Assembly: GCF_011039175.1 (NCBI RefSeq)
Contig: NZ_JAAKEN010000001.1
Location: 186,001-250,000 of the forward strand
Reading direction: 5' to 3'
Source of the DNA: Slackia sp. ZJ119
Lineage (GTDB): Bacteria > Actinomycetota > Coriobacteriia > Coriobacteriales > Eggerthellaceae
DNA length: 64,000 nucleotides
Part shown: one piece after another, positions 1 through 64,000 of the stretch
How the letters are laid out: each line of letters begins with the position of its first letter
How positions within the stretch are numbered: the first letter of the stretch is position 1
Translations under genes and position numbers: made by a program
Notes under the pieces: model-generated
The model's database searches: none
What the model was told of the DNA's origin: nothing
Seen by the model: the letters and a program-made list of their open reading frames with translations, nothing else

Positions 1-1
1 G

Positions 2-952
2 TTTTCGATTGTGGGGGATTCTATCAGCACGCTTCGGGGGCACAACCCGGAAGGCTGGCGGGTGTACTACGAAGGCACGCAAGCCGACGCGGCGGGCGTG
101 CATGCGCCAAAAGACACCTGGTGGGATGCGGTGATCAGGCATTTTGACGGCGTTCTCGTTGCGAACGCGTCGTATTCGGGCAGCATGGCGGAAGGCGCGG
201 GCTTTCCGGCGGGGTGCAGCCCCGAACGCGCCGCGGCGGCGGCCCCGGAAGGCGAGGCGCCGGACGACGTGGTGGTGCTTCTCGGCATCAACGACTACGG
301 ATGGGGAAGCGCCGCCGCCCAAGCGCTCGGCGCGAGCGCCGCCGCTCCGGCAGACCAAGCCGCTGAACTGGGTTTTTCCACATACGGCCGCCCGGCGCGA
401 CCCCGCTTGGACGACGCGGCGCAGGTCGCCCGGCGCGAAGCGCTCGCACGTGGGCTGCAGGCCCAGGCCGCTGCATCGCCCGAGGCGCGGCTCGCCCGGT
501 TCGCCGCCGCCTACGACGCCATGGTCGCCCGTCTGCAAGCGGCCTGCCCGACCGCCCGCATCTGGTGCTGCACGCTCGTGCCCGGCCGGGTGGCGGGACA
601 GGCGGCGTCCACCCATGCCTACGCCCTGCGCGGCATCCCCTTCGACGCATACAACGACGCCATTCGCGCCGCCGCTGCCCGCCACGGCGTCCGCACGGCC
701 GACATCCGCGCCTTTGGGCAGGACTACGAGGCGACCGACGGCACGCATCCCACCAAGCGCGGCATGGCCCAGCTGGCGGCCATGGTCGTCTCCGCCATGG
801 AAGGCCGCCCCTATGCAGGCGATCCGCCTCTGACCTCGCTAAACGCCTGCCCCCTTGGCCGCGGCACCTGCGAAGGCTGCCGCTGCGCCGACGTCGAGCC
901 CGCCCGCTGGTCCTGCGTCTGCACCGCGCTCATGCCCGTCGAGCAAGCATAA
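2..952 (+). CDS. SGNH/GDSL-family hydrolase, 5' end cut by window edge
   Basis: The reading frame is open to the left edge. A GTG lies at 11, but in-frame codons upstream encode FSI directly before VGDSIST, which is the first beta strand and block I of the SGNH fold, so the true start lies outside the window. The family hydrolyses esters with a Ser/His pair. Visible motifs are GDSIS at the N-terminus (nucleophile Ser), LLGIND (block III Asn) and DGTHPTKRG (block V Asp and His). The C-terminal 40 residues are unusual, with seven cysteines in CPLGRGTCEGCRC and WSCVC, resembling a metal-binding tail. No signal peptide can be judged because the start is missing. The substrate is unknown. Confidence 0.75.
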   Translation, partial: FSIVGDSISTLRGHNPEGWRVYYEGTQADAAGVHAPKDTWWDAVIRHFDGVLVANASYSGSMAEGAGFPAGCSPERAAAAAPEGEAPDDVVVLLGINDYGWGSAAAQALGASAAAPADQAAELGFSTYGRPARPRLDDAAQVARREALARGLQAQAAASPEARLARFAAAYDAMVARLQAACPTARIWCCTLVPGRVAGQAASTHAYALRGIPFDAYNDAIRAAAARHGVRTADIRAFGQDYEATDGTHPTKRGMAQLAAMVVSAMEGRPYAGDPPLTSLNACPLGRGTCEGCRCADVEPARWSCVCTALMPVEQA

Positions 953-1003
953 GGGCGGGCGTCTTTCGCGGGTCGCGCCCTTCTAAAGGGACCGTGAAAT
1001 TCG

Positions 1004-1064
1004 TTGACAGACAATCTTGAATTACTACAATCGCTTATTGGCACTCTCGATGCCAGACTGCTAA
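1004..1064 (+). promoter_or_regulatory. htpG promoter with CIRCE-like HrcA operator
   Basis: A sigma-70-type promoter is visible: TTGACA at 1004-1009, 16 bp spacing, TACAAT at 1026-1031. Directly downstream, 1038-1064 reads TTGGCACTC-N9-GACTGCTAA. This matches the CIRCE consensus TTAGCACTC-N9-GAGTGCTAA at 16 of 18 arm positions with the exact 9-bp spacer. CIRCE is bound by the heat-shock repressor HrcA. HrcA control of htpG is inferred from this match; hrcA itself is not in the window. Confidence 0.75.
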
Positions 1065-1124
1065 AATCGCTCGTCCGTGCCGACACGTGTCCGCCCCCGA
1101 CCCATTCGAAAGGACCAATCGCTC

Positions 1125-3080
1125 GTGAAAAAATTCAAAACCGAAAGCCAAAAGCTGCTTGATCTCATGATCAACTCCATCTATACGAACCGCGAGATCT
1201 TCCTGCGCGAGCTCATCTCGAACGCCTCGGATGCGGTCGACAAGCTCTACTTCGCCAGCCTCACCGACTCCGATATTCAGCTCAACCGCGCTGACCTGCG
1301 CATTCTCGTCAGCTTCGACGCCGATGAGCGGACCGTCACCGTCAGCGACAACGGCATCGGCATGACGCAGGACCAGCTCGACAAGAACCTCGGCACCATC
1401 GCGCATTCCGACTCGATGGCGTTCAAGGCCGACAACGCCGAGCGCCAAGGCGACGACGTCGACATCATCGGCCAGTTCGGCGTCGGCTTCTATTCTGCGT
1501 TCATGGTCGCCAAGAAGGTCCGCGTCGTGTCCCGCGCGTTCGGGTCCGACGAGGCCTGGGCCTGGGAATCCAACGGCATCGACGGCTACACCGTCGAGCC
1601 CGCCGCCCGCGACGAGCACGGCACCGACGTCGTCCTCACGCTGAAAGACAACACCGACGACGAAAGCTTCGACGAATTCCTCACTGAATACGGCTTGAAA
1701 AACCTCGTCAAGCGTTACAGCAACTACGTGCGCTACCCCATCCAAATGGAGGTCACCAAGACGCGTGAGGTGCTGAAACCCGAGGTCATCGACGAAGAAG
1801 GCGACACAAAAGACGCACCCGCCGAGCCGTCTGAGCCCGCAAGCCCCGAATACGAGACCTATACCGAGCTTGACACCATCAACTCGATGATCCCCATTTG
1901 GAAGCGCCAGAAATCCGAGGTCACGTCGGAAGAGTACGCCGAGTTCTACAAGGCCGACTTCCACGACTTCGTCGATCCCGCCGCCACGTTCTCCATCCAC
2001 GCGGAAGGTGCGCTGTCCTACGACGCGCTGCTGTTCATTCCCAGCCGCGCTCCGTACGATTTGTACAGCAAGGACTTCAAGAAGGGCCTGGCGCTCTACA
2101 GCTCGAACGTGCTCATCATGGAGAAATGCGAAGAGCTGCTGCCTGACTACTACAACTTCGTGCGCGGCGTCGTCGACAGCCAGGACCTCACGCTCAACAT
2201 CAGCCGCGAGACGCTGCAGCACAACAGCCAGTTGCGCGCCATCGCCAAGCGCATCGAAAAAAAGGTCACGTCCGAGCTGAAAAAGATGCTCGAGAACGAC
2301 CGCGACGCCTACGAGACGTTTTTCGAGAACTTCGGCCGCGGGCTGGAATTCGGCATCTACAACAGCTACGGGGCGCTGAAAGGCGAGCTGTCCGACCTGC
2401 TGCTGTTCTGGAGCGCCAAGCAGAAGAAGCGCGTGACGTTCGCCGAATACGTCGCCGCGAAAGAAGAGGGGCAGAGCGCCATCTACTACGCCGTCGGCGA
2501 GACGGTCGAGCGGCTTGAGAAGATGCCGGTGGTGAAGGCGGTGCTCTCGCGCGGCTATGACGTGCTGCTGTGCACGCAGGACGTGGACGAGTTCTGCTTC
2601 CAGACGATGATGAGCTACGGCGAAGGCGACGACGCGCTGCCGCTCAAGAACGTCGCGGGCGGCGACCTCGATTTGGCGACGGAGGACGAAAAAGCGGCCG
2701 CCGAAGCTGTGACCAAGGAAAACGCCGACCTGTTCGCAGCCATGAAAGAGGCGCTGGGCGACGCGGTGTCCAGCGTGGCGGTGTCGTCGCGGCTGACCGA
2801 CGAGCCGGCGGCCATCACGGCGGCGGGGCCGGTGTCGCTTGAGATGGAGCGCATTCTGTCGCAGATGCCCGACAGCCCGGGCATCACGTCCGAGCGCGTG
2901 CTGGAGCTGAACGCGACGCATCCCGTGTTCGCGGCGCTGCGCACGGCGCAGGAGGCCGGCGACGCCGAGAAGGTGCGCCTGTACGCCGACATCCTGTACA
3001 ACCAGGCGCTTTTGATGGCCGGCATGCCGCTTGAAGATCCGGTGGCCTATGCGAACGAAGTGGCCGGCTTGATGAAGTAG
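1125..3080 (+). CDS. htpG: Molecular chaperone HtpG (Hsp90)
   Basis: Cytosolic ATP-dependent Hsp90 chaperone of 651 aa. The GTG at 1125 was chosen because GAAAGGA lies 8-14 bases upstream and VKKFKTESQKLL matches the family N-terminus; an open frame extends further upstream to 1077. The GHKL ATPase domain shows ELISNASDA (ATP-site Glu and Asn), DNGIGM and GQFGVGFYS. The middle domain includes IPIWKR and LNISRETLQHN, followed by the dimerisation domain. An acidic linker near residues 220-245 is rich in Glu, Asp and Pro. The gene is monocistronic, with a CIRCE-like operator upstream and a strong hairpin downstream, so heat-shock control by HrcA is likely. Confidence 0.97.
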   Translation: MKKFKTESQKLLDLMINSIYTNREIFLRELISNASDAVDKLYFASLTDSDIQLNRADLRILVSFDADERTVTVSDNGIGMTQDQLDKNLGTIAHSDSMAFKADNAERQGDDVDIIGQFGVGFYSAFMVAKKVRVVSRAFGSDEAWAWESNGIDGYTVEPAARDEHGTDVVLTLKDNTDDESFDEFLTEYGLKNLVKRYSNYVRYPIQMEVTKTREVLKPEVIDEEGDTKDAPAEPSEPASPEYETYTELDTINSMIPIWKRQKSEVTSEEYAEFYKADFHDFVDPAATFSIHAEGALSYDALLFIPSRAPYDLYSKDFKKGLALYSSNVLIMEKCEELLPDYYNFVRGVVDSQDLTLNISRETLQHNSQLRAIAKRIEKKVTSELKKMLENDRDAYETFFENFGRGLEFGIYNSYGALKGELSDLLLFWSAKQKKRVTFAEYVAAKEEGQSAIYYAVGETVERLEKMPVVKAVLSRGYDVLLCTQDVDEFCFQTMMSYGEGDDALPLKNVAGGDLDLATEDEKAAAEAVTKENADLFAAMKEALGDAVSSVAVSSRLTDEPAAITAAGPVSLEMERILSQMPDSPGITSERVLELNATHPVFAALRTAQEAGDAEKVRLYADILYNQALLMAGMPLEDPVAYANEVAGLMK

Positions 3081-3096
3081 CGACGCTGACGACGGG

Positions 3097-3135
3097 GCGG
3101 GGCCGTCGTCCGACGTCGTTGGACGACGGCCCCGC
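3097..3135 (+). terminator. Strong GC hairpin after htpG
   Basis: A perfect 15-bp stem (GCGGGGCCGTCGTCC at 3097-3111, complement at 3121-3135) with a 9-nt loop begins 16 bases after the htpG stop. There is no T tract, which is common for hairpins in this GC-rich sequence. A terminator or mRNA-stabilising role is inferred. Confidence 0.6.
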
Positions 3136-3173
3136 TGGCTCGTTGGACGGCGCTTTCGCCGCGACGGCTCCGC
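3134..3173 (+). repeat. 40-bp dispersed repeat, copy 1
   Basis: This 40-bp sequence, beginning GCTGGCTCGT and ending GACGGCTCCGC, recurs at 16408-16447 with only two substitutions. In both places it lies just after a stop codon (htpG, nrdD) and about 110 bp before a long palindrome, so the two parts may form one composite element. Confidence 0.7.
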
Positions 3174-3282
3174 CTGTCGCGGGATGGCTGCTTGTCATGG
3201 GGCGGGCTGAAGCTGCGTGGTCAAAACACCCAAACTGGACCGAGGTTTTTTGGCCCGAATGGTCGAGGAGGTGACAGAGGGG

Positions 3283-3356
3283 GAGGTGACAGAGGGACGG
3301 GGTATTCGTCAGGTCGGCTCGACGACCTGACGAATACCCCGTCCCTCTGTCACCTC
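3283..3356. repeat. Perfect 34-bp palindromic repeat (REP-like), copy 1
   Basis: Two perfectly complementary 34-bp arms (3283-3316 and 3323-3356) are separated by a 6-nt loop. The core is TGACAGAGGGACGGGG followed by TATTCGTCAG. A partial direct repeat of GGAGGTGACAGAGGG precedes the left arm. It sits between the convergent genes htpG and the amidotransferase. A near-identical copy lies at 16519-16594 and a fragment at 23814. No transposase is adjacent. The form resembles REP/BIME elements mobilised in trans by Y1 transposases, but that is inference. Confidence 0.85.
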
Positions 3357-3373
3357 TGTCAGCTGCGTTCCTC

Positions 3374-4399
3374 CTAGATGTACTCCCCGAAAACTGCGTC
3401 TGGCCAGGGGTTTTTGGGGCTTTTCCACGCGTTGGCGCCTTCGATGGCGGCTCTGCTTGGCGGGGTGCCGCGCTCGGCGCGGTAGTTTCGCGCCTCGTTG
3501 ATGAGTGCGGCGAACAAGCGGCCCATCGACTTGTCGCCTGCGAAAAACTCGGGGTGCCACTGCACGCCCATCATGAAGCGGTGCCGGGGGCTCTCGATGG
3601 CTTCGACCAATCCGTCGGTCGCGTACGCCACCGGCTCAAACCGTGGCGCCACCGTGCGAACGCCCTGGTGGTGCATGGAGTTCACCGGCATGCGGACGGC
3701 CTGCAGAATCCGTCCGAGCTTGGACGTCGGCGCCACGTCCACGAAATGCGTCGCCACTTCGTACGCCTTCTTCTGCCAGTGTTCGATCGGCTGGCGCTCC
3801 AGCAGATCGAGCGTCTCGTCGGGCGCGACGCCGTCGAGCGCACAGGTGGGCAGGGGGTGCTGCTGCTCCAGGTCCACGAACAGCGATCCGCCGAAAAACA
3901 CGTTGACGACCTGCATGCCGCGGCAGATGCCCAACAGCGGCACGTCGAAGGCGTGGGCGTATCGCAGCACGCACGCCTCAAGCTCTTCGCGGGCGGGCGT
4001 GAATTCCGAAAGCGTCTGCTCGAGGGTGCCGCCGGGTTGGACGGTCTCGTTGTACCGGGCGGGATCGATGTCTTGCCCGCCGGTCAGAATGAATGCGTCG
4101 AGCAGGGGAAACAGCGCCTCGTACACCGAGTGCTCGTCGACGATGGGCAGCACGAGCGGCGTTCCGCCCGCTGCGATGACCGCGTGGTTGTAGCGGTCGG
4201 GAAGGCGCAGGGACGCTTCGCCGGGCAGGTGCGTCGGCACGATGCCCACCAAGGGCCGCCCGCTGTCTGCGGCAGTCGACGTCGCGCCGCCCGCGGCGTT
4301 GCCTGCCGGTGCGCCTTCTGATGCGTCGGCGCGGCCGGGCCGTTTGCCGTTCGGCGCGGTTTCGCTTGCGGTGCCAAGAATGTTCGCTTCGGTGCCCAT
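3374..4399 (-). CDS. Gamma-glutamyl-gamma-aminobutyrate hydrolase family protein (peptidase C26)
   Basis: Class I glutamine-amidotransferase-fold hydrolase of 341 aa, cytosolic, related to PuuD, which releases GABA or other amines from gamma-glutamyl conjugates. The catalytic Cys is in LLGICRGMQVVNV, and the His-Glu pair is in GVQWHPEF. ILTGGQDIDPARY is typical of the family. The catalytic core starts near residue 48 (RPLVGIVPTH) after a low-complexity Ala/Gly/Thr-rich leader. The start could therefore be downstream, although ATG 4399 is kept. It converges on htpG across the palindromic repeat. No putrescine genes are nearby, so the substrate is open. Confidence 0.85.
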   Translation of the reverse strand: MGTEANILGTASETAPNGKRPGRADASEGAPAGNAAGGATSTAADSGRPLVGIVPTHLPGEASLRLPDRYNHAVIAAGGTPLVLPIVDEHSVYEALFPLLDAFILTGGQDIDPARYNETVQPGGTLEQTLSEFTPAREELEACVLRYAHAFDVPLLGICRGMQVVNVFFGGSLFVDLEQQHPLPTCALDGVAPDETLDLLERQPIEHWQKKAYEVATHFVDVAPTSKLGRILQAVRMPVNSMHHQGVRTVAPRFEPVAYATDGLVEAIESPRHRFMMGVQWHPEFFAGDKSMGRLFAALINEARNYRAERGTPPSRAAIEGANAWKSPKNPWPDAVFGEYI

Positions 4400-4629
4400 G
4401 GCCTCTTTCGTGATCGGTGTCGTGTCGCCATGATACGCGAAAACCGGCTGCGGGAAAATGGTGCATTTATCCGTCAGGGCTTGCGCTTTGCCTGCGCCGC
4501 GACAGGAAGCGGCGGCGGACGCGCTTGTTTATCGCCTTTGTTAAATATGCTGCTCCTTTTGCTGCGAATGTTCGTTCAAAGGCATACAATGCAACCGGTT
4601 GTTCAAGGATCGATGGAGGCGCGAGGGGC

Positions 4630-5319
4630 GTGCAGGGCTTGCAGGACAGGCGAAGCGACGAAGCCGAGGTCGAACGTGGCGTGCGGCGCGGTCTCGAATG
4701 CGAAAGCGAGGCGGCGCGCGCGGTGCTCGACTGCGTGCTGAAGGCGCATGAAACGTGGTTCGACGTGACGCGCACGTGCGAATTCGCCGGCCGCACGTTT
4801 GCAGGCTATGCGGAATTTCACTCGGAAGCCGAACAATACATGCTGGTCAAACGTGCGAAGCTGTGGGGCGTCAACACGCACGAATACCTCTTCTTCGACG
4901 TGCGCCGCCGTCTTGACGCCGACGCGTTCGCCGAACTCGTGCGCTTCATGACCACCGAGGCGCTCGCGAAAGTGCGCCCCAACCCCGAGCACATGACCTC
5001 GTACGTGTCGCTCGTGGTCGTGGCCGACGAAGTGGCGCCGGGCCTCGACAAGCCCATCAGGCGCACGCGGTTTCGCAAGAACTTCCGACTGGGCTTGCAG
5101 GGCTGGGCCGACCTTCGCGTGGCCGTCGTCGATCTGGCTCGGACGACCGTCATAACCAATGCCAGGGGCGAAGAGCTGCGGGCGACGCTGTGCAACAATG
5201 CGGAAGCGGCGCTCGGATGTTCGTTTGACCAGCGGAAACGGCGCACAACGTCGCGCTCCGCCCGAGGGGGCCGTGCAACTCACGACGCTCTCGACGAACA
5301 GGCGGCACGCTTGAAGTGA
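4630..5319 (+). CDS. Conserved protein of unknown function
   Basis: A 229-aa soluble protein. GTG 4630 is preferred because GGAGG lies at 4615-4619; the frame is open upstream to 4417, but that stretch looks non-coding. The central part is compact and looks conserved: AHETWFDVTR, GYAEFHSEAEQYMLVKRAKL, THEYLFFDV and FRKNFRLGLQGWADLRVAVVDL. From memory, similar proteins of unknown function occur in anaerobic Firmicutes and Coriobacteriia. No catalytic motif was recognised. The last 40 residues are Arg/Ser-rich and probably disordered. It is followed 93 bp later by cstA on the same strand. Confidence 0.75.
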   Translation: MQGLQDRRSDEAEVERGVRRGLECESEAARAVLDCVLKAHETWFDVTRTCEFAGRTFAGYAEFHSEAEQYMLVKRAKLWGVNTHEYLFFDVRRRLDADAFAELVRFMTTEALAKVRPNPEHMTSYVSLVVVADEVAPGLDKPIRRTRFRKNFRLGLQGWADLRVAVVDLARTTVITNARGEELRATLCNNAEAALGCSFDQRKRRTTSRSARGGRATHDALDEQAARLK

Positions 5320-5412
5320 GTCGTCTTCAGAACACGTTGCCACCGCGGCGTGTTTTGCAGACGCTTCACATTCCGCCCGTGGCGAAACCGCTTCGGAAGG
5401 AGGAGCTTCATC

Positions 5413-7179
5413 GTGAACGCGATGCTTGTTTTGCTGATCGCAATCGTGATCTTGATCTGCGGCTATGTGCTGTACGGCGGCTGGCTGGCCAAACAGTGGG
5501 GCGTCGACAAGGACCGCCTGACTCCCGCCCACGAACTGGAGGACGGCGTGGACTACGTGCCCGCGGCCCCCTACGTGGTGCTCGGTCACCACTTCTCGTC
5601 CATCGCCGGCGCGGGCCCCATCAACGGCCCCATCCAGGCTGCCATTTTCGGCTGGGTGCCGGTGCTTTTGTGGGTGCTCATCGGCGGCATCTTCTTCGGC
5701 GCCATGCACGACTTCGGCGCTCTGTTCGCGTCCATCCGCCACAAGGGGCAGACGCTGGCCACCGTCATCGCGCACAATATCGACGACACGGCCAAAAAGC
5801 TCTTTTGCGTGTTCTCGTACCTGACGCTCATTTTGGTGGTGGCGGCGTTCGCCTCTATCGTCGCGGGCACGTTCGCCGTTTCGCCGGTGCCGCTTGACGA
5901 CCCGGCAGCCGCGGAAACCGTCATGAACACGAACCTGGCCAACCAGCGCACGGCCATGATCTCGCTGCTGTTCATCGTGGTCGCCGTCGTCTACGGCCTG
6001 GCCACGCGCGGCCGCAAGATTCCCACGGCCGTCAACATCGCCTCGGCCATCGCCATCATCGTCGTGGTCGTGGCGCTGGGCTACAACTTCCCGGTCATCG
6101 CGCTGGACAACACGGCGTGGATGTTCATCGTGGGCGCTTACATATTAATAGCGTCGGTCGCGCCGGTGTGGATCCTGCTGCAGCCGCGCGACTACCTGTC
6201 CAGCTACCTGCTGTACGGCATGATCGTGCTCGCGCTTGTCGGCATCGTCGGATCGGGTCTGATGGGCGCGTCGAGCAACCTGGACATCCCCGCGTTCACC
6301 GGCTTTGTGGCGGTTGCGGGCGAGTCGAAGATCGCAGCGAGCGGGTATCTTTTCCCGGCGCTGTTCATCACCATCGCGTGCGGCGCCATTTCCGGCTTCC
6401 ACAGCCTGGTGGCGTCGGGCACCACGTCCAAACAGCTCGACAAGGAAGGCCAGGCCCAGCCCATCGCCTACGGCGGCATGCTGCTGGAATGCCTGGTCGC
6501 GGTCATTTCGCTGTGTGCCGTGGCGTTCGTGTTCTCCGGCTACCTCGACGGCACGTACGCCTCGCCCACGCAGGTCTTCGCGGCGGGCCTCTCGCAGATG
6601 CTTGCGGTCATTCCGGGCCTGGCGGGCGTTGAGAGCCTTGCCTACGCCCTGCTCATCCTTGCCGTTTCGGTGTTCTGCCTCACCTCGCTCGACACGGCGA
6701 CGCGCCTGGCGCGCTACATGTTCCAGGAGCTGTTCACCCCGCACGGCATGGAGGCTGCGGACCTGACCGGCTGGCGCAAGGCGCTCACGAACCCGTGGGT
6801 GGCCACGATCGTCACGGTGGTGCTCGGCGTGGGCTTGGGCATGACGGGCTACCAGCTGGTGTGGCCGCTGTTTGGCGCGGCGAACCAGCTGCTGGCGGCG
6901 CTCGGTCTGCTGGCGGTGTGCGCGTGGCTGGGCAACGCGGGCCGCAACAACAAGATGTTCTACTTCCCGATGGCGTTCATGATGGTCGTGACGCTGGTTT
7001 CGCTCGCTCTGACCGTGTGGAGCAAGCTTGCCGCGATCGCCGGCGGAGCGGTCGAGGTTGCGACCGTGTTGCAGCTGGTCATCGCTGTGTTGCTGATGAT
7101 TCTCGCGGTCGTTTTGGCCGTGAAGGGCGTGAAGGTCATCTTCAAGAAGGGCGACGTTCTCAGCGAGGCGAAAAAGTAG
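5413..7179 (+). CDS. cstA: CstA-family carbon starvation/peptide transporter
   Basis: Integral membrane protein of 588 aa with many hydrophobic segments. The GTG at 5413 follows AAGGAGGAGC and matches the family start (an immediate first helix followed by YGGWLAKQWGVD). Family motifs include YVVLGHHFSSIAGAGPINGP near residue 55, the HDFGALF segment, and FHSLVASGTTSKQL in the middle. E. coli CstA (about 700 aa) takes up peptides and pyruvate during carbon starvation; this shorter form is common in anaerobes. Strong hairpins follow the stop. It appears monocistronic. Confidence 0.93.
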   Translation: MNAMLVLLIAIVILICGYVLYGGWLAKQWGVDKDRLTPAHELEDGVDYVPAAPYVVLGHHFSSIAGAGPINGPIQAAIFGWVPVLLWVLIGGIFFGAMHDFGALFASIRHKGQTLATVIAHNIDDTAKKLFCVFSYLTLILVVAAFASIVAGTFAVSPVPLDDPAAAETVMNTNLANQRTAMISLLFIVVAVVYGLATRGRKIPTAVNIASAIAIIVVVVALGYNFPVIALDNTAWMFIVGAYILIASVAPVWILLQPRDYLSSYLLYGMIVLALVGIVGSGLMGASSNLDIPAFTGFVAVAGESKIAASGYLFPALFITIACGAISGFHSLVASGTTSKQLDKEGQAQPIAYGGMLLECLVAVISLCAVAFVFSGYLDGTYASPTQVFAAGLSQMLAVIPGLAGVESLAYALLILAVSVFCLTSLDTATRLARYMFQELFTPHGMEAADLTGWRKALTNPWVATIVTVVLGVGLGMTGYQLVWPLFGAANQLLAALGLLAVCAWLGNAGRNNKMFYFPMAFMMVVTLVSLALTVWSKLAAIAGGAVEVATVLQLVIAVLLMILAVVLAVKGVKVIFKKGDVLSEAKK

Positions 7180-7185
7180 GAGGGC

Positions 7186-7218
7186 GAAGGGCGGCGAGGC
7201 CGAGCCCCGCCGCCCTTC
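7186..7218 (+). terminator. Hairpin downstream of cstA
   Basis: An 11-bp perfect stem (GAAGGGCGGCG at 7186-7196, complement at 7208-7218) lies just after the cstA stop. A second small stem GCCGGC...GCCGGC follows at 7232-7252, between cstA and the convergent HTH gene. It lacks a T tract. Confidence 0.55.
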
Positions 7219-7281
7219 CCGAAACGCAGCAACGCCGGCCCGTGCGAGCCGGCGTTGTCGAGGCGAAAAGAAGGAGAGAGA

Positions 7282-7479
7282 CTACTGCGGCGTGACTTTC
7301 TTCGGGCGACCGACCTTGCGCGGCGAGTCGCGGTATGCAATCACGTCGTCGACCTCAAACGCCCACGCATTCCCGAATTTCTTCGCGCGAATGGTGCCCG
7401 CAATGGCAAGCTGACGCATGCGGGCGCCGCTGACGCCGACAATCTTTGCAGCTTCCTTGATGTCAACCATTTCTCCCAT
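7282..7479 (-). CDS. Small helix-turn-helix (excisionase/MerR-like) DNA-binding protein
   Basis: A 65-aa protein consisting of a single winged HTH of the excisionase/MerR type: VDIKEAAKIVGVSGARMRQL, then a wing with GNAWAFEVDDVIAYRD and a basic tail VGRPKKV. The ATG at 7479 was chosen because AAGGA lies 8 bases upstream; an ATG at 7497 is possible. Such proteins can be accessory excision factors or small regulators. The region behind it (to 8453) has no gene but carries repeats and a MITE-like element, which could be debris of a mobile region. No integrase is present, so a mobile origin is speculation. Confidence 0.75.
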   Translation of the reverse strand: MGEMVDIKEAAKIVGVSGARMRQLAIAGTIRAKKFGNAWAFEVDDVIAYRDSPRKVGRPKKVTPQ

Positions 7480-7497
7480 GATCAAGTCCTTCCGCAT

Positions 7498-7780
7498 GTA
7501 CCAATTTCGTACCTCGGTGAAGCTCCACCGATGATCGCGCTTGTAAAGCGTGGTCTATACGTTACCAAAATGAAAACATATGTCAATGGCTGATAGTTCG
7601 TATCATGCGTCATATATTGTTCATCATAGGTAATAATTACATAACAGATCGTCTACAGACCTTGACTTTCGGATAGAAGGTAGTGCATTTCTGCCCAAAC
7701 GCAAGCATCACCCGGGGGGAGCGTTGAATATGCCGGGTTGAGCGGCGCGGCGTCGAGTGCAGCGTCCGGAGGCGGCGGCG
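7498..7780. other. Gene-free, locally AT-rich stretch upstream of the HTH gene
   Basis: About 280 bp without a credible gene. It includes the presumed promoter of the minus-strand HTH gene, with the paired motif GGTAC-N8-GGTAC at the start of the region (7498-7514) as a possible operator. It is clearly more AT-rich near 7555-7650 than the neighbouring genes. Confidence 0.4.
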
Positions 7781-7789
7781 GAATGCGGA

Positions 7790-8095
7790 GAAGGGTTTGA
7801 CAGGGGGCGTCGCAGCACGTGGAGAGTAGCAGCGCGTGGGGGCAGCAGCGCGTGGGAGGTAGCATGGATCGCTGTGGCAGCACGTGGAGAGCGGCAGCGC
7901 GTGGGTGGCGGCGCGAGCGACGCGGCGGCACGTGGAGAGTAACAGCGCAGGGGGGGCAGCGTGAGGTGGGGCAGCAGCGCGTTGGGGCAGCATGCGGAAC
8001 GTCGCAGAAGCACGTGGGGGGCGGCGCGAGCGACGCGGCAGCACGGGAGGCGGCGGCATGGGGCGCCGTGGCATGTGGAGGGGCGGCATGGGAGC
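7790..8095. repeat. Imperfect tandem-like GC-rich repeat tract
   Basis: The plus strand is built from repeated short units: GCAGCACGTGGAGAG recurs at about 7807, 7880 and 7927, GCAGCGCGTGGG recurs several times, and GGCGGCGCGAGCGACGCGGC occurs twice (about 7908 and 8015). Open frames on both strands follow from the repeat composition (Arg, Ser, Ala, Cys and Pro runs) and are not credible genes. The tract directly abuts a MITE-like element at 8103. Confidence 0.6.
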
Positions 8096-8102
8096 AGTTT
8101 TA

Positions 8103-8334
8103 TGTGAAGATTGTGTGTACCGGAGATTTTTGGTGGCAAATGAGCTGCTTGTCGCATCATTTTGCCGAAAATCGACACTCTGATGGCCGAAAAAGCCAGC
8201 AAAATCGCTTCGATCGGCCAAAAACTGCGGTATATATCCGTAATCTTCCAATCGACAGGGCTTGTTTCAGCGGAAAATGATGCGCGAAGCGGCTAAAACC
8301 GCTCGTAAAATCTCCAACACACAAATTTTTCACA
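8103..8334. mobile_element. MITE-like long inverted-repeat element, copy 1
   Basis: A non-coding element of 232 bp. The outer 28 bp at 8103-8130 and 8307-8334 are inverted repeats matching at 22 of 28 positions, ending in GGAGATTTT. The inverted similarity continues inward: GCTGCTT and GCATCATTTT on the left have partners on the right, so the unit could fold into a long imperfect hairpin. A related element with the same ends lies at 28290-28543. There is no ORF and no obvious target duplication. It is called MITE-like on structure; the mobilising transposase is not in the window. Confidence 0.65.
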
Positions 8335-8453
8335 TTTGGAGCCGGAATTTCGGGCGGATCGCCCTCTTTCAGCACCAAGCCGGGATTCCGGGATGGCTCT
8401 CCCTCTTTCCCTGGCATTCCGAAGCACCGCGCCAGGGCCTTGCCCCATGTCCC

Positions 8454-9068
8454 CTATTCGCGCGACACCCACAGATACGGCAGAAACGTCGCCGCCATGA
8501 CAGCCAGCCCAAACCCGTCGAACGCCGCAAACGCCATGATGCTCGACGCCAAAAGCTCGAATCCCGCCGGCAGGCCCAGGTAGATGGCGCATTCGCCGAC
8601 CAGTCCGATGGCCTGTTGCGCCATGATGATCCATCCGAGCACGCGAAAGCGCTCCGGCTGCCAAATGAACAGGGGATACGTCGCGTTCCACATGAGGAAG
8701 GCCACGCCGAGGCCCGCCACGGCGGCGTCGCCGGCAGGACCTTCCAGCTGGTAGGCGCCGGCGTAAGAGCCCGGATCGAACGCGAACACGATCGCGCATT
8801 GCACGTTGACGATGAACACGACGGCGAACGCGATGCGCACGGCCCACAGCCACACGCGCGGCGAATGCTGCACCTGGGCCAGCTCGCGCTCGATGCGGCT
8901 TTGGCGATCGGCCGCCGCGCCAAGATCGTTTTCGACCGACCGGTCAAGCAGGCTGTCGAGCGACCCGCGCTTGCGCGACGGGCGGTCGTGCGCGTCGGTG
9001 CCGACCGGCGCCTCGTCGTTTGCCGTCTGAGCCTGTGCCGGGGTTTTCGGAGCATGTTTCTTCGCCAT
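8454..9068 (-). CDS. Membrane protein of unknown function
   Basis: A 204-aa protein with four predicted membrane helices in its C-terminal 135 residues (starting VWLWAVRIAFAVVFIVNV). The first 65 residues are a charged cytosolic tail (KKHAPKTPAQ, RKRGSLDSLLDRS). ATG 9068 is preferred because an AAGG motif lies 9 bases upstream; an in-frame ATG at 9077 and a longer frame exist. No family was recognised. Neighbours are a MITE-like element downstream and mazG, divergent, upstream, so the context gives no function. Confidence 0.7.
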   Translation of the reverse strand: MAKKHAPKTPAQAQTANDEAPVGTDAHDRPSRKRGSLDSLLDRSVENDLGAAADRQSRIERELAQVQHSPRVWLWAVRIAFAVVFIVNVQCAIVFAFDPGSYAGAYQLEGPAGDAAVAGLGVAFLMWNATYPLFIWQPERFRVLGWIIMAQQAIGLVGECAIYLGLPAGFELLASSIMAFAAFDGFGLAVMAATFLPYLWVSRE

Positions 9069-9250
9069 GGCCAGCATCCTTTCCTCGCGTCTCAGCTTAG
9101 CAGAATCCGCTCGCCCCACGCCCGCATTGAAACGCGTTTGCTGCTTGCCGCCCTCCTGCCGCCCGTTCGTGGTACTCTAGAGAAATACTGACCAATTCCG
9201 CCAGCCCTGCGCCCGCCGGGCGAGCGCTTGGGAAGTCGAAGGCCGAGTGG

Positions 9251-9282
9251 GCGCATGCGTCCTTGTTCGTGAACGCATGCGC
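9251..9282. repeat. Inverted repeat in the divergent promoter region
   Basis: GCGCATGCGT (9251-9260) and ACGCATGCGC (9273-9282) form a perfect 10-bp inverted repeat with a 12-nt spacer. It lies between two divergent genes, about 100 bp before mazG, where an operator is as plausible as a structural role. Each arm is itself nearly palindromic. Confidence 0.5.
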
Positions 9283-9380
9283 AAACGGGGTCCGAGCCGC
9301 CAGGCGCCGGCCTGCGCACCAAAAGCTGATAGAATCAGTCATAGTTTCCCAATGCGAAAACACCTTGAAAGGAATCTCCC

Positions 9381-10352
9381 ATGACCGCTCCTGCTCCCAA
9401 AACGCCTGAAGCGCCTGAGACGCGCACGGCGATGCAAGTCGCCGCCGCGCCTGTTGCCCATCCGACGTTTAACCAGTTCGTCGCCACGATTGCCGCGCTT
9501 CGTGCGCCGCAGGGCTGTCCGTGGGACCGCGAGCAGACGCATGCCTCCATCGCCGACAACATGATCGAAGAGGCCTACGAGGCCGTTGACGCCATCGAAG
9601 CCGCCGACGTGCCCCACATGCGCGAAGAGCTTGGCGACGTGCTGCTGCAGGTGGTGCTGCAAAGCCAGATCGCCGCCGAGGCCGGCGAGTTCACCATCGA
9701 CGACGTGGCCGCCGACGTCAACGACAAGATCGTCCGCCGCCATCCGCATGTCTTCGGCGACGTGAAAGCCGGCAGCGCGAGCGAGGTCTTGGACGTGTGG
9801 GACGCCATCAAGCTGACTGAAAAGCAGGCGGCCGAAAGCGGCGAGGAGGGCTCTGACGGAAAGAATGCCCAGGTGAAAGGCGTGCTCGACGGCGTCCCGG
9901 CCAGTTTTCCCGCGCTGATGCAGGCGCAGAAGATCTCGCGGAAGGCGGCTGCGGCAGGCTTTGAGTGGGACACGGTCGCCGACGTGTGGGACAAGGTGCG
10001 CGAAGAGGAAGCCGAGTTGCGTGAGGCCTACGGCGTCGCGCCGAAGTCCAAAAACGGCAAGGTGGAGGCGGAAGGCGAGCCGACGCCGGAGATGCAGGCG
10101 TTGGGGCTGTCGGCGCAAGAGGCGATCGCCGACGTGGAAGAAGAGTTCGGCGACTTGCTGTTCACGCTGGTCAACGTCGCGCGGAAGATGGGCGTGAATG
10201 CGGAAGGGGCGCTGCGTGCGTCGTGCGCGAAGTTCCGCCGCCGTTTCGCCGCGATGGAAGCCGCCGCCCGCGCCGAGGGCGCGACGTTTGAGGAACTGCC
10301 GACGTCCGAGCAAAACCGCCTTTGGGAAGCCGTGAAGCACGCCGCCGACTAG
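9381..10352 (+). CDS. mazG: Nucleoside triphosphate pyrophosphohydrolase MazG
   Basis: A 323-aa cytosolic all-alpha NTP pyrophosphatase that converts NTPs or dNTPs to NMPs plus PPi. It has two MazG domains. The first, near residues 30-140, contains LRAPQGCPWDREQTH, EEAYE and REELGDVLLQVV (metal-binding EExxE/ExxD pattern). The second, near residues 190-300, contains DVEEEFGDLLFTLVNVAR. The linker between them is longer than in E. coli MazG (263 aa) and holds Lys/Glu-rich insertions. ATG 9381 has GAAAGGA upstream. MazG often limits ppGpp-linked stress, and the next gene is an alarmone synthetase, so the pairing fits, although a 290-bp repeat tract separates them. Confidence 0.93.
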   Translation: MTAPAPKTPEAPETRTAMQVAAAPVAHPTFNQFVATIAALRAPQGCPWDREQTHASIADNMIEEAYEAVDAIEAADVPHMREELGDVLLQVVLQSQIAAEAGEFTIDDVAADVNDKIVRRHPHVFGDVKAGSASEVLDVWDAIKLTEKQAAESGEEGSDGKNAQVKGVLDGVPASFPALMQAQKISRKAAAAGFEWDTVADVWDKVREEEAELREAYGVAPKSKNGKVEAEGEPTPEMQALGLSAQEAIADVEEEFGDLLFTLVNVARKMGVNAEGALRASCAKFRRRFAAMEAAARAEGATFEELPTSEQNRLWEAVKHAAD

Positions 10353-10531
10353 CGGCGACCCGCTGGCTGCGGCAGCTTGCCGGGGTTGGAGCTGCGGCGG
10401 CCTGCTGGCTGCGGTGGGTGGCTGCCTCCTGCGGCGGCCCGCCGGGGTTGGAGCTGCGGCAGCTTGCTGGCTGCGTCGAGGCACAGCCAGCGACCGCCGC
10501 CGGGGTCGTGCCGCGCCGGCCCGCTGGCTGC
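10351..10531. repeat. GC-rich tandem repeat, about three degenerate 58-62 bp units
   Basis: The motif CCGGGGTTGGAGCTGCGGC recurs with a 62-bp period (10380 and 10442), and a degenerate unit begins at about 10500. GCTGGCTGC occurs in each unit and once before the first. It lies between mazG and the alarmone synthetase. ORFs through it are low-complexity shadows. Confidence 0.6.
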
Positions 10532-10642
10532 TTCCCCTTCTTCTGCCCATTCTTTGGAACTGCCGACGCTTTGCCGCACCTGCCCGCCGTCCTCGCTATC
10601 ATGAACGTTCCGCTACAGCCTTGCACTTGGAGGTGACCTTTC

Positions 10643-11410
10643 GTGGACCACACGCCGTTCATGCCCGACGCCATTGATGACTCATGGCCTCCGTGTGCCG
10701 CTGACCAGGCGTCTTCTGACCCATTGCCGCGTCGCGAGCCGACTGCCTTCCTGCCCTCCGACGACTTTCGCAACACGATGGACGACTTCCAGCGCATCCA
10801 CGACGCCGGGCAGCAGGCCCGCGCCATCATCCAAAAGTACCAGGCCGCCATGCGCCTGATGGAGGTCCGCTTCGAGATTCTCGACCGGGACCTCAACCTG
10901 AAAAAGCACCGCAACCCCATCCATTCCATCGAATCGCGCATCAAAAAGCCTGCGAGCATTTTCGAAAAGCTGGAGCGCTACGGCAAAGAGCCCACGCTCG
11001 AGAACATGGAGCGCTACATCATGGACATCGCCGGCGTGCGCGTGATCTGCTCCTATATCAGCGACGTGTACAGCCTGCTCGACCTGCTGTGCCGCCAAGA
11101 CGACCTGGAAATCGTCGCGGTCAAAGACTACATCGAGAACCCTAAGCCCAACGGGTACCGGTCGCTGCACGTCATCGTGCGCATCCCCGTGTACTTCCTC
11201 GATCAGAAGGAAATGATACCTGTTGAGGTGCAATTGCGCACGATCGCGATGGACTTCTGGGCGTCGCTCGAGCACGACCTGAAGTACAAGTCGGTCAGCA
11301 CGGTGCAAGGCATCGATTCCTACGACGAGCTGGCCGATTGCAGCCGCATCATCAAGGAGGTCGAATCGCGCATGCAGGTGCTCGCCCGTGCGCTCGAAAT
11401 GGACGAGTAG
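10643..11410 (+). CDS. Small alarmone synthetase (RelA/SpoT-domain GTP pyrophosphokinase)
   Basis: A 255-aa single-domain (p)ppGpp synthetase of the SAS (RelQ/RelP) type; it transfers pyrophosphate from ATP to GTP/GDP. GTG 10643 follows GGAGGTGA. There is no HD hydrolase, TGS or ACT domain. Synthetase motifs are clear: the RIKKPASIFEKLERYG region near residue 100, DIAGVRVICSY, VKDYIENPKPNGYRSLHVIV, and VEVQLRTIAMDFWASLEHDLKYK. The first 35 residues are variable. A role in stress-induced alarmone synthesis is inferred from the family. The 900 bp downstream hold no gene. Confidence 0.93.
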   Translation: MDHTPFMPDAIDDSWPPCAADQASSDPLPRREPTAFLPSDDFRNTMDDFQRIHDAGQQARAIIQKYQAAMRLMEVRFEILDRDLNLKKHRNPIHSIESRIKKPASIFEKLERYGKEPTLENMERYIMDIAGVRVICSYISDVYSLLDLLCRQDDLEIVAVKDYIENPKPNGYRSLHVIVRIPVYFLDQKEMIPVEVQLRTIAMDFWASLEHDLKYKSVSTVQGIDSYDELADCSRIIKEVESRMQVLARALEMDE

Positions 11411-12315
11411 CGCCCGGTGCGGCGAATACAATGCAATCTCCGTACATTATGCGGCGAATAAGAGTGCGATCACTGCAGGGCGCCCGGTTCGTCGGGGCGG
11501 CGGCGCAGCGCGACGAAGACGCTGGCCTTCCGGCGCGTCGGTTCTGGGGGAATCGTCGCGGTGTTTGTTTCAGAACCAAGTAGCAAAGCAGAACTTCAAA
11601 CTACACGCAGCCGCCGTGCAAGACGTTGCCGCAGCGCGACGAGGGCTGTGCCGCCGCCCCGAAAAGGGGACGGCCCGCGCAGAAAGGGGAGTTCCGCGCG
11701 GGCCACAAGGAGGGGATGGTGCAATGCCTTGCGGGCATCGCTCTGCTTAGTAAGAGAAGCAGAAGCAAACGTTCAAGGAGGGGTTTCCGTTTGCTGACTC
11801 TCAGTATAATGGTTGACATTGCAGATGATATGTGCCGCGAATGCGCGTTTTGTGAATCGGGCGTTGGAAAACATGCTTCTGACGTGGGAATTGTCGGCGC
11901 GTCCTACCCCTGGAGCCGCATGCTGCCTCCCCTTTGAACTGGGCTTATTTACCGCAGGAGGGCAGTCGGACGCCTTGCAGCCCTTGCCTGGCCGCCGTCG
12001 TGCCCCCTGTCCTTCCTGTGGCAAAACCGGTGCGTTTCTGGTACAAGGCGGGCAAGCGGCGCGGCGGGCATGCGAACGCGCCAGGCCTCACGGCTGCCCG
12101 CGTGGGCCGGCGGCTCTTCGCGCTCGGCTTCGTGCCGCATTGCGCGGTCGTGCGGCCGCCCGCCCTCTTGGGCCGCTTGCCCGCTTCGAGCTCGGCTTCG
12201 CGTCCGGCGGCCCTTCAAGCAAACGTCGGCAAACCCCGCCCCTGCCGTCCGTTTCGATGCGCTTTTCACGGCGGCGTCGTCTGGTATGATAGACGTTCGA
12301 CGAAAGGATGACCTC
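11411..12315. other. 905-bp stretch without a recognisable gene
   Basis: No convincing CDS was found. Visible signals are a perfect 9-bp hairpin (GGCCCGCGC at 11672-11680, GCGCGGGCC at 11696-11704); an AAGGAGGGG followed by ATG 11716, opening a 73-codon frame to 11937 that contains CRECAFC but matches nothing known; and TATAAT at 11804 followed by TTGACA. The later part is GC-rich with Arg/Ala shadow frames. A small RNA or leader is possible but unproven. Confidence 0.35.
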
Positions 12316-13233
12316 ATGCCCGATATTTCCTTGCGCTTCCACAAAGACATGCTCGTGCTTTCCTCGCCGATCGACGGGCTGCTGCGAGACCAGGGGTTCG
12401 ACCTGGAGCGAGACCTTGAATATGCCAGCACGCTCGAACCTGAGTCGCTGCGCGACCAGCTGCGCCTGAACGCGCTGGCCGGGGCTGCCGTGCTGGTGGC
12501 GCCGCTTGCGGGCCTGACGCCCGCCCGCCTTGCCCATCAGGGCTTCGAAGACCGTGCCGCCGATGTGGCGGCGTCGGTGGCCAAGATCGCCAACGGCCTG
12601 CGCCCGCAGCATCTGCTGCTGGAGATCGGGCCGTGCGGGCTGCCGCTCGATCCGGCCAGCAAGGCGTCGCTGAACGAAAACCGCGACCAGTATGCGCGGG
12701 CGGCGCGGGCGTGCGCGGGACTGACGTTCGACGCGCTGTTTCTCAACGGGTTTGTGTCGGCGGTCGATCTGAAGTGTGCGCTCATGGGAGTTCGGCAAGC
12801 GTCCGACGCGCCGGTGTTCGCGTCGATTGCGGTCGATGCAGAGGGCGTGGCGCTCAAAGGGGGCGCCCTGTTGGAAGACGCCGTCGCCATGATGGGCGAA
12901 TACGGGGCCGCGGTCGCAGGATTTGCGACGAAGGCGGGCCCCGATGTGGCGGTGGCGCTGGCGAAGCGGGCGGTAGCGGCCACGCCCCTGCCGGTGCTGG
13001 CATCGCTTGAGGCGGGCGAGGCGACGGGCAGGCCGGGCATCGCCGGTCTGCGCGACGATCCGGAAAACCCTTACGCCAACCCTGACGCGCTTGTGGACGT
13101 GGCGGTGCGGCTGCGGGCGGCGGGCGTGCAGTTCCTTCGCTGTGAAGGCGCCGCCCGGCCGTCGCACGCCGGTGCGCTCGCGGTGGCCGTGAGCGGCCGC
13201 GACGTCGTGCGCCCCGACATCGAGGAAGGGTAG
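12316..13233 (+). CDS. Homocysteine S-methyltransferase-like protein lacking usual zinc cysteines
   Basis: A 305-aa protein resembling the N-terminal homocysteine-binding barrel of MetH. ATG 12316 has GAAAGGATGA upstream. Family-like segments are EIGPCGLPLDP (for the VaGslGP region), a central NENRDQYARAARA segment, and ENPYANPD near the C-terminus. The zinc ligands of active enzymes (Cys in GxNC and in GGCCG) are not conserved: the corresponding places read AGFAT and FLRCEGAARPSH. It is therefore either a divergent methyltransferase or a non-enzymatic relative. It forms an operon with the next small gene, 4 bp away. The family call is moderate and rests on recall of overall pattern. Confidence 0.5.
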   Translation: MPDISLRFHKDMLVLSSPIDGLLRDQGFDLERDLEYASTLEPESLRDQLRLNALAGAAVLVAPLAGLTPARLAHQGFEDRAADVAASVAKIANGLRPQHLLLEIGPCGLPLDPASKASLNENRDQYARAARACAGLTFDALFLNGFVSAVDLKCALMGVRQASDAPVFASIAVDAEGVALKGGALLEDAVAMMGEYGAAVAGFATKAGPDVAVALAKRAVAATPLPVLASLEAGEATGRPGIAGLRDDPENPYANPDALVDVAVRLRAAGVQFLRCEGAARPSHAGALAVAVSGRDVVRPDIEEG

Positions 13234-13237
13234 GCTC

Positions 13238-13558
13238 ATGGTGCGCGGTGCGGCGGGGTCGAACCGGGAGCGCAGCCCGCACTACGGGGCGCTGCAAGAC
13301 GTCGTGGATTCGGTGTTCGCGTCGGTTGTGGACGAGTCGGATCCGGCGGCTGCGGCGCTGGCCGCCGTCGGCATGGGGCCGAAGGTGCGCCGGCTGGACG
13401 TGGTGCTGGCGGCGGAAGCGGCCGATCTGCCCGACGACCTGCGCGAGATCGTGGAACTGCTGCCGCCGGGCGACTACACGCGCCAGCGCCTGTGCCTGCA
13501 GATAAACTCCGCCATCGTCGGCCATGCGTGGGGCCAGGTTTACGGAACGGTGAGCTGA
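13238..13558 (+). CDS. Small protein of unknown function linked to the methyltransferase-like gene
   Basis: A 106-aa protein starting at ATG 13238 with GGAAGG upstream, four bases after the preceding stop, so probably co-transcribed and coupled. It is mostly helical and acidic (VVDSVFASVVDESD, LAAEAADLPDDLREIVELL) and ends in GDYTRQRLCLQINSAIVGHA. No family was recognised. The spacing suggests it is a partner of the preceding protein. A strong hairpin follows. Confidence 0.65.
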   Translation: MVRGAAGSNRERSPHYGALQDVVDSVFASVVDESDPAAAALAAVGMGPKVRRLDVVLAAEAADLPDDLREIVELLPPGDYTRQRLCLQINSAIVGHAWGQVYGTVS

Positions 13559-13614
13559 CCCGGCAGGGCTGCGGCTGCGGCGGGCCTGCGACCGGCCCCG
13601 GCAGGCCTGCGGCC

Positions 13615-13647
13615 GCGCCAGGGCCGCGGCTGCGGCAGCCCTGGCGC
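13615..13647 (+). terminator. GC-rich hairpin ending the operon
   Basis: A perfect 10-bp stem GCGCCAGGGC (13615-13624) / GCCCTGGCGC (13638-13647) lies about 60 bp after the small gene, in a tract of repeated GCGGCTGCGG. There is no T run. Confidence 0.5.
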
Positions 13648-13900
13648 GGGCCCTGCCCGCTTTCCTCCTTTCGGCAACCGTTCGCAGACGATTTCGCTTC
13701 GCTTCGGTTGCGACTCTTGTTGCATCCTTGTTTCGCCCTCGCGCGAGCGGCGCCGATCGCAAACGTGCCAAAAACACATATCCGCAGGATAGGCCCAAGG
13801 CCGCATTTTTTCGTTCAGGGATATCCTTTTCGGGCGCAAAATCAAGGGGTTGAATGAAAAAAAATCCGCGAGTACTATAGCGACGCTCTCAACGATTCAG

Positions 13901-13949
13901 TCACTATATGTAGTGGCTTGTGAGTCATTTCGATACTATGGAAAGTATC
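13901..13949 (+). promoter_or_regulatory. Paired NrdR-like boxes upstream of nrdD
   Basis: TCACTATATGTAGTGG (13901-13916) resembles the NrdR box consensus ACACWATATWTWGTGT. A second palindrome, GATACT-N6-AGTATC (13932-13949), has its centre 32 bp away, three helical turns, the usual spacing of tandem NrdR boxes. They lie 90-135 bp before nrdD. NrdR represses ribonucleotide reductase genes when dATP is high; nrdR is not in the window. The region 13648-13900 holds no gene. Confidence 0.7.
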
Positions 13950-14036
13950 TGTTGATTAGCAATCTTTGAGGCGCACGGGTCTTTCCGCGCGTCGGGTGCA
14001 ATCAAGTACGACAACGATATGAGAACGGACGAACCT

Positions 14037-16400
14037 ATGGTAACGACCATTATCAAACGCGACGGGCGCACGGCGGAGTTCCGCGTCGAAAAGATTGCCG
14101 AGGCGGTGGAAAAGGCTTTCGTCGCGTGCGGAACCATGCAAGATCGCGCGGCCGCCGACGATATTGCCGCGAAGGTGGTCGAGAAGCTGGAGGCGGGCGC
14201 CATCGAGGGCATTCCCACCGTCGAAGGCGTGCAGGACCTTGTGGAGGAAACGCTCATCGAGCAAGGCCACGTGCAGACCGCGAAGTCCTACATTCTGTAC
14301 CGGGCCGAGCGCAGCCGCGTGCGCGACGTGAACAGCCGCCTGATCCAGACGCTCAAAGACATCACGTTTTCCAAGGCCGCCGACTCGGACATGAAGCGCG
14401 AAAACGCCAACATCGATGCCGACACCGCCATGGGCACCATGCTGAAGTACGGCAGCGAATCGGCCAAGCAGTTCTACGAGATGTGCGTCATCAACCCGAA
14501 GTTCGCCCGTGCGCATCGCGAAGGCGACATCCACATCCACGACATGGACTTCTACACGCTGACCACCACCTGCTGCCAGATCGAGCTGCGCAAGCTGTTC
14601 AAGGGCGGGTTTTCCACGGGCCACGGCGTGCTGCGCGAGCCGAACGACATCGCCTCGTATGCGGCGCTGGCCTGCATCGCCATCCAGTCGAACCAAAACG
14701 ACCAGCACGGCGGGCAGTCCATCTGCGACTTCGACTACGGCTTGGCCGAAGGCGTGAAGAAGACCTACCGGCGCCTGTTCAAGAAGCACATCGCCGAAGC
14801 GCTCGACCTGCTCTCCGACGTGGAAGACCCCCGCGCGTTCACCGAAGCGACGCTGGCCGACATCGAAAAGACGCGCGGCTGGGCGTCGCTCGAGCTTGGC
14901 GAAGGCTACGAGGCCGACCTGCGTGCGGCGCTGTCCGCCGCTGGCGCGTCCGACGACACCGTCGGCCGCACGATCGCCTACGCGCTGAAGAACGCCCAGG
15001 CTGACACCGACCGCACGACGTTCCAGGCCATGGAGGCGCTCGTCCACAACCTCAACACCATGCATTCCCGCGCCGGCGCACAAACGCCGTTCTCGTCCAT
15101 CAACTACGGCATGGACACCTCGCCGGAAGGCCGCATGGTCATCAAGAACATGTTGCTGGCCACCGAAGAGGGCCTGGGCTCGGGCGAGACGCCCATCTTC
15201 CCCGTGCAGATCTTCCGCGTGAAGGAAGGCGTGAACTACAACCCCGAAGACCCCAACTACGACCTGTTCAAGCTGGCCATGCGCTGCTCGGCCAAGCGCC
15301 TGTTCCCGAACTTCAGCTTCCTGGACGCGCCGTTCAACATCCAGTACTACAAAGGCACGCCGGAAACGGAAATCGCCTACATGGGCTGCCGCACGCGCGT
15401 CATGGGCAACGTGTTCGATCCCGGCCGCGAGGTCACGCCCGGCCGCGGCAACCTGTCGTTCACGTCCATCAACCTGCCGCGCCTGGCCATCCGCGCGAAG
15501 GGCGACATCGATTTGTTCTTCGACCTGCTGGACGCGAAGCTGGCGCTGGTGACCGGCCAGCTCGACGAGCGCTTCGAGATTCAGGCCCGCAAGCGCGTCT
15601 ACAACGCCCCCTTCCTCATGGGCCAGGGCGTGTGGATCGACTCGGAGAAGCTGGAGCCTGCCGACGAACAGCGCGAAGTCTTGAAGCACGGCACGCTGAC
15701 CACGGGCTTCATCGGGCTGGCGGAATGCCTGGTGGCGCTGACCGGCAAGCATCACGGCGAGTCGAAGGCGTCGCAGAACCTGGGTCTGGAAATCGTCAGC
15801 CACATGCGAGCCTACACCGACCGCATCTCGCGCGAGCGCGGCATGAACTACACGCTCATCGCCACGCCGGCGGAAGGGCTGTCGGGCCGCTTCGTGCGCA
15901 TGGACCGTGCGCGTTACGGGTCCATCCCCGGCGTGACCGACCGCGACTACTACACCAACGGCTTCCACGTGCCGGTGTATTACCCCATCAACGCGTTTGA
16001 CAAGGTGGAGATCGAGGCGCCGTACCACGCGCTCACGAACGGCGGCCACATCAGCTACATCGAGCTGGACGGCGATCCGACCGAGAACCTCGACGCGTTC
16101 GAGGCCGTCATCCGCCACATGAAGGACTGCGGCATGGGTTACGGTTCGGTGAACCATCCGGTCGACCGCGACCCGGTGTGCGGCTACAACGGCATCATCA
16201 ACGACGTGTGCCCGAAGTGCGGCCGTCGCGAAGAAGAGCACGGCCAGGCCTTCGAGCGCATCCGCCGCATCACGGGGTATCTGGTAGGCACGCTCGACCG
16301 CTTCAACGACGCCAAGCGGGCCGAAGAGCACGATCGCGTGAAACACGCGGTGCCGGCCAGCGCCATCGCGGAAGTGGACGCCGAAGCGGCGGCTGAATAA
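14037..16400 (+). CDS. nrdD: Anaerobic ribonucleoside-triphosphate reductase (class III)
   Basis: A 787-aa glycyl-radical enzyme reducing NTPs to dNTPs without oxygen. ATG 14037 is preferred, with a weak GGACG upstream; an in-frame ATG at 14019 lacks a Shine-Dalgarno. An ATP-cone lies at the N-terminus (IIKRDGRTAEFRVEKI). The core includes GDIHIHDMDFY and a series of barrel motifs. The C-terminal zinc region reads DPVCGYNGIINDVCPKCG. The glycyl radical site is RITGYLVG with Gly747. It needs the NrdG activase, which here is encoded 25 kb away at 41509. NrdR-like boxes lie upstream, so repression by NrdR is likely. Confidence 0.96.
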   Translation: MVTTIIKRDGRTAEFRVEKIAEAVEKAFVACGTMQDRAAADDIAAKVVEKLEAGAIEGIPTVEGVQDLVEETLIEQGHVQTAKSYILYRAERSRVRDVNSRLIQTLKDITFSKAADSDMKRENANIDADTAMGTMLKYGSESAKQFYEMCVINPKFARAHREGDIHIHDMDFYTLTTTCCQIELRKLFKGGFSTGHGVLREPNDIASYAALACIAIQSNQNDQHGGQSICDFDYGLAEGVKKTYRRLFKKHIAEALDLLSDVEDPRAFTEATLADIEKTRGWASLELGEGYEADLRAALSAAGASDDTVGRTIAYALKNAQADTDRTTFQAMEALVHNLNTMHSRAGAQTPFSSINYGMDTSPEGRMVIKNMLLATEEGLGSGETPIFPVQIFRVKEGVNYNPEDPNYDLFKLAMRCSAKRLFPNFSFLDAPFNIQYYKGTPETEIAYMGCRTRVMGNVFDPGREVTPGRGNLSFTSINLPRLAIRAKGDIDLFFDLLDAKLALVTGQLDERFEIQARKRVYNAPFLMGQGVWIDSEKLEPADEQREVLKHGTLTTGFIGLAECLVALTGKHHGESKASQNLGLEIVSHMRAYTDRISRERGMNYTLIATPAEGLSGRFVRMDRARYGSIPGVTDRDYYTNGFHVPVYYPINAFDKVEIEAPYHALTNGGHISYIELDGDPTENLDAFEAVIRHMKDCGMGYGSVNHPVDRDPVCGYNGIINDVCPKCGRREEEHGQAFERIRRITGYLVGTLDRFNDAKRAEEHDRVKHAVPASAIAEVDAEAAAE

Positions 16401-16407
16401 CGGCTGC

Positions 16408-16447
16408 GCTGGCTCGTGGGACGGCGCTTCCGCCGCGACGGCTCCGC
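16408..16447 (+). repeat. 40-bp dispersed repeat, copy 2
   Basis: It matches 3134-3173 at 38 of 40 positions. It starts 7 bp after the nrdD stop and lies about 70 bp before a long palindrome, the same arrangement as behind htpG. Between them lies a GCTTCTCGAG/CTCGAGAAGC inverted repeat (about 16460-16485). Confidence 0.7.
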
Positions 16448-16518
16448 TTTGACGCGTCGGCTTCTCGAGCCAAGGTCTCGAGAAGCCTTTGGCTGGGACC
16501 AAAGCTCCGCCGCCGGAC

Positions 16519-16594
16519 AGAGATGACAGAGGGACGGGGTATTCGTCAGCTCGGCTCGCCGAGCTGACGAATACCCCGTCCCTCTGTCATCTCT
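16519..16594. repeat. Perfect 35-bp palindromic repeat (REP-like), copy 2
   Basis: The arms 16519-16553 and 16560-16594 are perfectly complementary over 35 bp with a 6-nt loop. The core is identical to copy 1, while the stem base and the loop-proximal bases carry compensatory changes (GGTG to GATG, AGGTCG to AGCTCG), so base pairing has been conserved while sequence changed. It lies between nrdD and the yigZ-like gene. Confidence 0.85.
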
Positions 16595-16692
16595 CCTCTG
16601 TCATCGCCCCGTCGGGTGGAAACCCCGGCGGGGCGCTTTTGTCGGCGGCGCTGTGATACCATGGGTGCCACGCAGAGCCCGGGGAGGTCCTT

Positions 16693-17319
16693 TTGGATTC
16701 GTACACCACCATCGACGGCACGGCGGTCGCCGAGATAGAAGAGAAGAAGAGCCGCTTCATCGCGAGTTTGGCCCATGTGGAAACGGAAGAAGAGGCGCTC
16801 GCACACTTGGAAGCCGTGCGGGCCGCCAACCGCATGGCGCGGCACAACGTGTATGCTTATGTGCTGCGCGACGCCGGGACGGGGCGCGTGCGTTATTCCG
16901 ACGACGGCGAGCCGCAGAAGACCGCTGGGCTGCCCACGCTCGAAGTGCTGCAGCACGCGGGGCTGACCGACGTGATCGCCGTGGTCACGCGCTATTTCGG
17001 GGGAACGCTGCTGGGAACGGGCGGGCTGGTGCGCGCCTACACGCAGGCGACGCAGGCCGCCGTGGACGCGGCGACGGTCGTGGAGGTGTCGGTGTGCGTG
17101 GACTTCACCGTGCGGATGGCGTATCCAGCATACGAGTCGTTCGTGCGGCTGGCGACCGACTGCGGCGGCAAGGTCCTCGACACCCAGTTCACCGACGTGG
17201 TCACGGTGCGGCTGCGCATGATCGACGGCACGCAGGGCCCGTTTTTGGCGAAGCTGACCGAGCTGATGCGCGGGCAGCAGGACGTGACGGCGTCTGAGCC
17301 GTTCACGGCGCCGTTCTAA
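16693..17319 (+). CDS. YigZ/IMPACT-family protein
   Basis: A 208-aa cytosolic protein. TTG 16693 was chosen because GGGGAGGTCC sits just upstream and the encoded MDSYTTIDG aligns with the usual start. The UPF0029/IMPACT N-terminal domain shows EEKKSRFIA, ARHNVYAYVLR, YSDDGEPQKTAGLP and VTRYFGGTLLGTGGLVRAYT, followed by the DUF1949 C-terminal domain. Bacterial YigZ proteins have no settled biochemical role; nucleic-acid binding and regulation of translation are proposed from eukaryotic IMPACT. It is followed by a kinase gene only 9 bp downstream, suggesting co-transcription. Confidence 0.9.
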   Translation: MDSYTTIDGTAVAEIEEKKSRFIASLAHVETEEEALAHLEAVRAANRMARHNVYAYVLRDAGTGRVRYSDDGEPQKTAGLPTLEVLQHAGLTDVIAVVTRYFGGTLLGTGGLVRAYTQATQAAVDAATVVEVSVCVDFTVRMAYPAYESFVRLATDCGGKVLDTQFTDVVTVRLRMIDGTQGPFLAKLTELMRGQQDVTASEPFTAPF

Positions 17320-17328
17320 GGACGCGAC

Positions 17329-19551
17329 GTGGCTTCCGACGAGCTGATTCTTGGCCGCTACCAGCCCCTTTTCGAAGCGGGCGCCGGCGGATTTGCTACT
17401 GTTGTAGTAGCATTTGACGTGCGCATCCAGCGCCAGGTGGCCATCAAGATTATCGAACTGACCGATGCGCAGGAGGCTCGCGCCGCCCTTCCCGGCGCCA
17501 ATGCGGTTTCGCGCGATGAGGACGACGGGCTGCCGGTGCGGGGAAACCACGTGCGCAGGGGCGGGGAAGCGGCCGGTCGCAAAACCACGGTCCGCGCCGC
17601 TGGAACCGCCGTCTTGGCAGCTCCCGCGCTCGAAGACGTGCCTCCCTGGGAGGACCTGCCCGCCGTCGTGCAGCCGACCGAAGAGATCCCCGTCGTGCAG
17701 CCGACCGAGGAAATACCCCCCGTGGAGACGTCCCTGGCCGCCGTGATGTATACCGACGACCCCGCTTCCACGATGTGCCTCTACCCTGCGTCCGTCGGCG
17801 AGTTGGTTCCCGCCGCCGGCGCCACGGAGCGCCTTGCTTCTGTGCCTGCCGACGACTCTCTTTCGTCCGCCGCCGACGTCGACCCGCTGCTGCAGGCGCC
17901 GCTCATGACGCGTCTGCCCGGCCTTGACGAGGCCCGCACGGCGGCCATGCTCGACGATCCGTCGATCGTCACGGTGTACGACTTCGAAGTGCGCGACCAC
18001 CGCGCCTACCTTATTATGGAGTATGTCGAAGGCCTCACGCTTGCCCAGTTTCTGGAGCGCTTTGACGACGATCTGACGCTGCCGATGATCGCGGCGGTGT
18101 TCCAAGGCGTTGCCCGTGCGCTCGAAGCGGCCCACGCACGCGGCGTGCTGCATTTGGACATCAAGCCCGACAACGTGCTCATCAACAAGAAAGGCCAGGT
18201 CAAAGTCAGCGATTTCGGTCTGGCGACCCTTGCCGACGCAAGCGGTCTGGCCGACCCGGGCGGCGGCACCATCGGCTACATGCCGCTTGAGCAGATGCGC
18301 CAGCACTACGTCGACGCCCGCAGCGACCAGTGGTCGCTCGCCGCGCTGGCCTACGAGATGATCGCGGGAGAAAACCCGTTTGAAGCCGACGACCTCCAAA
18401 CGGCCGAGACGCGCATCGAGCAGGCGGAGCTGCTGCTGCCGTCGCTGTGCTGGGAGGACCTGCCGCCCGAGGCCGACGACGCGCTGTTCCGGGCGCTCAG
18501 CATCCCGCCCGAGGGCCGCTACGAGTCCGTCAGCGCGTTCGCGGAGGACTTCCTGCCGCTGCTGGGAAATGCGAAGGCGGGCACGCGCCAAATAAAAGCC
18601 CTGATGGCGGAAGAGGAAGAGCTCATCGATGCGACGGAGCCGCTTTCGCCGGCCGAGCCGCGCCTGCCGCTGCGGCAGCGCGTGACGCCGCGGCATCGGC
18701 GGGCGGCGGCCCGCGTCGTCGGAGCGCTGGGAACGGGGCTGCTCGGCCTCGTGTCGGGCACGACGTTTGCCGGCGTGCTGGGGATGGCGTTCGACGGCGT
18801 GGCGGTGCAGGCCGCGTCTCTGCTGATCGGGCTGGCCGTGGGAGCTCTCACGCCGCGCGGGGGAGCGGCGGCGGGATATGCGGCGCTGAGCGTCGCGTTC
18901 ATCGTGGCGGGAGCGCCGGCAGTCGGCTGCGTGCTGCTGGCGGCCGCCGCGGCGTGGTGGTGGTTCGTCGGTCGGGAAGACGACCCGAGCGCCAACGGCG
19001 GCTTGGCCGAGCCGCTTGCCGGCGCGTGCTGGCTCGCCCCGGTGGCGCCGCTTGCGGCCGGCATGATCGAGCGTCCGGCCCGCGCGGCGGCTACGGCGGC
19101 GTTTTCCCTGGTGACAAGCGTGGCGTTGGGGTCATGCGCTGCGGGTGCGGCCGGCGGCGTCAGCGCGACGGGCGTGGAGGTGTTTGCGTGGCCGGTTGTC
19201 GAGCTGGCGTTGCACGGCGTGCCGGCGTCGGCGCAGGCGGGTGCGACGGCGCTCGTCACCACGCCGGCGCCCTGGATCCTCGGTGCGGGTTGGGTGGTCG
19301 CCGCCGGCCTGTTCGCCGTGGTGCGCAACCGACCGACCAGGGGTTTTGCCATCTTCGGCGCCGTTGCGGCCACGCTTGTGCTGCTGGGCGCAACGGCGGC
19401 GTGCGCGGCGGCGGCCGGCGTCAACGCCGCATCGGGAGCCCTTGCCGCCCAAGCGGCGAGCATCGTGGCGTCCGGCGTGCTCGCGGTCGCCTTCGCCACG
19501 CTGGTGGACCCGGAGGCTTCGAACGCCGAGTGCGAGAGAAACGCTGACTAA
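17329..19551 (+). CDS. Membrane Ser/Thr protein kinase with large N-lobe insertion
   Basis: A 740-aa Hanks-type kinase starting at GTG 17329 (AAGGACG upstream). The glycine-rich loop is AGAGGFATVVVAFD and the ATP lysine is K40 (VAIK). The N-lobe is then interrupted by about 145 residues (roughly 45-190), Pro/Glu/Ala-rich and probably disordered, with a tandem VVQPTEEIP repeat, before helix C resumes at LPGLDEAR. The catalytic loop is HLDIKPDN (near residue 275), so the HRD arginine is Leu (non-RD). DFG is near residue 294, and GTIGYMPLEQ is the activation end. After residue about 465 a C-terminal half with many hydrophobic helices replaces the usual PASTA sensor. Function and substrate are unknown. 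Confidence 0.85.
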   Translation: MASDELILGRYQPLFEAGAGGFATVVVAFDVRIQRQVAIKIIELTDAQEARAALPGANAVSRDEDDGLPVRGNHVRRGGEAAGRKTTVRAAGTAVLAAPALEDVPPWEDLPAVVQPTEEIPVVQPTEEIPPVETSLAAVMYTDDPASTMCLYPASVGELVPAAGATERLASVPADDSLSSAADVDPLLQAPLMTRLPGLDEARTAAMLDDPSIVTVYDFEVRDHRAYLIMEYVEGLTLAQFLERFDDDLTLPMIAAVFQGVARALEAAHARGVLHLDIKPDNVLINKKGQVKVSDFGLATLADASGLADPGGGTIGYMPLEQMRQHYVDARSDQWSLAALAYEMIAGENPFEADDLQTAETRIEQAELLLPSLCWEDLPPEADDALFRALSIPPEGRYESVSAFAEDFLPLLGNAKAGTRQIKALMAEEEELIDATEPLSPAEPRLPLRQRVTPRHRRAAARVVGALGTGLLGLVSGTTFAGVLGMAFDGVAVQAASLLIGLAVGALTPRGGAAAGYAALSVAFIVAGAPAVGCVLLAAAAAWWWFVGREDDPSANGGLAEPLAGACWLAPVAPLAAGMIERPARAAATAAFSLVTSVALGSCAAGAAGGVSATGVEVFAWPVVELALHGVPASAQAGATALVTTPAPWILGAGWVVAAGLFAVVRNRPTRGFAIFGAVAATLVLLGATAACAAAAGVNAASGALAAQAASIVASGVLAVAFATLVDPEASNAECERNAD

Positions 19552-19662
19552 ATAACTCAACATTAAGCATTCGCGACGACGCCCGCCGCTCTGCGCCGCC
19601 TGCGGCTCCGCCCGCCAGCAAGCGGGCAGGCGCGTCCGTGCGCCGCCGCGCCCGCCGTTTCG

Positions 19663-20574
19663 CTACTGCAAAAGCCCTGCCACGCGGCCCAGCAGCGACT
19701 CGAAGTTCACGCCGCGGTCGCGGAAGTCGGGCTGCTGGGCCGACACTTCCATGGACGCCAGCACGAATTCGCCGGCAAACTGGGCCGCGTCCACGACGCC
19801 TTGCCCGGCCATGACGGCCGCCAGCAGGCACGACGCGTACACGTCGCCCGTGCCGTGCAGCATGTAGTCCACGTAGTCGTTGTGCACTTCCACGATGGGC
19901 AGCCCGCGTCCGCCCACGAAATTCCTGATCACGCCGTCGCCGCGCTGCACGCCCTTCAGCACGACGTGCTTGGCGCCCCGCTCGATCAGCGCGTTCACCA
20001 TCCGATGCGCCTCGGCGTCGTCGATGTTCGCGCCGGCCCACGACTCCCCGATAGGCTCGCCCAAAATGATGGCGGCCTCGGTCAGGTTCGGCGTCAAGAC
20101 GTCGGCGCTGCAGGCCAGGTGCGCCATCGCGTCGCACAGCTCAGGCGTGTAGGTGGGGTAGATCTTGCCGTGGTCGGCCATGACGGGGTCCACCACGCGC
20201 AGCGCGTCGGGATACGTCTCGTACAGGTTCAAAATGACGTCGACCTGCTCAGGGGCGCCCAGAAAGCCCGAATACACGGCGTCGATGTCCACGCCGATGC
20301 CCCGCCAGGCGTCCAGGTAGTCGCGCAACATGGCGGTGGTGTCGTGCATGTACCAGCCCGGAAACGCGGTATGCGACGAGAAAAGGCCCGTCGGAACAGG
20401 GCAAACGTCGCATCCGGCCGCAGAGAGCACCGGAATGGCCACGCCGAGGGAGCATTTGCCGTAGCCGCACAGGTCGTGCACGGCGGCCACGCGCGGAATG
20501 TAGGCGCCCGCCCGGTCGTAGAGCTTCACGTTCGCAAGCCCGCGTTCGTTTTCGGCGGTTTCGTTCGATGTCAT
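19663..20574 (-). CDS. pdxY: Pyridoxal/pyridoxamine kinase
   Basis: A 303-aa ribokinase-fold kinase phosphorylating B6 vitamers with ATP. ATG 20574 has AAGGAGA upstream. The core begins at RVAAVHDLCGYGKCSL (usual HDLSGFG pattern). VYSGFLG and VVDPVMADHGKIY are family signatures, LTPNLTEA is the ATP-binding strand, and the catalytic Asp is in the LHGTGDVYAS motif. The spelling HGTGD for GTGD fits PdxK/PdxY of anaerobes annotated as pyridoxamine kinase. It converges on the kinase gene with 110 bp between, and lies 68 bp downstream of a small membrane-protein gene on the same strand. Confidence 0.9.
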   Translation of the reverse strand: MTSNETAENERGLANVKLYDRAGAYIPRVAAVHDLCGYGKCSLGVAIPVLSAAGCDVCPVPTGLFSSHTAFPGWYMHDTTAMLRDYLDAWRGIGVDIDAVYSGFLGAPEQVDVILNLYETYPDALRVVDPVMADHGKIYPTYTPELCDAMAHLACSADVLTPNLTEAAIILGEPIGESWAGANIDDAEAHRMVNALIERGAKHVVLKGVQRGDGVIRNFVGGRGLPIVEVHNDYVDYMLHGTGDVYASCLLAAVMAGQGVVDAAQFAGEFVLASMEVSAQQPDFRDRGVNFESLLGRVAGLLQ

Positions 20575-20642
20575 AAAGAGGTCTCCTTGGAGTCAGGATG
20601 GACGTTCGCGTTTGAGGCCGAGCCAGACGCTTCGGGACGGCG

Positions 20643-20891
20643 CTACTTCTTTTCCTTTGCCGATGAAGCCTTCTTCGGGGCTTTCGAGGCCGGCTTCTCT
20701 TCTTCCTCTTCATCATCGTCGTCGAACAGCGACCAGTCGTCTTTGCTCGGCTCGCGGTCGACGAACGTCTTGCGGGTGCGGCGTTCCATGATCACGCTTG
20801 CGATGAGCGAAAGGACCAGGCCGGCGCCGATAAGCACGCCGATGCCCTCATAGGTTTCAAAAAGGAAATGGTATAGCTGGGCTGCGTCCAT
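20643..20891 (-). CDS. Small single-pass membrane protein of unknown function
   Basis: An 82-aa protein, ATG 20891 with GAGGAGCG upstream. It has one N-terminal membrane helix (YEGIGVLIGAGLVLSLIASV), then a basic RRTRK motif, an acidic run DDDDEEEEE, and an alternating Lys/Ala/Ser tail. The charge pattern suggests an N-out, C-in anchor with a disordered cytosolic tail. It is upstream of and co-directional with the pyridoxal kinase gene, and divergent from a sensor kinase gene. Confidence 0.65.
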   Translation of the reverse strand: MDAAQLYHFLFETYEGIGVLIGAGLVLSLIASVIMERRTRKTFVDREPSKDDWSLFDDDDEEEEEKPASKAPKKASSAKEKK

Positions 20892-21080
20892 GGTTCGCGC
20901 TCCTCAAAGACGATCGACGGGAGATGCAACGTTTGGTTTCATTGCCGTCTCGAAGTTACTTGTTCGGCAAAGCACAGAGTATACTATGAAGCCAAATTAC
21001 AGCTTATAAACGGTTTTTATTTTTTTGGAGAGACGAAATAATAGCCGGTGACATGCCCTCCGCTCGGGAAAGGCACGTGG

Positions 21081-23816
21081 GTGAATGCGGCGAAAACCAA
21101 AGGCGAGAAACAGCAGAACGTCCGGCTCATAGCAGTGCTCGTGCTTGCGATCTTTGTCGTGCTCGCTGCCGTGTACGGCGTCGCGTGCTTGGTGGACGAC
21201 CGGCTCACCGAAAGCGCCGAGCAGCAGGTCATCACCTACACCGAGCAAGCGGCCTTCGCCGTGAGCGGCCAGCTGACGCTTGTGCAGGCAGGGATCGATG
21301 CCTTTTCGGTCGAAAGCGACGACGCGGAGTCCATCCAGCCGCTGCTGAGCGCGTTTTGCGAGGCGTACGGCTTTTCGAACGCGTACTTTCTCGACATGGA
21401 CGGTTCGGGCTGCGATGCGGCCGGCAATCCGTTTTCGATCGAGAACCTGCCTGTCATCGAAACGGCGCTGACCCGTGCGACGTACTCGTTTTCGGACAGC
21501 TATGCCAACCCCAACGGCCAATGGGTGCGCATGGGGCAAAAACCCCTGTTCGTGAAGGGTGTGCAGGTCGGTGCGCTGTACGTCGAGGTGCCCATGAGCC
21601 TGTTCACCATGCCCGAAGAGCTGGCGATCTTTGGGCATGGCGGCTACTTCATCCTGTTCGAGGGCCGCACCGGCGAAGTGATCGGGCTTCCGAACCAAGC
21701 GCTGAAGACGCCGGTCGCTCCGGGGGATTCGGTCTTCGACTTTTTCCAGCGGGCGCAGATCGTCGACGTGGAGCAGTCCGATGCGGCCGGCGGCCTGTTC
21801 GCATCGCTTCGCATTGGCGAGGAGCCTGTTTCCAGCTGCTACGACGAGATTCGCGCCTGGGCGGCCGATCGGAAGGTCGGCGCCGTGAGCACGGTCATGG
21901 ACGGCGTTCCCTGCTACGTGTCGGTGGCTCCTGTGCCGGGGTCAACCTGGACGGCGTGCAGCGTCATCCCCATCGCCAGCGTGCGCACCGAAGAGCCCGT
22001 CATAAACGTCATGTACGGCCTGGTCCTGCTCATCGTGGTGTTCAGCCTGGTGGCGGCCGGCGTGCTCACGTACATGCTCTTCCAGCGGCGCCTGCGCGCC
22101 AGCCACATAGCCATGGAGGAAAGCCTGTACGCGGCGCTGTCCGAATCCATCGACATGGCGGTCAACCTGTACTGCCCGGCCGACGGCACGACCACGCCCA
22201 TCGTGGCGAAGGCCTCTGCCATCCTTGGCCACTCGCTGCAAGCGTTCATGGACGACCCGCGGCTCGCCCGCGCCGTCGACCTTTCCTCCGAGGGCCGCCA
22301 TGTGCTACAGCACATGCGCGAGGGCTCCATCAGCCAGCTCAACAAGGGCGAGTTCTCGCTGCGCAGCCCCGAAACCGGTCTGACCCGGTGGGTCGTCTAC
22401 ACCGTCGAGCCGTTGAGCTTCGACGGGAAAGACCAGCTCATGCTTGTGATCCAAGACGTCACGACCGAGCGCACCGTCCGCGAGTGCATGCGCGAGGCCA
22501 TGGACGCCGCCGACGCCGCCAGCAACGCGAAGTCCGACTTCCTCTCGCGCATGAGCCACGACATCCGCACGCCCATGAACGTCATCATCGGCATGGTGCA
22601 GATCGCGCAAAACCCCGCAAGCGACGAGGCGAAGATGCGCGTGTGCCTGCAAAAGATCGGCATCGCGTCGAACCAGCTGCTCAACCTCATCAACGAGGTG
22701 CTCGATTTCTCGAAGATCGAAAGCGGGAAGATGGTGCTGGCCAGCAGTCCGTTTTCGCTGCGCGACCTCGTGGACGGCGTGGCCAACGTCACGCGCGTCC
22801 AATGCGAGCAGAAACGCCTGGCGTTCCAGGCGACGTGCGACTACGACGGCATCGCGGCGTTTGTGGGAGACGCGGTGCGCGTGGAACAAATGTTGATGAA
22901 TCTGCTCACCAATGCGGTGAAGTACACCGACGAGGGAGGTTGGGTGTCGCTGTCGGTGCGCGTGCTGCCCGAAAAGGTCGCCGGGTACCGTCCGGTCGAG
23001 TTCGTGGTGGCGGACAACGGCATCGGCATGTCCGAAGGATTCCAGGAAAACCTGTTCGAGCCGTTTTCCATGGAAGGGCGGTCCCGCTCGCAGGGGACGG
23101 GGCTGGGCATGTCCATCGTGAAGTCGGTGATCATGCTGATGGGAGGCCTGATCACGGTCGACTCGAAAGAGAACGTGGGCTCGACGTTCCGCGTGCTCGT
23201 GAACATCCGCGTGGCGCCTTCTTCCGAGCTGCCTGCCAATCCGGCGGAGGGTTCGGCCGCGCTGCAGCCGGTCGCGTTGCAGCCTTCGGAGGAAGCTCCC
23301 GCAGCAAAGGCCGCAGCGCCGAGCCCGGCCCTGCCGAAGCGTGCGGCATCCGCGCTTGCGGCCGCCGCGTTGGAAGGGGGCACCGCTGCAAAGCCGCCGG
23401 CAGACGGAGCGGCCGGCGGCCCTGGCAAGGGCATCCATGTGCTGGTCGTGGAAGACAGCGAGCTGAGCGCCGACATTGCCTGTGAGCTGCTGTCCCTGAA
23501 GGGCTTCACGTGCGACTGTGCGCGTCATGGCCAGGAGGCGTTCGACAAGTTCTGCTCCGCGCCGGAAGGCGCCTACGACGTCATTCTCATGGACGTGCAC
23601 ATGCCGGTCATGGACGGCTATGAAGCCACGCGGGCCATCCGCGCGTCGGGCCGGGGCGATGCGGAAAGCGTCGTCATCGTCGCCATGTCGGCCAACGCGT
23701 TCACCGACGACGTGGCCGCCTCGCTCGAAAGCGGCATGGACGCGCACCTGTGCAAGCCCATGCGCATCGACAACGTCGTGAGCGTCGTGACCGAGCAGCT
23801 GGCGCTCAAAAGCTGA
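21081..23816 (+). CDS. Hybrid sensor histidine kinase/response regulator with Cache-like sensor
   Basis: A 911-aa membrane protein. GTG 21081 is chosen because GGAAAGG lies 7 bases upstream; the in-frame ATG 21048 has no Shine-Dalgarno. Order: membrane helix (about 10-35), an extracytoplasmic domain of about 270 residues of double-Cache appearance, second helix (VMYGLVLLIVVFSLVAAGVL), a PAS-like linker, HisKA with H493 in MSHDIRTPM, HATPase (NLLTNAVKYTD, DNGIGM, GTGLGMSIVK), an Ala/Pro linker, and a receiver with D838 in MDVHMPVMDGYEA. No Hpt is attached, so a separate phosphotransfer protein would be needed; one is encoded at 49602. A repeat fragment overlaps the stop. Confidence 0.9.
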   Translation: MNAAKTKGEKQQNVRLIAVLVLAIFVVLAAVYGVACLVDDRLTESAEQQVITYTEQAAFAVSGQLTLVQAGIDAFSVESDDAESIQPLLSAFCEAYGFSNAYFLDMDGSGCDAAGNPFSIENLPVIETALTRATYSFSDSYANPNGQWVRMGQKPLFVKGVQVGALYVEVPMSLFTMPEELAIFGHGGYFILFEGRTGEVIGLPNQALKTPVAPGDSVFDFFQRAQIVDVEQSDAAGGLFASLRIGEEPVSSCYDEIRAWAADRKVGAVSTVMDGVPCYVSVAPVPGSTWTACSVIPIASVRTEEPVINVMYGLVLLIVVFSLVAAGVLTYMLFQRRLRASHIAMEESLYAALSESIDMAVNLYCPADGTTTPIVAKASAILGHSLQAFMDDPRLARAVDLSSEGRHVLQHMREGSISQLNKGEFSLRSPETGLTRWVVYTVEPLSFDGKDQLMLVIQDVTTERTVRECMREAMDAADAASNAKSDFLSRMSHDIRTPMNVIIGMVQIAQNPASDEAKMRVCLQKIGIASNQLLNLINEVLDFSKIESGKMVLASSPFSLRDLVDGVANVTRVQCEQKRLAFQATCDYDGIAAFVGDAVRVEQMLMNLLTNAVKYTDEGGWVSLSVRVLPEKVAGYRPVEFVVADNGIGMSEGFQENLFEPFSMEGRSRSQGTGLGMSIVKSVIMLMGGLITVDSKENVGSTFRVLVNIRVAPSSELPANPAEGSAALQPVALQPSEEAPAAKAAAPSPALPKRAASALAAAALEGGTAAKPPADGAAGGPGKGIHVLVVEDSELSADIACELLSLKGFTCDCARHGQEAFDKFCSAPEGAYDVILMDVHMPVMDGYEATRAIRASGRGDAESVVIVAMSANAFTDDVAASLESGMDAHLCKPMRIDNVVSVVTEQLALKS

Positions 23817-23827
23817 CAGAGGGACGG
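23814..23827 (+). repeat. Fragment of the palindromic REP-like repeat
   Basis: TGACAGAGGGACGG overlaps the stop codon of the sensor kinase gene and matches the start of the palindrome arms at 3283 and 16519. It is followed by a different short inverted repeat (ACGGAAGCCGTCG). It may be a decayed or half copy. Confidence 0.5.
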
Positions 23828-23979
23828 AAGCCGTCGTTTGAAGTCGTCTGCTGCGGGGTTGCTTGGGGCTGCGGGCGCCTGCTGCGGGGCGGATGTTCTC
23901 GTTTACTGTCAGCTCTCCAAGCGGCTCGCCCCATGAACAGTCCGTGCGGGTGGCGTGGCTGTTTTATGGTGGGGTTTCT

Positions 23980-24008
23980 TTGATGGTACAATTTAATGTC
24001 GTTATATA
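23980..24008 (+). promoter_or_regulatory. Promoter of the LCP gene
   Basis: TTGATG (23980-23985), 17 bp, TATATA (24003-24008) lies in the AT-rich part of the 312-bp gap before the LCP gene, giving a leader of about 115 nt. The rest of the gap shows no gene. Confidence 0.5.
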
Positions 24009-24128
24009 TGCGATTTTTGACAATGTGGCGAAAACCCGTCTTTTGGAGGACGGACGCTCGCCATGCTTTTCCCCGATCATGGGCCGGTGCAGCAAAGTGG
24101 GGAGCGCGGCTGGCCTTTAGGAGACTTT

Positions 24129-25745
24129 ATGACGCCAAAGAACTCTCGCTCTGGTCGCGTGGCGCGTTCGTCGCACCAGTCGCAATCAGCGCGGGCCTCT
24201 CGCGTGGCCCAAGCTGCCCAGGCGGTGGACAATGGTTTCGAACAAGAAGCCCACCATGTGCGCCAAACAGCGGCCAGCGCGAACAGCGAAAAGGCCCCCG
24301 TCGGCGCTTACAACCCCGTCTACCAGCCGGGCACCCAGAAGAGCGCTGCCGCCAACAAGGCTTTCGAGCGGCAGTCGGCCGTTTCTCAATATTCTCGCAA
24401 CAACCCCTCCTATTCGCATCGCAAGGCGTCGAAGGGGCGCAAGGTGCTCATCGGGCTGCTTATTGCCGTGGTCGTGCTCGGCGTGGGCGCCACCGCGGCG
24501 TTCGCGCTCACGAATGCGTACCTGAACAGCATCAACGACAAGCTGAACACCGGCACGAAGTCGGCGGACGAGATCCAGAAGATCATCGACACGCTCAAGC
24601 CGGCGCCGTCCGGCTTCGACGAGCCGTTCTACATGATCCTCATCGGGTCCGACGAGCGCGAGGAAGACGCGTCCATGGGCCAGCGCTCCGACACGAACAT
24701 CGTCGTGCGGGTCGACGCGCCGAACAGCCAGTTGACGCTCGTGTCCATCCCGCGCGACACGAAGATCGAAATCGACGGCTACGGCACGAACAAGTTCAAC
24801 GCGGCGTACAGCTACGACGGAACGGCAGGGGTCATCAGAGAGGCCAGCCAGCTTCTGGGCGTCGACATCTCCCACTACGCCGAGGTCGACTTCAGCCAGC
24901 TCGTCGACTTGGTGGACGCGGTCGGCGGCGTGGACGTGTACGTCGAAGAGCGCATCGACGACCCGGACGCCGACGGCACGTCCGCCAACCCCGATTGGGA
25001 CCGCATCATCTTGGAGGTTGGCGAACATCACCTCAACGGCGACCAGGCCCTGTGCTTCGCCCGCAGCCGCGCCTTCGTCGACGGCGACTTCACGCGCACG
25101 AACAATCAGCGCAAGCTCATTGAGGCCATCGTGGAAAAAGTGCTTGCCATGCCCGTGACCGAGCTGCCCGGCGTCATCGACAAGGCCGCCGCCTGCGTGT
25201 CGACCGACCTGAAGGTCCAAGACATCATCACGCTTGCGCAGTACTTCTCCGAAGGCGACCTGACGATGTATTCGGCCATGGTGCCGTCCTACACCCAGAT
25301 GATCGGCGACGTTTCCTACGTCATCAACGACGAGGAGAAGACGAAGGAAATGATGGAGGTCGTCGATGCGGGCGGCGATCCGTCGGAGATCGTGTCCACC
25401 AAGACGGCGGCCGATTCGGAAGAGGAGATCGACCCGCAAGCGTTTGAGGAATACGACGAGACGGCCTACAGCGAAACGTACGACGCGAGCGGCTATGCGA
25501 CGGACGGGGGCTATACGGAACCGTACGTCGACCCTTATGCGGGCGGCGGCTATGACACGGGCTATGTCGAGCCGGCCTATGTGCCGGAAGCGCCGGTGCC
25601 CTATGCGGATGGAACCGGCAGCGCGGACGGCGGGTACGTCGACGCAGGCGCTGGCGGCGACGCAGGCGCTGCGGTTCCCGCTCCTGATGCCGGAGCAGGC
25701 ACTGATACCGGTGCTACCGGCGAGGTGCTCCCCGAGGCTGCGTAA
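24129..25745 (+). CDS. LytR-CpsA-Psr (LCP) family cell-wall polymer ligase
   Basis: A 538-aa membrane-anchored protein. ATG 24129 follows GGAGACTTT. A disordered basic cytosolic tail of about 100 residues precedes one membrane helix (VLIGLLIAVVVLGVGATAAF). The LCP domain carries ILIGSDEREED, QRSDTNIVVRVD, LVSIPRDTKIEI, GGVDVYV and the Arg motif CFARSRAFVDGDFTR, which bind polyprenyl-pyrophosphate and magnesium in the family. LCP enzymes attach secondary polymers to peptidoglycan or proteins. The tail after residue about 430 is acidic and Tyr/Gly-rich (repeats such as GGYDTGY and GGYVDAG), longer than usual. A clear terminator follows. Confidence 0.92.
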   Translation: MTPKNSRSGRVARSSHQSQSARASRVAQAAQAVDNGFEQEAHHVRQTAASANSEKAPVGAYNPVYQPGTQKSAAANKAFERQSAVSQYSRNNPSYSHRKASKGRKVLIGLLIAVVVLGVGATAAFALTNAYLNSINDKLNTGTKSADEIQKIIDTLKPAPSGFDEPFYMILIGSDEREEDASMGQRSDTNIVVRVDAPNSQLTLVSIPRDTKIEIDGYGTNKFNAAYSYDGTAGVIREASQLLGVDISHYAEVDFSQLVDLVDAVGGVDVYVEERIDDPDADGTSANPDWDRIILEVGEHHLNGDQALCFARSRAFVDGDFTRTNNQRKLIEAIVEKVLAMPVTELPGVIDKAAACVSTDLKVQDIITLAQYFSEGDLTMYSAMVPSYTQMIGDVSYVINDEEKTKEMMEVVDAGGDPSEIVSTKTAADSEEEIDPQAFEEYDETAYSETYDASGYATDGGYTEPYVDPYAGGGYDTGYVEPAYVPEAPVPYADGTGSADGGYVDAGAGGDAGAAVPAPDAGAGTDTGATGEVLPEAA

Positions 25746-25801
25746 AACCTAGTCGGTTGCTCTGATCCTGCGCAGCAAGCCGGCTTCAGCGCATCTCTTC
25801 T

Positions 25802-25859
25802 GCGGGCCTTCCGGTCGTTGGAACGAACTGCTTCAACGGACGGGAAGGCCCGCTTTTTT
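25802..25859 (+). terminator. Intrinsic terminator after the LCP gene
   Basis: Stem GCGGGCCTTCC (25802-25812) pairs with GGAAGGCCCGC (25843-25853), with further pairing inside, followed by six T residues. It is one of the few canonical terminators in the window. Confidence 0.85.
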
Positions 25860-26235
25860 GTCGTCGCCTGGCTGCCGATGCTGCGCTGCCGCGCGTGCGT
25901 CCGACCGCTCGCTTCTGGGGGCCTGCTGCTGGTTGGGGGAAGACGCCGTTTCGCGTTGGCGGCAGACGCTTTCGCGTGCGCCCGACGACGTCCAAGCTTT
26001 TCGCGGGATCTTCGCATGTCATGAAAAATGCCCGGTCAGAGGCATCGCAACCGGTGGTTGCCATACTATTTTCAGCAATTGCAATCTTGTGGTGGTGGCC
26101 TTGCGCGGCGAGCAGCCCTAAGCTGGGCACCGCTGATTGCGACGGTTGTGTTCTTGCGTGCGAGGCGGCCGGGCGCAAACGGCATTGAAAGGCGTATCCA
26201 TGTCTATGACAACGGTGAAACGAAGGAGCGTATCG
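25860..26235. other. Gene-free region upstream of the XRE regulator
   Basis: About 375 bp without a credible gene. The first part is GC-rich. From about 26020 to 26110 it becomes AT-richer and probably holds the promoter of the XRE/DUF4097 operon (TTGCCA at 26058 is a candidate -35), but no -10 was assigned with confidence. Confidence 0.35.
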
Positions 26236-27015
26236 ATGAACGAAGCTTTGGCCGACCGCCTCGCTCGAATGCGGCGCGACCAAGGAATGAGCCAAGAAGA
26301 GCTGGCGAATTCGTTGGGGGTGTCGCGGCAGGCCGTCTCGAAATGGGAGCGGGGCGAATCGTCACCCGACACGGGAAACCTCATCGCGCTGTCCGACCTG
26401 TTCGATGTGACGATCGACGAATTGGTGCGCGGCGCGTCTGCCGAGCCAGGCCCTGTGGCGGATGCTGGAAGCGCTGCCGAGCCGGCCGATGAGGCCGCCG
26501 CGGGCACGGACGCGCTGGCCGCCGCTTCTGCCGCTTCTCAAGACGTCCCGGCGCCTGCGACCGTCCCGGCCGACAAGGCCGTTTTGGCGGCTGCGGCGGG
26601 CGAGGGCGCCGCGAATGAGGCGCCCGCGCAGGAGCCGGCCGCTATGGCGAGCGAATTTGCCGCCCCGGCCGTCGCTGCGACGATGGGCGAACCGGCCGCC
26701 GCTGCGTCCTACCCGCCGCCAACGTCCACTCCCTTCCCGTATGCCGCTCCGGCGGACGGCGTGCCTGCCCACCGCGGGCCTGCTGCCGCTCCCGCGCATG
26801 GCTCCCCTGTTGTCGAACCGCGCCGCAAAGGCCCGCTCTCGACGTTTCCCTATCCGGTGCTCGTCGTCATTGTCTACCTCTGCCTGGGCTTTCTGTTCGG
26901 TCTGTGGCATCCGGGCTGGCTTTTGTTCCTGACCATTCCGCTGTATTACTGGGCCGTCAAGACCATCGAGGCCGATCCTGTTTACCGCGACAACCACCGT
27001 CACGAGGAGTGGTAG
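26236..27015 (+). CDS. XRE-family transcriptional regulator with membrane C-terminus
   Basis: A 259-aa protein. ATG 26236 has AAGGAG 7 bases upstream and encodes MNEALADRLARMRR; the longer frame from 26137 is not needed. The HTH_3 domain covers residues 5-65 (GMSQEELANSLGVSRQAVSK, SPDTGNLIALSDLF). It is followed by about 120 residues rich in Ala and Pro and two hydrophobic helices near the C-terminus (VLVVIVYLCLGFLFGLW and WLLFLTIPLYYWAV). A DNA-binding domain tethered to the membrane suggests signal-coupled regulation. It is immediately followed by the DUF4097 gene, a pairing that probably forms one unit. Confidence 0.85.
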   Translation: MNEALADRLARMRRDQGMSQEELANSLGVSRQAVSKWERGESSPDTGNLIALSDLFDVTIDELVRGASAEPGPVADAGSAAEPADEAAAGTDALAAASAASQDVPAPATVPADKAVLAAAAGEGAANEAPAQEPAAMASEFAAPAVAATMGEPAAAASYPPPTSTPFPYAAPADGVPAHRGPAAAPAHGSPVVEPRRKGPLSTFPYPVLVVIVYLCLGFLFGLWHPGWLLFLTIPLYYWAVKTIEADPVYRDNHRHEEW

Positions 27016-27017
27016 CC

Positions 27018-28097
27018 ATGAAAACCGCAAACGGACCGCGCCTGACGCGTAAAACGTACGTGAAGCTGGGAATCGTCTTGGGCGTATCGCTCGTCGTGCT
27101 GGTCAGCGCCTGGTCGTGCCTGTCGTTCGTCCCGACGCTGTACCGCATCGGCGATGCGGCAGAGCTCGCCGAGCCGCCTGCGGCCCCTGAAGCGCCAAAG
27201 GCGCCAGAGCTCGACACGGCGGCCGGCGACACGGCTTCCGATGCCGATGCTGCCAGCAAGGCCGACAAGGCCGACAAGGCTGCCGAGGCGAAAAGCGCCC
27301 GGTCGGGCGTCGATGCAGGCTCGGACGCCCCGACGCTCGCCGCCGCCTACCCCATGAAGGCGAATGGCGACGGTGCGCTTTCGCACGTCACGATGGACCC
27401 GTCCGAAGTGACTAGCATGGTAATAGACTGGCCGGCGGGCAGGCTTGACATCCATGCCGTGCCCGATGCCGACTGCGACGGCAAGATCCAGATCGTCGAA
27501 ACGACCGATCGGCGAGGCGCCGAGCCTTTGAACGTCGAGCTCGTCGGCGGCACGCTGCGGGTGAACGCCAATCCGGTGTTCGGCCTGATAGGATGTTCGA
27601 CCTGGGCGAACATGACGAAACGCACGCTTGAGATCGGCGTTCCCGAAAGCGTTGCGGCCACCATGCGAAGCCTGTCTCTGAAGAGCGCCTCAGGCGAGGC
27701 GAGCGTGTCCGGCTTGGGATTTCGCTCGATCGAAACCGATGTGGCGAGCGGCCGGTGCACGCTTGACGGCGTCGATACGCAGGATCTGACGGTCTCGCTT
27801 GCCAGCGGCGCGACGTCGATGGACGGCCGGGTCGAAAAGCAGCTGCTCGTCGACATCGCCAGCGGAAACGTGGACGTCAACAGCCGGACGACGCCGTCTT
27901 CGACCGAGCTGTCCCTTGCCAGCGGCACGGTCGAGCTGGGGCTTCCCTCGGATGCCGGCTTCACGATGGAGACGGAAAAGGTGTCCGGCACCTTCACGTG
28001 CGACTTCCCGGCAACGGGACCGGTCGTCGGCGACGGCAAAGCCCGTCTCTACACCGAAATGGCCAGCGGAAACGTGACCATCCGCCCGATCGGCTAG
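27018..28097 (+). CDS. DUF4097-family membrane-anchored beta-helical protein
   Basis: A 359-aa protein starting at ATG 27018, 2 bp after the previous stop, with GAGGAGTGG inside the end of that gene. It has a short basic N-terminus and one membrane helix (LGIVLGVSLVVLVSAWSCL), an Ala/Lys/Asp-rich linker (residues about 50-110), then a domain of repeated short beta strands typical of DUF4097 (LKSASGEASVSG, DVASGRCTLDG, SLASGATSMDG, DIASGNVDV, EMASGNVTI), recurring about every 20 residues. Such proteins often accompany regulators with membrane tails; a sensor or envelope-stress role is inferred. A terminator follows. Confidence 0.85.
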   Translation: MKTANGPRLTRKTYVKLGIVLGVSLVVLVSAWSCLSFVPTLYRIGDAAELAEPPAAPEAPKAPELDTAAGDTASDADAASKADKADKAAEAKSARSGVDAGSDAPTLAAAYPMKANGDGALSHVTMDPSEVTSMVIDWPAGRLDIHAVPDADCDGKIQIVETTDRRGAEPLNVELVGGTLRVNANPVFGLIGCSTWANMTKRTLEIGVPESVAATMRSLSLKSASGEASVSGLGFRSIETDVASGRCTLDGVDTQDLTVSLASGATSMDGRVEKQLLVDIASGNVDVNSRTTPSSTELSLASGTVELGLPSDAGFTMETEKVSGTFTCDFPATGPVVGDGKARLYTEMASGNVTIRPIG

Positions 28098-28164
28098 AAC
28101 GCCGAACGCATGCCGCATCAAACCGGCCGCGGGGCGAAGCGCTGCTCCGTCCCGCGGCCGCTCA

Positions 28165-28196
28165 AAAAGCCCCGGCGCTGCCTTGCCAGGGCTTTT
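28165..28196 (+). terminator. Intrinsic terminator after the DUF4097 gene
   Basis: AAAAGCCC (28165-28172) pairs with GGGCTTTT (28189-28196), giving an A-rich upstream and T-rich downstream stem usable in both directions. A GC hairpin CCGCGGG...CCCGCGG lies just before it (28128-28158). Confidence 0.75.
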
Positions 28197-28289
28197 CCGT
28201 CTTTCACGGTTGTTTTCTAGGGAAACGCTGGCTGCAGCTGACGCACGACGGCGGAAAGAGGGGCGGTCCTTGCGAAGGGCGCTTATTAA

Positions 28290-28543
28290 TATGAAGAATA
28301 TGTGTATTGGAGATTATTCACCCCGAATTGGCACTGCTTCGCATCTTTTTGGCGAAAGAACCGGCTTTCGGGGGCCAAAACGCGCCGTCCGAGCCCCTTT
28401 TTCGACGCAGTTCGCGCCCTTTTCGCGGAAAACTACCGCATATTTGCCACATTTTTAATTATTCTCAACTGTAAATAATAGTAAATTGATGCTTGAACGC
28501 CCGAAAAGCAGTCGCAAAATCTCCGCTACATAATTTCTTCACA
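28290..28543. mobile_element. MITE-like long inverted-repeat element, copy 2
   Basis: A non-coding element of 254 bp. Its 28-bp ends (28290-28317, 28516-28543) match as inverted repeats at 21 of 28 positions and share GGAGATT with copy 1 at 8103-8334. Internal blocks also agree with copy 1, for example CTGCTT followed by GCATC and TTTTGGCGAAA. It is AT-richer than its surroundings. It lies between the DUF4097 terminator and galE. Confidence 0.65.
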
Positions 28544-28740
28544 CAAGATAGAGGTGGAAACAGGAAAACCCTGCGCCGCCGGCGGCCCGTGGGCCAAAGG
28601 GGCGGCCCTCCGCCAGCGGCGATCCGCGAGCTGGCGGAGGCGACCTCTCATCGACGTGCACGCTCGGCCTTGGGACCGCCGGGCGCCGTTTGCACACGCC
28701 AGTGTGTGCGCTCGACCTTCAACTGTTGGGCGCGCGCACT
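28544..28740. other. GC-rich gap with hairpin downstream of galE
   Basis: No gene. CTCCGCCAGC (about 28609) and GCTGGCGGAG (about 28630) form a perfect hairpin, and GCACACGCCAGTGTGTGC (about 28691) is another stem. Either could terminate galE on the minus strand. Confidence 0.4.
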
Positions 28741-28770
28741 GGGGCGAGGCGGCTTTGACCAGCGCTTTTC
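28741..28770. repeat. Dispersed short repeat (GGCAAGGC...CAGCGCTTTT family), copy A
   Basis: GGGGCGAGGCGGCTTTGACC followed by AGCGCTTTTC resembles 45984-46012 and 30071-30100 in the same order with scattered substitutions. It abuts the 3' end of galE. Confidence 0.45.
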
Positions 28771-28779
28771 TCGGTGCGC

Positions 28780-29913
28780 TTACGCTTTGTAGCCGTTCGG
28801 GTTGTTCGACTGCCAGCGCCAGCCGTCGGCGCACATCCGCGCCAGGTCGTATTCTGCGACCCAGCCCAGCTCTTCGCGGGCCTTGTCGCAGGCCGCATAG
28901 TTCGTCGCGATGTCGCCCGCGCGGCGCGGCTTCACTTCGTAGGGGATTTCGTGACCGCAGGCGGCTTCGAACGCATGGATGACGTCGAACACGCTCGATC
29001 CCGTGCCCGTGCCCAGGTTGAAGATGCCCACGCCGCGCCGCGTGCCGTCCGCGTCTGGCTCGCCTGCGATGGAGCCCAGGCCGCGAGCCTCGCCGTCGCC
29101 GACGCGCCCGCCCATCCAGTCGAGCGCCGCCACATGCCCGCGGGCCAGATCGACGACGTGGATGTAGTCGCGCACGCCCGTGCCGTCCGGCGTGTCGTAA
29201 TCGTCGCCGAACACGCCGACCGCAGGAAGTTTCCCGACGGCAACTTGTGCGACGTAGGGCAGCAGGTTGTTCGGGATGCCCTTCGGGTCTTCGCCGATAA
29301 GGCCGCTTTCGTGTGCGCCGATCGGGTTGAAATAGCGCAGCAGCACGATGTTCCACTCGTTGTCGCCCACGTACAGGTCGGTCAGAATCTGCTCGAGCAT
29401 CGACTTCGTCCAGCCGTAGGGGTTCGTGGCGTCGTGCTTCGGGCAGTCTTCGGTGATGGGGATGAACTCGGGCTCGCCGTAGACGGTGGCGCTCGACGAG
29501 AACACGAGGTTCTTCACGCCGTGGCTGCGTGCGACGTCGGCCAGCACAAGCGTGCCGCCGATGTTGTTCGCGTAGTATTCAAGCGGCTTTTGCACGCTTT
29601 CGCCGACGGCTTTGAAGCCGGCGAAGTGAATGACGGCGTCTATGTCGTGCGCGTCGAAGACGGCGCTGAGCGCCGCGCGGTCGTTGATGTCGGCCTGGTA
29701 GAACACCAGGCGCGGGTCGTCTGCGCCCAGGCCTGCGATCGTGCGCACGCGGTCGACCGCCTTCTCACTCGAATTGCTCAGGTCGTCGACGATGACGACC
29801 GAATAGCCGCGCCCCAGCAGCTCGACCACGGTGTGGCTGCCGATGAACCCGGCTCCTCCCGTCACGAGAATGCTCAGGTCGTCAGCGTTTTTCGCAAGGC
29901 TTTTGTTGGCCAT
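28780..29913 (-). CDS. galE: UDP-glucose 4-epimerase
   Basis: A 377-aa extended short-chain dehydrogenase interconverting UDP-glucose and UDP-galactose with bound NAD. ATG 29913 has GGAGCTG upstream; the frame continues to 29964 without a better start. The Rossmann motif is TGGAGFIGSHTVVELL, VIHFAGFKAVGES is a family signature, the catalytic Ser/Thr region is FSSSATVYGEPE, and the YxxxK pair is in YGWTKSMLEQ. IGEDPKGIPNNLLPY and YIHVVDLA also match. It is slightly longer than the usual 330-340 aa owing to an insertion near residue 290 (RVGDGEARGLGSIAGEPDAD). It supplies galactosyl donors for envelope glycans; no Leloir partner is nearby. Confidence 0.95.
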   Translation of the reverse strand: MANKSLAKNADDLSILVTGGAGFIGSHTVVELLGRGYSVVIVDDLSNSSEKAVDRVRTIAGLGADDPRLVFYQADINDRAALSAVFDAHDIDAVIHFAGFKAVGESVQKPLEYYANNIGGTLVLADVARSHGVKNLVFSSSATVYGEPEFIPITEDCPKHDATNPYGWTKSMLEQILTDLYVGDNEWNIVLLRYFNPIGAHESGLIGEDPKGIPNNLLPYVAQVAVGKLPAVGVFGDDYDTPDGTGVRDYIHVVDLARGHVAALDWMGGRVGDGEARGLGSIAGEPDADGTRRGVGIFNLGTGTGSSVFDVIHAFEAACGHEIPYEVKPRRAGDIATNYAACDKAREELGWVAEYDLARMCADGWRWQSNNPNGYKA

Positions 29914-30070
29914 GGCAGCTCCTTCGTCGCGCTCGTCAAACAGGTGCAAGCATACCAGAACCATCCACGCCCCGCCTGCAGCCGCCGGGAATGCGAAAGG
30001 AAAGCACGGAACAGAAAGGGAGGCTGCTCGATTCCGCGTAGGGCGAGCATGGGCGAAAAGCGGCGCCTGC

Positions 30071-30120
30071 GGGGCAAGACGGCCTTCATCAGTGTTTCCC
30101 TAGGCGAAAGGCCGGGAAGG
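30071..30120. repeat. Dispersed short repeat, copy B (longest)
   Basis: GGGGCAAGACGGCCTTCATC and then AGTGTTTCCCTAGGCGAAAG, GCCGGGAAGG. The first half matches copies at 28741 and 45984; the second half (TAGGCGAAARGCCGGGAAG) matches 39958-39977. It therefore joins both halves of the family. Confidence 0.5.
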
Positions 30121-30188
30121 CTTTGGCGGGAAACCGCCTGCACATGCGTGAAAAGCGGCGCAGAATCCGGCAAGGAGCTGCATGCGAC

Positions 30189-30458
30189 ACGTCGAGCGGC
30201 GACCCGTTCGTTGCGCAGATGGATGATATACTTGAGCGGCGGCTGGAAGACGAAGAATGGAGGTCCGAAGTGCTTACGCTTGATCAGTACCTGGCCCTCG
30301 AACGCGGAGAAGGCATTGCGATAGGCGAAGAGCGAGGTATGGAATCGACGCTCGAGCGCTTGGTCGAAGCCGGTTTGCTGACGTCTGCGCAGGCGCAGGA
30401 ATTTCGCGCGTCTCAGGCGTGCGGGGACGGCGTTTGTGCAGAACGGCGCGGCGCCTGA
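30189..30458 (+). pseudogene. C-terminal remnant of an Rpn-family (PD-(D/E)XK) nuclease/transposase-like gene
   Basis: The frame encodes SGDPFVAQMDDILERRLEDE, then EWRSEVLTLDQYLALERGEG, a Glu/Gly-rich EGIAIGEERG linker and a small C-terminal helix pair (LVEAGLLTSAQAQEF). This order is typical of the C-terminal end of Rpn (recombination-promoting nuclease) proteins. The nuclease domain of about 200 residues that should precede it is missing; upstream is repeat sequence. It could be expressed as a 79-residue peptide from ATG 30219, but no Shine-Dalgarno is evident. It is called a remnant by resemblance. Confidence 0.5.
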
Positions 30459-30767
30459 CTCGGGGCGATCGTTTTCTCGCTTCCTTAACCAACACGATGT
30501 GTTGTCGGACGTTGTTGCAGCGCTTCGAATCAAGACAAAGCGCCGTGATGGACTGCCATGTTGGAAGAGCGTCGTGGAGGGCGCTCGAAGCTGGGCGTTT
30601 GGGCGAGACGGGAAGCCATGCGTATGAGGTGCGGTTCATCGAGCCGACTGGCAAGCCGTCGCAATTGACTGAATTCCCTATGACAATCATGGTATAATCC
30701 CGATGTTTCGATTCGGCCATAGAAGAGGAAGCGCGGCGCTCGGCCATGCGCTTCGGCGAGGAATGCC
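30459..30767. other. Gap with candidate promoter upstream of the NrfD-like gene
   Basis: No recognised gene in 309 bp. A short frame ending AYEVRFIEPTGKPSQLTEF may be a gene fragment but was not identified. TGGTATAAT (-10 at 30693-30698, extended type) lies 70 bp before the NrfD-like start and is the likely promoter; no -35 sits at the ideal spacing. Confidence 0.4.
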
Positions 30768-31652
30768 GTGCTGTTCAGCTGGTACATCATCTGGTATCTG
30801 TTTCTGGCGGGGGCGGGCAGTGGCGCGTTCCTCGTTTCGGCGTGCTGCTGCATGTACGACGCTTTGCATCCCACGCCTGACAGCCTACGGGCGGTGGCCG
30901 TCTCCCGCTACGGATTCTATGCCACGCCTGTGCTCATGGCTGCTTCGGTGCTCATGCTCGTGTTCGATCTGGGGCGCCCCGACCGCGTTTGGACCATCGT
31001 GCTCTCCCCGCTGCAGTCGGTGCTCTCCATGGGCGCGTGGCTGGTGGCCATTCTTGCGGCAGTGTCGACGGTCGCGGTGCTGCTGGCAGTGCTGAGCAGG
31101 AGCGTTTCCCGCATGCTGCTGTGGACGCTCTACGTGGCGGGGTCGTTGGCCGCTATCGGTGTCATGACCTACACGGGCCTGCTGCTCTCGGACATGACTT
31201 CCATCGACTTCTGGCACACTCCGTGGCTCGTCGTGCTGTTCGCAGCGTCGTCCGTCTCTACGGGCAGCGCGGTCATCATTGCCCTGGGTTCGGTGTTCAC
31301 GGCCTGCCCGCTCGCCCTTTCCCGCGGTCTTTGGCATGCGGCAGGTGTGGTGTGCGCCGTCGAGGCGGTGGCGCTGTCGGTGTTCGTTGTGTCGCAGAGC
31401 GGCTACACCGAGATCTCGCTGGAGTCGTGCCTGATGGTGGTGGCGGGGTATCTCGCTCCCGTGTTCTGGTGCGGGGTGGTGGGCGCGGGCTTGGTGGTGC
31501 CGGCGTTCGCCCATGCCGCATCGCGCCGACGGGTGAAATCTTCGGCCGCGCTGGTGTCGTCGGCCGGATCGCTCGTCGGGGGCCTGGCGTTGCGCTACTG
31601 CGTGATAGAGGCCGCCCTGTTCACGCCCATGCTTCCAGGGGCGGTGCTATGA
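30768..31652 (+). CDS. NrfD/PsrC-like membrane quinone-interacting subunit
   Basis: A 294-aa protein with about eight membrane helices. GTG 30768 follows GAGGAATGCC. The start WYIIWYLFLAGAGSGAFLVS and the later FDLGRPDRVW match the NrfD/DmsC/PsrC family, which passes electrons between the quinone pool and periplasmic iron-sulphur subunits. No ferredoxin or molybdenum subunit lies in the same transcript. Instead the stop overlaps a GntR regulator start by ATGA, followed by an SPFH protein. It lies 1.8 kb upstream of a full molybdoenzyme operon that has its own NrfD, so it may be an additional or alternative quinone module. Confidence 0.8.
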   Translation: MLFSWYIIWYLFLAGAGSGAFLVSACCCMYDALHPTPDSLRAVAVSRYGFYATPVLMAASVLMLVFDLGRPDRVWTIVLSPLQSVLSMGAWLVAILAAVSTVAVLLAVLSRSVSRMLLWTLYVAGSLAAIGVMTYTGLLLSDMTSIDFWHTPWLVVLFAASSVSTGSAVIIALGSVFTACPLALSRGLWHAAGVVCAVEAVALSVFVVSQSGYTEISLESCLMVVAGYLAPVFWCGVVGAGLVVPAFAHAASRRRVKSSAALVSSAGSLVGGLALRYCVIEAALFTPMLPGAVL

Positions 31653-32050
31653 CCGCCTCCGATCGCTTCGTGCAGATAACCATAGACGAGAGCAACGGCA
31701 TTCCCATTTGGCTGCAGTTGCGCAATCGTCTCATCTATCTCATCACCTCGGGCGTGTTCCGGGTGGGCGACAAGCTGCCCACTGTTCGTGAGATGGCGGT
31801 CGACCTGGGAATCAACTACAACACGGTCAGCAAGGTGTATCAGGACATCGAGCGCGACGGTTACATCGTGTCGAAGCGCGGGCGCGGCACTTTCGTGCAC
31901 GACGCCTATCTGGCAATGGAAGGATCGGCGCTCGACGCCGTCGACTCGCTGGCCGATTCGTTCATCCAACAGTGTCGGGAGCTGGGAGTTCCTCGGGGAG
32001 ACATAATCCCGCTGGTTGAGAAACGTCTCAAGGCCGCAGGAGGCGAGTAG
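31649..32050 (+). CDS. GntR-family (YtrA-type) transcriptional regulator
   Basis: A 133-aa regulator starting at ATG 31649, overlapping the NrfD-like stop by 4 bases (translational coupling). Winged HTH of the GntR class: IPIWLQLRNRLIYLITSGVF, DKLPTVREMAVDLGINYNTV, then SKRGRGTFV. A short C-terminal helical tail of about 55 residues (LADSFIQQCRELGVPRGDI), with no large effector domain, is typical of the YtrA subfamily, which usually controls its own operon of membrane proteins. It probably regulates the NrfD-GntR-SPFH unit, possibly also the reductase operon downstream. Confidence 0.9.
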   Translation: MTASDRFVQITIDESNGIPIWLQLRNRLIYLITSGVFRVGDKLPTVREMAVDLGINYNTVSKVYQDIERDGYIVSKRGRGTFVHDAYLAMEGSALDAVDSLADSFIQQCRELGVPRGDIIPLVEKRLKAAGGE

Positions 32051-32129
32051 GGAAGAGCGCTGAAACAAGCAGGATGGCCCGGTCGGCGGCTCACGTCGTG
32101 GCGGGAGAGCGGAGACGAAAGGCGAGCTC

Positions 32130-33083
32130 ATGAGGTTCAGCTTACGAGGAGAAGCGGAAGGCGAAGGCGCCGCTTCGGTTCAGGACAACGCCCATGCCGA
32201 TGCCTGGCGTCCAGTGGCGGTCACCGAACTCGAACCCAACGAGGCAACGCGCACCGGCGTGTATGCGTTCGCGCTTGCTATGTTCGTCATCGGTTTCGGT
32301 GTGACGATGCTGGCCACGTGGGCCTTCCTGTCGCCGATAACGGTGGTGGCGGCCGTGGCTGCGGGCTTCGTGCTGGCCGATTGCATCCACATTGCGCCAC
32401 AGTGGGAGCGCGTGACGGTGCTTCGACTGGGACGCTTCAATCGCGTGGTGGGCCCGGGCGTGTACGCGCTCATCCCCTTTGTGGAATACGCGGCCATCCG
32501 AGTGGACCACCGTACCATGACCTCGGCCTTTTCTGCCGAGACCGCGCTCACGGCTGATCTGGTGCCCGTGGACGTGGATGCCATTCTGTTCTGGGTGGTG
32601 TGGGACGCCGAGAAGGCGTGCCTCGAGGTGGAGAACTATCCCAAGGCGGTGCTCTGGTCGGCTCAAACGGCCATGCGAGACGCCATCGGTCAGGTGGATC
32701 TTGCCGACCTCTCGCTGCGTCGCAAGCAGATAGACCGCGAGCTGCAGGCGGTGCTGAGCAAGAAGTGCGAGGAATGGGGTATCACGGTTATCAGCGTCGA
32801 GATTCGCGACGTCAAGGTACCGCGCGAGTTGCAGGATGCGCTCTCGAAAGAAGCCCAGGCCTCCCGCGAGCGCAATGCGCGCATCATTCTGGCTGAGGTG
32901 GAGAAGGACATTTCCGAGATGTTCGTGGAGGCGGCAGAGGTGTACGATCGCAATCCCAGTGCACTCAAACTGCGCGCCATGAACCTGGCTTACGAGGGAG
33001 CCAAGGATGGCAAAGGCGTGCTGCTGGCTCCCAGCAGCTTGGCCGACGGCTTCGATTTAGGCAAGATCTTGGGCGAGGATTAG
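32130..33083 (+). CDS. SPFH/band-7 (stomatin-like, slipin) membrane protein
   Basis: A 317-aa protein, ATG 32130 with GAAAGGCGAGC upstream. Two N-terminal hydrophobic helices (FALAMFVIGFGVTMLATWAF; ITVVAAVAAGFVLADCIHI) form a hairpin anchor. The SPFH domain follows: WERVTVLRLGRF, GPGVYALIPFVEY, VPVDVDAILFW, then RDAIGQVDLADLSLRRKQID and WGITVISVEIRDVKVPRELQ. A coiled-coil region (ALSKEAQASRERNARIILAE) probably mediates oligomerisation. Slipins scaffold or protect membrane complexes; its link to an NrfD protein here suggests a role in organising that complex, which is inference. It lies 79 bp after the GntR gene. Confidence 0.9.
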   Translation: MRFSLRGEAEGEGAASVQDNAHADAWRPVAVTELEPNEATRTGVYAFALAMFVIGFGVTMLATWAFLSPITVVAAVAAGFVLADCIHIAPQWERVTVLRLGRFNRVVGPGVYALIPFVEYAAIRVDHRTMTSAFSAETALTADLVPVDVDAILFWVVWDAEKACLEVENYPKAVLWSAQTAMRDAIGQVDLADLSLRRKQIDRELQAVLSKKCEEWGITVISVEIRDVKVPRELQDALSKEAQASRERNARIILAEVEKDISEMFVEAAEVYDRNPSALKLRAMNLAYEGAKDGKGVLLAPSSLADGFDLGKILGED

Positions 33084-33284
33084 GTTGCCGCGTCCCAGAG
33101 CCTCGGGGCTCTCGGACAACGTGCCGGCCTAGACGTCTAAAGCGTTAGCAGCCTCATACCTTCAAGACAGCCCCATGCTCAGCGGGCAGAAGCGCTCGCA
33201 TCCTCCGCCGTTCCCTGCGGCGCACGGGGCTCCCTTTCGTACTCACAATTCGCGAGCCATAAGAAAAAACTCCATTTTCTCTTC

Positions 33285-33308
33285 ATAATCATATAAAACT
33301 ATGATAAT
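33285..33308. promoter_or_regulatory. Palindromic candidate operator upstream of the reductase operon
   Basis: ATCATA (33288-33293), six bases, TATGAT (33300-33305) is a perfect interrupted palindrome, extended by one further match on each side with one mismatch. It lies about 140 bp before the catalytic-subunit start, in the only strongly AT-rich part (33240-33320) of a 361-bp gene-free gap. The layout suits a dimeric regulator (GntR- or CRP/FNR-like); which one is unknown. Confidence 0.45.
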
Positions 33309-33444
33309 ATGCCAATACTGCAGAATCCGGCCGATTCTACGATGGGCAAGCCGAGGGGGCTATCTTCGTGAAGGATTCGACGATGGAGGTTGCGCAGCCT
33401 TGATTGCCGGCCTTGAGTATTCCCCGTAATTCTGAGGAGAGGAT

Positions 33445-35955
33445 ATGTCAGGTATGAAAAGCTCTCAGGGCGCTATAACCCGCCGGAGCTTCCTGAAGAC
33501 CACCGCCGCAGTGGGCACCGTGGCAGCATGCTCCGGCCTTGCGGTGGGCAGCGTCGCTCTGGCGGCCGCCGACGAGGCGGCCGAGCAAAACGGAGAGCAG
33601 ACGTTCGCCTCGTTTTGCCGCGGCAACTGCGGCAGCTCCGGTTGCAATCTCAACGTGCACGTGCGCGAGGGCAAGGTGGTGCGCGTGAATTCGCTGCCGT
33701 TTTCCGATGCCGACCCTAAGACCAAGGGTCGCAGCCGCATCTGCCTGCGCGGTATGAGCAACGTCTATCGCTTGTACTCGCCGCAGCGCATCGATTACCC
33801 CATGCGCCGCGTCGAGGGCACGCCCCGCGGAGGCGGCGAGTGGGAGCGCATCAGCTGGGAAGAGGCGATCAAACAGATCACCGACACCTGGAAGGGGATC
33901 ATTGAGGCCGACGGCCCCAGCGCCATCGCCGGCTGGACCATCTACGGCAACTCCGCCACGCTTCAAGGCATCTTCGGCCTCGGCTACGCTCGCTTGGCCA
34001 CCCTGCTGGGCATGAGCACCATCTCCAACGGTGCCGACATGGGGCAGATCTACTCGGGCGCTGCGCTGGCCGCCAGCCTCGGCGTGGGCGCTTCGGGTCC
34101 GAACCTGGCCGCCCATGCGCGCAACATCGTGCTCTGGGGTGCCAACTCGGCCGTCACGTGGCCGCACGAGTGGCGCTACATGCTCGATGCCCAGGCCAAC
34201 GGTGCCAAGATCACGTTGATAGACCCCAACGTCTCCATCACCGCCGCGAAGGTTGACAACCACGTGCGCATCCGTCCGTGCACCGACAGTGCGCTTTTGA
34301 TGGGCATGTGCAACTACATCATTCAGAACGACCTTGTCGACACCGAGTTCGTGCTCGCGCGTACCAACGGCCCGTGCCTGGTGAAGCAGGATGACGGCCT
34401 CATCCTGCGCGGCAGTGACTTCGGCAAGGAGTTCGAGGTGCTTGGGGCCATGCCCTATTCATGGCAGCCCATCACCACCGACTCTCCCTACGTGTGGGAC
34501 ACCGAGAAGAAAGAAGCGGTACCGGCCGATGAGGCCGCCGCGCCGGCTCTGACGGGCTCCTACACCGTGAACGGCAAGAAGTGCACCACCGCTTTCGACA
34601 TGCTCAAGGAGCGCGTGGCGGACTGGTCGCTCGAACGCACGGCCGAGGTGTGCGACATCACGCCCGAGGAGATCGTGATGTTGGCCGACTGCTACGTGAA
34701 CGGCCCCACCATGTCGGCTTTGGCCAACGGCCCAGGGCACTACTCCACCAGTTGGGACTACTTCTTCGGCACCTACGAGCTGACCATGCTTACCGGCAAT
34801 CTGTTCCGTCCTGGCGCCGGTTGGGCCAACACCGGTCAGACCATGACTGGCATCTGGTCGCCTGACACCTCCTACGGCGTGCCTGAGAATGCCATCACCG
34901 GCCCCGAATACTCGGTGCTCGACTTGCCCGAGATCCAGCAGACGGGCACTTACCTGGGCAAGCCCGCAACGGTGAAGAGCGCCATCATCCACTCGGCCAA
35001 CCCGCTAGGCAACTCGCCCGACCGCAAGCGGCTGCTCGAGGCCGTCGATGCCATGGACCTTCTGGTCGTCGTTGACATGAACGAGACCGACTCTACGCGC
35101 TACGCCGACATCGTGCTGCCCTGCACGCACTGGTTTGAGTGCGACGACATCGCCGGATTCAACTGTAACCCCTATACGTTTATCGGCGAGAAGGCTGTCG
35201 AGCCCATGTTCGAGCACAAGAGCGACTACCAGATCACCCGGTTGCTGGCCGAGGGCATGGGCTTCGGCGACAAGTTCAAGAAGGAAGACCTCGAAGTGCT
35301 CGAGGAGAGCGTGAACAAGGGTGTGCAGCCTGACGCGAACGGCAACCCCATCACGTGGGAGCGTCTCAAGAAGGAGAAGAACATCCGCACGATTCCCGAC
35401 GACTACTACGATCCGTCGGTCATCGTCCCCGACGGCCGTCTGATGATGTACTGGGAGCATCCGGCCGCGCGTCTGACCGGCAAGGAGATCGACGTGGTGC
35501 AGGAGCGCCTGCCGCACTTCGAGCCGCCCAACGAGGCCTGGCCTGAAGATGTGCCTGGCTATCCGAAGAATTCCCTTGCTGACAAGTATCCGATCATCCT
35601 CATGAACATCCATGCGCGCCTCTCCACGCATACCACGTACAACCACATCGCATGGCTCACCGAATTGCGTCCCGAGCCGTTCGTCAACTTGAACACCGAG
35701 GATGCGAAGGAGCGCGGCATTGCCCAGGGCGACCTTGTGAAGGTGTTCAACGACCGCGGTTACGTGATCGTTAAAGCTCAGATCGACGGAGGCCTGAGGA
35801 AGGGCATTGCAAACCTGCCCCACGGATGGGAGGCCGACCAGTTCATCGAGGGACACTACCAGGATCTCACCCCGCGTGCGTCCAATCCTGTCGACGACAA
35901 CGAATGCTACTTCGACTGTCTGTGCCAGGTCGAGAAATACGAAGGAGGGAAGTAG
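33445..35955 (+). CDS. Tat-exported molybdopterin oxidoreductase, DMSO-reductase family catalytic subunit
   Basis: An 836-aa protein, ATG 33445 with GAGGAGAGG upstream. The Tat signal has RRSFLK at residues 13-18 and a hydrophobic stretch to about residue 40. A [4Fe-4S] site is formed by C58-x3-C62-x4-C67 and C100 (SRICLRG). The molybdopterin core follows (EEAIKQITDTWKGI, GADMGQIYSG, IVLWGANSAVTWPHEW, ATVKSAIIHSANPLGNSPDR, DIVLPCTHWFECDD). The dinucleotide-binding domain lies at the C-terminus (ILMNIHARLSTHTTYNHIAW, GIANLPHGWE). The protein acts outside the membrane as a reductase. The substrate cannot be named, and the molybdenum ligand could not be assigned by eye. It is the first gene of a six-gene operon. 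Confidence 0.92.
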   Translation: MSGMKSSQGAITRRSFLKTTAAVGTVAACSGLAVGSVALAAADEAAEQNGEQTFASFCRGNCGSSGCNLNVHVREGKVVRVNSLPFSDADPKTKGRSRICLRGMSNVYRLYSPQRIDYPMRRVEGTPRGGGEWERISWEEAIKQITDTWKGIIEADGPSAIAGWTIYGNSATLQGIFGLGYARLATLLGMSTISNGADMGQIYSGAALAASLGVGASGPNLAAHARNIVLWGANSAVTWPHEWRYMLDAQANGAKITLIDPNVSITAAKVDNHVRIRPCTDSALLMGMCNYIIQNDLVDTEFVLARTNGPCLVKQDDGLILRGSDFGKEFEVLGAMPYSWQPITTDSPYVWDTEKKEAVPADEAAAPALTGSYTVNGKKCTTAFDMLKERVADWSLERTAEVCDITPEEIVMLADCYVNGPTMSALANGPGHYSTSWDYFFGTYELTMLTGNLFRPGAGWANTGQTMTGIWSPDTSYGVPENAITGPEYSVLDLPEIQQTGTYLGKPATVKSAIIHSANPLGNSPDRKRLLEAVDAMDLLVVVDMNETDSTRYADIVLPCTHWFECDDIAGFNCNPYTFIGEKAVEPMFEHKSDYQITRLLAEGMGFGDKFKKEDLEVLEESVNKGVQPDANGNPITWERLKKEKNIRTIPDDYYDPSVIVPDGRLMMYWEHPAARLTGKEIDVVQERLPHFEPPNEAWPEDVPGYPKNSLADKYPIILMNIHARLSTHTTYNHIAWLTELRPEPFVNLNTEDAKERGIAQGDLVKVFNDRGYVIVKAQIDGGLRKGIANLPHGWEADQFIEGHYQDLTPRASNPVDDNECYFDCLCQVEKYEGGK

Positions 35956-35957
35956 CC

Positions 35958-36578
35958 ATGAGAATGGGAATGGTGATCGACCTGCATCGATGCGTCGGGT
36001 GCCACACCTGCTCGGTTGCTTGCAAGGTGGCCAACAACGTCCCGAAGGAAACGTGGTGGAACCGCGTGCTCACCGATGGGGGAGAGGCCATCGATACCCT
36101 GGGCGGCGAATACCCCAACGCCTCCATCAAGTTTTTCCCGGTCAGCTGCCAGCATTGCGAGAACCCGGCCTGCGTGAAGGTGTGCCCTGTGGGCGCCACC
36201 TACAAAGACCCAGCCACCGGCATTGTGCGCCAGGACTACGACAAGTGCATCGGCTGCCGCATGTGCATGGCGGCATGCCCTTACACCGGCGTGCGCTCGT
36301 TCAACTGGGAAGAGCCTCAGAACTACCTTGATCACAATTTGGGCGACGCCGACGCGCCGGAGCACCAGAAGCACGTGGTGGAGAAGTGCACCTTCTGCTA
36401 CCAGCGTCAGGCCCGTGGCGAAGAGCCCGCATGCATGGAGCTGTGCATGGCCCGCGCCCGTTTCTGGGGCGACTTGGACGATCCTGAGTCCGACGTGTTC
36501 AAACTGGTGCATAGCCGCGAATCGATAACGCTTCTGCCCGAGAAGGGCACGAAGCCCTCTGTCTACTACCTTGTCTAG
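35958..36578 (+). CDS. DmsB-like four-cluster [4Fe-4S] ferredoxin subunit
   Basis: A 206-aa electron-transfer subunit. ATG 35958 follows GGAGGGAAG, two bases after the previous stop. Four cysteine groups ligate four [4Fe-4S] clusters: C12-VG-C-HT-C-SVA-C, then CQHCENPACVKVCPVGA, CIGCRMCMAACPYTGVR, and CTFCYQRQARGEEPACMELC. It has no signal peptide and would be co-exported with the Tat catalytic subunit, as in DmsAB. It carries electrons from the NrfD anchor to the molybdenum subunit. Confidence 0.95.
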   Translation: MRMGMVIDLHRCVGCHTCSVACKVANNVPKETWWNRVLTDGGEAIDTLGGEYPNASIKFFPVSCQHCENPACVKVCPVGATYKDPATGIVRQDYDKCIGCRMCMAACPYTGVRSFNWEEPQNYLDHNLGDADAPEHQKHVVEKCTFCYQRQARGEEPACMELCMARARFWGDLDDPESDVFKLVHSRESITLLPEKGTKPSVYYLV

Positions 36579-36596
36579 CGGGAAAGGGAACGAACA

Positions 36597-37829
36597 ATGA
36601 CTGAGAACGTTGCGGCTGCTACCGCCGCTTCGGCTCCCTCCAGGAGCGCATCATACGCCCGCGCGGGTGGGAAAGGCCTGACGATCGGTATTGTCATCGC
36701 TGCTGCCGTCACCGTCGTCGGCATCGCCCTATGGGTCATGCAGCTGTCTGGCGGCCTCGTGCAGACCGGCATGCGCAACCTCGACTCGTGGGGCCTGTAC
36801 ATCACCGGCTTCATGTTCTTCGTGGGCCTCTCGGCCGGCGGCCTGATCATTTCCTCGGTGCCCAAAGCCTTCGGGGTCTCCGGGTTCGGAGGCATCTCCA
36901 AGGTGGCCGTCATGACGTCCATAGCCTGTACGGTGGCGGCCATCGCCTTCGTGGTCATCGACCTCGGCCAGCCGCTGCGTGTGTGGGAATTGTTTTCCTC
37001 TTCGAACTTTTCCTCGCCTCTGATGTGGGACATCATCGTGCTGTTTGTGTACCTCATCCTGTCGGTGGTGTACCTGTGGGCGCAGATCCGCGCCGACTCC
37101 GGCGCCGTGTCGACAAAGGCGCTGCGCGTCGTGTCGGTGATGGCCCTAGTGTGCGCTGTCATGGTGCACTCCGTGACCGCCTGGGTCTTCTCTCTGCAGA
37201 TCGCCCACGAGTTCTGGTATACCGCCCTCCTGGGTCCCTGGTTCGTGGTCTCGGCGCTCGTGTGCGGCACCGCGCTCGTTATGATCGCGGCTGCGGCCTT
37301 GCGCGCTGCGGGCTACTTGCAGCTCGACGAGAAATACCTGGTGAAGATGGCGAAGCTGCTGGGCGTGTTCATTTGCGTCGACCTTTACTTCTTCGGTTGC
37401 GACTTGCTGACCTCAGGCTTCCCGGCGGGCGAAGGTGCCGCCGTGGTGGACATGCTCGTTTCTGGCCCGCTTTCAACCTTCTTCTGGGCGCAGATCGTGC
37501 TTTCGGTGGTGACCGCGGTTGTCTGCTTCGTGCCGGGGCTTCGCACTACGCCGCTTTTGATCGTCGCCTCCGCATGCGCCATTGTTGCCATCTTCCTCAA
37601 ACGCGTGCAGATTCTGGTGGGCGGCTTCCAGCTTCCCAACCTTGACCTGGCTGGTCCTTTGACCTCCCTGACCATCACCAACTGGAACGGCACTATGGCG
37701 TCGGCCTACAGCGGCATGGTGTACTTCCCCACGTCGATCGAATTCGGCATCGCGCTGGGCGTCATTGGACTCGGGTTCCTCATCTTCCTGCTTGGGCTGA
37801 AGCTGCTGCCGCTCAAGCCGGCAGAGTGA
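36597..37829 (+). CDS. NrfD/PsrC-type membrane anchor subunit
   Basis: A 410-aa integral membrane protein with about ten helices, starting at ATG 36597, 18 bp after the ferredoxin stop. Family features are WGLYITGFMFFVGLSAGGLI near residue 60, VVIDLGQPLRVWELF and a helix-rich C-terminal half. It probably oxidises menaquinol and hands electrons to the four-cluster ferredoxin. It is longer than NrfD (about 320 aa) and closer in size to the PsrC/DmsC-like anchors of Eggerthella relatives. A 264-bp gap without a gene follows. Confidence 0.9.
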   Translation: MTENVAAATAASAPSRSASYARAGGKGLTIGIVIAAAVTVVGIALWVMQLSGGLVQTGMRNLDSWGLYITGFMFFVGLSAGGLIISSVPKAFGVSGFGGISKVAVMTSIACTVAAIAFVVIDLGQPLRVWELFSSSNFSSPLMWDIIVLFVYLILSVVYLWAQIRADSGAVSTKALRVVSVMALVCAVMVHSVTAWVFSLQIAHEFWYTALLGPWFVVSALVCGTALVMIAAAALRAAGYLQLDEKYLVKMAKLLGVFICVDLYFFGCDLLTSGFPAGEGAAVVDMLVSGPLSTFFWAQIVLSVVTAVVCFVPGLRTTPLLIVASACAIVAIFLKRVQILVGGFQLPNLDLAGPLTSLTITNWNGTMASAYSGMVYFPTSIEFGIALGVIGLGFLIFLLGLKLLPLKPAE

Positions 37830-38093
37830 TGACCTCCCGTTTGCGGGTCGACGACGCAGGCTCTCCGTGCGCCTCCTTCTCTCGTGGCGCGTGGAGATGC
37901 GGCGGGACGCTCGATTCGCTGAGCTTCCGCGGCCTTCCCATGGACTGCGGAAAGCCTGCGTCCCACGGCCGACGGATGCGCACGTTCGTTTCTTCCATGT
38001 GGACGCGCCTTTCGCAGGTGGGAGCGTGTCGAAGAATGGCGAAGCGCGGGCTTGGCGTGTTCGACGCCCGTGCGAGCCGAGAAAGGCATCGGT
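37830..38093. other. Gap inside the reductase operon
   Basis: 264 bp between the anchor gene and the CX4CH gene. No convincing gene; frames through it are Arg-rich. No clear terminator. A weak promoter for the downstream three genes could be here, but none was assigned. Confidence 0.3.
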
Positions 38094-38453
38094 ATGCCGA
38101 AGAAACTACTCATCGTGCTGGCCGTTTTTCTCGTTGCGTGTGCGTGCGTGTTCGGCGTTGGCTCTGCGGCCGACTCCCAAGTGGGGCTGCCCCAGGCCAT
38201 CGTCCAGGAATCGGCGTGTCCCGTGGTGGGGTGCGTTTCAGGCTCGTGCCACGGGCTCGATGACGTGCCTGCGCCTGATGGCGTTCATGAACTGACGTGC
38301 CCCGAGGCCAGCTGCTCGTCGGTGGAGTGCCACGCATGGGATTCGCTGCTCGGTCGCTACTGCCAGGCTTCCGATGCCAGCCTGAACCTGTGGATCATGC
38401 TGCCGGTGCTTCTCGTGGTGGTGTCAGTGCTCTTGATCAAGAAAACGCGATAG
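38094..38453 (+). CDS. Small membrane protein with two CX4CH motifs, possible diheme c-type cytochrome
   Basis: A 119-aa protein, ATG 38094 with GAAAGGC upstream. The N-terminus is an export signal (LLIVLAVFLVACACVFGVGS); LVAC at 13-16 could also be a lipobox. The exported part (about 26-95) contains a duplicated pattern C-x4-C-x4-C-H at C42/C47/C52-H53 and C69/C74/C79-H80, giving two CX4CH motifs, the variant c-heme signature seen in some multiheme cytochromes. A C-terminal helix (LNLWIMLPVLLVVVSVLLI) anchors it. The position between quinone anchor and b-heme protein fits an electron-transfer role. Heme binding is inferred; zinc or disulfides are alternatives. Confidence 0.75.
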   Translation: MPKKLLIVLAVFLVACACVFGVGSAADSQVGLPQAIVQESACPVVGCVSGSCHGLDDVPAPDGVHELTCPEASCSSVECHAWDSLLGRYCQASDASLNLWIMLPVLLVVVSVLLIKKTR

Positions 38454-38463
38454 GAGGCAGCCT

Positions 38464-38961
38464 GTGAACGCGAAGAAGAGCTTGGTGCTCGACGGTCTGC
38501 TCGCTGTTGCCTTCGTGGCGTCGCTGGTTCCCAACCTCACAACCGTGGCTGGGCACGAATGGCTCGGCCTTGTGGTGACCCTGGCGTTCATCGTGCACTT
38601 TGCCGCACACCTGCGACTTTTGCCCGATCGCAACGGCCTGCGCGTGGCGAACCTCTGCGTGGACGGCATCGCTCTTGTAGTGTTGGCGACGTGCGCCGTG
38701 TCGGGCCTGCTGGTGTCGGGGGCTGTGTTGCCGGCGTTCGGCCTGTACGCAGAAGGGTACTTTTTTTGGGATCCGCTGCACGCCACGGCCGCCAAGGTGC
38801 TGCTTGCGCTGGTTGTGGTGCATCTGGCGTTGCACGTGAGGTTCATGACCGGTGCGCTGCGCCCGGGGTCGGGCTTGTCACGCAAGCGCGTTCAGACGTC
38901 CGGCAACACTCAAGGTTCGGAGCCGGCCCGCTGGCACGTGGAGCGCGGCGACCGCTCGTAA
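38464..38961 (+). CDS. DUF4405 membrane protein, b-type-heme-like
   Basis: A 165-aa protein, GTG 38464 with GGAGG upstream, 10 bp after the CX4CH gene. It has four membrane helices in cytochrome b561 style. Histidines sit in helices at LGLVVTLAFIVHFAAHLRL and DPLHATAAKVLLALVVVHLALHV, pairs suited to two b hemes. DUF4405 proteins often accompany periplasmic redox enzymes, and this one probably moves electrons across or along the membrane to the CX4CH protein or reductase. The last 30 residues are polar. Confidence 0.85.
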   Translation: MNAKKSLVLDGLLAVAFVASLVPNLTTVAGHEWLGLVVTLAFIVHFAAHLRLLPDRNGLRVANLCVDGIALVVLATCAVSGLLVSGAVLPAFGLYAEGYFFWDPLHATAAKVLLALVVVHLALHVRFMTGALRPGSGLSRKRVQTSGNTQGSEPARWHVERGDRS

Positions 38962-39094
38962 GGTGCCCGGCGCGACGTGGTTCTCTGGGTGGGTCTTTGG
39001 GTCGAGGCTTCTGCGTGCCTGGTTCGCATCTCGGCGAAGCGCACCTGGCGCAGGTGCGCACAATTCGGTGGCAACCGATTCGTCAGGAGGAATC

Positions 39095-39754
39095 ATGGAA
39101 GACGTGAATCGAAACTGGGCCACGCAGGCATCGGCGTGGGAATTGGCGGCTTTGTCGTTCACCTATCCGACGCCGGAACTTGCGGAAGCTGTGGCTTTGG
39201 GGGAGTGGGCTGACGCAGCGCTCGAAATCGCGAGGATGCTCGGTGCAGAAGTTGACGTGGCAGGCATTGAACAGGCACGTGAGCATATGGGCATGCCGGC
39301 CGACGAGTTGCTGTCGGCGCTTCGCGCAGATGCCACGCGGCTGTTTCTGATCGGGCGCACGCCTAAGGTGGCTCTGTACGAGGGCCTTTGGCGCGCACGG
39401 AGCGACGGCACCGACGTCCTGCTGTTTGTGAACCCGCATTCGGTGGAGGTGGAGCGCTTTGTGAAGAAGTGCGGTCTCGTGCGGGCCGAGGGCGAGGCGA
39501 ACGCGCCTTTCGACAGCGTCGCCGGCGAGTGCGCGCTGCTCGAGTATCTGGCCGGTGTGCAAGCCGGCATCATGGCGGTGGCCGGCGCATCGTCGCCCGA
39601 CGACCTTCCCGGAGGCTCGGCTCAAGCTGCCTACGAAGATTTCCTGCGGCAGCATGCTCGGGTGTGGCTGCCCCGCTTTGCCGAGGCCGTGGCCGCCGAA
39701 GCCCGCATTCCCTTCTACCGCGCCGCCGCAGTTTACTTGGCCGCGTTGTTGTAG
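39095..39754 (+). CDS. TorD/DmsD-family molybdoenzyme maturation chaperone
   Basis: A 219-aa cytosolic all-helical chaperone. ATG 39095 follows AGGAGGAATC; the longer frame upstream is not supported. TorD-fold features are YTRLFLIGRTPK-like spelling (ATRLFLIGRTPKVALYEGLW), ECALLEYLAGV in place of the EPxDH motif, and WLPRFAEAVAAEARIPFYRA near the end. It would bind the Tat signal and help insert the molybdenum cofactor of the catalytic subunit at 33445. As last gene of the operon it confirms that the whole set makes one enzyme. Confidence 0.9.
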   Translation: MEDVNRNWATQASAWELAALSFTYPTPELAEAVALGEWADAALEIARMLGAEVDVAGIEQAREHMGMPADELLSALRADATRLFLIGRTPKVALYEGLWRARSDGTDVLLFVNPHSVEVERFVKKCGLVRAEGEANAPFDSVAGECALLEYLAGVQAGIMAVAGASSPDDLPGGSAQAAYEDFLRQHARVWLPRFAEAVAAEARIPFYRAAAVYLAALL

Positions 39755-39940
39755 CACTCTTTCAACTATCAGTGTGCGGCTACGACGAAGGCGGCTGCGG
39801 CAGGTGCGAGCAGCATGAGCCGCATGTCGGCGATCTCCTTGCGATGTAGGGGCAGGCAAGGCCGCTGGTCGGCTGCAGCAAGCGCAGGATCACGAGTGCC
39901 AGAACCGTCGGGTTTTGCCCGTTGGCAATGTTCAGACTCA
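39755..39940. other. Gap after the chaperone gene
   Basis: No recognised gene. One frame has a short Cys/His-rich reading, VCGYDEGGCGRCEQHEPHVG then DLLAM and stop (39776-39849), starting with a possible GTG but without a Shine-Dalgarno. It may be chance or a fragment. Confidence 0.3.
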
Positions 39941-39977
39941 GGACAAGACGTCTTTAGCTAGGCGAAAAGCCGGGAAG
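39941..39977. repeat. Dispersed short repeat, copy C (internally deleted)
   Basis: GGACAAGACGTCTTT followed by AGCTAGGCGAAAAGCCGGG matches copy B (30071-30120) at both ends but lacks its middle 14 bases. It lies 64 bp before the phosphohexomutase start. Confidence 0.45.
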
Positions 39978-40040
39978 CGGGTATACTGGTTTGTATAGGT
40001 GACCTGCGGCGTTTTTGCGCCCCTGATGAAAGGACCTGCC

Positions 40041-41471
40041 ATGTCCGATACTGTTTCCAACGTTGTTTTCGGCACTGATGGATGGCGTGCCATCATCGGC
40101 GAGGGCTTCACGGCCGACAACCTGGTGCGCGTGGCCGACGCTGCGGCCCGCGTGTTCAAGGAAGACGCCTGTGCCGCAGGTCGCAGCCTTGATGCGCCGG
40201 GCGTGCTGTATGTGGGCCACGACTGCCGCCAAGACGCGCACGCCTATGCCGAGCTTGCGGCCGAGGTCGCGGCGTCGCACGGCTTCGACGTGAAGCTGAC
40301 GGAGGCCTATTGCCCCACGCCGACGCTGTGCTGGTCGGTCGCGCAAGACGACGAGGCGGTCGGCGGCATCATTTTGACGAGCAGCCACAATCCGGCGGAA
40401 TACCTGGGCGTGAAGCTGCGCATGGCCGACGGCGGCGCGTCGAGCAAGGCGTTCACCGACCGCGTGGAGGCGGTGCTCGCCGAAACCCCGCAGCCGACCG
40501 ACGCGCGCGGAACCTACGAGGTGGTCGACCTCATGACGCCGTATCTGCAGACGCTCAAAAACCGCGTGGACGCCGAAGCCATCAAAGGCGCCGGCCTGCG
40601 CGTGGTCATCGATCCGCTCTACGGCGCCGGCCGCATCTATCTGGCCGGCCTGCTGACCGATCTGGGCGTTGAGGTCGTTGAGATCCACAACGACGAAGAC
40701 CCCACCTTCGACGGGCTGCACCCCGAGCCCATTCAGCCGTGGATCGACGGCTGCCTGGCGAAGGTGCCCGAAATCGGCTTCGACGCCGGCTTCATCAACG
40801 ACGGCGACGCCGACCGCATCGGCGCGGTGGACGAGCACGGCAACTTCGTGAACCCGCACCGCATCATCACGCTCGTGACCGAGCACTTGGCGCAAGACAA
40901 GGGCATGACCGGCCGCGTGGTGTCCACGCTGACGGCATCGGCCCTGCTCAAGCGCTTGTGCGACAAGCTTGGCCTGGAATTCACCGCCACGCCGGTCGGC
41001 TTCAAGTGGATCTACGGCGAAATGCAGAAGGGCGACGTGCTGCTTGGCGGCGAAGAGTCCGGCGGCATCGGCATTCCGGGGCACGTGATGGAGCGCGACG
41101 GCCTGCTCATGGCGCTGCTGCTGTGTGAAATGATGGCCGAGCGCGGCAAGAGCCTCGGCGAGTTGGTGGCCGACATGCAAAGCGATCTGGGCGTCATGGA
41201 ATTCGAGCGCCGTGGGCTGTCGATCACCGAGGAGCAGATGGAACGCTTTAAGAACCAGGTTCTGAAAGAGTACGCGCCGGAATCGGTCGCGGGCAAGGAC
41301 GTGGTCGAGGTCGACCGCCGCGACGGCGTGAAGGTCGTTTTCGGCGACGATTCCTGGCTGATGATGCGTCCGTCCGGCACCGAGCCGCTCGTGCGCATTT
41401 ATGCCGAAGCTCCCACGAAGGGCGAGGTCGACGCGCTGCTCGAAGCGGCGGCTGCCGTGGTGACGGCGTAA
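40041..41471 (+). CDS. Phosphoglucomutase/phosphomannomutase family protein
   Basis: A 476-aa cytosolic alpha-D-phosphohexomutase. ATG 40041 has GAAAGGACC upstream; the start is followed by VVFGTDGWRAIIGEGFT. The phosphoserine loop is TSSHNPAEYLG, the magnesium site NDGDADRIG, the sugar-binding loop GGEESGGIG, and the phosphate-binding loop RPSGTEPLVRIY. It interconverts hexose-1-P and hexose-6-P; the exact sugar (glucose, mannose or glucosamine) cannot be fixed by eye. It would feed nucleotide-sugar synthesis. nrdG follows 37 bp later and may be co-transcribed. Confidence 0.93.
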   Translation: MSDTVSNVVFGTDGWRAIIGEGFTADNLVRVADAAARVFKEDACAAGRSLDAPGVLYVGHDCRQDAHAYAELAAEVAASHGFDVKLTEAYCPTPTLCWSVAQDDEAVGGIILTSSHNPAEYLGVKLRMADGGASSKAFTDRVEAVLAETPQPTDARGTYEVVDLMTPYLQTLKNRVDAEAIKGAGLRVVIDPLYGAGRIYLAGLLTDLGVEVVEIHNDEDPTFDGLHPEPIQPWIDGCLAKVPEIGFDAGFINDGDADRIGAVDEHGNFVNPHRIITLVTEHLAQDKGMTGRVVSTLTASALLKRLCDKLGLEFTATPVGFKWIYGEMQKGDVLLGGEESGGIGIPGHVMERDGLLMALLLCEMMAERGKSLGELVADMQSDLGVMEFERRGLSITEEQMERFKNQVLKEYAPESVAGKDVVEVDRRDGVKVVFGDDSWLMMRPSGTEPLVRIYAEAPTKGEVDALLEAAAAVVTA

Positions 41472-41508
41472 GGGGCGCTGCGTCGGCGCACGGACGAAAG
41501 GCGGGGCG

Positions 41509-42093
41509 ATGTCGCTTCCACTGCGGATTTTCGGTTTGGCTCCGGACTCGATCGTCGACGGTCCGGGGCTGCGCTTCGGCGTGTTCGTGCAGGGCTGCTC
41601 GCATGCGTGCCCTGGCTGCCACAACCCCGAAAGCCACGATCCGGCGGCAGGGGATGCGACGACCATCGACGCTGTCATGGAAGCGATACTGGCAAATCGG
41701 CTGGTCACGGGCGTGACGCTTTCCGGTGGCGAGCCGTTTGAACAAGCGGCGGCTTGTGCGGAGATCGGCCGACGCTGTCGCGAGGCGGGCTTGGACGTGT
41801 GGACCTACACGGGGTACACGTACGAAAAGCTGCTCGAGGCTGCGTCGGCTGCCGCTCCTGTCGCTGCGTCTTTGGGCCGTCTGCAGCTTGACCCGGCAGG
41901 GGTGCGCGATCTGCTGGCGGTCACCGACGTGCTCGTGGACGGCCCTTTCGTGGAATCCCTCAAAGCGCTCGGGCTGTCTTGGCGCGGCTCGTCGAACCAG
42001 CGGGTCATCGACCTGGCCGCCACGCGCACGTCCGGCCAGGTGGTGCCGTGGTCCCACCACGAGGACTTTCCCGAAAAGCCCTCCAACTGGTAG
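41509..42093 (+). CDS. nrdG: Anaerobic ribonucleoside-triphosphate reductase activating protein
   Basis: A 194-aa radical SAM activase. ATG 41509 follows GAAAGGCGGGGCG. The [4Fe-4S] motif is CSHACPGC (CxxxCxxC), with IVDGPGLRFGVFVQGC before it. TLSGGEPFEQ binds SAM, and WTYTGYTYEKLL and DVLVDGPF are NrdG signatures. It installs the glycyl radical in NrdD, whose gene is 25 kb upstream; most genomes keep nrdD and nrdG adjacent. No NrdR box was seen here, so it may be expressed from the phosphohexomutase promoter. Confidence 0.95.
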   Translation: MSLPLRIFGLAPDSIVDGPGLRFGVFVQGCSHACPGCHNPESHDPAAGDATTIDAVMEAILANRLVTGVTLSGGEPFEQAAACAEIGRRCREAGLDVWTYTGYTYEKLLEAASAAAPVAASLGRLQLDPAGVRDLLAVTDVLVDGPFVESLKALGLSWRGSSNQRVIDLAATRTSGQVVPWSHHEDFPEKPSNW

Positions 42094-42302
42094 GTAGCCC
42101 GCTGCCGCGGCTGCCGCGCTCCGCCGCTCCCGTCGGTGCCCTGTCCCCGCCGCCTGCGACTCGGCTTGTGCCGTCGCGTCCCGCGCCCGCCGACCGCTGC
42201 CGCGGCTGGTGCTTCCGCCCCGTTCGCCTTCGCTGCCGTAACCGCTCTCTGACGATCCGACGAACTTTTTCGCGCTGCGGTCCGGCGTGGTAGCATAGGC
42301 CT

Positions 42303-43397
42303 ATGAGCGATTTCTGGACAAACCTCACCACCCTCGTGCGCAGCGACCGGCTCGCGTTCGTCGTTGCGATCGTGGTTATCGTCGTGGTCACGGCCATCGT
42401 GTCGCGCCTGGTCACGCGCTTTTTGCGCAAAATGCTGCACTACAACAAGGAAAACAACCTGCCCTCGTCGTCCATTTTCGTGAACATCGCGCGGGCGGGC
42501 ATCTGGATCGTCGGGCTGTGCGTGCTGCTGTCGACCTGCTTCAACGTCAACGTCAGCGCCATGATCGCGGCCCTCGGCGTCGGCGGCATTGCGGTGTCGC
42601 TCGGCTTTCAGACCACGCTTTCCAACATCATCGCCGGCCTGCAGATCTCGCTTTTGCACATCGTCAAGCCCGGCGACAACATCACCGTGTCGAACAACAC
42701 CGGCGTCGTCAAGGACGTGAACTGGTGGAACACGACCATCGTCAACCCTGGCGGCAACAAGATCCTCGTGCCGAACTCCAACATCGTGTCGTCGGTGCTC
42801 GTGCATCGGGCGTCGGCCAACCACGGCAGCGTGGACGTGGTCGTGACGGCGGGCGGCAGCGAGATCGAGCGGGTGTCGCGCAGCATCGAGGACGCGGCGG
42901 CGCGTGCGGCGGCGCTCGTGGGGCCGGTTGAGAAGGCGCCGGCCATCAGCTATTCGGCGATCGTGGCCGACGGGCTGAAGGGCTCCATCGCGTTTGCGAT
43001 GGAGCAGGCAAGCGACGTGCCGGCGGCAAGCGACGCGATCATCCGGGCGGTGTCGCCTTTGGTGCACGCGGAAAGCCCCGACGAGGTCGAACGCGTGCTG
43101 GAAGAGCAGCTGTCCCAGATCACCGGGCGGTTGGAAGGCGAGGCGGCCGATGCGGCCGCAGCGCCGGCCGCAAGCGGGCAAGAGGCGCCCTTGCCGCCCA
43201 AGCCGCTGGTGGGAGAAGGCGGCTCGGTGGTCGACCGGGCGGCGGCCACGGCTTCGACGTTGGAAGCGGCGCTGCTTGGGAAGCAGACGGCCAAGCGCCG
43301 CATCGCCGCCGTGCTGAACAACTGGCGCAAGGGGCGCCACCACGGCACGCCGCATCCTCAGGGAAAGGGGCAAAAAGGGCCGAAAGGGGCGAAGTAA
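42303..43397 (+). CDS. Small-conductance mechanosensitive channel (MscS family)
   Basis: A 364-aa membrane channel, ATG 42303. Three N-terminal helices; the pore-lining TM3 has the usual Gly/Ala packing (MIAALGVGGIAVSLGFQTTL). The beta domain follows (PGDNITVSNNTGVVKDVNWW, ILVPNSNIVS), then an alpha/beta cytosolic vestibule. After residue about 275 there is an additional Ala/Lys-rich, basic tail ending in KGQKGPKGAK, not part of the core family. It releases solutes on osmotic downshock. The 209 bp before it are GC-rich with no gene. Confidence 0.92.
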   Translation: MSDFWTNLTTLVRSDRLAFVVAIVVIVVVTAIVSRLVTRFLRKMLHYNKENNLPSSSIFVNIARAGIWIVGLCVLLSTCFNVNVSAMIAALGVGGIAVSLGFQTTLSNIIAGLQISLLHIVKPGDNITVSNNTGVVKDVNWWNTTIVNPGGNKILVPNSNIVSSVLVHRASANHGSVDVVVTAGGSEIERVSRSIEDAAARAAALVGPVEKAPAISYSAIVADGLKGSIAFAMEQASDVPAASDAIIRAVSPLVHAESPDEVERVLEEQLSQITGRLEGEAADAAAAPAASGQEAPLPPKPLVGEGGSVVDRAAATASTLEAALLGKQTAKRRIAAVLNNWRKGRHHGTPHPQGKGQKGPKGAK

Positions 43398-43405
43398 GCC
43401 TCTTC

Positions 43406-44347
43406 TTACATTACGGCGCCCAGGAAGGACACGAGCAGCGGGATGGACGCAAGCGACCCGATCGTCGTCACGAACGTCCCCTGTGCCATCGTTTTCGCGT
43501 TGCCGCCGTACTGGTAGCACAGCATGGTGCCGTTCGTGGCGACCGGCATGCCGGAAATGACCACGATCACGCCGAGCAGCAGCTGGTTGTCCACGAGCGG
43601 ATGGAAGATCGCCCACATGACCAGCGGCGCCGCGATGAGCCGCGTCAGCGCCACGACCCACAGCCGCGGCGTGCCCACCAGCTCGCGAGCCGGCAGGTTC
43701 GCGAGCGACGAGCCGACGATCAGCAGCGACGCCGGCGTCGTGAGCGACCCCAGCGTGGCGCACGCGTCTCCCAGCACCGGTACCTGGTGTATGCCGAAAA
43801 GCGTCAGCGCGATGGCCGCCATGCATGCCACGATGGTCGGCGACACAAAGGTGCGCCAGGTCACGACCACTTTCTTCCCCTCGTCGCCGTCTTGGGTCAA
43901 AAACCACGCGCCCACCGTGAACACGAGCAGGTTGAACGGCAGGTTGAACACCGTCGCGTAAATGAGCGCCTCGGGGCCGAAGATGGCCAGCAGCACCGGG
44001 AAGCCGATGAAGCCCACGTTGCCGAAGCACACCATGAACTTGAACACGCCCCTGCGGCCCGCAGGCGTGCGCAATGCGCCCGTGACCAGGTACGCAAGCA
44101 CTATGATGACCACGTAGCTGGCACATGACACCCCGAACGTCACCAGGATGTCGCGCAGCGAAGGCAGGTGCTCGGCCGTCAGCACCGACCCGACGAGCAG
44201 CGCCGGCAGCGCGACCATCAAGATGAGCTTGGACAGCATCCGGTCGAACTCGGCCGTCATGAAGCGGCGCGTCTTCGCCCAATAGCCGACCCCGATGATG
44301 GAGAACAGCGTGACCATCTGGCCGAATATGCTGAAAAGTCCTTCCAT
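43406..44347 (-). CDS. AEC-family transporter
   Basis: A 313-aa integral membrane protein of the auxin efflux carrier family, with two repeats of about five helices. Typical features are the N-terminal FSIIGVGYWAKTRRFM, LSKLILMVALPALLV, NVGFIGFPVLLAIFG in the middle, and PVATNGTMLCYQYGG near the end. Bacterial AEC proteins export or import small carboxylates or malonate; the substrate here is unknown. It shares strand with dapL, whose stop lies 23 bp upstream, so the two may form an operon. Confidence 0.9.
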   Translation of the reverse strand: MEGLFSIFGQMVTLFSIIGVGYWAKTRRFMTAEFDRMLSKLILMVALPALLVGSVLTAEHLPSLRDILVTFGVSCASYVVIIVLAYLVTGALRTPAGRRGVFKFMVCFGNVGFIGFPVLLAIFGPEALIYATVFNLPFNLLVFTVGAWFLTQDGDEGKKVVVTWRTFVSPTIVACMAAIALTLFGIHQVPVLGDACATLGSLTTPASLLIVGSSLANLPARELVGTPRLWVVALTRLIAAPLVMWAIFHPLVDNQLLLGVIVVISGMPVATNGTMLCYQYGGNAKTMAQGTFVTTIGSLASIPLLVSFLGAVM

Positions 44348-44370
44348 GCGGCAGCGCGGGCGTTCGCGTT

Positions 44371-45591
44371 CTACGCCTTGAGCGCTTGCACGCGCACCAT
44401 GGCCTCCTTGGTGGCCTCGGCGTCGCCGAACGCGGTGAAGCGGATGTATCCTTCGCCGGCCGGACCGAAGCCCGCGCCTGGCGTCGTGATGATGTTCGCC
44501 TCTTCAAGCAGCTTGTTGAAGAAGTCCCAGCTGCCCATGCCGTCGGGCGTCTTGCACCAAATGTAGGGGCTGTTCACGCCGCCGAACACCTCGAAGCCCG
44601 CCTCGGTCAGCCCCTCGCGGATCACGCGGGCGTTCTCGCGGTAGTGCGCGATGGCCTCGTCGATCTGGCGGGCGCCTTCCGGCGTGTACACGGCCGCCGC
44701 GCCCTTCTGGATGACGTAGCTGGCGCCGTTGAACTTCGTCGTCTGCCGGCGGTTCCACAGGCCGTTGAGGCTCACGCCGTCGCGCACGAGCGCCTTGGGG
44801 ACCACGGTGCAGCCGCAGCGTGCGCCCGTGAAGCCGGCGGTTTTGCTGAACGACCGGAACTCGATGGCGCACGTCTTCGCGCCGGGGATCTCGTAGATGG
44901 AGTGCGGCACGTCGTCTTGCGTGATGAAGCGCTCGTAGGCGGCGTCGAACATGATGATGGCGTCGTGGTCGTTGGCGTAGTCGACCCAGGCTTTCAGCTG
45001 GTCGAACGTCAGCGCCGTGCCGGTGGGGTTGTTCGGCGAGCACAGATAGATCACGTCGACGTCTTCTTCGGGCAGCGCGGGGCAGAAGCCGTTTTCGGCG
45101 GTCGTGGGCATGTAGACGATGTTCGTCCAGCCCTGCGCGTCCTCGTCGTAGTCGCCCGCGCGTCCGGCCATGGCGTTCGTGTCCACGTACACCGGGTACA
45201 CCGGGTCGCATACGGCGATGCGGCTGTCAAGGGACAGGATGTCGCCGATGTTGCCGCAGTCGCTCTTGGCGCCGTCGGACACGAAAATCTCGTCGTCGTC
45301 GATTTCGACCCCACGTGCGCGGAAGTCGGCCTCGGCGATGGCTTTGCGCAGAAAGTCATAGCCCTGCTCGGGCCCGTAGCCGTGGAACGTTTCGGCGGCG
45401 GCCAGGTCGTCCACGCCTTCGTGCATGGCGGCGACAACGGCGGGAGCCAGCGGCAGCGTCACGTCGCCGATGCCCATCTTGATGAGCTTGGCCTCGGGGT
45501 GCGCCTCTTGGTAAGCGGCGGTGCGGCGGCCGATTTCGGAGAACAGGTAGCTGCCGGGCAGTTTCGTGAAGTTGTCGTTGATGTGCGCCAT
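44371..45591 (-). CDS. dapL: LL-diaminopimelate aminotransferase
   Basis: A 406-aa PLP-dependent class I/II aminotransferase converting tetrahydrodipicolinate directly to LL-diaminopimelate for lysine and peptidoglycan. ATG 45591 has AAAGGAG upstream and yields [20 protein letters not shown], the usual DapL start; the frame running on to 45852 passes through a tRNA and is spurious. Family motifs are [53 protein letters not shown] and the PLP lysine in [14 protein letters not shown]. DapL marks the one-step variant of the pathway used by many anaerobes. Confidence 0.96.
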
Positions 45592-45757
45592 GAAAACTCC
45601 TTTGCGAAATGGAACAAAAACGGTGTTCCGCCATGATACGAGGTCAGCGCATCGGCCGTGTTGCCAGCTGATGAAATGACGAAGGAACACCAGAGAACCG
45701 TTCCCGAAAAGCAAGCAGGCCGTCACGGGAAAACCAGCGACGGCCTGCGATTCTTCA

Positions 45758-45832
45758 TGGTGGTCGGTACAGGATTTGAACCTGTGACCTTGTGCTTGTA
45801 AGGCACCTGCGCTCCCGCTGCGCCAACCGACC
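45758..45832 (-). tRNA. tRNA-Val (anticodon UAC), CCA encoded
   Basis: A 75-nt cloverleaf on the minus strand. Acceptor GGTCGGT pairs with ACCGACC, followed by A73 and encoded CCA. D stem GCGC/GCGC, T arm ACAGG-TTCAAAT-CCTGT. Anticodon loop CTTACAA gives UAC (valine). The anticodon stem has one mismatch at its base. Confidence 0.93.
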
Positions 45833-45983
45833 GGTCCTGTTGCCCAAGGCAACGTCTACGCATTGTCCCACAGAGGCGGCGTCGGCGCAAGGATCGCTCG
45901 CCCAAACGCCACACGTCGGCGTCAGCGGGCGCGGCGCACGGCGGCGTATTCGAGAGCGCCGGCCGATTCAGCTTCGTCGCGCC

Positions 45984-46012
45984 GGGGCAAGGCAGCCTTG
46001 ATCAGCGCTTTT
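45984..46012. repeat. Dispersed short repeat, copy D
   Basis: GGGGCAAGGCAGCCTTGATC followed by AGCGCTTTT matches copies at 28741 and 30071. It lies between tRNA-Val and the feo promoter, in a stretch (45833-46060) without a gene. Confidence 0.5.
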
Positions 46013-46067
46013 TGCAGGGGTTTGCAGCGCAAAATGGAGGTTTCGTGAAGAAAAAAGTTACCCTTGG

Positions 46068-46120
46068 TTGCCATTTCAGCAAGTTAGCTTAGAATAACTC
46101 TTTGTTAGAAGAAGCTAACT
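46068..46120 (+). promoter_or_regulatory. feo promoter overlapped by two inverted DtxR-like sites
   Basis: TTGCCA (46068-46073), 16 bp, TAGAAT (46090-46095) forms the promoter. Two copies of AGTTAGCTT-NNNN-TAAC lie on it in opposite orientation: 46082-46098 on the plus strand and 46120 back to 46104 on the minus strand. Each resembles half of a DtxR/IdeR box (TTAGGTTAGSCTAACCTAA). Site 1 covers the -10, so binding would repress. A DtxR-family gene lies at 53857. Confidence 0.6.
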
Positions 46121-46167
46121 ATTCCGCACAAAAGCGGATATGTGGCGTTTGTCGAAGGAGAAGACGG

Positions 46168-46455
46168 ATGGAAGCGACAGCGACGGGGACAGCCATGGCT
46201 GCGAAAGACTCATCGGCCGGCGCATCGATGCCGCAGGTCCCGCTTGCCTTTTTGGAAAGCGGCCGGCACGGCGTCGTCGTGAAGGTGCGTGGGCGCGACG
46301 AGCAGCGCCGTCATCTGGAAAACCTCGGCTTTGCGGCAGGAGCGCCGATCGGCGTGGCGTCGCACGTCGCCGGCGACCTTATCGTGGAGGTGAAAGGCAC
46401 GCGCGTGGCGCTTTCCCGCGAAGCCGCCATGAAGGTCGTCGTGGCCGCCGGTTAG
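46168..46455 (+). CDS. FeoA-domain protein (first copy)
   Basis: A 95-aa protein, ATG 46168 with AAGGAG upstream; the frame upstream to 46102 is not needed. After a variable leader of about 25 residues, the SH3-like FeoA domain reads GRHGVVVKVRG, RRHLENLGFAAGAPIGV and LIVEVKGTRVALSREAAMKV. FeoA supports the FeoB ferrous-iron permease on the cytosolic side. Two FeoA genes in tandem before feoB are found in several anaerobes. It is the first gene of the feo operon. Confidence 0.9.
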   Translation: MEATATGTAMAAKDSSAGASMPQVPLAFLESGRHGVVVKVRGRDEQRRHLENLGFAAGAPIGVASHVAGDLIVEVKGTRVALSREAAMKVVVAAG

Positions 46456-46489
46456 GCCGCCGTCTTCCAACCGAGAAAGGAGCAAGCCG

Positions 46490-46732
46490 ATGCCAACGAT
46501 CCAGCCCGCCGAAAAAACCCTGCGCGACGTGGGCGTAGGGCAGTCCGCCACCGTTTGCCGCCTTGCCGGCGCAGGCGCCCTCAAGCGCCATCTCATGGAC
46601 ATGGGCATCACGAAAGGCACCGACGTGTTCGTGCGCAAGGTGGCGCCGCTGGGCGATCCCCTCGAGGTCACCGTGCGCGGCTACGAGCTGAGCCTACGCA
46701 AAGAGGAAGCGGCGTCGGTGCTCGTGTCGTGA
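46490..46732 (+). CDS. feoA: FeoA (second copy)
   Basis: An 80-aa cytosolic SH3-like protein, ATG 46490 with GAAAGGAG upstream. It has the canonical FeoA pattern: [40 protein letters not shown], and [20 protein letters not shown]. It is closer to typical FeoA than the first copy and lies 72 bp before feoB. It probably interacts with FeoB during iron uptake. Confidence 0.94.
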
Positions 46733-46803
46733 GCGCGGGACCAAGACGCTGCAAGCAAACCCAGGCTGCGCCGTTGCAGCCGTTCTCTGAGAAAGGAAGT
46801 GCC

Positions 46804-49122
46804 ATGGGGGCACGCATCGCTCTTGCCGGCAACCCGAATTGCGGCAAGACCACCCTGTTCAACCAGCTGACCGGCGCAAACCAGTACGTCGGCAACTGGC
46901 CCGGCGTCACGGTCGAGAAGAAGGAAGGCGCCTACAAGGCCGCGCCGGACGTGACGGTCACCGACCTGCCGGGCGTCTATTCGCTGTCGCCCTATTCGCC
47001 CGAAGAGGTCGTCACGCGCGACTATCTGCTCGAAGGCGGCCCCGACGTGGTCATCAGCATCGTCGACGCTGCGAACCTCGAGCGCAACCTGTATCTGACG
47101 ACGCAAATCCTCGAGCTGGGCGTTCCGGTCGTCGTCGCGCTCAACATGATGGACGTCGTCAGCAAAAACGGCGACAAGATCGACGCGACCCGCCTGTCGC
47201 GCGATTTGGGCTGCCCCGTCGTGGAGATGAGCGCCCTGAAGGGCAGCGGCGTGGACGAGGCCATGAACGCGGCTTTGCGCCTGGCCGACGCGCCGCAGGC
47301 CCCGAAACCGACGTATCGCTTCGACGCGGCCGTGGAAGACGCGCTCGGCGAGATCGCCCGCATCGTTTCCGCCGACGCGCCCGATCTCGTCAGCCGCTGG
47401 CACGCCGTCAAGCTCTTCGAGGGAGAAGCCCGCGCGATCTCGGCGTTGAAGCTTGAAAAGCAAACGCTTGACCAGGTGAAAGCCGTCCGCGAACGCGTGG
47501 AGGAGGCCTGCGGCGACGACGCCGAGTCCATCGTCGTCGGCGAGCGCTACGACGCCATCGCGCACCTCGTTGACGCGTGCGCCGTCAGGTCGGCTCGCGG
47601 CATGACGCTCACGCAGAAGATCGACCGCGTGGTCACGAGCCGCGTGCTGGGCATTCCTGTCTTCATCGCCGTCATGTTCGCGGTGTACTGGCTTTCGGTG
47701 TCCATCGGCGGATCGATCGTGACCGACTGGGCCAACGACGGCATCTCCGGCGACGGCTGGCTCTACACCGGAGGCGCCGCCTACGAACAAGCCGTGGCCG
47801 ACTGGGAGGAAACCGGCGAGGCGGCCGGCCTGCCCGAGCCCGATCCTGCCGAATACGGCCTGTTCGTTCCCGGCCTGACCCCTGTCGTCACCGGCGCTTT
47901 GGAATCCATCGGAGCGGCCCCGTGGGTGGTCAGCCTGTGCGTCGACGGCGTCGTGGCCGGCGTCGGCGCGGTCATCGGCTTCATTCCGCAGCTCGTCATC
48001 CTCTTCTTGCTGCTCGGCTTCTTGGAAGGCTGCGGCTATCTTGCCCGCGTCGCCTTCATCATGGACCGCGTCTTTCGCCGTTTCGGGCTGTCGGGCAAAA
48101 GCTTCATTCCCATGCTCATAGCCAGCGGCTGCGGCGTGCCGGCGGTCATGGCCACCAAGACCATCGAGAACGAGCGCGACCGCCGCATGACCATCATGAC
48201 CACGACGATGATCCCCTGCGGCGCGAAGCTGCCCATCATCGCGCTCGTCTTCGGTGCGTTGGCCGGCGGCGACTACGAGTCCACCTGGTGGGTTGCGCCG
48301 GTCTTCTACTTCTTGGGCCTGGCCGCCATCATCGTGTCGTGCATCATGCTCAAGAAGTTCCGCGCATTTGCAGGCGACGCGACGCCGTTTGTCATGGAGC
48401 TGCCGGCCTACCACCTTCCCACCGTCAAAAACGTGCTTTTGTCCATGTGGGAGCGCGTGAAGAGCTACGTCGTGAAAGCCGGCACCATCATCTTCCTGTC
48501 GTCGATGGCCATTTGGTTCCTCATGAACTTCGGCATGGTCGACGGATCGTTCGGCCTGCTTGACGCCGAAGCGGACGGGTACATTGACAACAGTCTGATG
48601 GCAGGCCTTGGCAGCGGCTTGGCGTGGATCTTCGCGCCGCTGGGCTTCGGCAGCTGGGAAAGCGCCGTCACGAGCATCACCGGCCTCGTCGCGAAGGAGA
48701 ACGTCGTTGCGACCGTGGGCATTCTGACGAGCCTTGGCGAAGCGGGCGAGACGGATCCGACGCTGTGGTCCGCGTTCGCCGCAATGCTTGGCGGCTCTTC
48801 GGCGGCGATCATGGCGTTTTGCGCCTTCAACCTGCTGTGCGCGCCGTGCTTTGCGGCCATCGGCACCATCCGCCGCCAGATGGCCAGCGCGAAGTGGACG
48901 TGGGCGGCCATCGGGTACATGTGCGCGTTCGCGTGGTGCGTCGCGCTCGTGATCTACCAGATCGGCGGGCTGTTTGCCGGGGAAGTGGCCTTCGGGCTGT
49001 GGACGGTCGTCGCCTTCCTCGTGCTTGCCGGCATGCTGTTTCTGCTGCTGCGCCCCGCCTCGAAGCCTCGCGCCGACCAGAGCGCCCCGTCGCACCTGGA
49101 GCTTGACCGCGCGTCTGCCTAG
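46804..49122 (+). CDS. feoB: Ferrous iron transporter FeoB
   Basis: A 772-aa polytopic membrane protein. ATG 46804 follows AAAGGAAG. The N-terminal G domain has [16 protein letters not shown] (P-loop), [12 protein letters not shown] (switch I), DLPGVYSL (G3) and NMMD (G4), followed by a helical GDI domain. The membrane core contains two Gate motifs ([32 protein letters not shown]). A short insertion of about 30 polar residues after the first helix ([14 protein letters not shown] onwards) faces outward. It imports Fe(II) driven by or gated by GTP. Probable control is by a DtxR-type repressor. Confidence 0.97.
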
Positions 49123-49219
49123 CGGGGTTTCATCCGGGCCCGGCGCCGCGTCGGGCCCGGCCCTTCGATCCGCCGCCGCTGTGCTATGCTTTCCGCCTTA
49201 CCTATGTATAAGGAGTCCC

Positions 49220-49474
49220 ATGATCCCCTTTGACGTGACCCCCGGCACCGTCGTCGTTGTGCTCGTGCTGGCCGTGCTCGTGTTTTTGGCGGTGCGCCGC
49301 CTGGCGAGAAACGGCTTGTGCGACTGCCACAAAGACAACGGCCGCAAAGGCGACGGCCGCACGACGAGCGGCGTGCGCGGCGGCTGCGCCGGATGTGCCG
49401 GCTGCGCCGCATCGGGAGGCTGCTGCGCCTGCAGCGCCGCTGCCGACCTGGCCCAAAGCGCCGATTGCCGCTAA
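49220..49474 (+). CDS. FeoB-associated Cys-rich membrane protein
   Basis: An 84-aa protein, ATG 49220 with AAGGAG upstream, 97 bp after feoB. One N-terminal membrane helix (TVVVVLVLAVLVFLAVRRLA) is followed by a cytosolic tail with ten cysteines: CDCHKDNGRKG, then GGCAGCAGCAASGGCCACS. This matches the FeoB-associated Cys-rich proteins (virus attachment p12-like) seen behind feoB in anaerobes. A role in passing or sensing iron is presumed, not proven. Confidence 0.85.
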   Translation: MIPFDVTPGTVVVVLVLAVLVFLAVRRLARNGLCDCHKDNGRKGDGRTTSGVRGGCAGCAGCAASGGCCACSAAADLAQSADCR

Positions 49475-49519
49475 ATGGCGAACAGCGCCGCTCGCCACGA
49501 CTTTCATCGGCGAACGGCG

Positions 49520-49547
49520 TTGCTCTTGCGGTTCGATTGGCTATAAT
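49520..49547 (+). promoter_or_regulatory. Promoter of the Hpt/HD-GYP/kinase operon
   Basis: TTGCTC (49520-49525), 16 bp, TATAAT (49542-49547), 55 bp before the Hpt start. The perfect -10 suggests a strong, separately initiated transcript. Confidence 0.6.
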
Positions 49548-49601
49548 CATCGTATCAATACCGAATCAAGCAGTTTTCGTGATTGGTCGAGGACTGAACC
49601 T

Positions 49602-49955
49602 ATGGACATGCAAGCTTTCTATCAATCCGTGCAAGCGGATCTCGACGACGTTCTGGCGTTCTACAAAACGCCGGAGCGGGTGCGAAAATACGTTCGGTCT
49701 GCGCTGCACGACAAGGCGTTCGGACTTCTTGACGACGCCGTGGCCCGCAAAGACTGGGCCGTCGCCTTCAAACAGGCGCATGCCGTCAAAGGCATGTGCC
49801 TGAATTTATGTTTGGGTATTTTTACCGAAATGGTCATCGATTTGGTAGAATGCCTGCGAGGAGGAAACCCTGACGAAGAAGAAGCCCTTCGCGCCTACGA
49901 CCGCGTGAGGCAGGAACATCTTCGCCTTCTTGACCTTGAGGAGGCCTTGTCGTGA
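49602..49955 (+). CDS. Histidine phosphotransfer (Hpt) domain protein
   Basis: A 117-aa four-helix protein. ATG 49602 is preferred; GAGGACTG lies upstream, and a second in-frame ATG is at 49608. The phosphorylatable histidine is H60 in QAHAVKGMCLNL, the canonical AHxLKG pattern with Val in place of Leu. Hpt proteins shuttle phosphate from receiver domains of hybrid kinases to final response regulators. It overlaps the next gene by GTGA, so it is coupled to a receiver/HD-GYP protein and a hybrid kinase, forming a likely complete phosphorelay. Confidence 0.85.
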   Translation: MDMQAFYQSVQADLDDVLAFYKTPERVRKYVRSALHDKAFGLLDDAVARKDWAVAFKQAHAVKGMCLNLCLGIFTEMVIDLVECLRGGNPDEEEALRAYDRVRQEHLRLLDLEEALS

Positions 49956-51522
49956 GTACTGAGAGTTCTGAAGCGTTTACTCTGGATGACGACGCCATCG
50001 TCTCAAAGAGGCGCCCGCAGATCCTCATCGTTGACGACACCGATGTCAACCGAGACATTTTGTCGGATATTCTCGAGCAGGACTACGACGTCTTGGAAGC
50101 GAGCAGCGGCCTTGAGGCCATCGAGGTGCTTCGGTGCCACGAAGGCACGCTGTCGCTCATTCTGCTCGACATCGTCATGCCCGACATGGACGGCTTCGAA
50201 GTGTTGGCGTATTTGCGCAAGAACCGTTGGGCAGAAGACGTCCCCGTCATCGTCATTTCGTCCGAAACGTCGCCGGGCTACGTGAAGAAAGGCTTTGAGC
50301 TGGGCGTGAACGACTATGTCAGCCGCCCGTTCGACCCTGAGATCATCTTGCGCCGCGTCGCGAACACCATCAGGCTGTTCGCCAAGCAGGAACGTCTAAA
50401 AGACCTCGTCGTCCATTCCATGCAGGAACAGGAAAAGCGCGACACGCTGATGGTGGACATCCTGTCGTCCATCGTGGAATTCCGCAACGGCGAATCAGGC
50501 CTGCACGTCATGCGCATCCGCATCATCTCCGAAATCCTACTGGAAGCCGTGTCGCGCCGTTTTCCGCAGTACGGCCTTTCGTCGACGCGCATCGCCCTCA
50601 TCTCCACGGCGGCCGCCCTGCACGACATCGGCAAGATCACGCTGCCGGGCGCCATTCTCAACAAGCCGGGGAAGCTGACGGCCGAAGAATACGAGATCAT
50701 GAAGACCCATACCGTCATCGGCGACGAAATGTTGCGCGGGCTGCAGCATGGGGCCGACATCGACCTGGTCAAATGCGCTCGCAGCATCTGCCGCTGGCAC
50801 CATGAGCGCTGGGACGGCAACGGGTATCCCGACGGGTTGACAGGCGACGCCATTCCCATCGAAGCCCAGGTCGTGGCGTTGGCCGACGTGTATGACGCCT
50901 TGGTGAGCGAGCGCGTGTACAAACCTGCCTACACGCACGACGAGGCCGTGAACATTATTTTGAGCGGCGGATGCGGCGCGTTCAATCCGGCGCTGCTCGC
51001 CTGCTTTGAACACGAGTCGTTGCGGCTCGAAGAGATGCTGTGCTTGCGCAGCGACGAATCGTACGAGCGCAGCAACGTCGGCATTCGCGTCCAGGAAAGC
51101 CTGGAGGGCCTCGGGCCCGGCATTGCGGGCCGCACGGCGCTTTTGCTCAACAGCGAACGCGAAAAGCTGGCGTATCTGGCGTCAAACTCGCCAGGGCTCG
51201 TGTTCGACTTCGACGCCGATTCCGACACGGTCGAGCTGTACGGCGCTTTGCGCGAAACGCTCGGGCTGCCGCGCACGATCGCCAACACCGTCGAGACCGT
51301 CGCCCGCCGCGCCGAAACCCTGCCGGCGCTGCAGCAGCTGAGCCGGCTTTTCGCCGAGGCTCGGGCGGTCGGGTCTGACGTTTCGTGCGACATGGCGCTG
51401 CCGCTGCCCGGCGGCGGCGAGCTGTCGTGTCGCTTCGAGTCGCATCTGATCTGGATCGACAGCGCCTTGGGGCCGCGTTGCATGGGGGCCATCGGTTCGG
51501 TGTTCCCGCAAAAGGCGCTTGC

Positions 51523-51526
<4 letters not shown>
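49952..51526 (+). CDS. Response regulator with HD-GYP-type phosphodiesterase domain
   Basis: A 524-aa cytosolic protein starting at GTG 49952, overlapping the Hpt stop by 4 bases. Receiver domain residues 22-140 with phospho-acceptor D73 (LLDIVMPDMDG). The HD domain near residues 165-370 has ALHDIGKI and HHERWDGNGYPDGL, the HD-GYP signature (HERxDGxGYP), so cyclic-di-nucleotide phosphodiesterase activity is likely. The last 130 residues form an extra PAS-like domain (YLASNSPGLVFDFDADSDTV) of unknown role. It also overlaps the next kinase gene by GTGA. Confidence 0.9.
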
Positions 51527-53694
<2,168 letters not shown>

Positions 53695-53856
53695 TTCTGC
53701 CGACTCCGCTCAGACGAGCCGGCGCGGGCGGGCTGGCGCCAACGAACGTTTCCTCTTGCCTCTGTCCTTCTCGTGCTGCGGCGAACGTGCGGCGTTGGCG
53801 TTGGGCGGAAGCATGCCGGGGTGTGCTACCATGGAAACAGCACAAAGGAGGATCCG

Positions 53857-54237
53857 GTGGACAAACTCTCAAAATCCCATGAAGACTACCTTGAGGCCAT
53901 CGTCATGCTCGGGGGGACGACGGTGCGGTCGGTGCGGTCGGTCGACATCGCCACGAAGCTGGGCGTGTCCAAGGCCTCTGTGAGCAAGGCCCTCGCGTTT
54001 TTGAAGGAAAACGGCCTCGTTGACCAGCCGTATTACGGCGACATCACCCTGACCGAGGCGGGCTTTTCGTACGGCAGCGCGGTGCTCGACCGCCATCAGA
54101 TGCTCACCGAGTTCCTGTCGAAGGCCGTCGGCATCGACGAGGAACAGGCCGAGAAGGAGGCGTGCATCATGGAGCATGCCATCAGCGACGAGTCGTTTGA
54201 AAAGTGGGAGGCCTACATTCGCACGCTGAATCTGTAA
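53857..54237 (+). CDS. DtxR/MntR-family metal-dependent regulator
   Basis: A 126-aa repressor. GTG 53857 follows AAGGAGGATCCG. Winged HTH: SKSHEDYLEAIVML, VRSVDIATKLGVSKASVSKA, ENGLVDQPYYGDITLTEAG. The dimerisation/metal domain follows: RHQMLTEFLSKAVGI and EKEACIMEHAISDES hold the expected His, Glu and Cys ligands (family EAEKxxCxxEHxxS). There is no SH3-like third domain, as in MntR. Metal specificity (Fe or Mn) is undetermined. It is the best candidate for the inverted sites on the feo promoter 7.7 kb away. Confidence 0.9.
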   Translation: MDKLSKSHEDYLEAIVMLGGTTVRSVRSVDIATKLGVSKASVSKALAFLKENGLVDQPYYGDITLTEAGFSYGSAVLDRHQMLTEFLSKAVGIDEEQAEKEACIMEHAISDESFEKWEAYIRTLNL

Positions 54238-54432
54238 GGGCATGTGAAGAGACGGATCGGCTGCGCTTTTGCGGCCGTGCGCACGCGGGCGGCCGCCGTT
54301 TCGACGCCGCCTTTGCAGCGATTTGCGGCTGTCGCCCATTTGCCTGTGCGGGGGTGCGGCGAGTGTGGTATTCTGTCTGGCGCTGTATGACACGCACATG
54401 AATCGTTCTCCCATACATGAAAGGTTTGTCTT

Positions 54433-55647
54433 TTGGCGCGAAACGCGAACAGATCGCGGGATTCCCTGTCTTCCCGCTCTCGCCTGTCGCAGGACCGTCT
54501 GTCGTATCGGACGGGCACCTACGACTCCGAGGATGTTCCGGAATTCACGAGCGCCTTCCGTTCTGGCGGAAACGCCTCTCGCCGCTCTGTCGAAGGACGG
54601 CCCTACTACGCTTCCGCATCGCGCTCTTCCGACGTTCGCGCCGACGGGCGGCGGTCGCGCTCTTCGTACGGCGTCGCTTCTGACGAGGCCGACTACCGGC
54701 GCCGGGCCTATGGCGCCCTTCCCCTGCAAGACCGTGGCGACGCGTTGCGAGTGCACGCCGAGGCGTACCAGCCCATGGGGTCGCATTCCTATGCGCGGAC
54801 GTCGTCGGTGTACCGCCCGCCTAAGGGCAGCAGCCTGACCGACGGGTTTGGCGAGCGTCGGAGCACGCGGGGCTCGGCTTCGGCGGCGGGCCGCTGGGAA
54901 GACGAGTTCGACGAGCAGGCGACGGGGCGCAGCGGCGCCGAGCGGAGTCGCAGGGCCGGCCAGGGCCGCGAGCACGCTGATTCTCGAGGCCGCGGATCGC
55001 ACCGCAAAATGGACGAGCGCGAGAAGCGCCGTCGCGCCCGGGCGAAGGCCAAGGCCGAAAAGAAGTACGAGCGCCAATTCGGCGGATCGTCGGCGCCGGC
55101 GGCGGACGCCGGTCCGCGGGCTGCCGTGTACAAGGGGTCCATGGGGTCGAAGCATCGCCAGGCGGCCCGCATGCAGCAGGGCAAGGTCTTCCAGGCGTCG
55201 CCTTTGGGGACGGTCGTCGGCGGCATCAGCGGCTTGTTCTCGACGGCGGCCGGGGCGTTTAGGCGGTGGCACACGCTGAAAAAGACGACGTGCGTGCTGC
55301 TCATCGTGGTTGCGACCTGCGTGTTTCTCTATTCGCCGGCCCAGCAGTACTACAAGACGCTGCGCACGAACGACCAGCTGCGGGCCGAATACGCCGCGCT
55401 TGAAGCCCGCAATTCGGCCTTGGGGCGCGATGTGGCGGCGCTGCAGACCGACGAAGGCATCAAGGCGCGGGCGCACGACCAGCTAGGCTGGGTGGATGCC
55501 GGCGAGCAGACCGCCAACGTGCATGGGCTGGACATCGCCTACGACCGCAGCGAATCCATCCGCGCGAACATCCCCGCCGGCAGCGTGGAAGCGCCCGACA
55601 CCGCCTGGTACACGCCCGTCTTGGATGCCGTGTTCGGCGTCGAATAG
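54433..55647 (+). CDS. FtsB/DivIC-like septum formation initiator with long disordered N-terminus
   Basis: A 404-aa single-pass membrane protein. TTG 54433 (MARNAN) is the likely start, with GAAAGG upstream. The first 275 residues are Arg/Ser/Gly-rich and disordered. Then come a membrane helix (TTCVLLIVVATCVFLYSPAQ), a coiled coil (LRTNDQLRAEYAALEARNSA) and the DivIC end (GIKARAHDQLGWVDAGE). FtsB/DivIC forms the FtsQLB divisome complex. The usual length is 100-200 aa, so the cytosolic tail is exceptional. A Ppx/GppA gene follows, the same order as in many actinobacteria, without the DUF501 gene often found between them. Confidence 0.88.
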   Translation: MARNANRSRDSLSSRSRLSQDRLSYRTGTYDSEDVPEFTSAFRSGGNASRRSVEGRPYYASASRSSDVRADGRRSRSSYGVASDEADYRRRAYGALPLQDRGDALRVHAEAYQPMGSHSYARTSSVYRPPKGSSLTDGFGERRSTRGSASAAGRWEDEFDEQATGRSGAERSRRAGQGREHADSRGRGSHRKMDEREKRRRARAKAKAEKKYERQFGGSSAPAADAGPRAAVYKGSMGSKHRQAARMQQGKVFQASPLGTVVGGISGLFSTAAGAFRRWHTLKKTTCVLLIVVATCVFLYSPAQQYYKTLRTNDQLRAEYAALEARNSALGRDVAALQTDEGIKARAHDQLGWVDAGEQTANVHGLDIAYDRSESIRANIPAGSVEAPDTAWYTPVLDAVFGVE

Positions 55648-55692
55648 GCGCGTTGCCTGGGGAAACGCCGATGGGGTTCAACCTGTCTGCGT

Positions 55693-55719
55693 AAATGCTG
55701 ATGTAGTTAGTCAGCATTT
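55693..55719. repeat. Perfect inverted repeat upstream of the Ppx/GppA gene
   Basis: AAATGCTGA (55693-55701), 9 bases, TCAGCATTT (55711-55719). It lies 130 bp before the Ppx/GppA start and 46 bp after the FtsB-like stop, in an otherwise GC-rich gap. It could be an operator or a weak terminator stem. Confidence 0.5.
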
Positions 55720-55849
55720 CCTCAAGGCTTCGCACGCCGCTTGGCTGCCGGCGGGTGCCGCTCGCCCGCGCAAGGCAACGGCGCGTCAGCGGTTTGCGGC
55801 TTGGGCGCGGCCGGCCGGCATACGTGCTCCGAAAAGAAAGGGACTTGCC

Positions 55850-56860
55850 ATGACCGTGAATCCTGCTTCTGCCGCAAGCGCTTCTGCGCTTTCCGACGAG
55901 GCTTCCCGCCCGACGTATCGGGCCGGGCGCTATGCCGCCATCGACATCGGCACCGTGACCTGCCGCATGCTCGTGGCCGACGTGTCGGCCGACGGGTCCA
56001 TCCGCGAGCTCGACCGCGAATACGAGATCACGAACCTCGGCGAGGGGGTCGATGCGAGCGGCGTTTTGCTCGACGCGGCCATGGAGCGCGTTGCGACGGC
56101 GGTGCGCGGCTTCCAGTCCGTGCGCGAAGGCTTCGAAGACCCGGCCCGTGGGCCCATCAAGGTGACGACGATGGCGACGTCGGCCTCGCGCGACGCGGCG
56201 AACGCGGCCGATTTCGAGCGCTTGCTGGCAAAAGAGGGGATCGAGCTGTCGGTCATCGAAGGGGCGAAGGAGGCGTCGCTTTCCTTTCGCGGCGTGACGA
56301 GCGACTTTGGCGACGAGTGCCTCATGGTCGTCGACATCGGCGGGGGCTCGACCGAGATCGTCGGCGGCTTCGGCGGTTCGGAGCCTGCGTTCGCGCATTC
56401 GTTCAACATCGGATGCCGGCGCGTGACGGAGAAGTTTTTGCATGCCGACCCGCCCGACCCGGCAGAGACGGCGGCCGCCCGGGCGTGGATTCGCGGCGAG
56501 ATGAAGCCGTTCTTCGACGAGATCGCCCGGCTGCCGATGGATGTCCGGCGCTTGGTGGCCGTTGCCGGCACGGCGACGACGGTCGTGTCGGTGGCCGAGG
56601 CCATGGAGCGCTACGACACGAAGCGCGTGCATCGCTACGTGGTGACGCGCCAGGTGCTCGACGAGGTGTACGAGCGCTTTTCGGCCGTGCCGCAAGAACG
56701 TCGCGCGAAGATCGTCGGGCTTGATCCGGGCCGTGCGCCGGTCATCGTCGCCGGCATGGTCATTCTGCAAGAAGTGCTCGACCTGGCAGGGTTCGACTCG
56801 TTCACCGTGAGCGAGTCCGACATTCTGCACGGCATCGTTTTGGAGGCCGCCCAACAATGA
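55850..56860 (+). CDS. Ppx/GppA exopolyphosphatase family protein
   Basis: A 336-aa actin-fold phosphatase. ATG 55850 has AAAGGGACTTG upstream. Signatures: AAIDIGTVTCRMLVADV (phosphate 1, here GTVT for the usual GTNS), VTTMATSASRDAANA, IEGAKEASLSFRGV (Ppx loop with the EGxxEA Glu), VVDIGGGSTEIVGG (phosphate 2), and AVAGTATTV near the end. It degrades polyphosphate or pppGpp; single-domain short forms like this are usual in actinobacteria. It may connect functionally with the alarmone synthetase at 10643. Confidence 0.92.
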   Translation: MTVNPASAASASALSDEASRPTYRAGRYAAIDIGTVTCRMLVADVSADGSIRELDREYEITNLGEGVDASGVLLDAAMERVATAVRGFQSVREGFEDPARGPIKVTTMATSASRDAANAADFERLLAKEGIELSVIEGAKEASLSFRGVTSDFGDECLMVVDIGGGSTEIVGGFGGSEPAFAHSFNIGCRRVTEKFLHADPPDPAETAAARAWIRGEMKPFFDEIARLPMDVRRLVAVAGTATTVVSVAEAMERYDTKRVHRYVVTRQVLDEVYERFSAVPQERRAKIVGLDPGRAPVIVAGMVILQEVLDLAGFDSFTVSESDILHGIVLEAAQQ

Positions 56861-56916
56861 CCGTTTGGGCCTGGGCGGGGAAGTCTGCTATCATAGCAGG
56901 TGCCAGGGGCCTTTGT

Positions 56917-57001
56917 GGGAGCGTGGCGGAATTGGCAGACGCAGCGGACTTAAAATCCGCCGACCTTGGTCTTGTGGGTTCGAGTCCCACCGCTCCTACC
57001 A
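56917..57001 (+). tRNA. tRNA-Leu (anticodon UAA), CCA encoded
   Basis: An 85-nt class II tRNA. Acceptor GGGAGCG pairs with CGCTCCT (first pair G-U), then ACCA. The D arm TGGCGGAATTGGCAGACGC is typical of tRNA-Leu, anticodon loop CTTAAAA gives UAA, followed by a long variable arm and the T arm GTGGG-TTCGAGT-CCCAC. Confidence 0.96.
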
Positions 57002-57059
57002 GCACGGGCGTTGTGGATCTGGCATGTCTGCGTCCCTTGGGAATTACCTCAGCATATCT

Positions 57060-57087
57060 TTAACAATTCATAGCAAAGTGTTATAAT
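57060..57087 (+). promoter_or_regulatory. Promoter and possible autoregulatory site of the toxin-antitoxin pair
   Basis: TTAACA (57060-57065), 16 bp, TATAAT (57082-57087), 29 bp before the antitoxin start. AACAATT...AATTTGTT flanks the -10 as an interrupted inverted repeat, a likely binding site for the antitoxin. The stretch is far more AT-rich than its surroundings. Confidence 0.6.
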
Positions 57088-57115
57088 TTGTTAAAAACTG
57101 TTGTGAGGATTTGCT

Positions 57116-57361
57116 ATGATGAAACAAGTGGCCACCCGAGTCGACGAAGCTGTTTACGAAGCTTTCAAAGGAACGTCGGCTTCTTTAGGAACGACGCCCT
57201 CTGATGCGCTGCGCATGTTCATCTATGCGTTTGTTGAGCATCGCGGATTTCCTTACCGCGTGACCACGGCGCAGCCCATGATCGAGTCCTTCAGCACCGA
57301 AGAAGATGCCACCGAATTTGCCACTGATCTATCTTTGGAGACGTTGCATGCAACGCGGTGA
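57116..57361 (+). CDS. RelB/DinJ-family antitoxin
   Basis: An 81-aa protein. ATG 57116 (or the adjacent ATG 57119) follows GAGGA. Ribbon-helix-helix N-terminus: QVATRVDEAVYEAFKGTSAS then LGTTPSDALRMFIYAFVEH, the RelB/DinJ pattern. The C-terminal half (STEEDATEFATDLSLET) is acidic and would wrap the toxin. It overlaps the toxin gene by 14 bases. Both genes are AT-richer than their neighbours and sit directly behind tRNA-Leu, suggesting horizontal acquisition. Confidence 0.88.
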   Translation: MMKQVATRVDEAVYEAFKGTSASLGTTPSDALRMFIYAFVEHRGFPYRVTTAQPMIESFSTEEDATEFATDLSLETLHATR

Positions 57362-57680
57362 AATATGGACGCTTCAAGACAAAGGCTATGCCTCAAAAGC
57401 AAGGCCGGTAATAGTCATCCAAGGAAACGATGTCCATGGTTTCGATTCGGTCGTTTTATGCCTGTTGACCACATACGATTCTTCCCATATTCCCACTCGG
57501 GTAAGAGTTGAGCCTTGCCGGGAAAACGGCTTGGAAAAAGTCAGTTATGTCATGACTGAAAAAATCGTTACGGTAGATGTAGCGCTCCTTGGCTACCGAA
57601 TCGGCAGTCTTGACAATGAGACAATGAGGGCGGTCTCAGAACAACTGCTAACTGTCCTTGGGCTTAAAGATTGCTGCTGA
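57348..57680 (+). CDS. MazF/PemK-family endoribonuclease toxin
   Basis: A 110-aa toxin, ATG 57348 inside the antitoxin gene. Family motifs: QRGEIWTLQ at the N-terminus, SKARPVIVIQGNDVHGFDSV, LLTTYDS, and TEKIVTVDVALLGYRIG then LDNETMRAVSEQLLTVLGL. MazF enzymes cut mRNA at short sequence motifs, and the family's conserved Arg and Thr/Ser residues appear present (KARPV, CLLTT). Pairing MazF with a RelB/DinJ antitoxin, rather than MazE, is a hybrid arrangement. Confidence 0.88.
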   Translation: MQRGEIWTLQDKGYASKARPVIVIQGNDVHGFDSVVLCLLTTYDSSHIPTRVRVEPCRENGLEKVSYVMTEKIVTVDVALLGYRIGSLDNETMRAVSEQLLTVLGLKDCC

Positions 57681-57831
57681 GCGCCTCGGGGCGTCTCGGC
57701 GGCCTTGCGGCCTTGTCCTGCGCTTTTCTCGATCTTGCCTTGAAAATCGTAACGCTCCCGTGGAAGCAACGCGCGGGGGAAGCGGATGTGATACCATTGA
57801 AACACTGCCGTTTTGCGTCGAGAAGGAGCTC

Positions 57832-58884
57832 ATGGAAACCATCAACGACATCATCGGGGACATTCCTTCCGCATTCACGTTCGACGATTTCCTTACCGCC
57901 TATGCGAAGCGCGTGGGCGATTTGGTCAACGTCTACATTCCGCGCGGCGCCCACCCTGACATGGACCGTTACCTGTACGATCCGCTGAAGGACTACAGCG
58001 AAAACGGCGGCAAGCGCCACCGCCCGCTCATCTGCTTTGCGGCGTGCAAGGCGGTCGGCGGGGACATGGCCCTGGCCACCAGCGCGGCGGCGGCCATCGA
58101 GCATTTCCACACGGCCGCCCTCATCCACGACGACATCGCCGACGAAGGCGAGCTGCGCCGCGGCAAGCCGTGCATGCACCTGACCGAGGGCGTGGGCCTT
58201 GCCATCAACGTCGGCGACCTGGCGCTTTCCACGGTCAACGGCACGGTGGTGGACGACCCGGCGCTGTCCGACGCCACGAAGGTGCGCGTCATTTCCGAGC
58301 TCATCGCCATGACGCGGCGCACCATCGAAGGCCAGGCGCTCGACATCGGCTGGGCCCGCGACGGCCGCTACGACGTGACGCCGGAAGACTACCTGGCCAT
58401 GGCTACCCACAAGACGGCGCACTATTCGGGCGCCACGCCGATGGCCGTCGGCGCCATCATCGGCGGCGGCACCGACGCGCAGGTGGAGGCTCTGCGCACC
58501 TACGGGCTGGCGACCGGGCTCGCCTTCCAGATTCAAGACGATCTGCTGAACCTCGTCGGCATGGAGGAAAGCACGAAAAAGGATTTCCGCAACGACATCA
58601 CCGAAGGCAAGCGCACGCTCGTGGTGGTGCACGCGCTGGCGAACGGCTCTGAGACGCAGCGCTCACGGCTCGTGGAAATCCTGTCCGCCCGCACCAAGGA
58701 TGCGGCGCAGCTGTCCGAAGCGGTCGACATCATGGAAGCGGTCGGCAGCATCGAATATGCACGGGGCTATGCGCAGCAGCTGACCGACGACGCGAAAGCG
58801 CAGCTCGTCGCCGCGCTCGATCCGTCGCCGGCACGCGACGTGCTGCTGTCCATGGCCGATTGGTTCGTTACGAGGTTGCGCTGA
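57832..58884 (+). CDS. Polyprenyl (farnesyl/geranylgeranyl-type) diphosphate synthase
   Basis: A 350-aa all-helical prenyltransferase. ATG 57832 follows AGAAGGAGCTC. GGKRHRPLICFAA, first Asp-rich motif HDDIADEGELRRGKP (DDxxD), AINVGDLAL, and second motif FQIQDDLLNLVG (DDLLN in place of DDLLD). It condenses IPP onto allylic diphosphates for quinone side chains and lipid carriers. Product length cannot be read reliably. A 150-bp gap separates it from the toxin gene; the peptidoglycan-binding protein gene follows 2 bp after the stop, so the two are coupled. Confidence 0.93.
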   Translation: METINDIIGDIPSAFTFDDFLTAYAKRVGDLVNVYIPRGAHPDMDRYLYDPLKDYSENGGKRHRPLICFAACKAVGGDMALATSAAAAIEHFHTAALIHDDIADEGELRRGKPCMHLTEGVGLAINVGDLALSTVNGTVVDDPALSDATKVRVISELIAMTRRTIEGQALDIGWARDGRYDVTPEDYLAMATHKTAHYSGATPMAVGAIIGGGTDAQVEALRTYGLATGLAFQIQDDLLNLVGMEESTKKDFRNDITEGKRTLVVVHALANGSETQRSRLVEILSARTKDAAQLSEAVDIMEAVGSIEYARGYAQQLTDDAKAQLVAALDPSPARDVLLSMADWFVTRLR

Positions 58885-58886
58885 TC

Positions 58887-59783
58887 ATGGAAACCATCAA
58901 ACCAAACGACACCGGCGCCGCCGTCGAGGACGTGCAGCAGCGCCTTTGCACCGTCGGGCTGCTCGACGAATCCGACGTCACCGGCGCCTTCGACGCCGCC
59001 ACCCAGGCCGCCGTGCGTGCCTTCCGCACGCAAAACGGCTTCGAGCCGGGCGAGGAAGTCACCGAGAAGGTGTGGTCGGCGCTCGTGGACGCGAGCTATC
59101 ACCTGGGCGACCGCACGCTGTATCTGCGCATGCCGTATTTCCACGGGCAGGACGTGCTGGATTTGCAGCATGCGCTGGGAGCGCTCGGCTTCGGCTGCGG
59201 CGCACCCGACGGCATCTTCGGCGCCTTCACCGAACTGGCGCTGCGCAAGTTCCAGATGAACCTGGGCCTGCCGTCCGACGGCATTGCGGGCGCCTACACG
59301 TATGCGGCCATCCGCAACCTGCATCATTCGTGGGAAGGGAAGGAAGCCGTGCCGCGGTCGAGCCACCTGGGCTTTGCGCGGGCGGCCGACGTGCTTGAAG
59401 CGAACGCGCTGTGCTTGTTCGGCACGGCGGAATTCACGCGGTCGGTGGCGTCGCGCATGTCGAACCTGGCGCTGGCGACGAACCCGGCGTCCAAGATCAT
59501 GAGCGCCGATTCGCTGCTGGTGGCGCCTGACGCCGACATGCTGCTCGTGCACATCGTGCTGCCGGAAAGCGAAACGGGCGCCGCGGTTCCGCGCGTGACG
59601 TTTGAAGACGAGCAGTCGCTGGCGGTGCGTTTGCGCTCGGCCGTCAATGCGGCCCAGGCCGTGCGCCCCTCGCGCGTCGCGGTGGAGCTTCCGGGCATCA
59701 CGTGGGAAGACGCCGGCGAAGGCCGCAGCGCCCAGCACTACGCCATTTCGCTGCTCGACGCCTTGTGCGCCGCGCTTTCGTAA
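58887..59783 (+). CDS. Peptidoglycan-binding domain protein
   Basis: A 298-aa protein starting at ATG 58887, two bases after the prenyl synthase stop. Two PG_binding_1 domains: GAAVEDVQQRLCTVGLLDES...ATQAAVRAFRTQNGF (residues 8-60) and QDVLDLQHALGALGFGCGAP...LRKFQMNLGLPSDG (about 88-135). The C-terminal 150 residues (beginning VPRSSHLGFARAADVLEANA) lack recognisable catalytic residues and may be a degenerate amidase-like fold. No signal peptide is visible, which is odd for a wall-binding protein. Confidence 0.85.
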   Translation: METIKPNDTGAAVEDVQQRLCTVGLLDESDVTGAFDAATQAAVRAFRTQNGFEPGEEVTEKVWSALVDASYHLGDRTLYLRMPYFHGQDVLDLQHALGALGFGCGAPDGIFGAFTELALRKFQMNLGLPSDGIAGAYTYAAIRNLHHSWEGKEAVPRSSHLGFARAADVLEANALCLFGTAEFTRSVASRMSNLALATNPASKIMSADSLLVAPDADMLLVHIVLPESETGAAVPRVTFEDEQSLAVRLRSAVNAAQAVRPSRVAVELPGITWEDAGEGRSAQHYAISLLDALCAALS

Positions 59784-59803
59784 GAGGCTTTCGAAAACAA
59801 TCC

Positions 59804-59845
59804 GACAGCGCCCCGGTGCCGATTGCGCGGCGCCGGGGCGCTGTC
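59804..59845 (+). terminator. Strong hairpin after the peptidoglycan-binding protein gene
   Basis: A perfect 13-bp stem GACAGCGCCCCGG (59804-59816) / CCGGGGCGCTGTC (59833-59845), 21 bp after the stop. No T tract. Confidence 0.65.
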
Positions 59846-59980
59846 GTGCGCGTGCGCGGCCGGCGGCAAATCCTAAAGGATAGATAAAGGATAGATAAAG
59901 GTTTGGCGTCGGAATGGAGAAGTGCGTTAGGATGAGGTTGCTTGAGAAACCGCATTGTTGCCTATAGAAAGAAGGCCCTT

Positions 59981-60436
59981 ATGGCAGATTTCGACACCAC
60001 TGATTTTGGGACGTCCGTCCCGCCCACGCCGGCGACTCCGACCGCCGCGCCCGCTTCTGAACCGGCGCCTTCGCCTTATGGCGCAGCCGCCGACCAGGCG
60101 CAGCCCTATGCCGCGCCTGCCGCTTCGGCCTATGCCGCGCCGCAGCCCCCGGCGCAGCCGACGTACGGCTCTCCCGTGCCGGCGCCGCTTGCGCAGCTGA
60201 CCGGCGGCATGAAGTTCGGCTGGTGCGCCGTCGGCTTCCTTTTGGGCCTGACGGGCATCCTGCTTGCCTGGCTGGTCAACGCTGACAAGGCTCCGCAGGT
60301 CAAAAGCGACGCCATCAAGTTCTCGGTCATCGGCCTGGTGGTCCAGATCGGCATCTGCATCTTGTTCTGCCTGATCTTCGGCGGCATGCTGGCTGTGGCC
60401 GCGACAGGCATGGCCAGCATGGCGGGATACTACTAA
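59981..60436 (+). CDS. Small membrane protein with Pro/Ala-rich N-terminus
   Basis: A 151-aa protein. ATG 59981 has AGAAGG upstream. The first 80 residues are Pro/Ala/Tyr-rich and disordered ([20 protein letters not shown]). Two hydrophobic helices follow ([40 protein letters not shown]) separated by [14 protein letters not shown]. The layout recalls DUF4190/TM2-type small membrane proteins, but no firm family was assigned. It is flanked by hairpins on both sides, so it is probably monocistronic. Confidence 0.75.
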
Positions 60437-60491
60437 GCCGACGGCCGCTTCGCTTTCGCGCCGGTCCCTTCGAGGGCAAAACCGGAATTTT

Positions 60492-60515
60492 AAGGGCTCC
60501 TGCGGGAGCCCTTTT
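60492..60515 (+). terminator. Intrinsic terminator
   Basis: AAGGGCTCC-TGCG-GGAGCCCTT followed by TTT ends the small membrane-protein transcript, 55 bp after its stop. The stem is 9 bp with a tight 4-base loop. Confidence 0.9.
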
Positions 60516-60599
60516 CTGCGCGTCTGCGGCCAGTGGTACAATAGAGAGATTCGACGCAATATGCGATTGCAGCGTGACGAGACCGGAGAAGGAGACAAC

Positions 60600-61898
60600 A
60601 TGGCGCGACCCATGACCATGGCGGAGAAAATACTCGCCGCCCATGCCGGCCTTGACGACGTTGAGCCGGGGCAGCTGATCGAATGCGATCTTGACCTGGT
60701 GCTGGCCAACGACGTCACGGCCCCCATTGCTATCAAGGAATTCAACAAGATCGGGGTGGAGCGCGTGTTCGACCCTGAAAAAATCGCGCTGGTGCCCGAC
60801 CATTACGTGCCGAACAAAGACATCAAAAGCGCCGAACAGGCGAAAATCGTGCGCGATTTCGCCCGGGCGCAGGGCATTTCGCACTACTACGAAGTGGGCT
60901 GCATGGGCGTCGAGCATGCGCTGCTGCCCGAGCAGGGCGTCGTGGGCGCGGGCGACCTGGTCATCGGCGCCGACAGCCACACGTGCACCTATGGGGCGCT
61001 CGGCGCGTTCACCACGGGCGTGGGATCGACCGACGCGGGCGTGGGCATGGCCACCGGCAAGGCGTGGTTCAAGGTGCCCGAGTCGCTGCTGTTCAAGATC
61101 GACGGCGAGCTTGCCCCCGGCGTGACCGGCAAGGACGTCATTTTGCACATCATCGGGCTTATCGGCGTGGACGGCGCGTTGTATCAGGCCATGGAGTTCA
61201 CGGGCAGCGCCATTGCGAACATGGGCATGGACGAGCGCATGTCCATTTCCAACATGGCCATCGAAGCGGGCGGCAAGGCGGGCCTCATCCCCGTCGACGA
61301 CGTGACCCGCGCCTATCTGGACGGCCGCACCGAGCGTCCCTACGCCGAATACCATTCCGATCCGGACGCCGTCTATGCGAAGGTGTACGAGATCGACGCC
61401 GCCGACATCCAGCCGACGGTGGCCTTCCCGCACCTGCCGTCGAACACGCGCCCGGCCGCCGAGGCCCACGACGTGGCCATCGACCAGGCCGTCATCGGCA
61501 GCTGCACGAACGGCCGCATCACCGACATGCGCCAGGCGGCAGACGTGCTGCGCGGGCGCAAGGTGGCCGATTCCGTGCGCTGCATCGTCATTCCGGCCAC
61601 GCAGCTCGTGTATCGCCAGTGCATGGAAGAGGGCCTGATGGAAGTGTTCCTCGACGCGAACTGCGCCGTGTCCACGCCCACCTGCGGTCCGTGCCTGGGC
61701 GGCTACATGGGCATTCTGGCTGCCGGCGAGCGTGCCATCGCCACGACGAACCGCAACTTCGTCGGGCGCATGGGCGACCCCACGTCAGAAGTGTATCTGG
61801 CGTCTCCCGCCGTCGCTGCGGCCAGCGCCGTGCTCGGCCACATCGGCACGCCGGACGATTTGGAACCCGTCGCGGCCGGCGCCGCCGACGCCGAATAG
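60600..61898 (+). CDS. leuC: 3-isopropylmalate dehydratase large subunit
   Basis: A 432-aa aconitase-family subunit. ATG 60600 has AGAAGGAGAC upstream. It isomerises 2- to 3-isopropylmalate in leucine synthesis using a [4Fe-4S] cluster. Motifs: [17 protein letters not shown] (first cluster Cys), [17 protein letters not shown] and [10 protein letters not shown] (the CxxC pair). The length matches the shorter archaeal/clostridial LeuC type (about 420 aa) that pairs with a short LeuD, as found here. Homoaconitase activity cannot be excluded. leuD follows 9 bp after the stop. Confidence 0.95.
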
Positions 61899-61907
61899 GA
61901 GGACCTC

Positions 61908-62399
61908 ATGGAATTCAAAGGCACTGCCCATCGCTACGGGCGCGACATCGACACCGACGTCATCATCCCGGCGCGTTACTTGAACACGTCCGACCCTGCC
62001 GAGCTGGCGAAACACTGCCTGGAGGACTTGGACGTCACGTTCATCGAGCGCGTGGCGCCCGGCGACATCATCGTGGCGGAGGAAAACTTCGGCTGCGGCA
62101 GCTCGCGCGAGCATGCGCCCATCGCCATCAAGGCCGCCGGCGTGCCGGTGGTCATCGCGAAGAGCTTCGCACGCATCTTCTACCGCAACTCCATCAACAC
62201 GGGGCTTGCTATCATGGAATGCCCCGAAGCGGTCGACGCCATCAGCCAGGGCGACGTGGTGAGCGTGGACGCCGACGCCGGCGTCATCGTGGACGAAACG
62301 ACGGGCCAGACGTTTCAGGCCCAGCCGTTCCCGCCGTTCATCCGCGAGATCATCGAAGCGGGCGGCCTGATCAACCGCACGAAGGAGCGCATGGCGTAA
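61908..62399 (+). CDS. leuD: 3-isopropylmalate dehydratase small subunit
   Basis: A 163-aa swivelling domain. ATG 61908 follows GGAGGACCTC. YGRDIDTDVIIPARYLNTSD, ENFGCGSSREHAPIAIKAAG and FARIFYRNSINTGL are the family signatures; GCGSSREHAP carries the substrate-binding residues. With LeuC it forms the active dehydratase. leuA and leuB are not in the window. Confidence 0.96.
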   Translation: MEFKGTAHRYGRDIDTDVIIPARYLNTSDPAELAKHCLEDLDVTFIERVAPGDIIVAEENFGCGSSREHAPIAIKAAGVPVVIAKSFARIFYRNSINTGLAIMECPEAVDAISQGDVVSVDADAGVIVDETTGQTFQAQPFPPFIREIIEAGGLINRTKERMA

Positions 62400-62478
62400 C
62401 GGCGCGGCACGCATGCGGCGAGGCAAAGCCGAGGGGCGAAGCCGAGCGAATTTCGCCGCGAGAAGAGCTGTTTGGGGA

Positions 62479-62506
62479 AGCGGTCGTCTGCGGGCGGCCG
62501 CTTTTT
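62479..62506 (+). terminator. Terminator after leuCD
   Basis: AGCGGTCG (62479-62486) pairs with CGGCCGCT (62495-62502, one G-U), followed by five T residues; 80 bp after the leuD stop, between convergent genes. Confidence 0.75.
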
Positions 62507-62597
62507 CTGTGTTGGAAGGTCAACGTTTCGGCAGGGCCGGCGCGGCTTTTCGCGCCTTTTGTCTGCCGCGCCGGCTCGTCTGCGCGGGCTGGCGGAA

Positions 62598-64000
62598 TCA
62601 ACCGGCGTTTTCCTCGTTGGCCGCTTCGATTTCGTAGAGGCGCATGTCGCCTTCGCTCATCAGCAGCTTGAAGCCGGGCGTCTCCTCGGTGACGCCTTCG
62701 ATGCCTGCCCAGTTTTCAGGCGTGTAGCGCTTGTCGGTGACGGTGCGGTCGGTGCCGGACGCCTCGTCGAGCAGCAGCACGTAGCGGATGTCGTAGTCGC
62801 GCACGGCCTTTTGCACGGCGGGGTCGGTCGCCGCCTCGTCAAGGCGCGTGCGGATCAGCTCGTTCGTTTCGGGCGGCAGGTCGTTGCTGCCGTTGTCGGC
62901 GCAGCGGCGGAACAGCACGTCGATGCCGTCGACGCCGTACGCCCAGGCGCTGCCGTCCTGCGGCACGTTGGCGACGAAGGACTCGCCGTCGATGAGCGCA
63001 AGCGCCTCTTGCACGAAGGCCTGCTCGTCGGCGGTGTAGATGTCGTCCCAGCTGTAGAGCGCTTTCAGGCTTGCAGCGATGCGCGGCAGCCCCATGCTGA
63101 TCGTCTGGTCCGAGACGGGGACGGACCCTGGCATGAACTGCACGACGCCGAACAGGCACAGCGTCGCCAAACACCCGGCGACGCGGCATCCTTTCGAGGC
63201 GGGTGCGCCCGCGCGGGCCTCTGCCGCGCCGCTGCGGCCGCCCTGCCGCTTCCGGTCCGCCTCGCAGCTTTGGCCGCCGCGTCGTTTCGCATCTGCAGCG
63301 CCGCCGGGCGCCGCCTTCGGCGCCTGCAGGCGACGGTGCGCCTTTTGGGCGAGCGACGTGAAGAACGCCGCCATGCACGAGGTGCCCAAGGCTGCCAGCG
63401 GAATGGCGAACAGGGCCGTCATGGCGCCGGTGCGGTAATGGTCGGTGTACCAAAAACCGGACAGTATGTGGCGCACCTCTCCACTCAGCGCGGCGCTTGT
63501 CACATAGATTCCCAAAGCTGCCGCGAACGAGACGGAAAGCCAGCGCAACCGCCGCTTGCGCACCGTGTCAATGACGCCTATCAGCACGACGACCGACAAA
63601 AACGGCTGCAGGCCGCCCCATTTCGCGAACATGAACGACAGCCCTCCCAAGACGGCGCGCGGCAGCGTCAAAACGGCCTTCTGCTCGTAGCCGACGACCC
63701 CCTGGAAAAAGGGAAGCCGGTAGCAGACGTACCACAGCGCACAGGCGCCGACGACCAGGCAGGCCGCCAACGCGTACCGGCGCGGCTTTGAGCGCAGCGC
63801 GGGCGCTTGCGAGCCGAGCACGGCCGAAGCCAGGAAGGCGACGGCCCAGATGCCCAGCGCAAAGACGCCGTTGGGGTGGCACAAGGCGATGGCGATCGCT
63901 CCGGCAAGCGTGAGAGAGGCCAGTTCCGCCTTGCCTTCTTTGCGCCTCGTTTTGACGGACGCGACCAAAAGGAACATCGTGGCGGGGATCAACGAGAACG
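62598..64000 (-). CDS. DUF6541-like polytopic membrane protein, 5' end beyond the window
   Basis: The reading frame is open to the right edge (FSLIPATMFLLVA...), so 467 residues of the C-terminal part are visible and the start is missing. Several membrane helices (LASLTLAGAIAIAL, LAACLVVGACALWYV, FLSVVVLIGVID, LSVSFAAALGIYVTSA) are followed by a basic cytosolic loop rich in Arg, Lys and Ala, one more helix (VAGCLATLCLFGVVQFM) and an extracytoplasmic domain of about 155 residues (SWDDIYTADEQAFVQEAL, YDIRYVLLLDEA, EGDMRLYEIE). This resembles the DUF6541 proteins of actinobacteria, thought to be glycosyltransferase-like. The call is by overall pattern. Confidence 0.65.
   Translation of the reverse strand, partial: FSLIPATMFLLVASVKTRRKEGKAELASLTLAGAIAIALCHPNGVFALGIWAVAFLASAVLGSQAPALRSKPRRYALAACLVVGACALWYVCYRLPFFQGVVGYEQKAVLTLPRAVLGGLSFMFAKWGGLQPFLSVVVLIGVIDTVRKRRLRWLSVSFAAALGIYVTSAALSGEVRHILSGFWYTDHYRTGAMTALFAIPLAALGTSCMAAFFTSLAQKAHRRLQAPKAAPGGAADAKRRGGQSCEADRKRQGGRSGAAEARAGAPASKGCRVAGCLATLCLFGVVQFMPGSVPVSDQTISMGLPRIAASLKALYSWDDIYTADEQAFVQEALALIDGESFVANVPQDGSAWAYGVDGIDVLFRRCADNGSNDLPPETNELIRTRLDEAATDPAVQKAVRDYDIRYVLLLDEASGTDRTVTDKRYTPENWAGIEGVTEETPGFKLLMSEGDMRLYEIEAANEENAG

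Follow-up and report, generated by a model that had tools for sequence, protein, structure and literature searches.

A molybdoenzyme operon of Slackia sp. ZJ119 with a conserved pair of putative b- and c-type heme proteins

According to the accessible part of its description, DsrMKJOP is composed of the NrfD-type DsrP, the four-cluster DsrO, the c-type DsrJ and the diheme b protein DsrM (PMC8076601). The CISM reductases DmsABC, PsrABC and ArrABC consist of a Tat catalytic subunit, a four-cluster subunit and an NrfD anchor with a TorD chaperone, and have no b/c pair. For the Eggerthella lenta catechol dehydroxylases Dadh, Cadh and Hcdh a Tat head, a ferredoxin and a membrane anchor are described, and the accessible portions of these descriptions mention no b/c pair (PMC7028382, PMC11574389). 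The composition of the E. lenta glucocorticoid 21-dehydroxylase cluster, Elen_2451-2454, is taken from the available part of a commentary (PMC11835702). A literature search with most subscription papers outside its scope found no description of the pair or the locus studied here, and the accessible part of PMC9686372 holds nothing on the pair.

We analyzed a 64,000-nt window of the Slackia sp. ZJ119 genome (all coordinates are positions within this window, not within the contig), in which a six-gene molybdoenzyme operon had been predicted at 33445-39754. All six genes were found at this place on the same strand, in the order Tat molybdoenzyme (MoCat), four-cluster ferredoxin, NrfD, tethered Cys-rich protein (CX4CH protein), DUF4405 protein and TorD (Table 1). 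A Pfam scan of nine window proteins supported five of the six operon products, the exception being the CX4CH protein. In the gap in front of its gene we searched for promoter- and terminator-like sites and matched neither, a result that is uninformative on separate transcription of the pair; a radical SAM gene occupies this position in four relatives (L077, L079, L081 and L095). The six genes stood as predicted, but the conserved NrfD-like, GntR and band-7 genes directly upstream had been left out. The GntR gene overlaps the 3' end of the NrfD-like gene. For the 41 CX4CH operons whose upstream DNA reached 4.9 kb or more we observed relatives within 4.7 kb of the NrfD-like gene in 27 cases, of the GntR gene in 31 and of the band-7 gene in 30, and none of the three in 10. 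In most cases these genes are part of the locus, and the operon is better drawn with all three included. They also lie upstream of a molybdoenzyme head (band-7 proteins 54% identical) in L251, which from its gene content looks like the Elen_2451-2454 cluster. However, the head of L251 is 24% identical to the window head, and downstream it has FdhD and neither NrfD nor the pair. Among the window proteins scanned there was no FdhD, and the row band-7, MoCat, FeS, FdhD of the 21-dehydroxylase cluster does not occur.

Table 1. Features of the molybdoenzyme locus, in window coordinates
Feature	Position	Strand	Evidence
Smaller second NrfD-like membrane protein, 294 aa	30768..31652	+	PF03916 E 1.5e-30
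Putative GntR-family regulator	31649..32050	+	family assigned from sequence reading
Band-7/SPFH membrane protein, 317 aa	32130..33083	+	PF01145 E 7.7e-33
MoCat, catalytic molybdopterin subunit, 836 aa	33445..35955	+	PF00384, PF01568, PF04879
Fe-S subunit, four-cluster ferredoxin, 206 aa, 16 cluster cysteines	35958..36578	+	PF13247 and others
NrfD-type membrane subunit, 410 aa	36597..37829	+	PF03916 E 5.3e-40
264-bp gap between NrfD and CX4CH genes, without clear gene	37830..38093	.	sequence
Tethered two-unit CPX3CX4CH protein, 119 aa	38094..38453	+	motifs; no Pfam/NCBIfam match
CX4CH protein unit 1: C42 P43 V V G C47 V S G S C52 H53	38217..38252	+	
CX4CH protein unit 2: C69 P70 E A S C74 S S V E C79 H80	38298..38333	+	
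DUF4405 four-helix membrane protein, 165 aa, putative diheme b subunit	38464..38961	+	PF14358 E 2.3e-9
TorD/NarJ-type chaperone, 219 aa	39095..39754	+	PF02613 E 3e-13

The general features of a CISM enzyme are all present, namely an exported Mo subunit with an N-terminal Fe-S motif, a 16-Cys ferredoxin, an NrfD anchor and TorD. MoCat carries the Tat signal TRRSFLK, followed by a predicted Fe-S motif (C58/C62/C67/C100) and a candidate Mo ligand, Asp198; R13, R14, C58, C67, C100 and D198 are invariant in all 55 sequences of at least 780 aa, and C62 is kept in 54 of them. D198 aligns with an Asp of perchlorate reductase PcrA and of ethylbenzene dehydrogenase EbdA, which we take to be the Mo ligand of both enzymes. 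Among proteins of solved structure these two type II DMSO reductases also match the head profile best (420 and 336 bits), and TorD is nearest to the type II chaperone model of NCBIfam. However, MoCat scores well below the cut-off of the type II model TIGR03479 (292 bits against 984.75), and its anchor is an NrfD protein. With 261 bits it likewise stays below the cut-off (777.7) of TIGR02166, the DmsABC model of the DMSO/selenate subfamily, and it was below the cut-off of every NCBIfam model among the matches listed (25 of 28). In the Fe-S subunit 15 of the 16 cluster cysteines are invariant in 60 of 60 sequences, the sixteenth in 59. Its best NCBIfam matches are ArrB (188.7 bits) and DsrO (184.8 bits), both under their cut-offs (200 for DsrO), and that of NrfD is DsrP (137.6 bits, under the cut-off of 350). 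The plan of head, ferredoxin and anchor is shared with Dadh, Cadh and Hcdh of the same bacterial family, as far as their accessible descriptions go; our guess from gene number is that Dadh and Cadh are among large paralogs (760-1144 codons) at 0.54-0.66 Mb of the presumed E. lenta genome, which score 57-103 bits to the window head.

The tethered CX4CH protein was present as predicted, but instead of a single unit it has two, CPVVGCVSGSCH and CPEASCSSVECH, so that the pattern CPX3CX4CH occurs twice. They form a Cys domain between an N-terminal hydrophobic segment and a C-terminal membrane helix (predicted helices 2-26 and 94-118). In an alignment of 67 sequences (70 copies minus three fragments) C42, P43 and C47 of the first unit were kept in all 67 and C52 and H53 in 66; C79 and H80 of the second were kept in 67 and C69, P70 and C74 in 66. 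In a diverse set both CH pairs were found in 18 of 18 sequences, and invariance was limited to two sets of C, P, C, C and H. The CXnCH motifs of a c-type cytochrome are conserved with n = 4 in most cases; L084a, L112, L114 and L115 have CX6CH in their first unit, and L107 has CX5CH in its second. Directly adjacent C-H is a heme c signature, and variable spacing before CH is unusual for heme c. As a possible second heme ligand no His, Met or Tyr was invariant in the 67 sequences, the near-invariant candidates being M67 (63 of 67, Leu in the window) and Y89 (64); such invariance is confined to the cysteines of the CP motifs. Pfam and NCBIfam gave no match to the protein, which is therefore probably annotated as hypothetical, and its profile found no relative among PDB sequences at E ≤ 10. 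A structure model was discarded for its low confidence in the Cys domain (block pLDDT 53-67, residues 41-100).

For the DUF4405 protein, helix histidines had been predicted, and the sequences bear this out. The pairs H31/H45 and H106/H120 are (near-)invariant (H31, H45 and H106 in 69 of 69, H120 in 68), with spacings of 14 and 14 in all 69; the pattern recurs in the distant copies L227 and L230. In diheme cytochromes b two helices carry two pairs of histidines spaced 13-14, and the DUF4405 protein shows this signature. Its model has four long helices (pLDDT 84.7), with the His pairs on predicted helices 23-50 and 99-132, and resembles (VIA) FdnI (Z 11.4) and the E. coli superoxide oxidase CybB (Z 11.1), both likewise with four helices and two histidine pairs, a designed diheme protein (Z 10.3) and cytochrome b6 (Z 9.2-10.2). 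Unrelated bundles score alongside, such as a designed drug binder (Z 11.6) and polycystin-2 (Z 11.0), which marks a helical-bundle background. Neither Foldseek with the model (0 matches at E ≤ 0.001) nor a search of PDB sequences (no relative at E ≤ 1) gave a significant match to FdnI, CybB or any other entry.

According to the original prediction the CX4CH and DUF4405 genes should be conserved with the reductase in relatives, and we observed that they are. One scan of named genomes plus the window gave 70 CX4CH copies. The DUF4405 gene comes next in 69 of them, the exception lying at a contig end, and in 63 of these 69 the two genes overlap or are at most 15 nt apart, depending on the chosen starts. 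An NrfD gene precedes on the same strand in 66 of the 70 copies, within 600 nt in 60 of the 66, again with exceptions at contig ends. In the 68 scanned loci the CX4CH gene lies inside such an operon wherever the flanks reach far enough. A genome holds up to three copies, and that of presumed E. lenta DSM 2243 has two such operons. Nor is the arrangement a chance one: of 60 relatives, counting the window genome, 14 have the CX4CH protein (14 of 36 Eggerthellaceae, 0 of 24 others), and of 396 Coriobacteriia 51 have it, three of these with weak matches (E 8e-5 to 4e-4). In a phylum-wide sample 8 of 396 genomes carry it, all of them Eggerthellaceae, by which a spread beyond the family of the window was rejected for this sample. 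Plasmid copies were sought and none was found. Starting from NrfD, the pair follows 23 of 32 close matches (7 are without it and 2, cut by contig ends, are undecided) and 0 of 45 distant ones. The pair-lacking operons are not supported as one clade and show at most slight clustering on the NrfD tree: ten rows (in L162 and L168_588 the contig simply ends; the too short L167 excluded) require 9 changes when placed on the catalytic tree, where 153 of 500 shuffles are as low, and 8 when placed on the NrfD tree, where 19 of 500 are.

Across the CX4CH operons mean identity is 69% for NrfD and 68% for the Fe-S subunit, against 38% for the heads. Judged from these sequences, the membrane and Fe-S base is conserved and the molybdoenzyme heads are variable, and the same pair recurs beside many different enzymes in related gut bacteria. 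This is not unique to the pair-carrying class, as class B without the pair behaves likewise, less strongly (NrfD 0.63 and head 0.45, vs 0.69 and 0.38). We do not claim that the membrane part evolves in concert within genomes: the NrfD paralogs of one genome reach 0.769 vs 0.734 for other species of the genus, but the observed values are reached in 79 (NrfD), 263 (Fe-S), 546 (CX4CH) and 1186 (DUF4405) of 2000 label shuffles.

A maturation system for c-type cytochromes is encoded in the own genome, a CcmE-CcmF-ABC-CcmB-CcmC operon of System I* type with the motif KCPSKY in CcmE. In front of it lies a gene for a cytochrome c3-like protein with CX3CH and CX4CH motifs of its own. CcmE was found in 19 of 21 pair-carrying genomes tested and not matched in G389, which is 77% complete, and in G009, which also gave no CcmF/C match. 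CcmF/C discriminates little, as 13 of the 14 genomes that carry the pair have it and so do 31 of the 46 that do not. A ResB (System II) route was rejected (0 of 10 genomes). The genes, their conservation as one block, the His/Cys patterns, the conserved base with its variable heads and the System I* operon make up the part of our picture that is read from sequence.

On this basis we propose, with a probability of about one half, a second, quinone-linked b-to-c heme route on a DsrMJOP-like base under a molybdoenzyme head. The head (MoCat and Fe-S subunit) would be extracytoplasmic and seated on a compound membrane base of NrfD, a diheme-b DUF4405 protein and the tethered protein with two covalent c-type hemes, one per CPX3CX4CH unit; both the heme content and a single physical complex are presumed here. 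Alongside the usual path from menaquinol through NrfD and FeS to Mo, a second one would cross the membrane: the b hemes would transfer electrons between the menaquinone pool and outward-facing c hemes, and the latter would exchange electrons with the head, preferably in the direction from quinol to reductase. The base would work like the DsrMJOP part of DsrMKJOP, which likewise combines an NrfD and a four-cluster protein with (here predicted) c and b proteins, and DsrO and DsrP are among the best NCBIfam matches of the Fe-S and NrfD subunits, although below cut-offs. In contrast to DsrMKJOP, the head is a Tat-exported molybdoenzyme instead of DsrK (no DsrK-type catalytic subunit was found among the nine window proteins scanned), two CPX3CX4CH units stand against the three hemes of DsrJ, and the b protein is a DUF4405 protein. 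The putative Asp-type active site, like the gut reductases already known from E. lenta, would point to an organic substrate and possibly to reductive dehydroxylation. A second electron route had been part of the original prediction; it gains from the conservation of the pair with the reductase, the diheme-b histidines and the System I* operon. The pair is, however, a portable module and no fixed part of one enzyme, because it is absent from 7 of 32 close operons and present without a reductase nearby.

Such portability would also fit a free-standing, co-regulated conduit from quinone to the outer face that is no subunit of this enzyme but supplies soluble or other periplasmic partners, or several reductases in trans. 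In three other Coriobacteriia (L227, L230 and L233) the pair has no molybdoenzyme genes within 15-17 kb, and no pair was seen beside five close modules in G020 and three in G007 (2 of the 8 cut by contig ends), with one and two pairs, respectively, elsewhere in these genomes. We nevertheless regard this as rather unlikely: every scanned copy with enough flank lies behind a same-strand NrfD gene, a genome can hold three copies, more than one conduit shared in trans would require, and S96, W100 and P104 of the C-terminal membrane helix of the CX4CH protein are invariant in 62 of 62 sequences, as if packing against a partner. The neighbours of the pair in L227 are a Tat FAD reductase, a multiheme c protein and NuoL-like and NuoH-like genes.

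That the operon encodes an ordinary DmsABC/PsrABC-type reductase, with the pair as a dispensable accessory for assembly or stability and no role in electron transfer, is improbable in our view. The seven close modules without the pair show that it is not indispensable in cis, and G001, a genome stated as 99% complete, has a module and no CX4CH match anywhere; however, the four DUF4405 histidines are strictly conserved and the ten CP/C/CH residues are kept over class-wide distances. The Cys-rich protein could also be heme-free, its units holding Fe-S clusters or zinc or acting as a disulfide relay or maturation factor of the head. Three Cys and one His per unit, the variable spacing of 4-6 before CH and the lack of a match to known cytochrome families would agree with this, but the adjacent C-H in both units, the b-heme appearance of the partner and Ccm in most carriers speak for heme, and behind a Sec-like N-terminus without a Tat motif clusters would presumably have to be built outside. 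We consider a heme-free protein unlikely.

Returning to the b-to-c heme route, a further-reaching version of it, which we hold to be quite doubtful, would make CPX3CX4CH and DUF4405 a b/c heme module of the Coriobacteriia that is portable and so far undescribed, with the invariant CP cysteines as thiolate ligands of low-potential c hemes, interchangeable heads and a quinone cycle that has one site at NrfD and another at the b hemes. Through this cycle gut Eggerthellaceae would conserve energy when they reduce molecules from the diet or the host. Gut Eggerthellaceae have dozens of molybdoenzymes, most without an assigned substrate; the window head was matched 33 times in the presumed E. lenta genome and 48 times in Gordonibacter pamelaeae, with some genes counted twice. 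A shared electron-transfer base would give one handle on many heads, the base telling how they are wired and the heads what is reduced. With two operons in the presumed E. lenta DSM 2243 genome the idea is testable in a culturable strain, and the question of wiring, whether such reductases act solely as electron sinks or in energy conservation as well, is open to direct experiment.

Reading of the window sequence bore out the six genes of the original prediction, and Pfam confirmed five of the products, namely a Tat molybdopterin catalytic subunit (the head, MoCat), a four-cluster ferredoxin, NrfD, a DUF4405 protein and a chaperone of the NarJ/TorD type. The sixth, a small Cys-rich protein, matched no model in Pfam or NCBIfam, and a literature search found no description of it. 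A single CX4CH motif had been predicted for it; the motif is present, in two CPX3CX4CH units, CPVVGCVSGSCH and CPEASCSSVECH, which lie between a hydrophobic segment at the N-terminus and a membrane helix at the C-terminus.

Coordinates of features in the window and in fetched loci (L-numbers)
Feature	Source	Position	Remark
Second, smaller NrfD-like gene	Window	30768-31652	Directly upstream of operon
GntR regulator	Window	31649-32050	Overlaps the NrfD-like gene
Band-7/SPFH gene	Window	32130-33083	Upstream of operon
Six-gene operon	Window	33445-39754	All on one strand
Small Cys-rich (CX4CH) protein	Window	38094-38453	Same strand as operon; from sequence
NrfD-like/GntR/band-7 trio	L251 (presumed E. 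lenta genome)	9424-11614	Window counterpart 30768-33083
Split NrfD gene	L077 (Gordonibacter pamelaeae)	7199-8424	Two reading frames
Radical SAM gene	L077	8856-9980	Between NrfD and CX4CH genes
Pair with upstream redox genes	L227	8143-14560	Outside the window's order
One-unit CX4CH protein	L111	4721-4996
Cytochrome c3-like protein	L123 (own genome)	3681-4421	Directly upstream of ccm operon
CcmE	L123 (own genome)	4786-5451

The CX4CH protein was found in 14 of 60 relatives (the window's genome counted). Of 396 Coriobacteriia 51 have it, as do 8 of 396 genomes sampled across the phylum; all of the 14 and all of the 8 belong to the window's family. A single scan over named genomes yielded 68 loci, including loci from Gordonibacter, Adlercreutzia, Eggerthella sinensis, Rubneribacter, Enteroscipio, Paraeggerthella, Slackia, Parvibacter and Enterorhabdus; together with the window, and with two copies in one locus (L084), these make 70 copies. 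In agreement with the original prediction, the extra genes are conserved with the reductase: the DUF4405 gene comes next in 69 of the 70 copies (the exception, L110, ends there), and NrfD lies ahead on the same strand in 66, while the other four loci (L054, L116, L117, L118) begin at contig ends. In 63 of 69 cases the CX4CH and DUF4405 genes, hereafter the pair, either overlap or have no more than 15 nt between them. The distance from NrfD to CX4CH is at most 600 nt in 60 of 66, and in four of the six wider intervals a radical SAM gene lies in between. The presumed E. lenta genome, absent from the scan list, has two complete operons on direct inspection. At one Gordonibacter pamelaeae locus (L077) the NrfD gene is split over two reading frames and is thus broken or misread there.

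As judged by sequence similarity, the pair is the mark of one class of membrane base. Among the 60 relatives we observed 32 near full-length NrfD matches with at least 57% identity (the close class); the CX4CH gene stands behind 23 of them and not behind 7, and two are cut by contig ends (G020:C9 and G007:C269:591). It stands behind none of the 45 NrfD matches of 29-51% identity. Seven close-class fragments fall outside both counts, one of which (G019:C10) has the pair behind it, and the genome G001 contains the close NrfD class with no CX4CH match. On the catalytic tree the pair-less operons are scattered; on the NrfD tree they may cluster slightly. Mean pairwise identities among 71 close-class operons (61 with the pair and 10 pair-less or cut) are 0.69 (NrfD), 0.68 (ferredoxin) and 0.38 (catalytic subunit); for 18 operons of class B, which lacks the pair, the values are 0.63, 0.73 and 0.45. 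The extreme case is G069, with two operons whose NrfD proteins are 96% identical and whose heads are 34% identical. Within-genome homogenisation of the membrane parts was tested as well and gave a weak signal, and we do not claim it.

Three genomes outside the window's order carry the pair (L227, L230 and L233), and no molybdoenzyme, ferredoxin or NrfD match was found in the 15-17 kb fetched around each. At L227 the genes upstream of the pair encode a Tat FAD reductase, a multiheme c protein and proteins resembling NuoL and NuoH, and the pair may serve another respiratory complex there. At L230 and L233 the DUF4405 gene comes first and the CPX3CX4CH gene follows, with a single unit in L233. 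Because it is found without the enzyme, the pair is a portable module; it may be older than its use in this operon, or mobile.

Residue conservation was analyzed in 67 CPX3CX4CH sequences (the 70 copies minus three fragments; residue numbers as in the window proteins). C42, P43, C47, C79 and H80 are invariant, and C52, H53, C69, P70 and C74 are present in 66, the stretch between the two units being missing in L111. This one-unit protein looks as if the repeats had recombined; an assembly error is also possible. In a set of 18 sequences that includes other families and orders, these ten residues are the only invariant ones, the linker is variable, and the L230 protein has no C-terminal helix. 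Since C and H are adjacent, the pattern suggests that the protein carries heme c, with a spacing ahead of CH that is mostly 4, 6 in four of the 67 and 5 in one. In 69 aligned DUF4405 proteins H31, H45 and H106 are invariant, H120 is present in 68 and both histidine spacings are 14 throughout. In the structural model (pLDDT 84.7) the protein forms four long helices, and the His pairs sit on the second and fourth. High VIA-align ranks went to diheme proteins, both natural (E. coli FdnI, Z 11.4; superoxide oxidase, Z 11.1; cytochrome b6) and designed, but also to unrelated bundles such as a designed drug binder (Z 11.6) and polycystin-2 (Z 11.0), and Foldseek gave no match at E <= 0.001. DUF4405 is a probable diheme b protein on the basis of its histidine pattern, more than of the fold search.

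The window's own genome has a CcmE-CcmF-ABC-CcmB-CcmC stretch with CcmE of the CXXXY type, a motif described in PMC9084895. We found no ResB match in this genome and saw no CcmG or CcmH within the stretch; a System I* Ccm that forms holocytochromes without CcmG and CcmH is described in PMC3601427. The gene ahead of the ccm operon encodes a cytochrome c3-like protein that combines CX2CH, CX3CH and CX4CH motifs. Of 21 pair carriers tested, 19 have CcmE (absent from G009 and G389), and CcmF/C occurs in 13 of 14 pair carriers versus 31 of 46 genomes without the pair. These counts fit heme c, though as evidence for it they are weak. The pair carrier G009 (98% stated completeness) has no CcmE or CcmF/C match. 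The own CcmE seems to consist of two CcmE domains in tandem, the CXXXY motif being in the first only; two CcmE-domain matches occur in each of the 20 genomes with CcmE, and a crude pattern search found KCPSKY in 14 of these.

The locus is larger than six genes, with the NrfD-like/GntR/band-7 trio directly upstream. Of the CX4CH operons, 41 have 4.9 kb or more of DNA upstream; within 4.7 kb, relatives were found for the NrfD-like gene in 27 of them, for GntR in 31 and for band-7 in 30, and for none of the three in 10. The trio also precedes two (L253 and L254) of the three class B operons for which long flanks were fetched; it was not found ahead of the third (L252). In L251 it stands ahead of a molybdoenzyme-FeS-FdhD set whose gene content agrees with that given in PMC11835702 for Elen_2451-2454, the glucocorticoid 21-dehydroxylase cluster. 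The trio thus stands ahead of several different molybdoenzyme heads.

With a profile of 26 catalytic subunits, the best relatives of the head were PcrA (perchlorate reductase, 420 bits) and ethylbenzene dehydrogenase (336 bits), and the head stays below the cut-off of every NCBIfam model shown. D198, invariant in the heads, aligns with an Asp of both enzymes that we take to be the Mo ligand. That the head removes oxygen from an organic substrate would be a reasonable guess, no more. The radical SAM gene may be linked to the head and perhaps encodes a maturase for it; in three copies scanned, no NCBIfam match reached the model's cut-off. It was seen between NrfD and CX4CH (L077, L079, L081, L095), behind DUF4405 (L068, L085, L088, L089), upstream of MoCat (L051, L058, L071, L076, L099) and also at L073, L164, L169, L172 and L176, the L164 operon being without the pair.

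The ferredoxin, NrfD, tethered putative c protein and probable diheme b protein form the same set as in DsrMKJOP, with an exported molybdoenzyme standing in for DsrK. Two quinone sites, both hypothetical, and a quinone cycle have been put forward for DsrMKJOP (PMC8076601). By this analogy, the pair would supply the head with a second quinone-linked route, to which we assign a probability of about one half; genes, conservation and residue patterns are observed in this scheme, and the hemes, complex, direction and substrate are inferred. The arrangement is not categorically new, being a CISM reductase with an added b/c branch that resembles Dsr and is built with a small protein. Taken together, the system is widespread in gut Eggerthellaceae and testable, and is therefore worth following.
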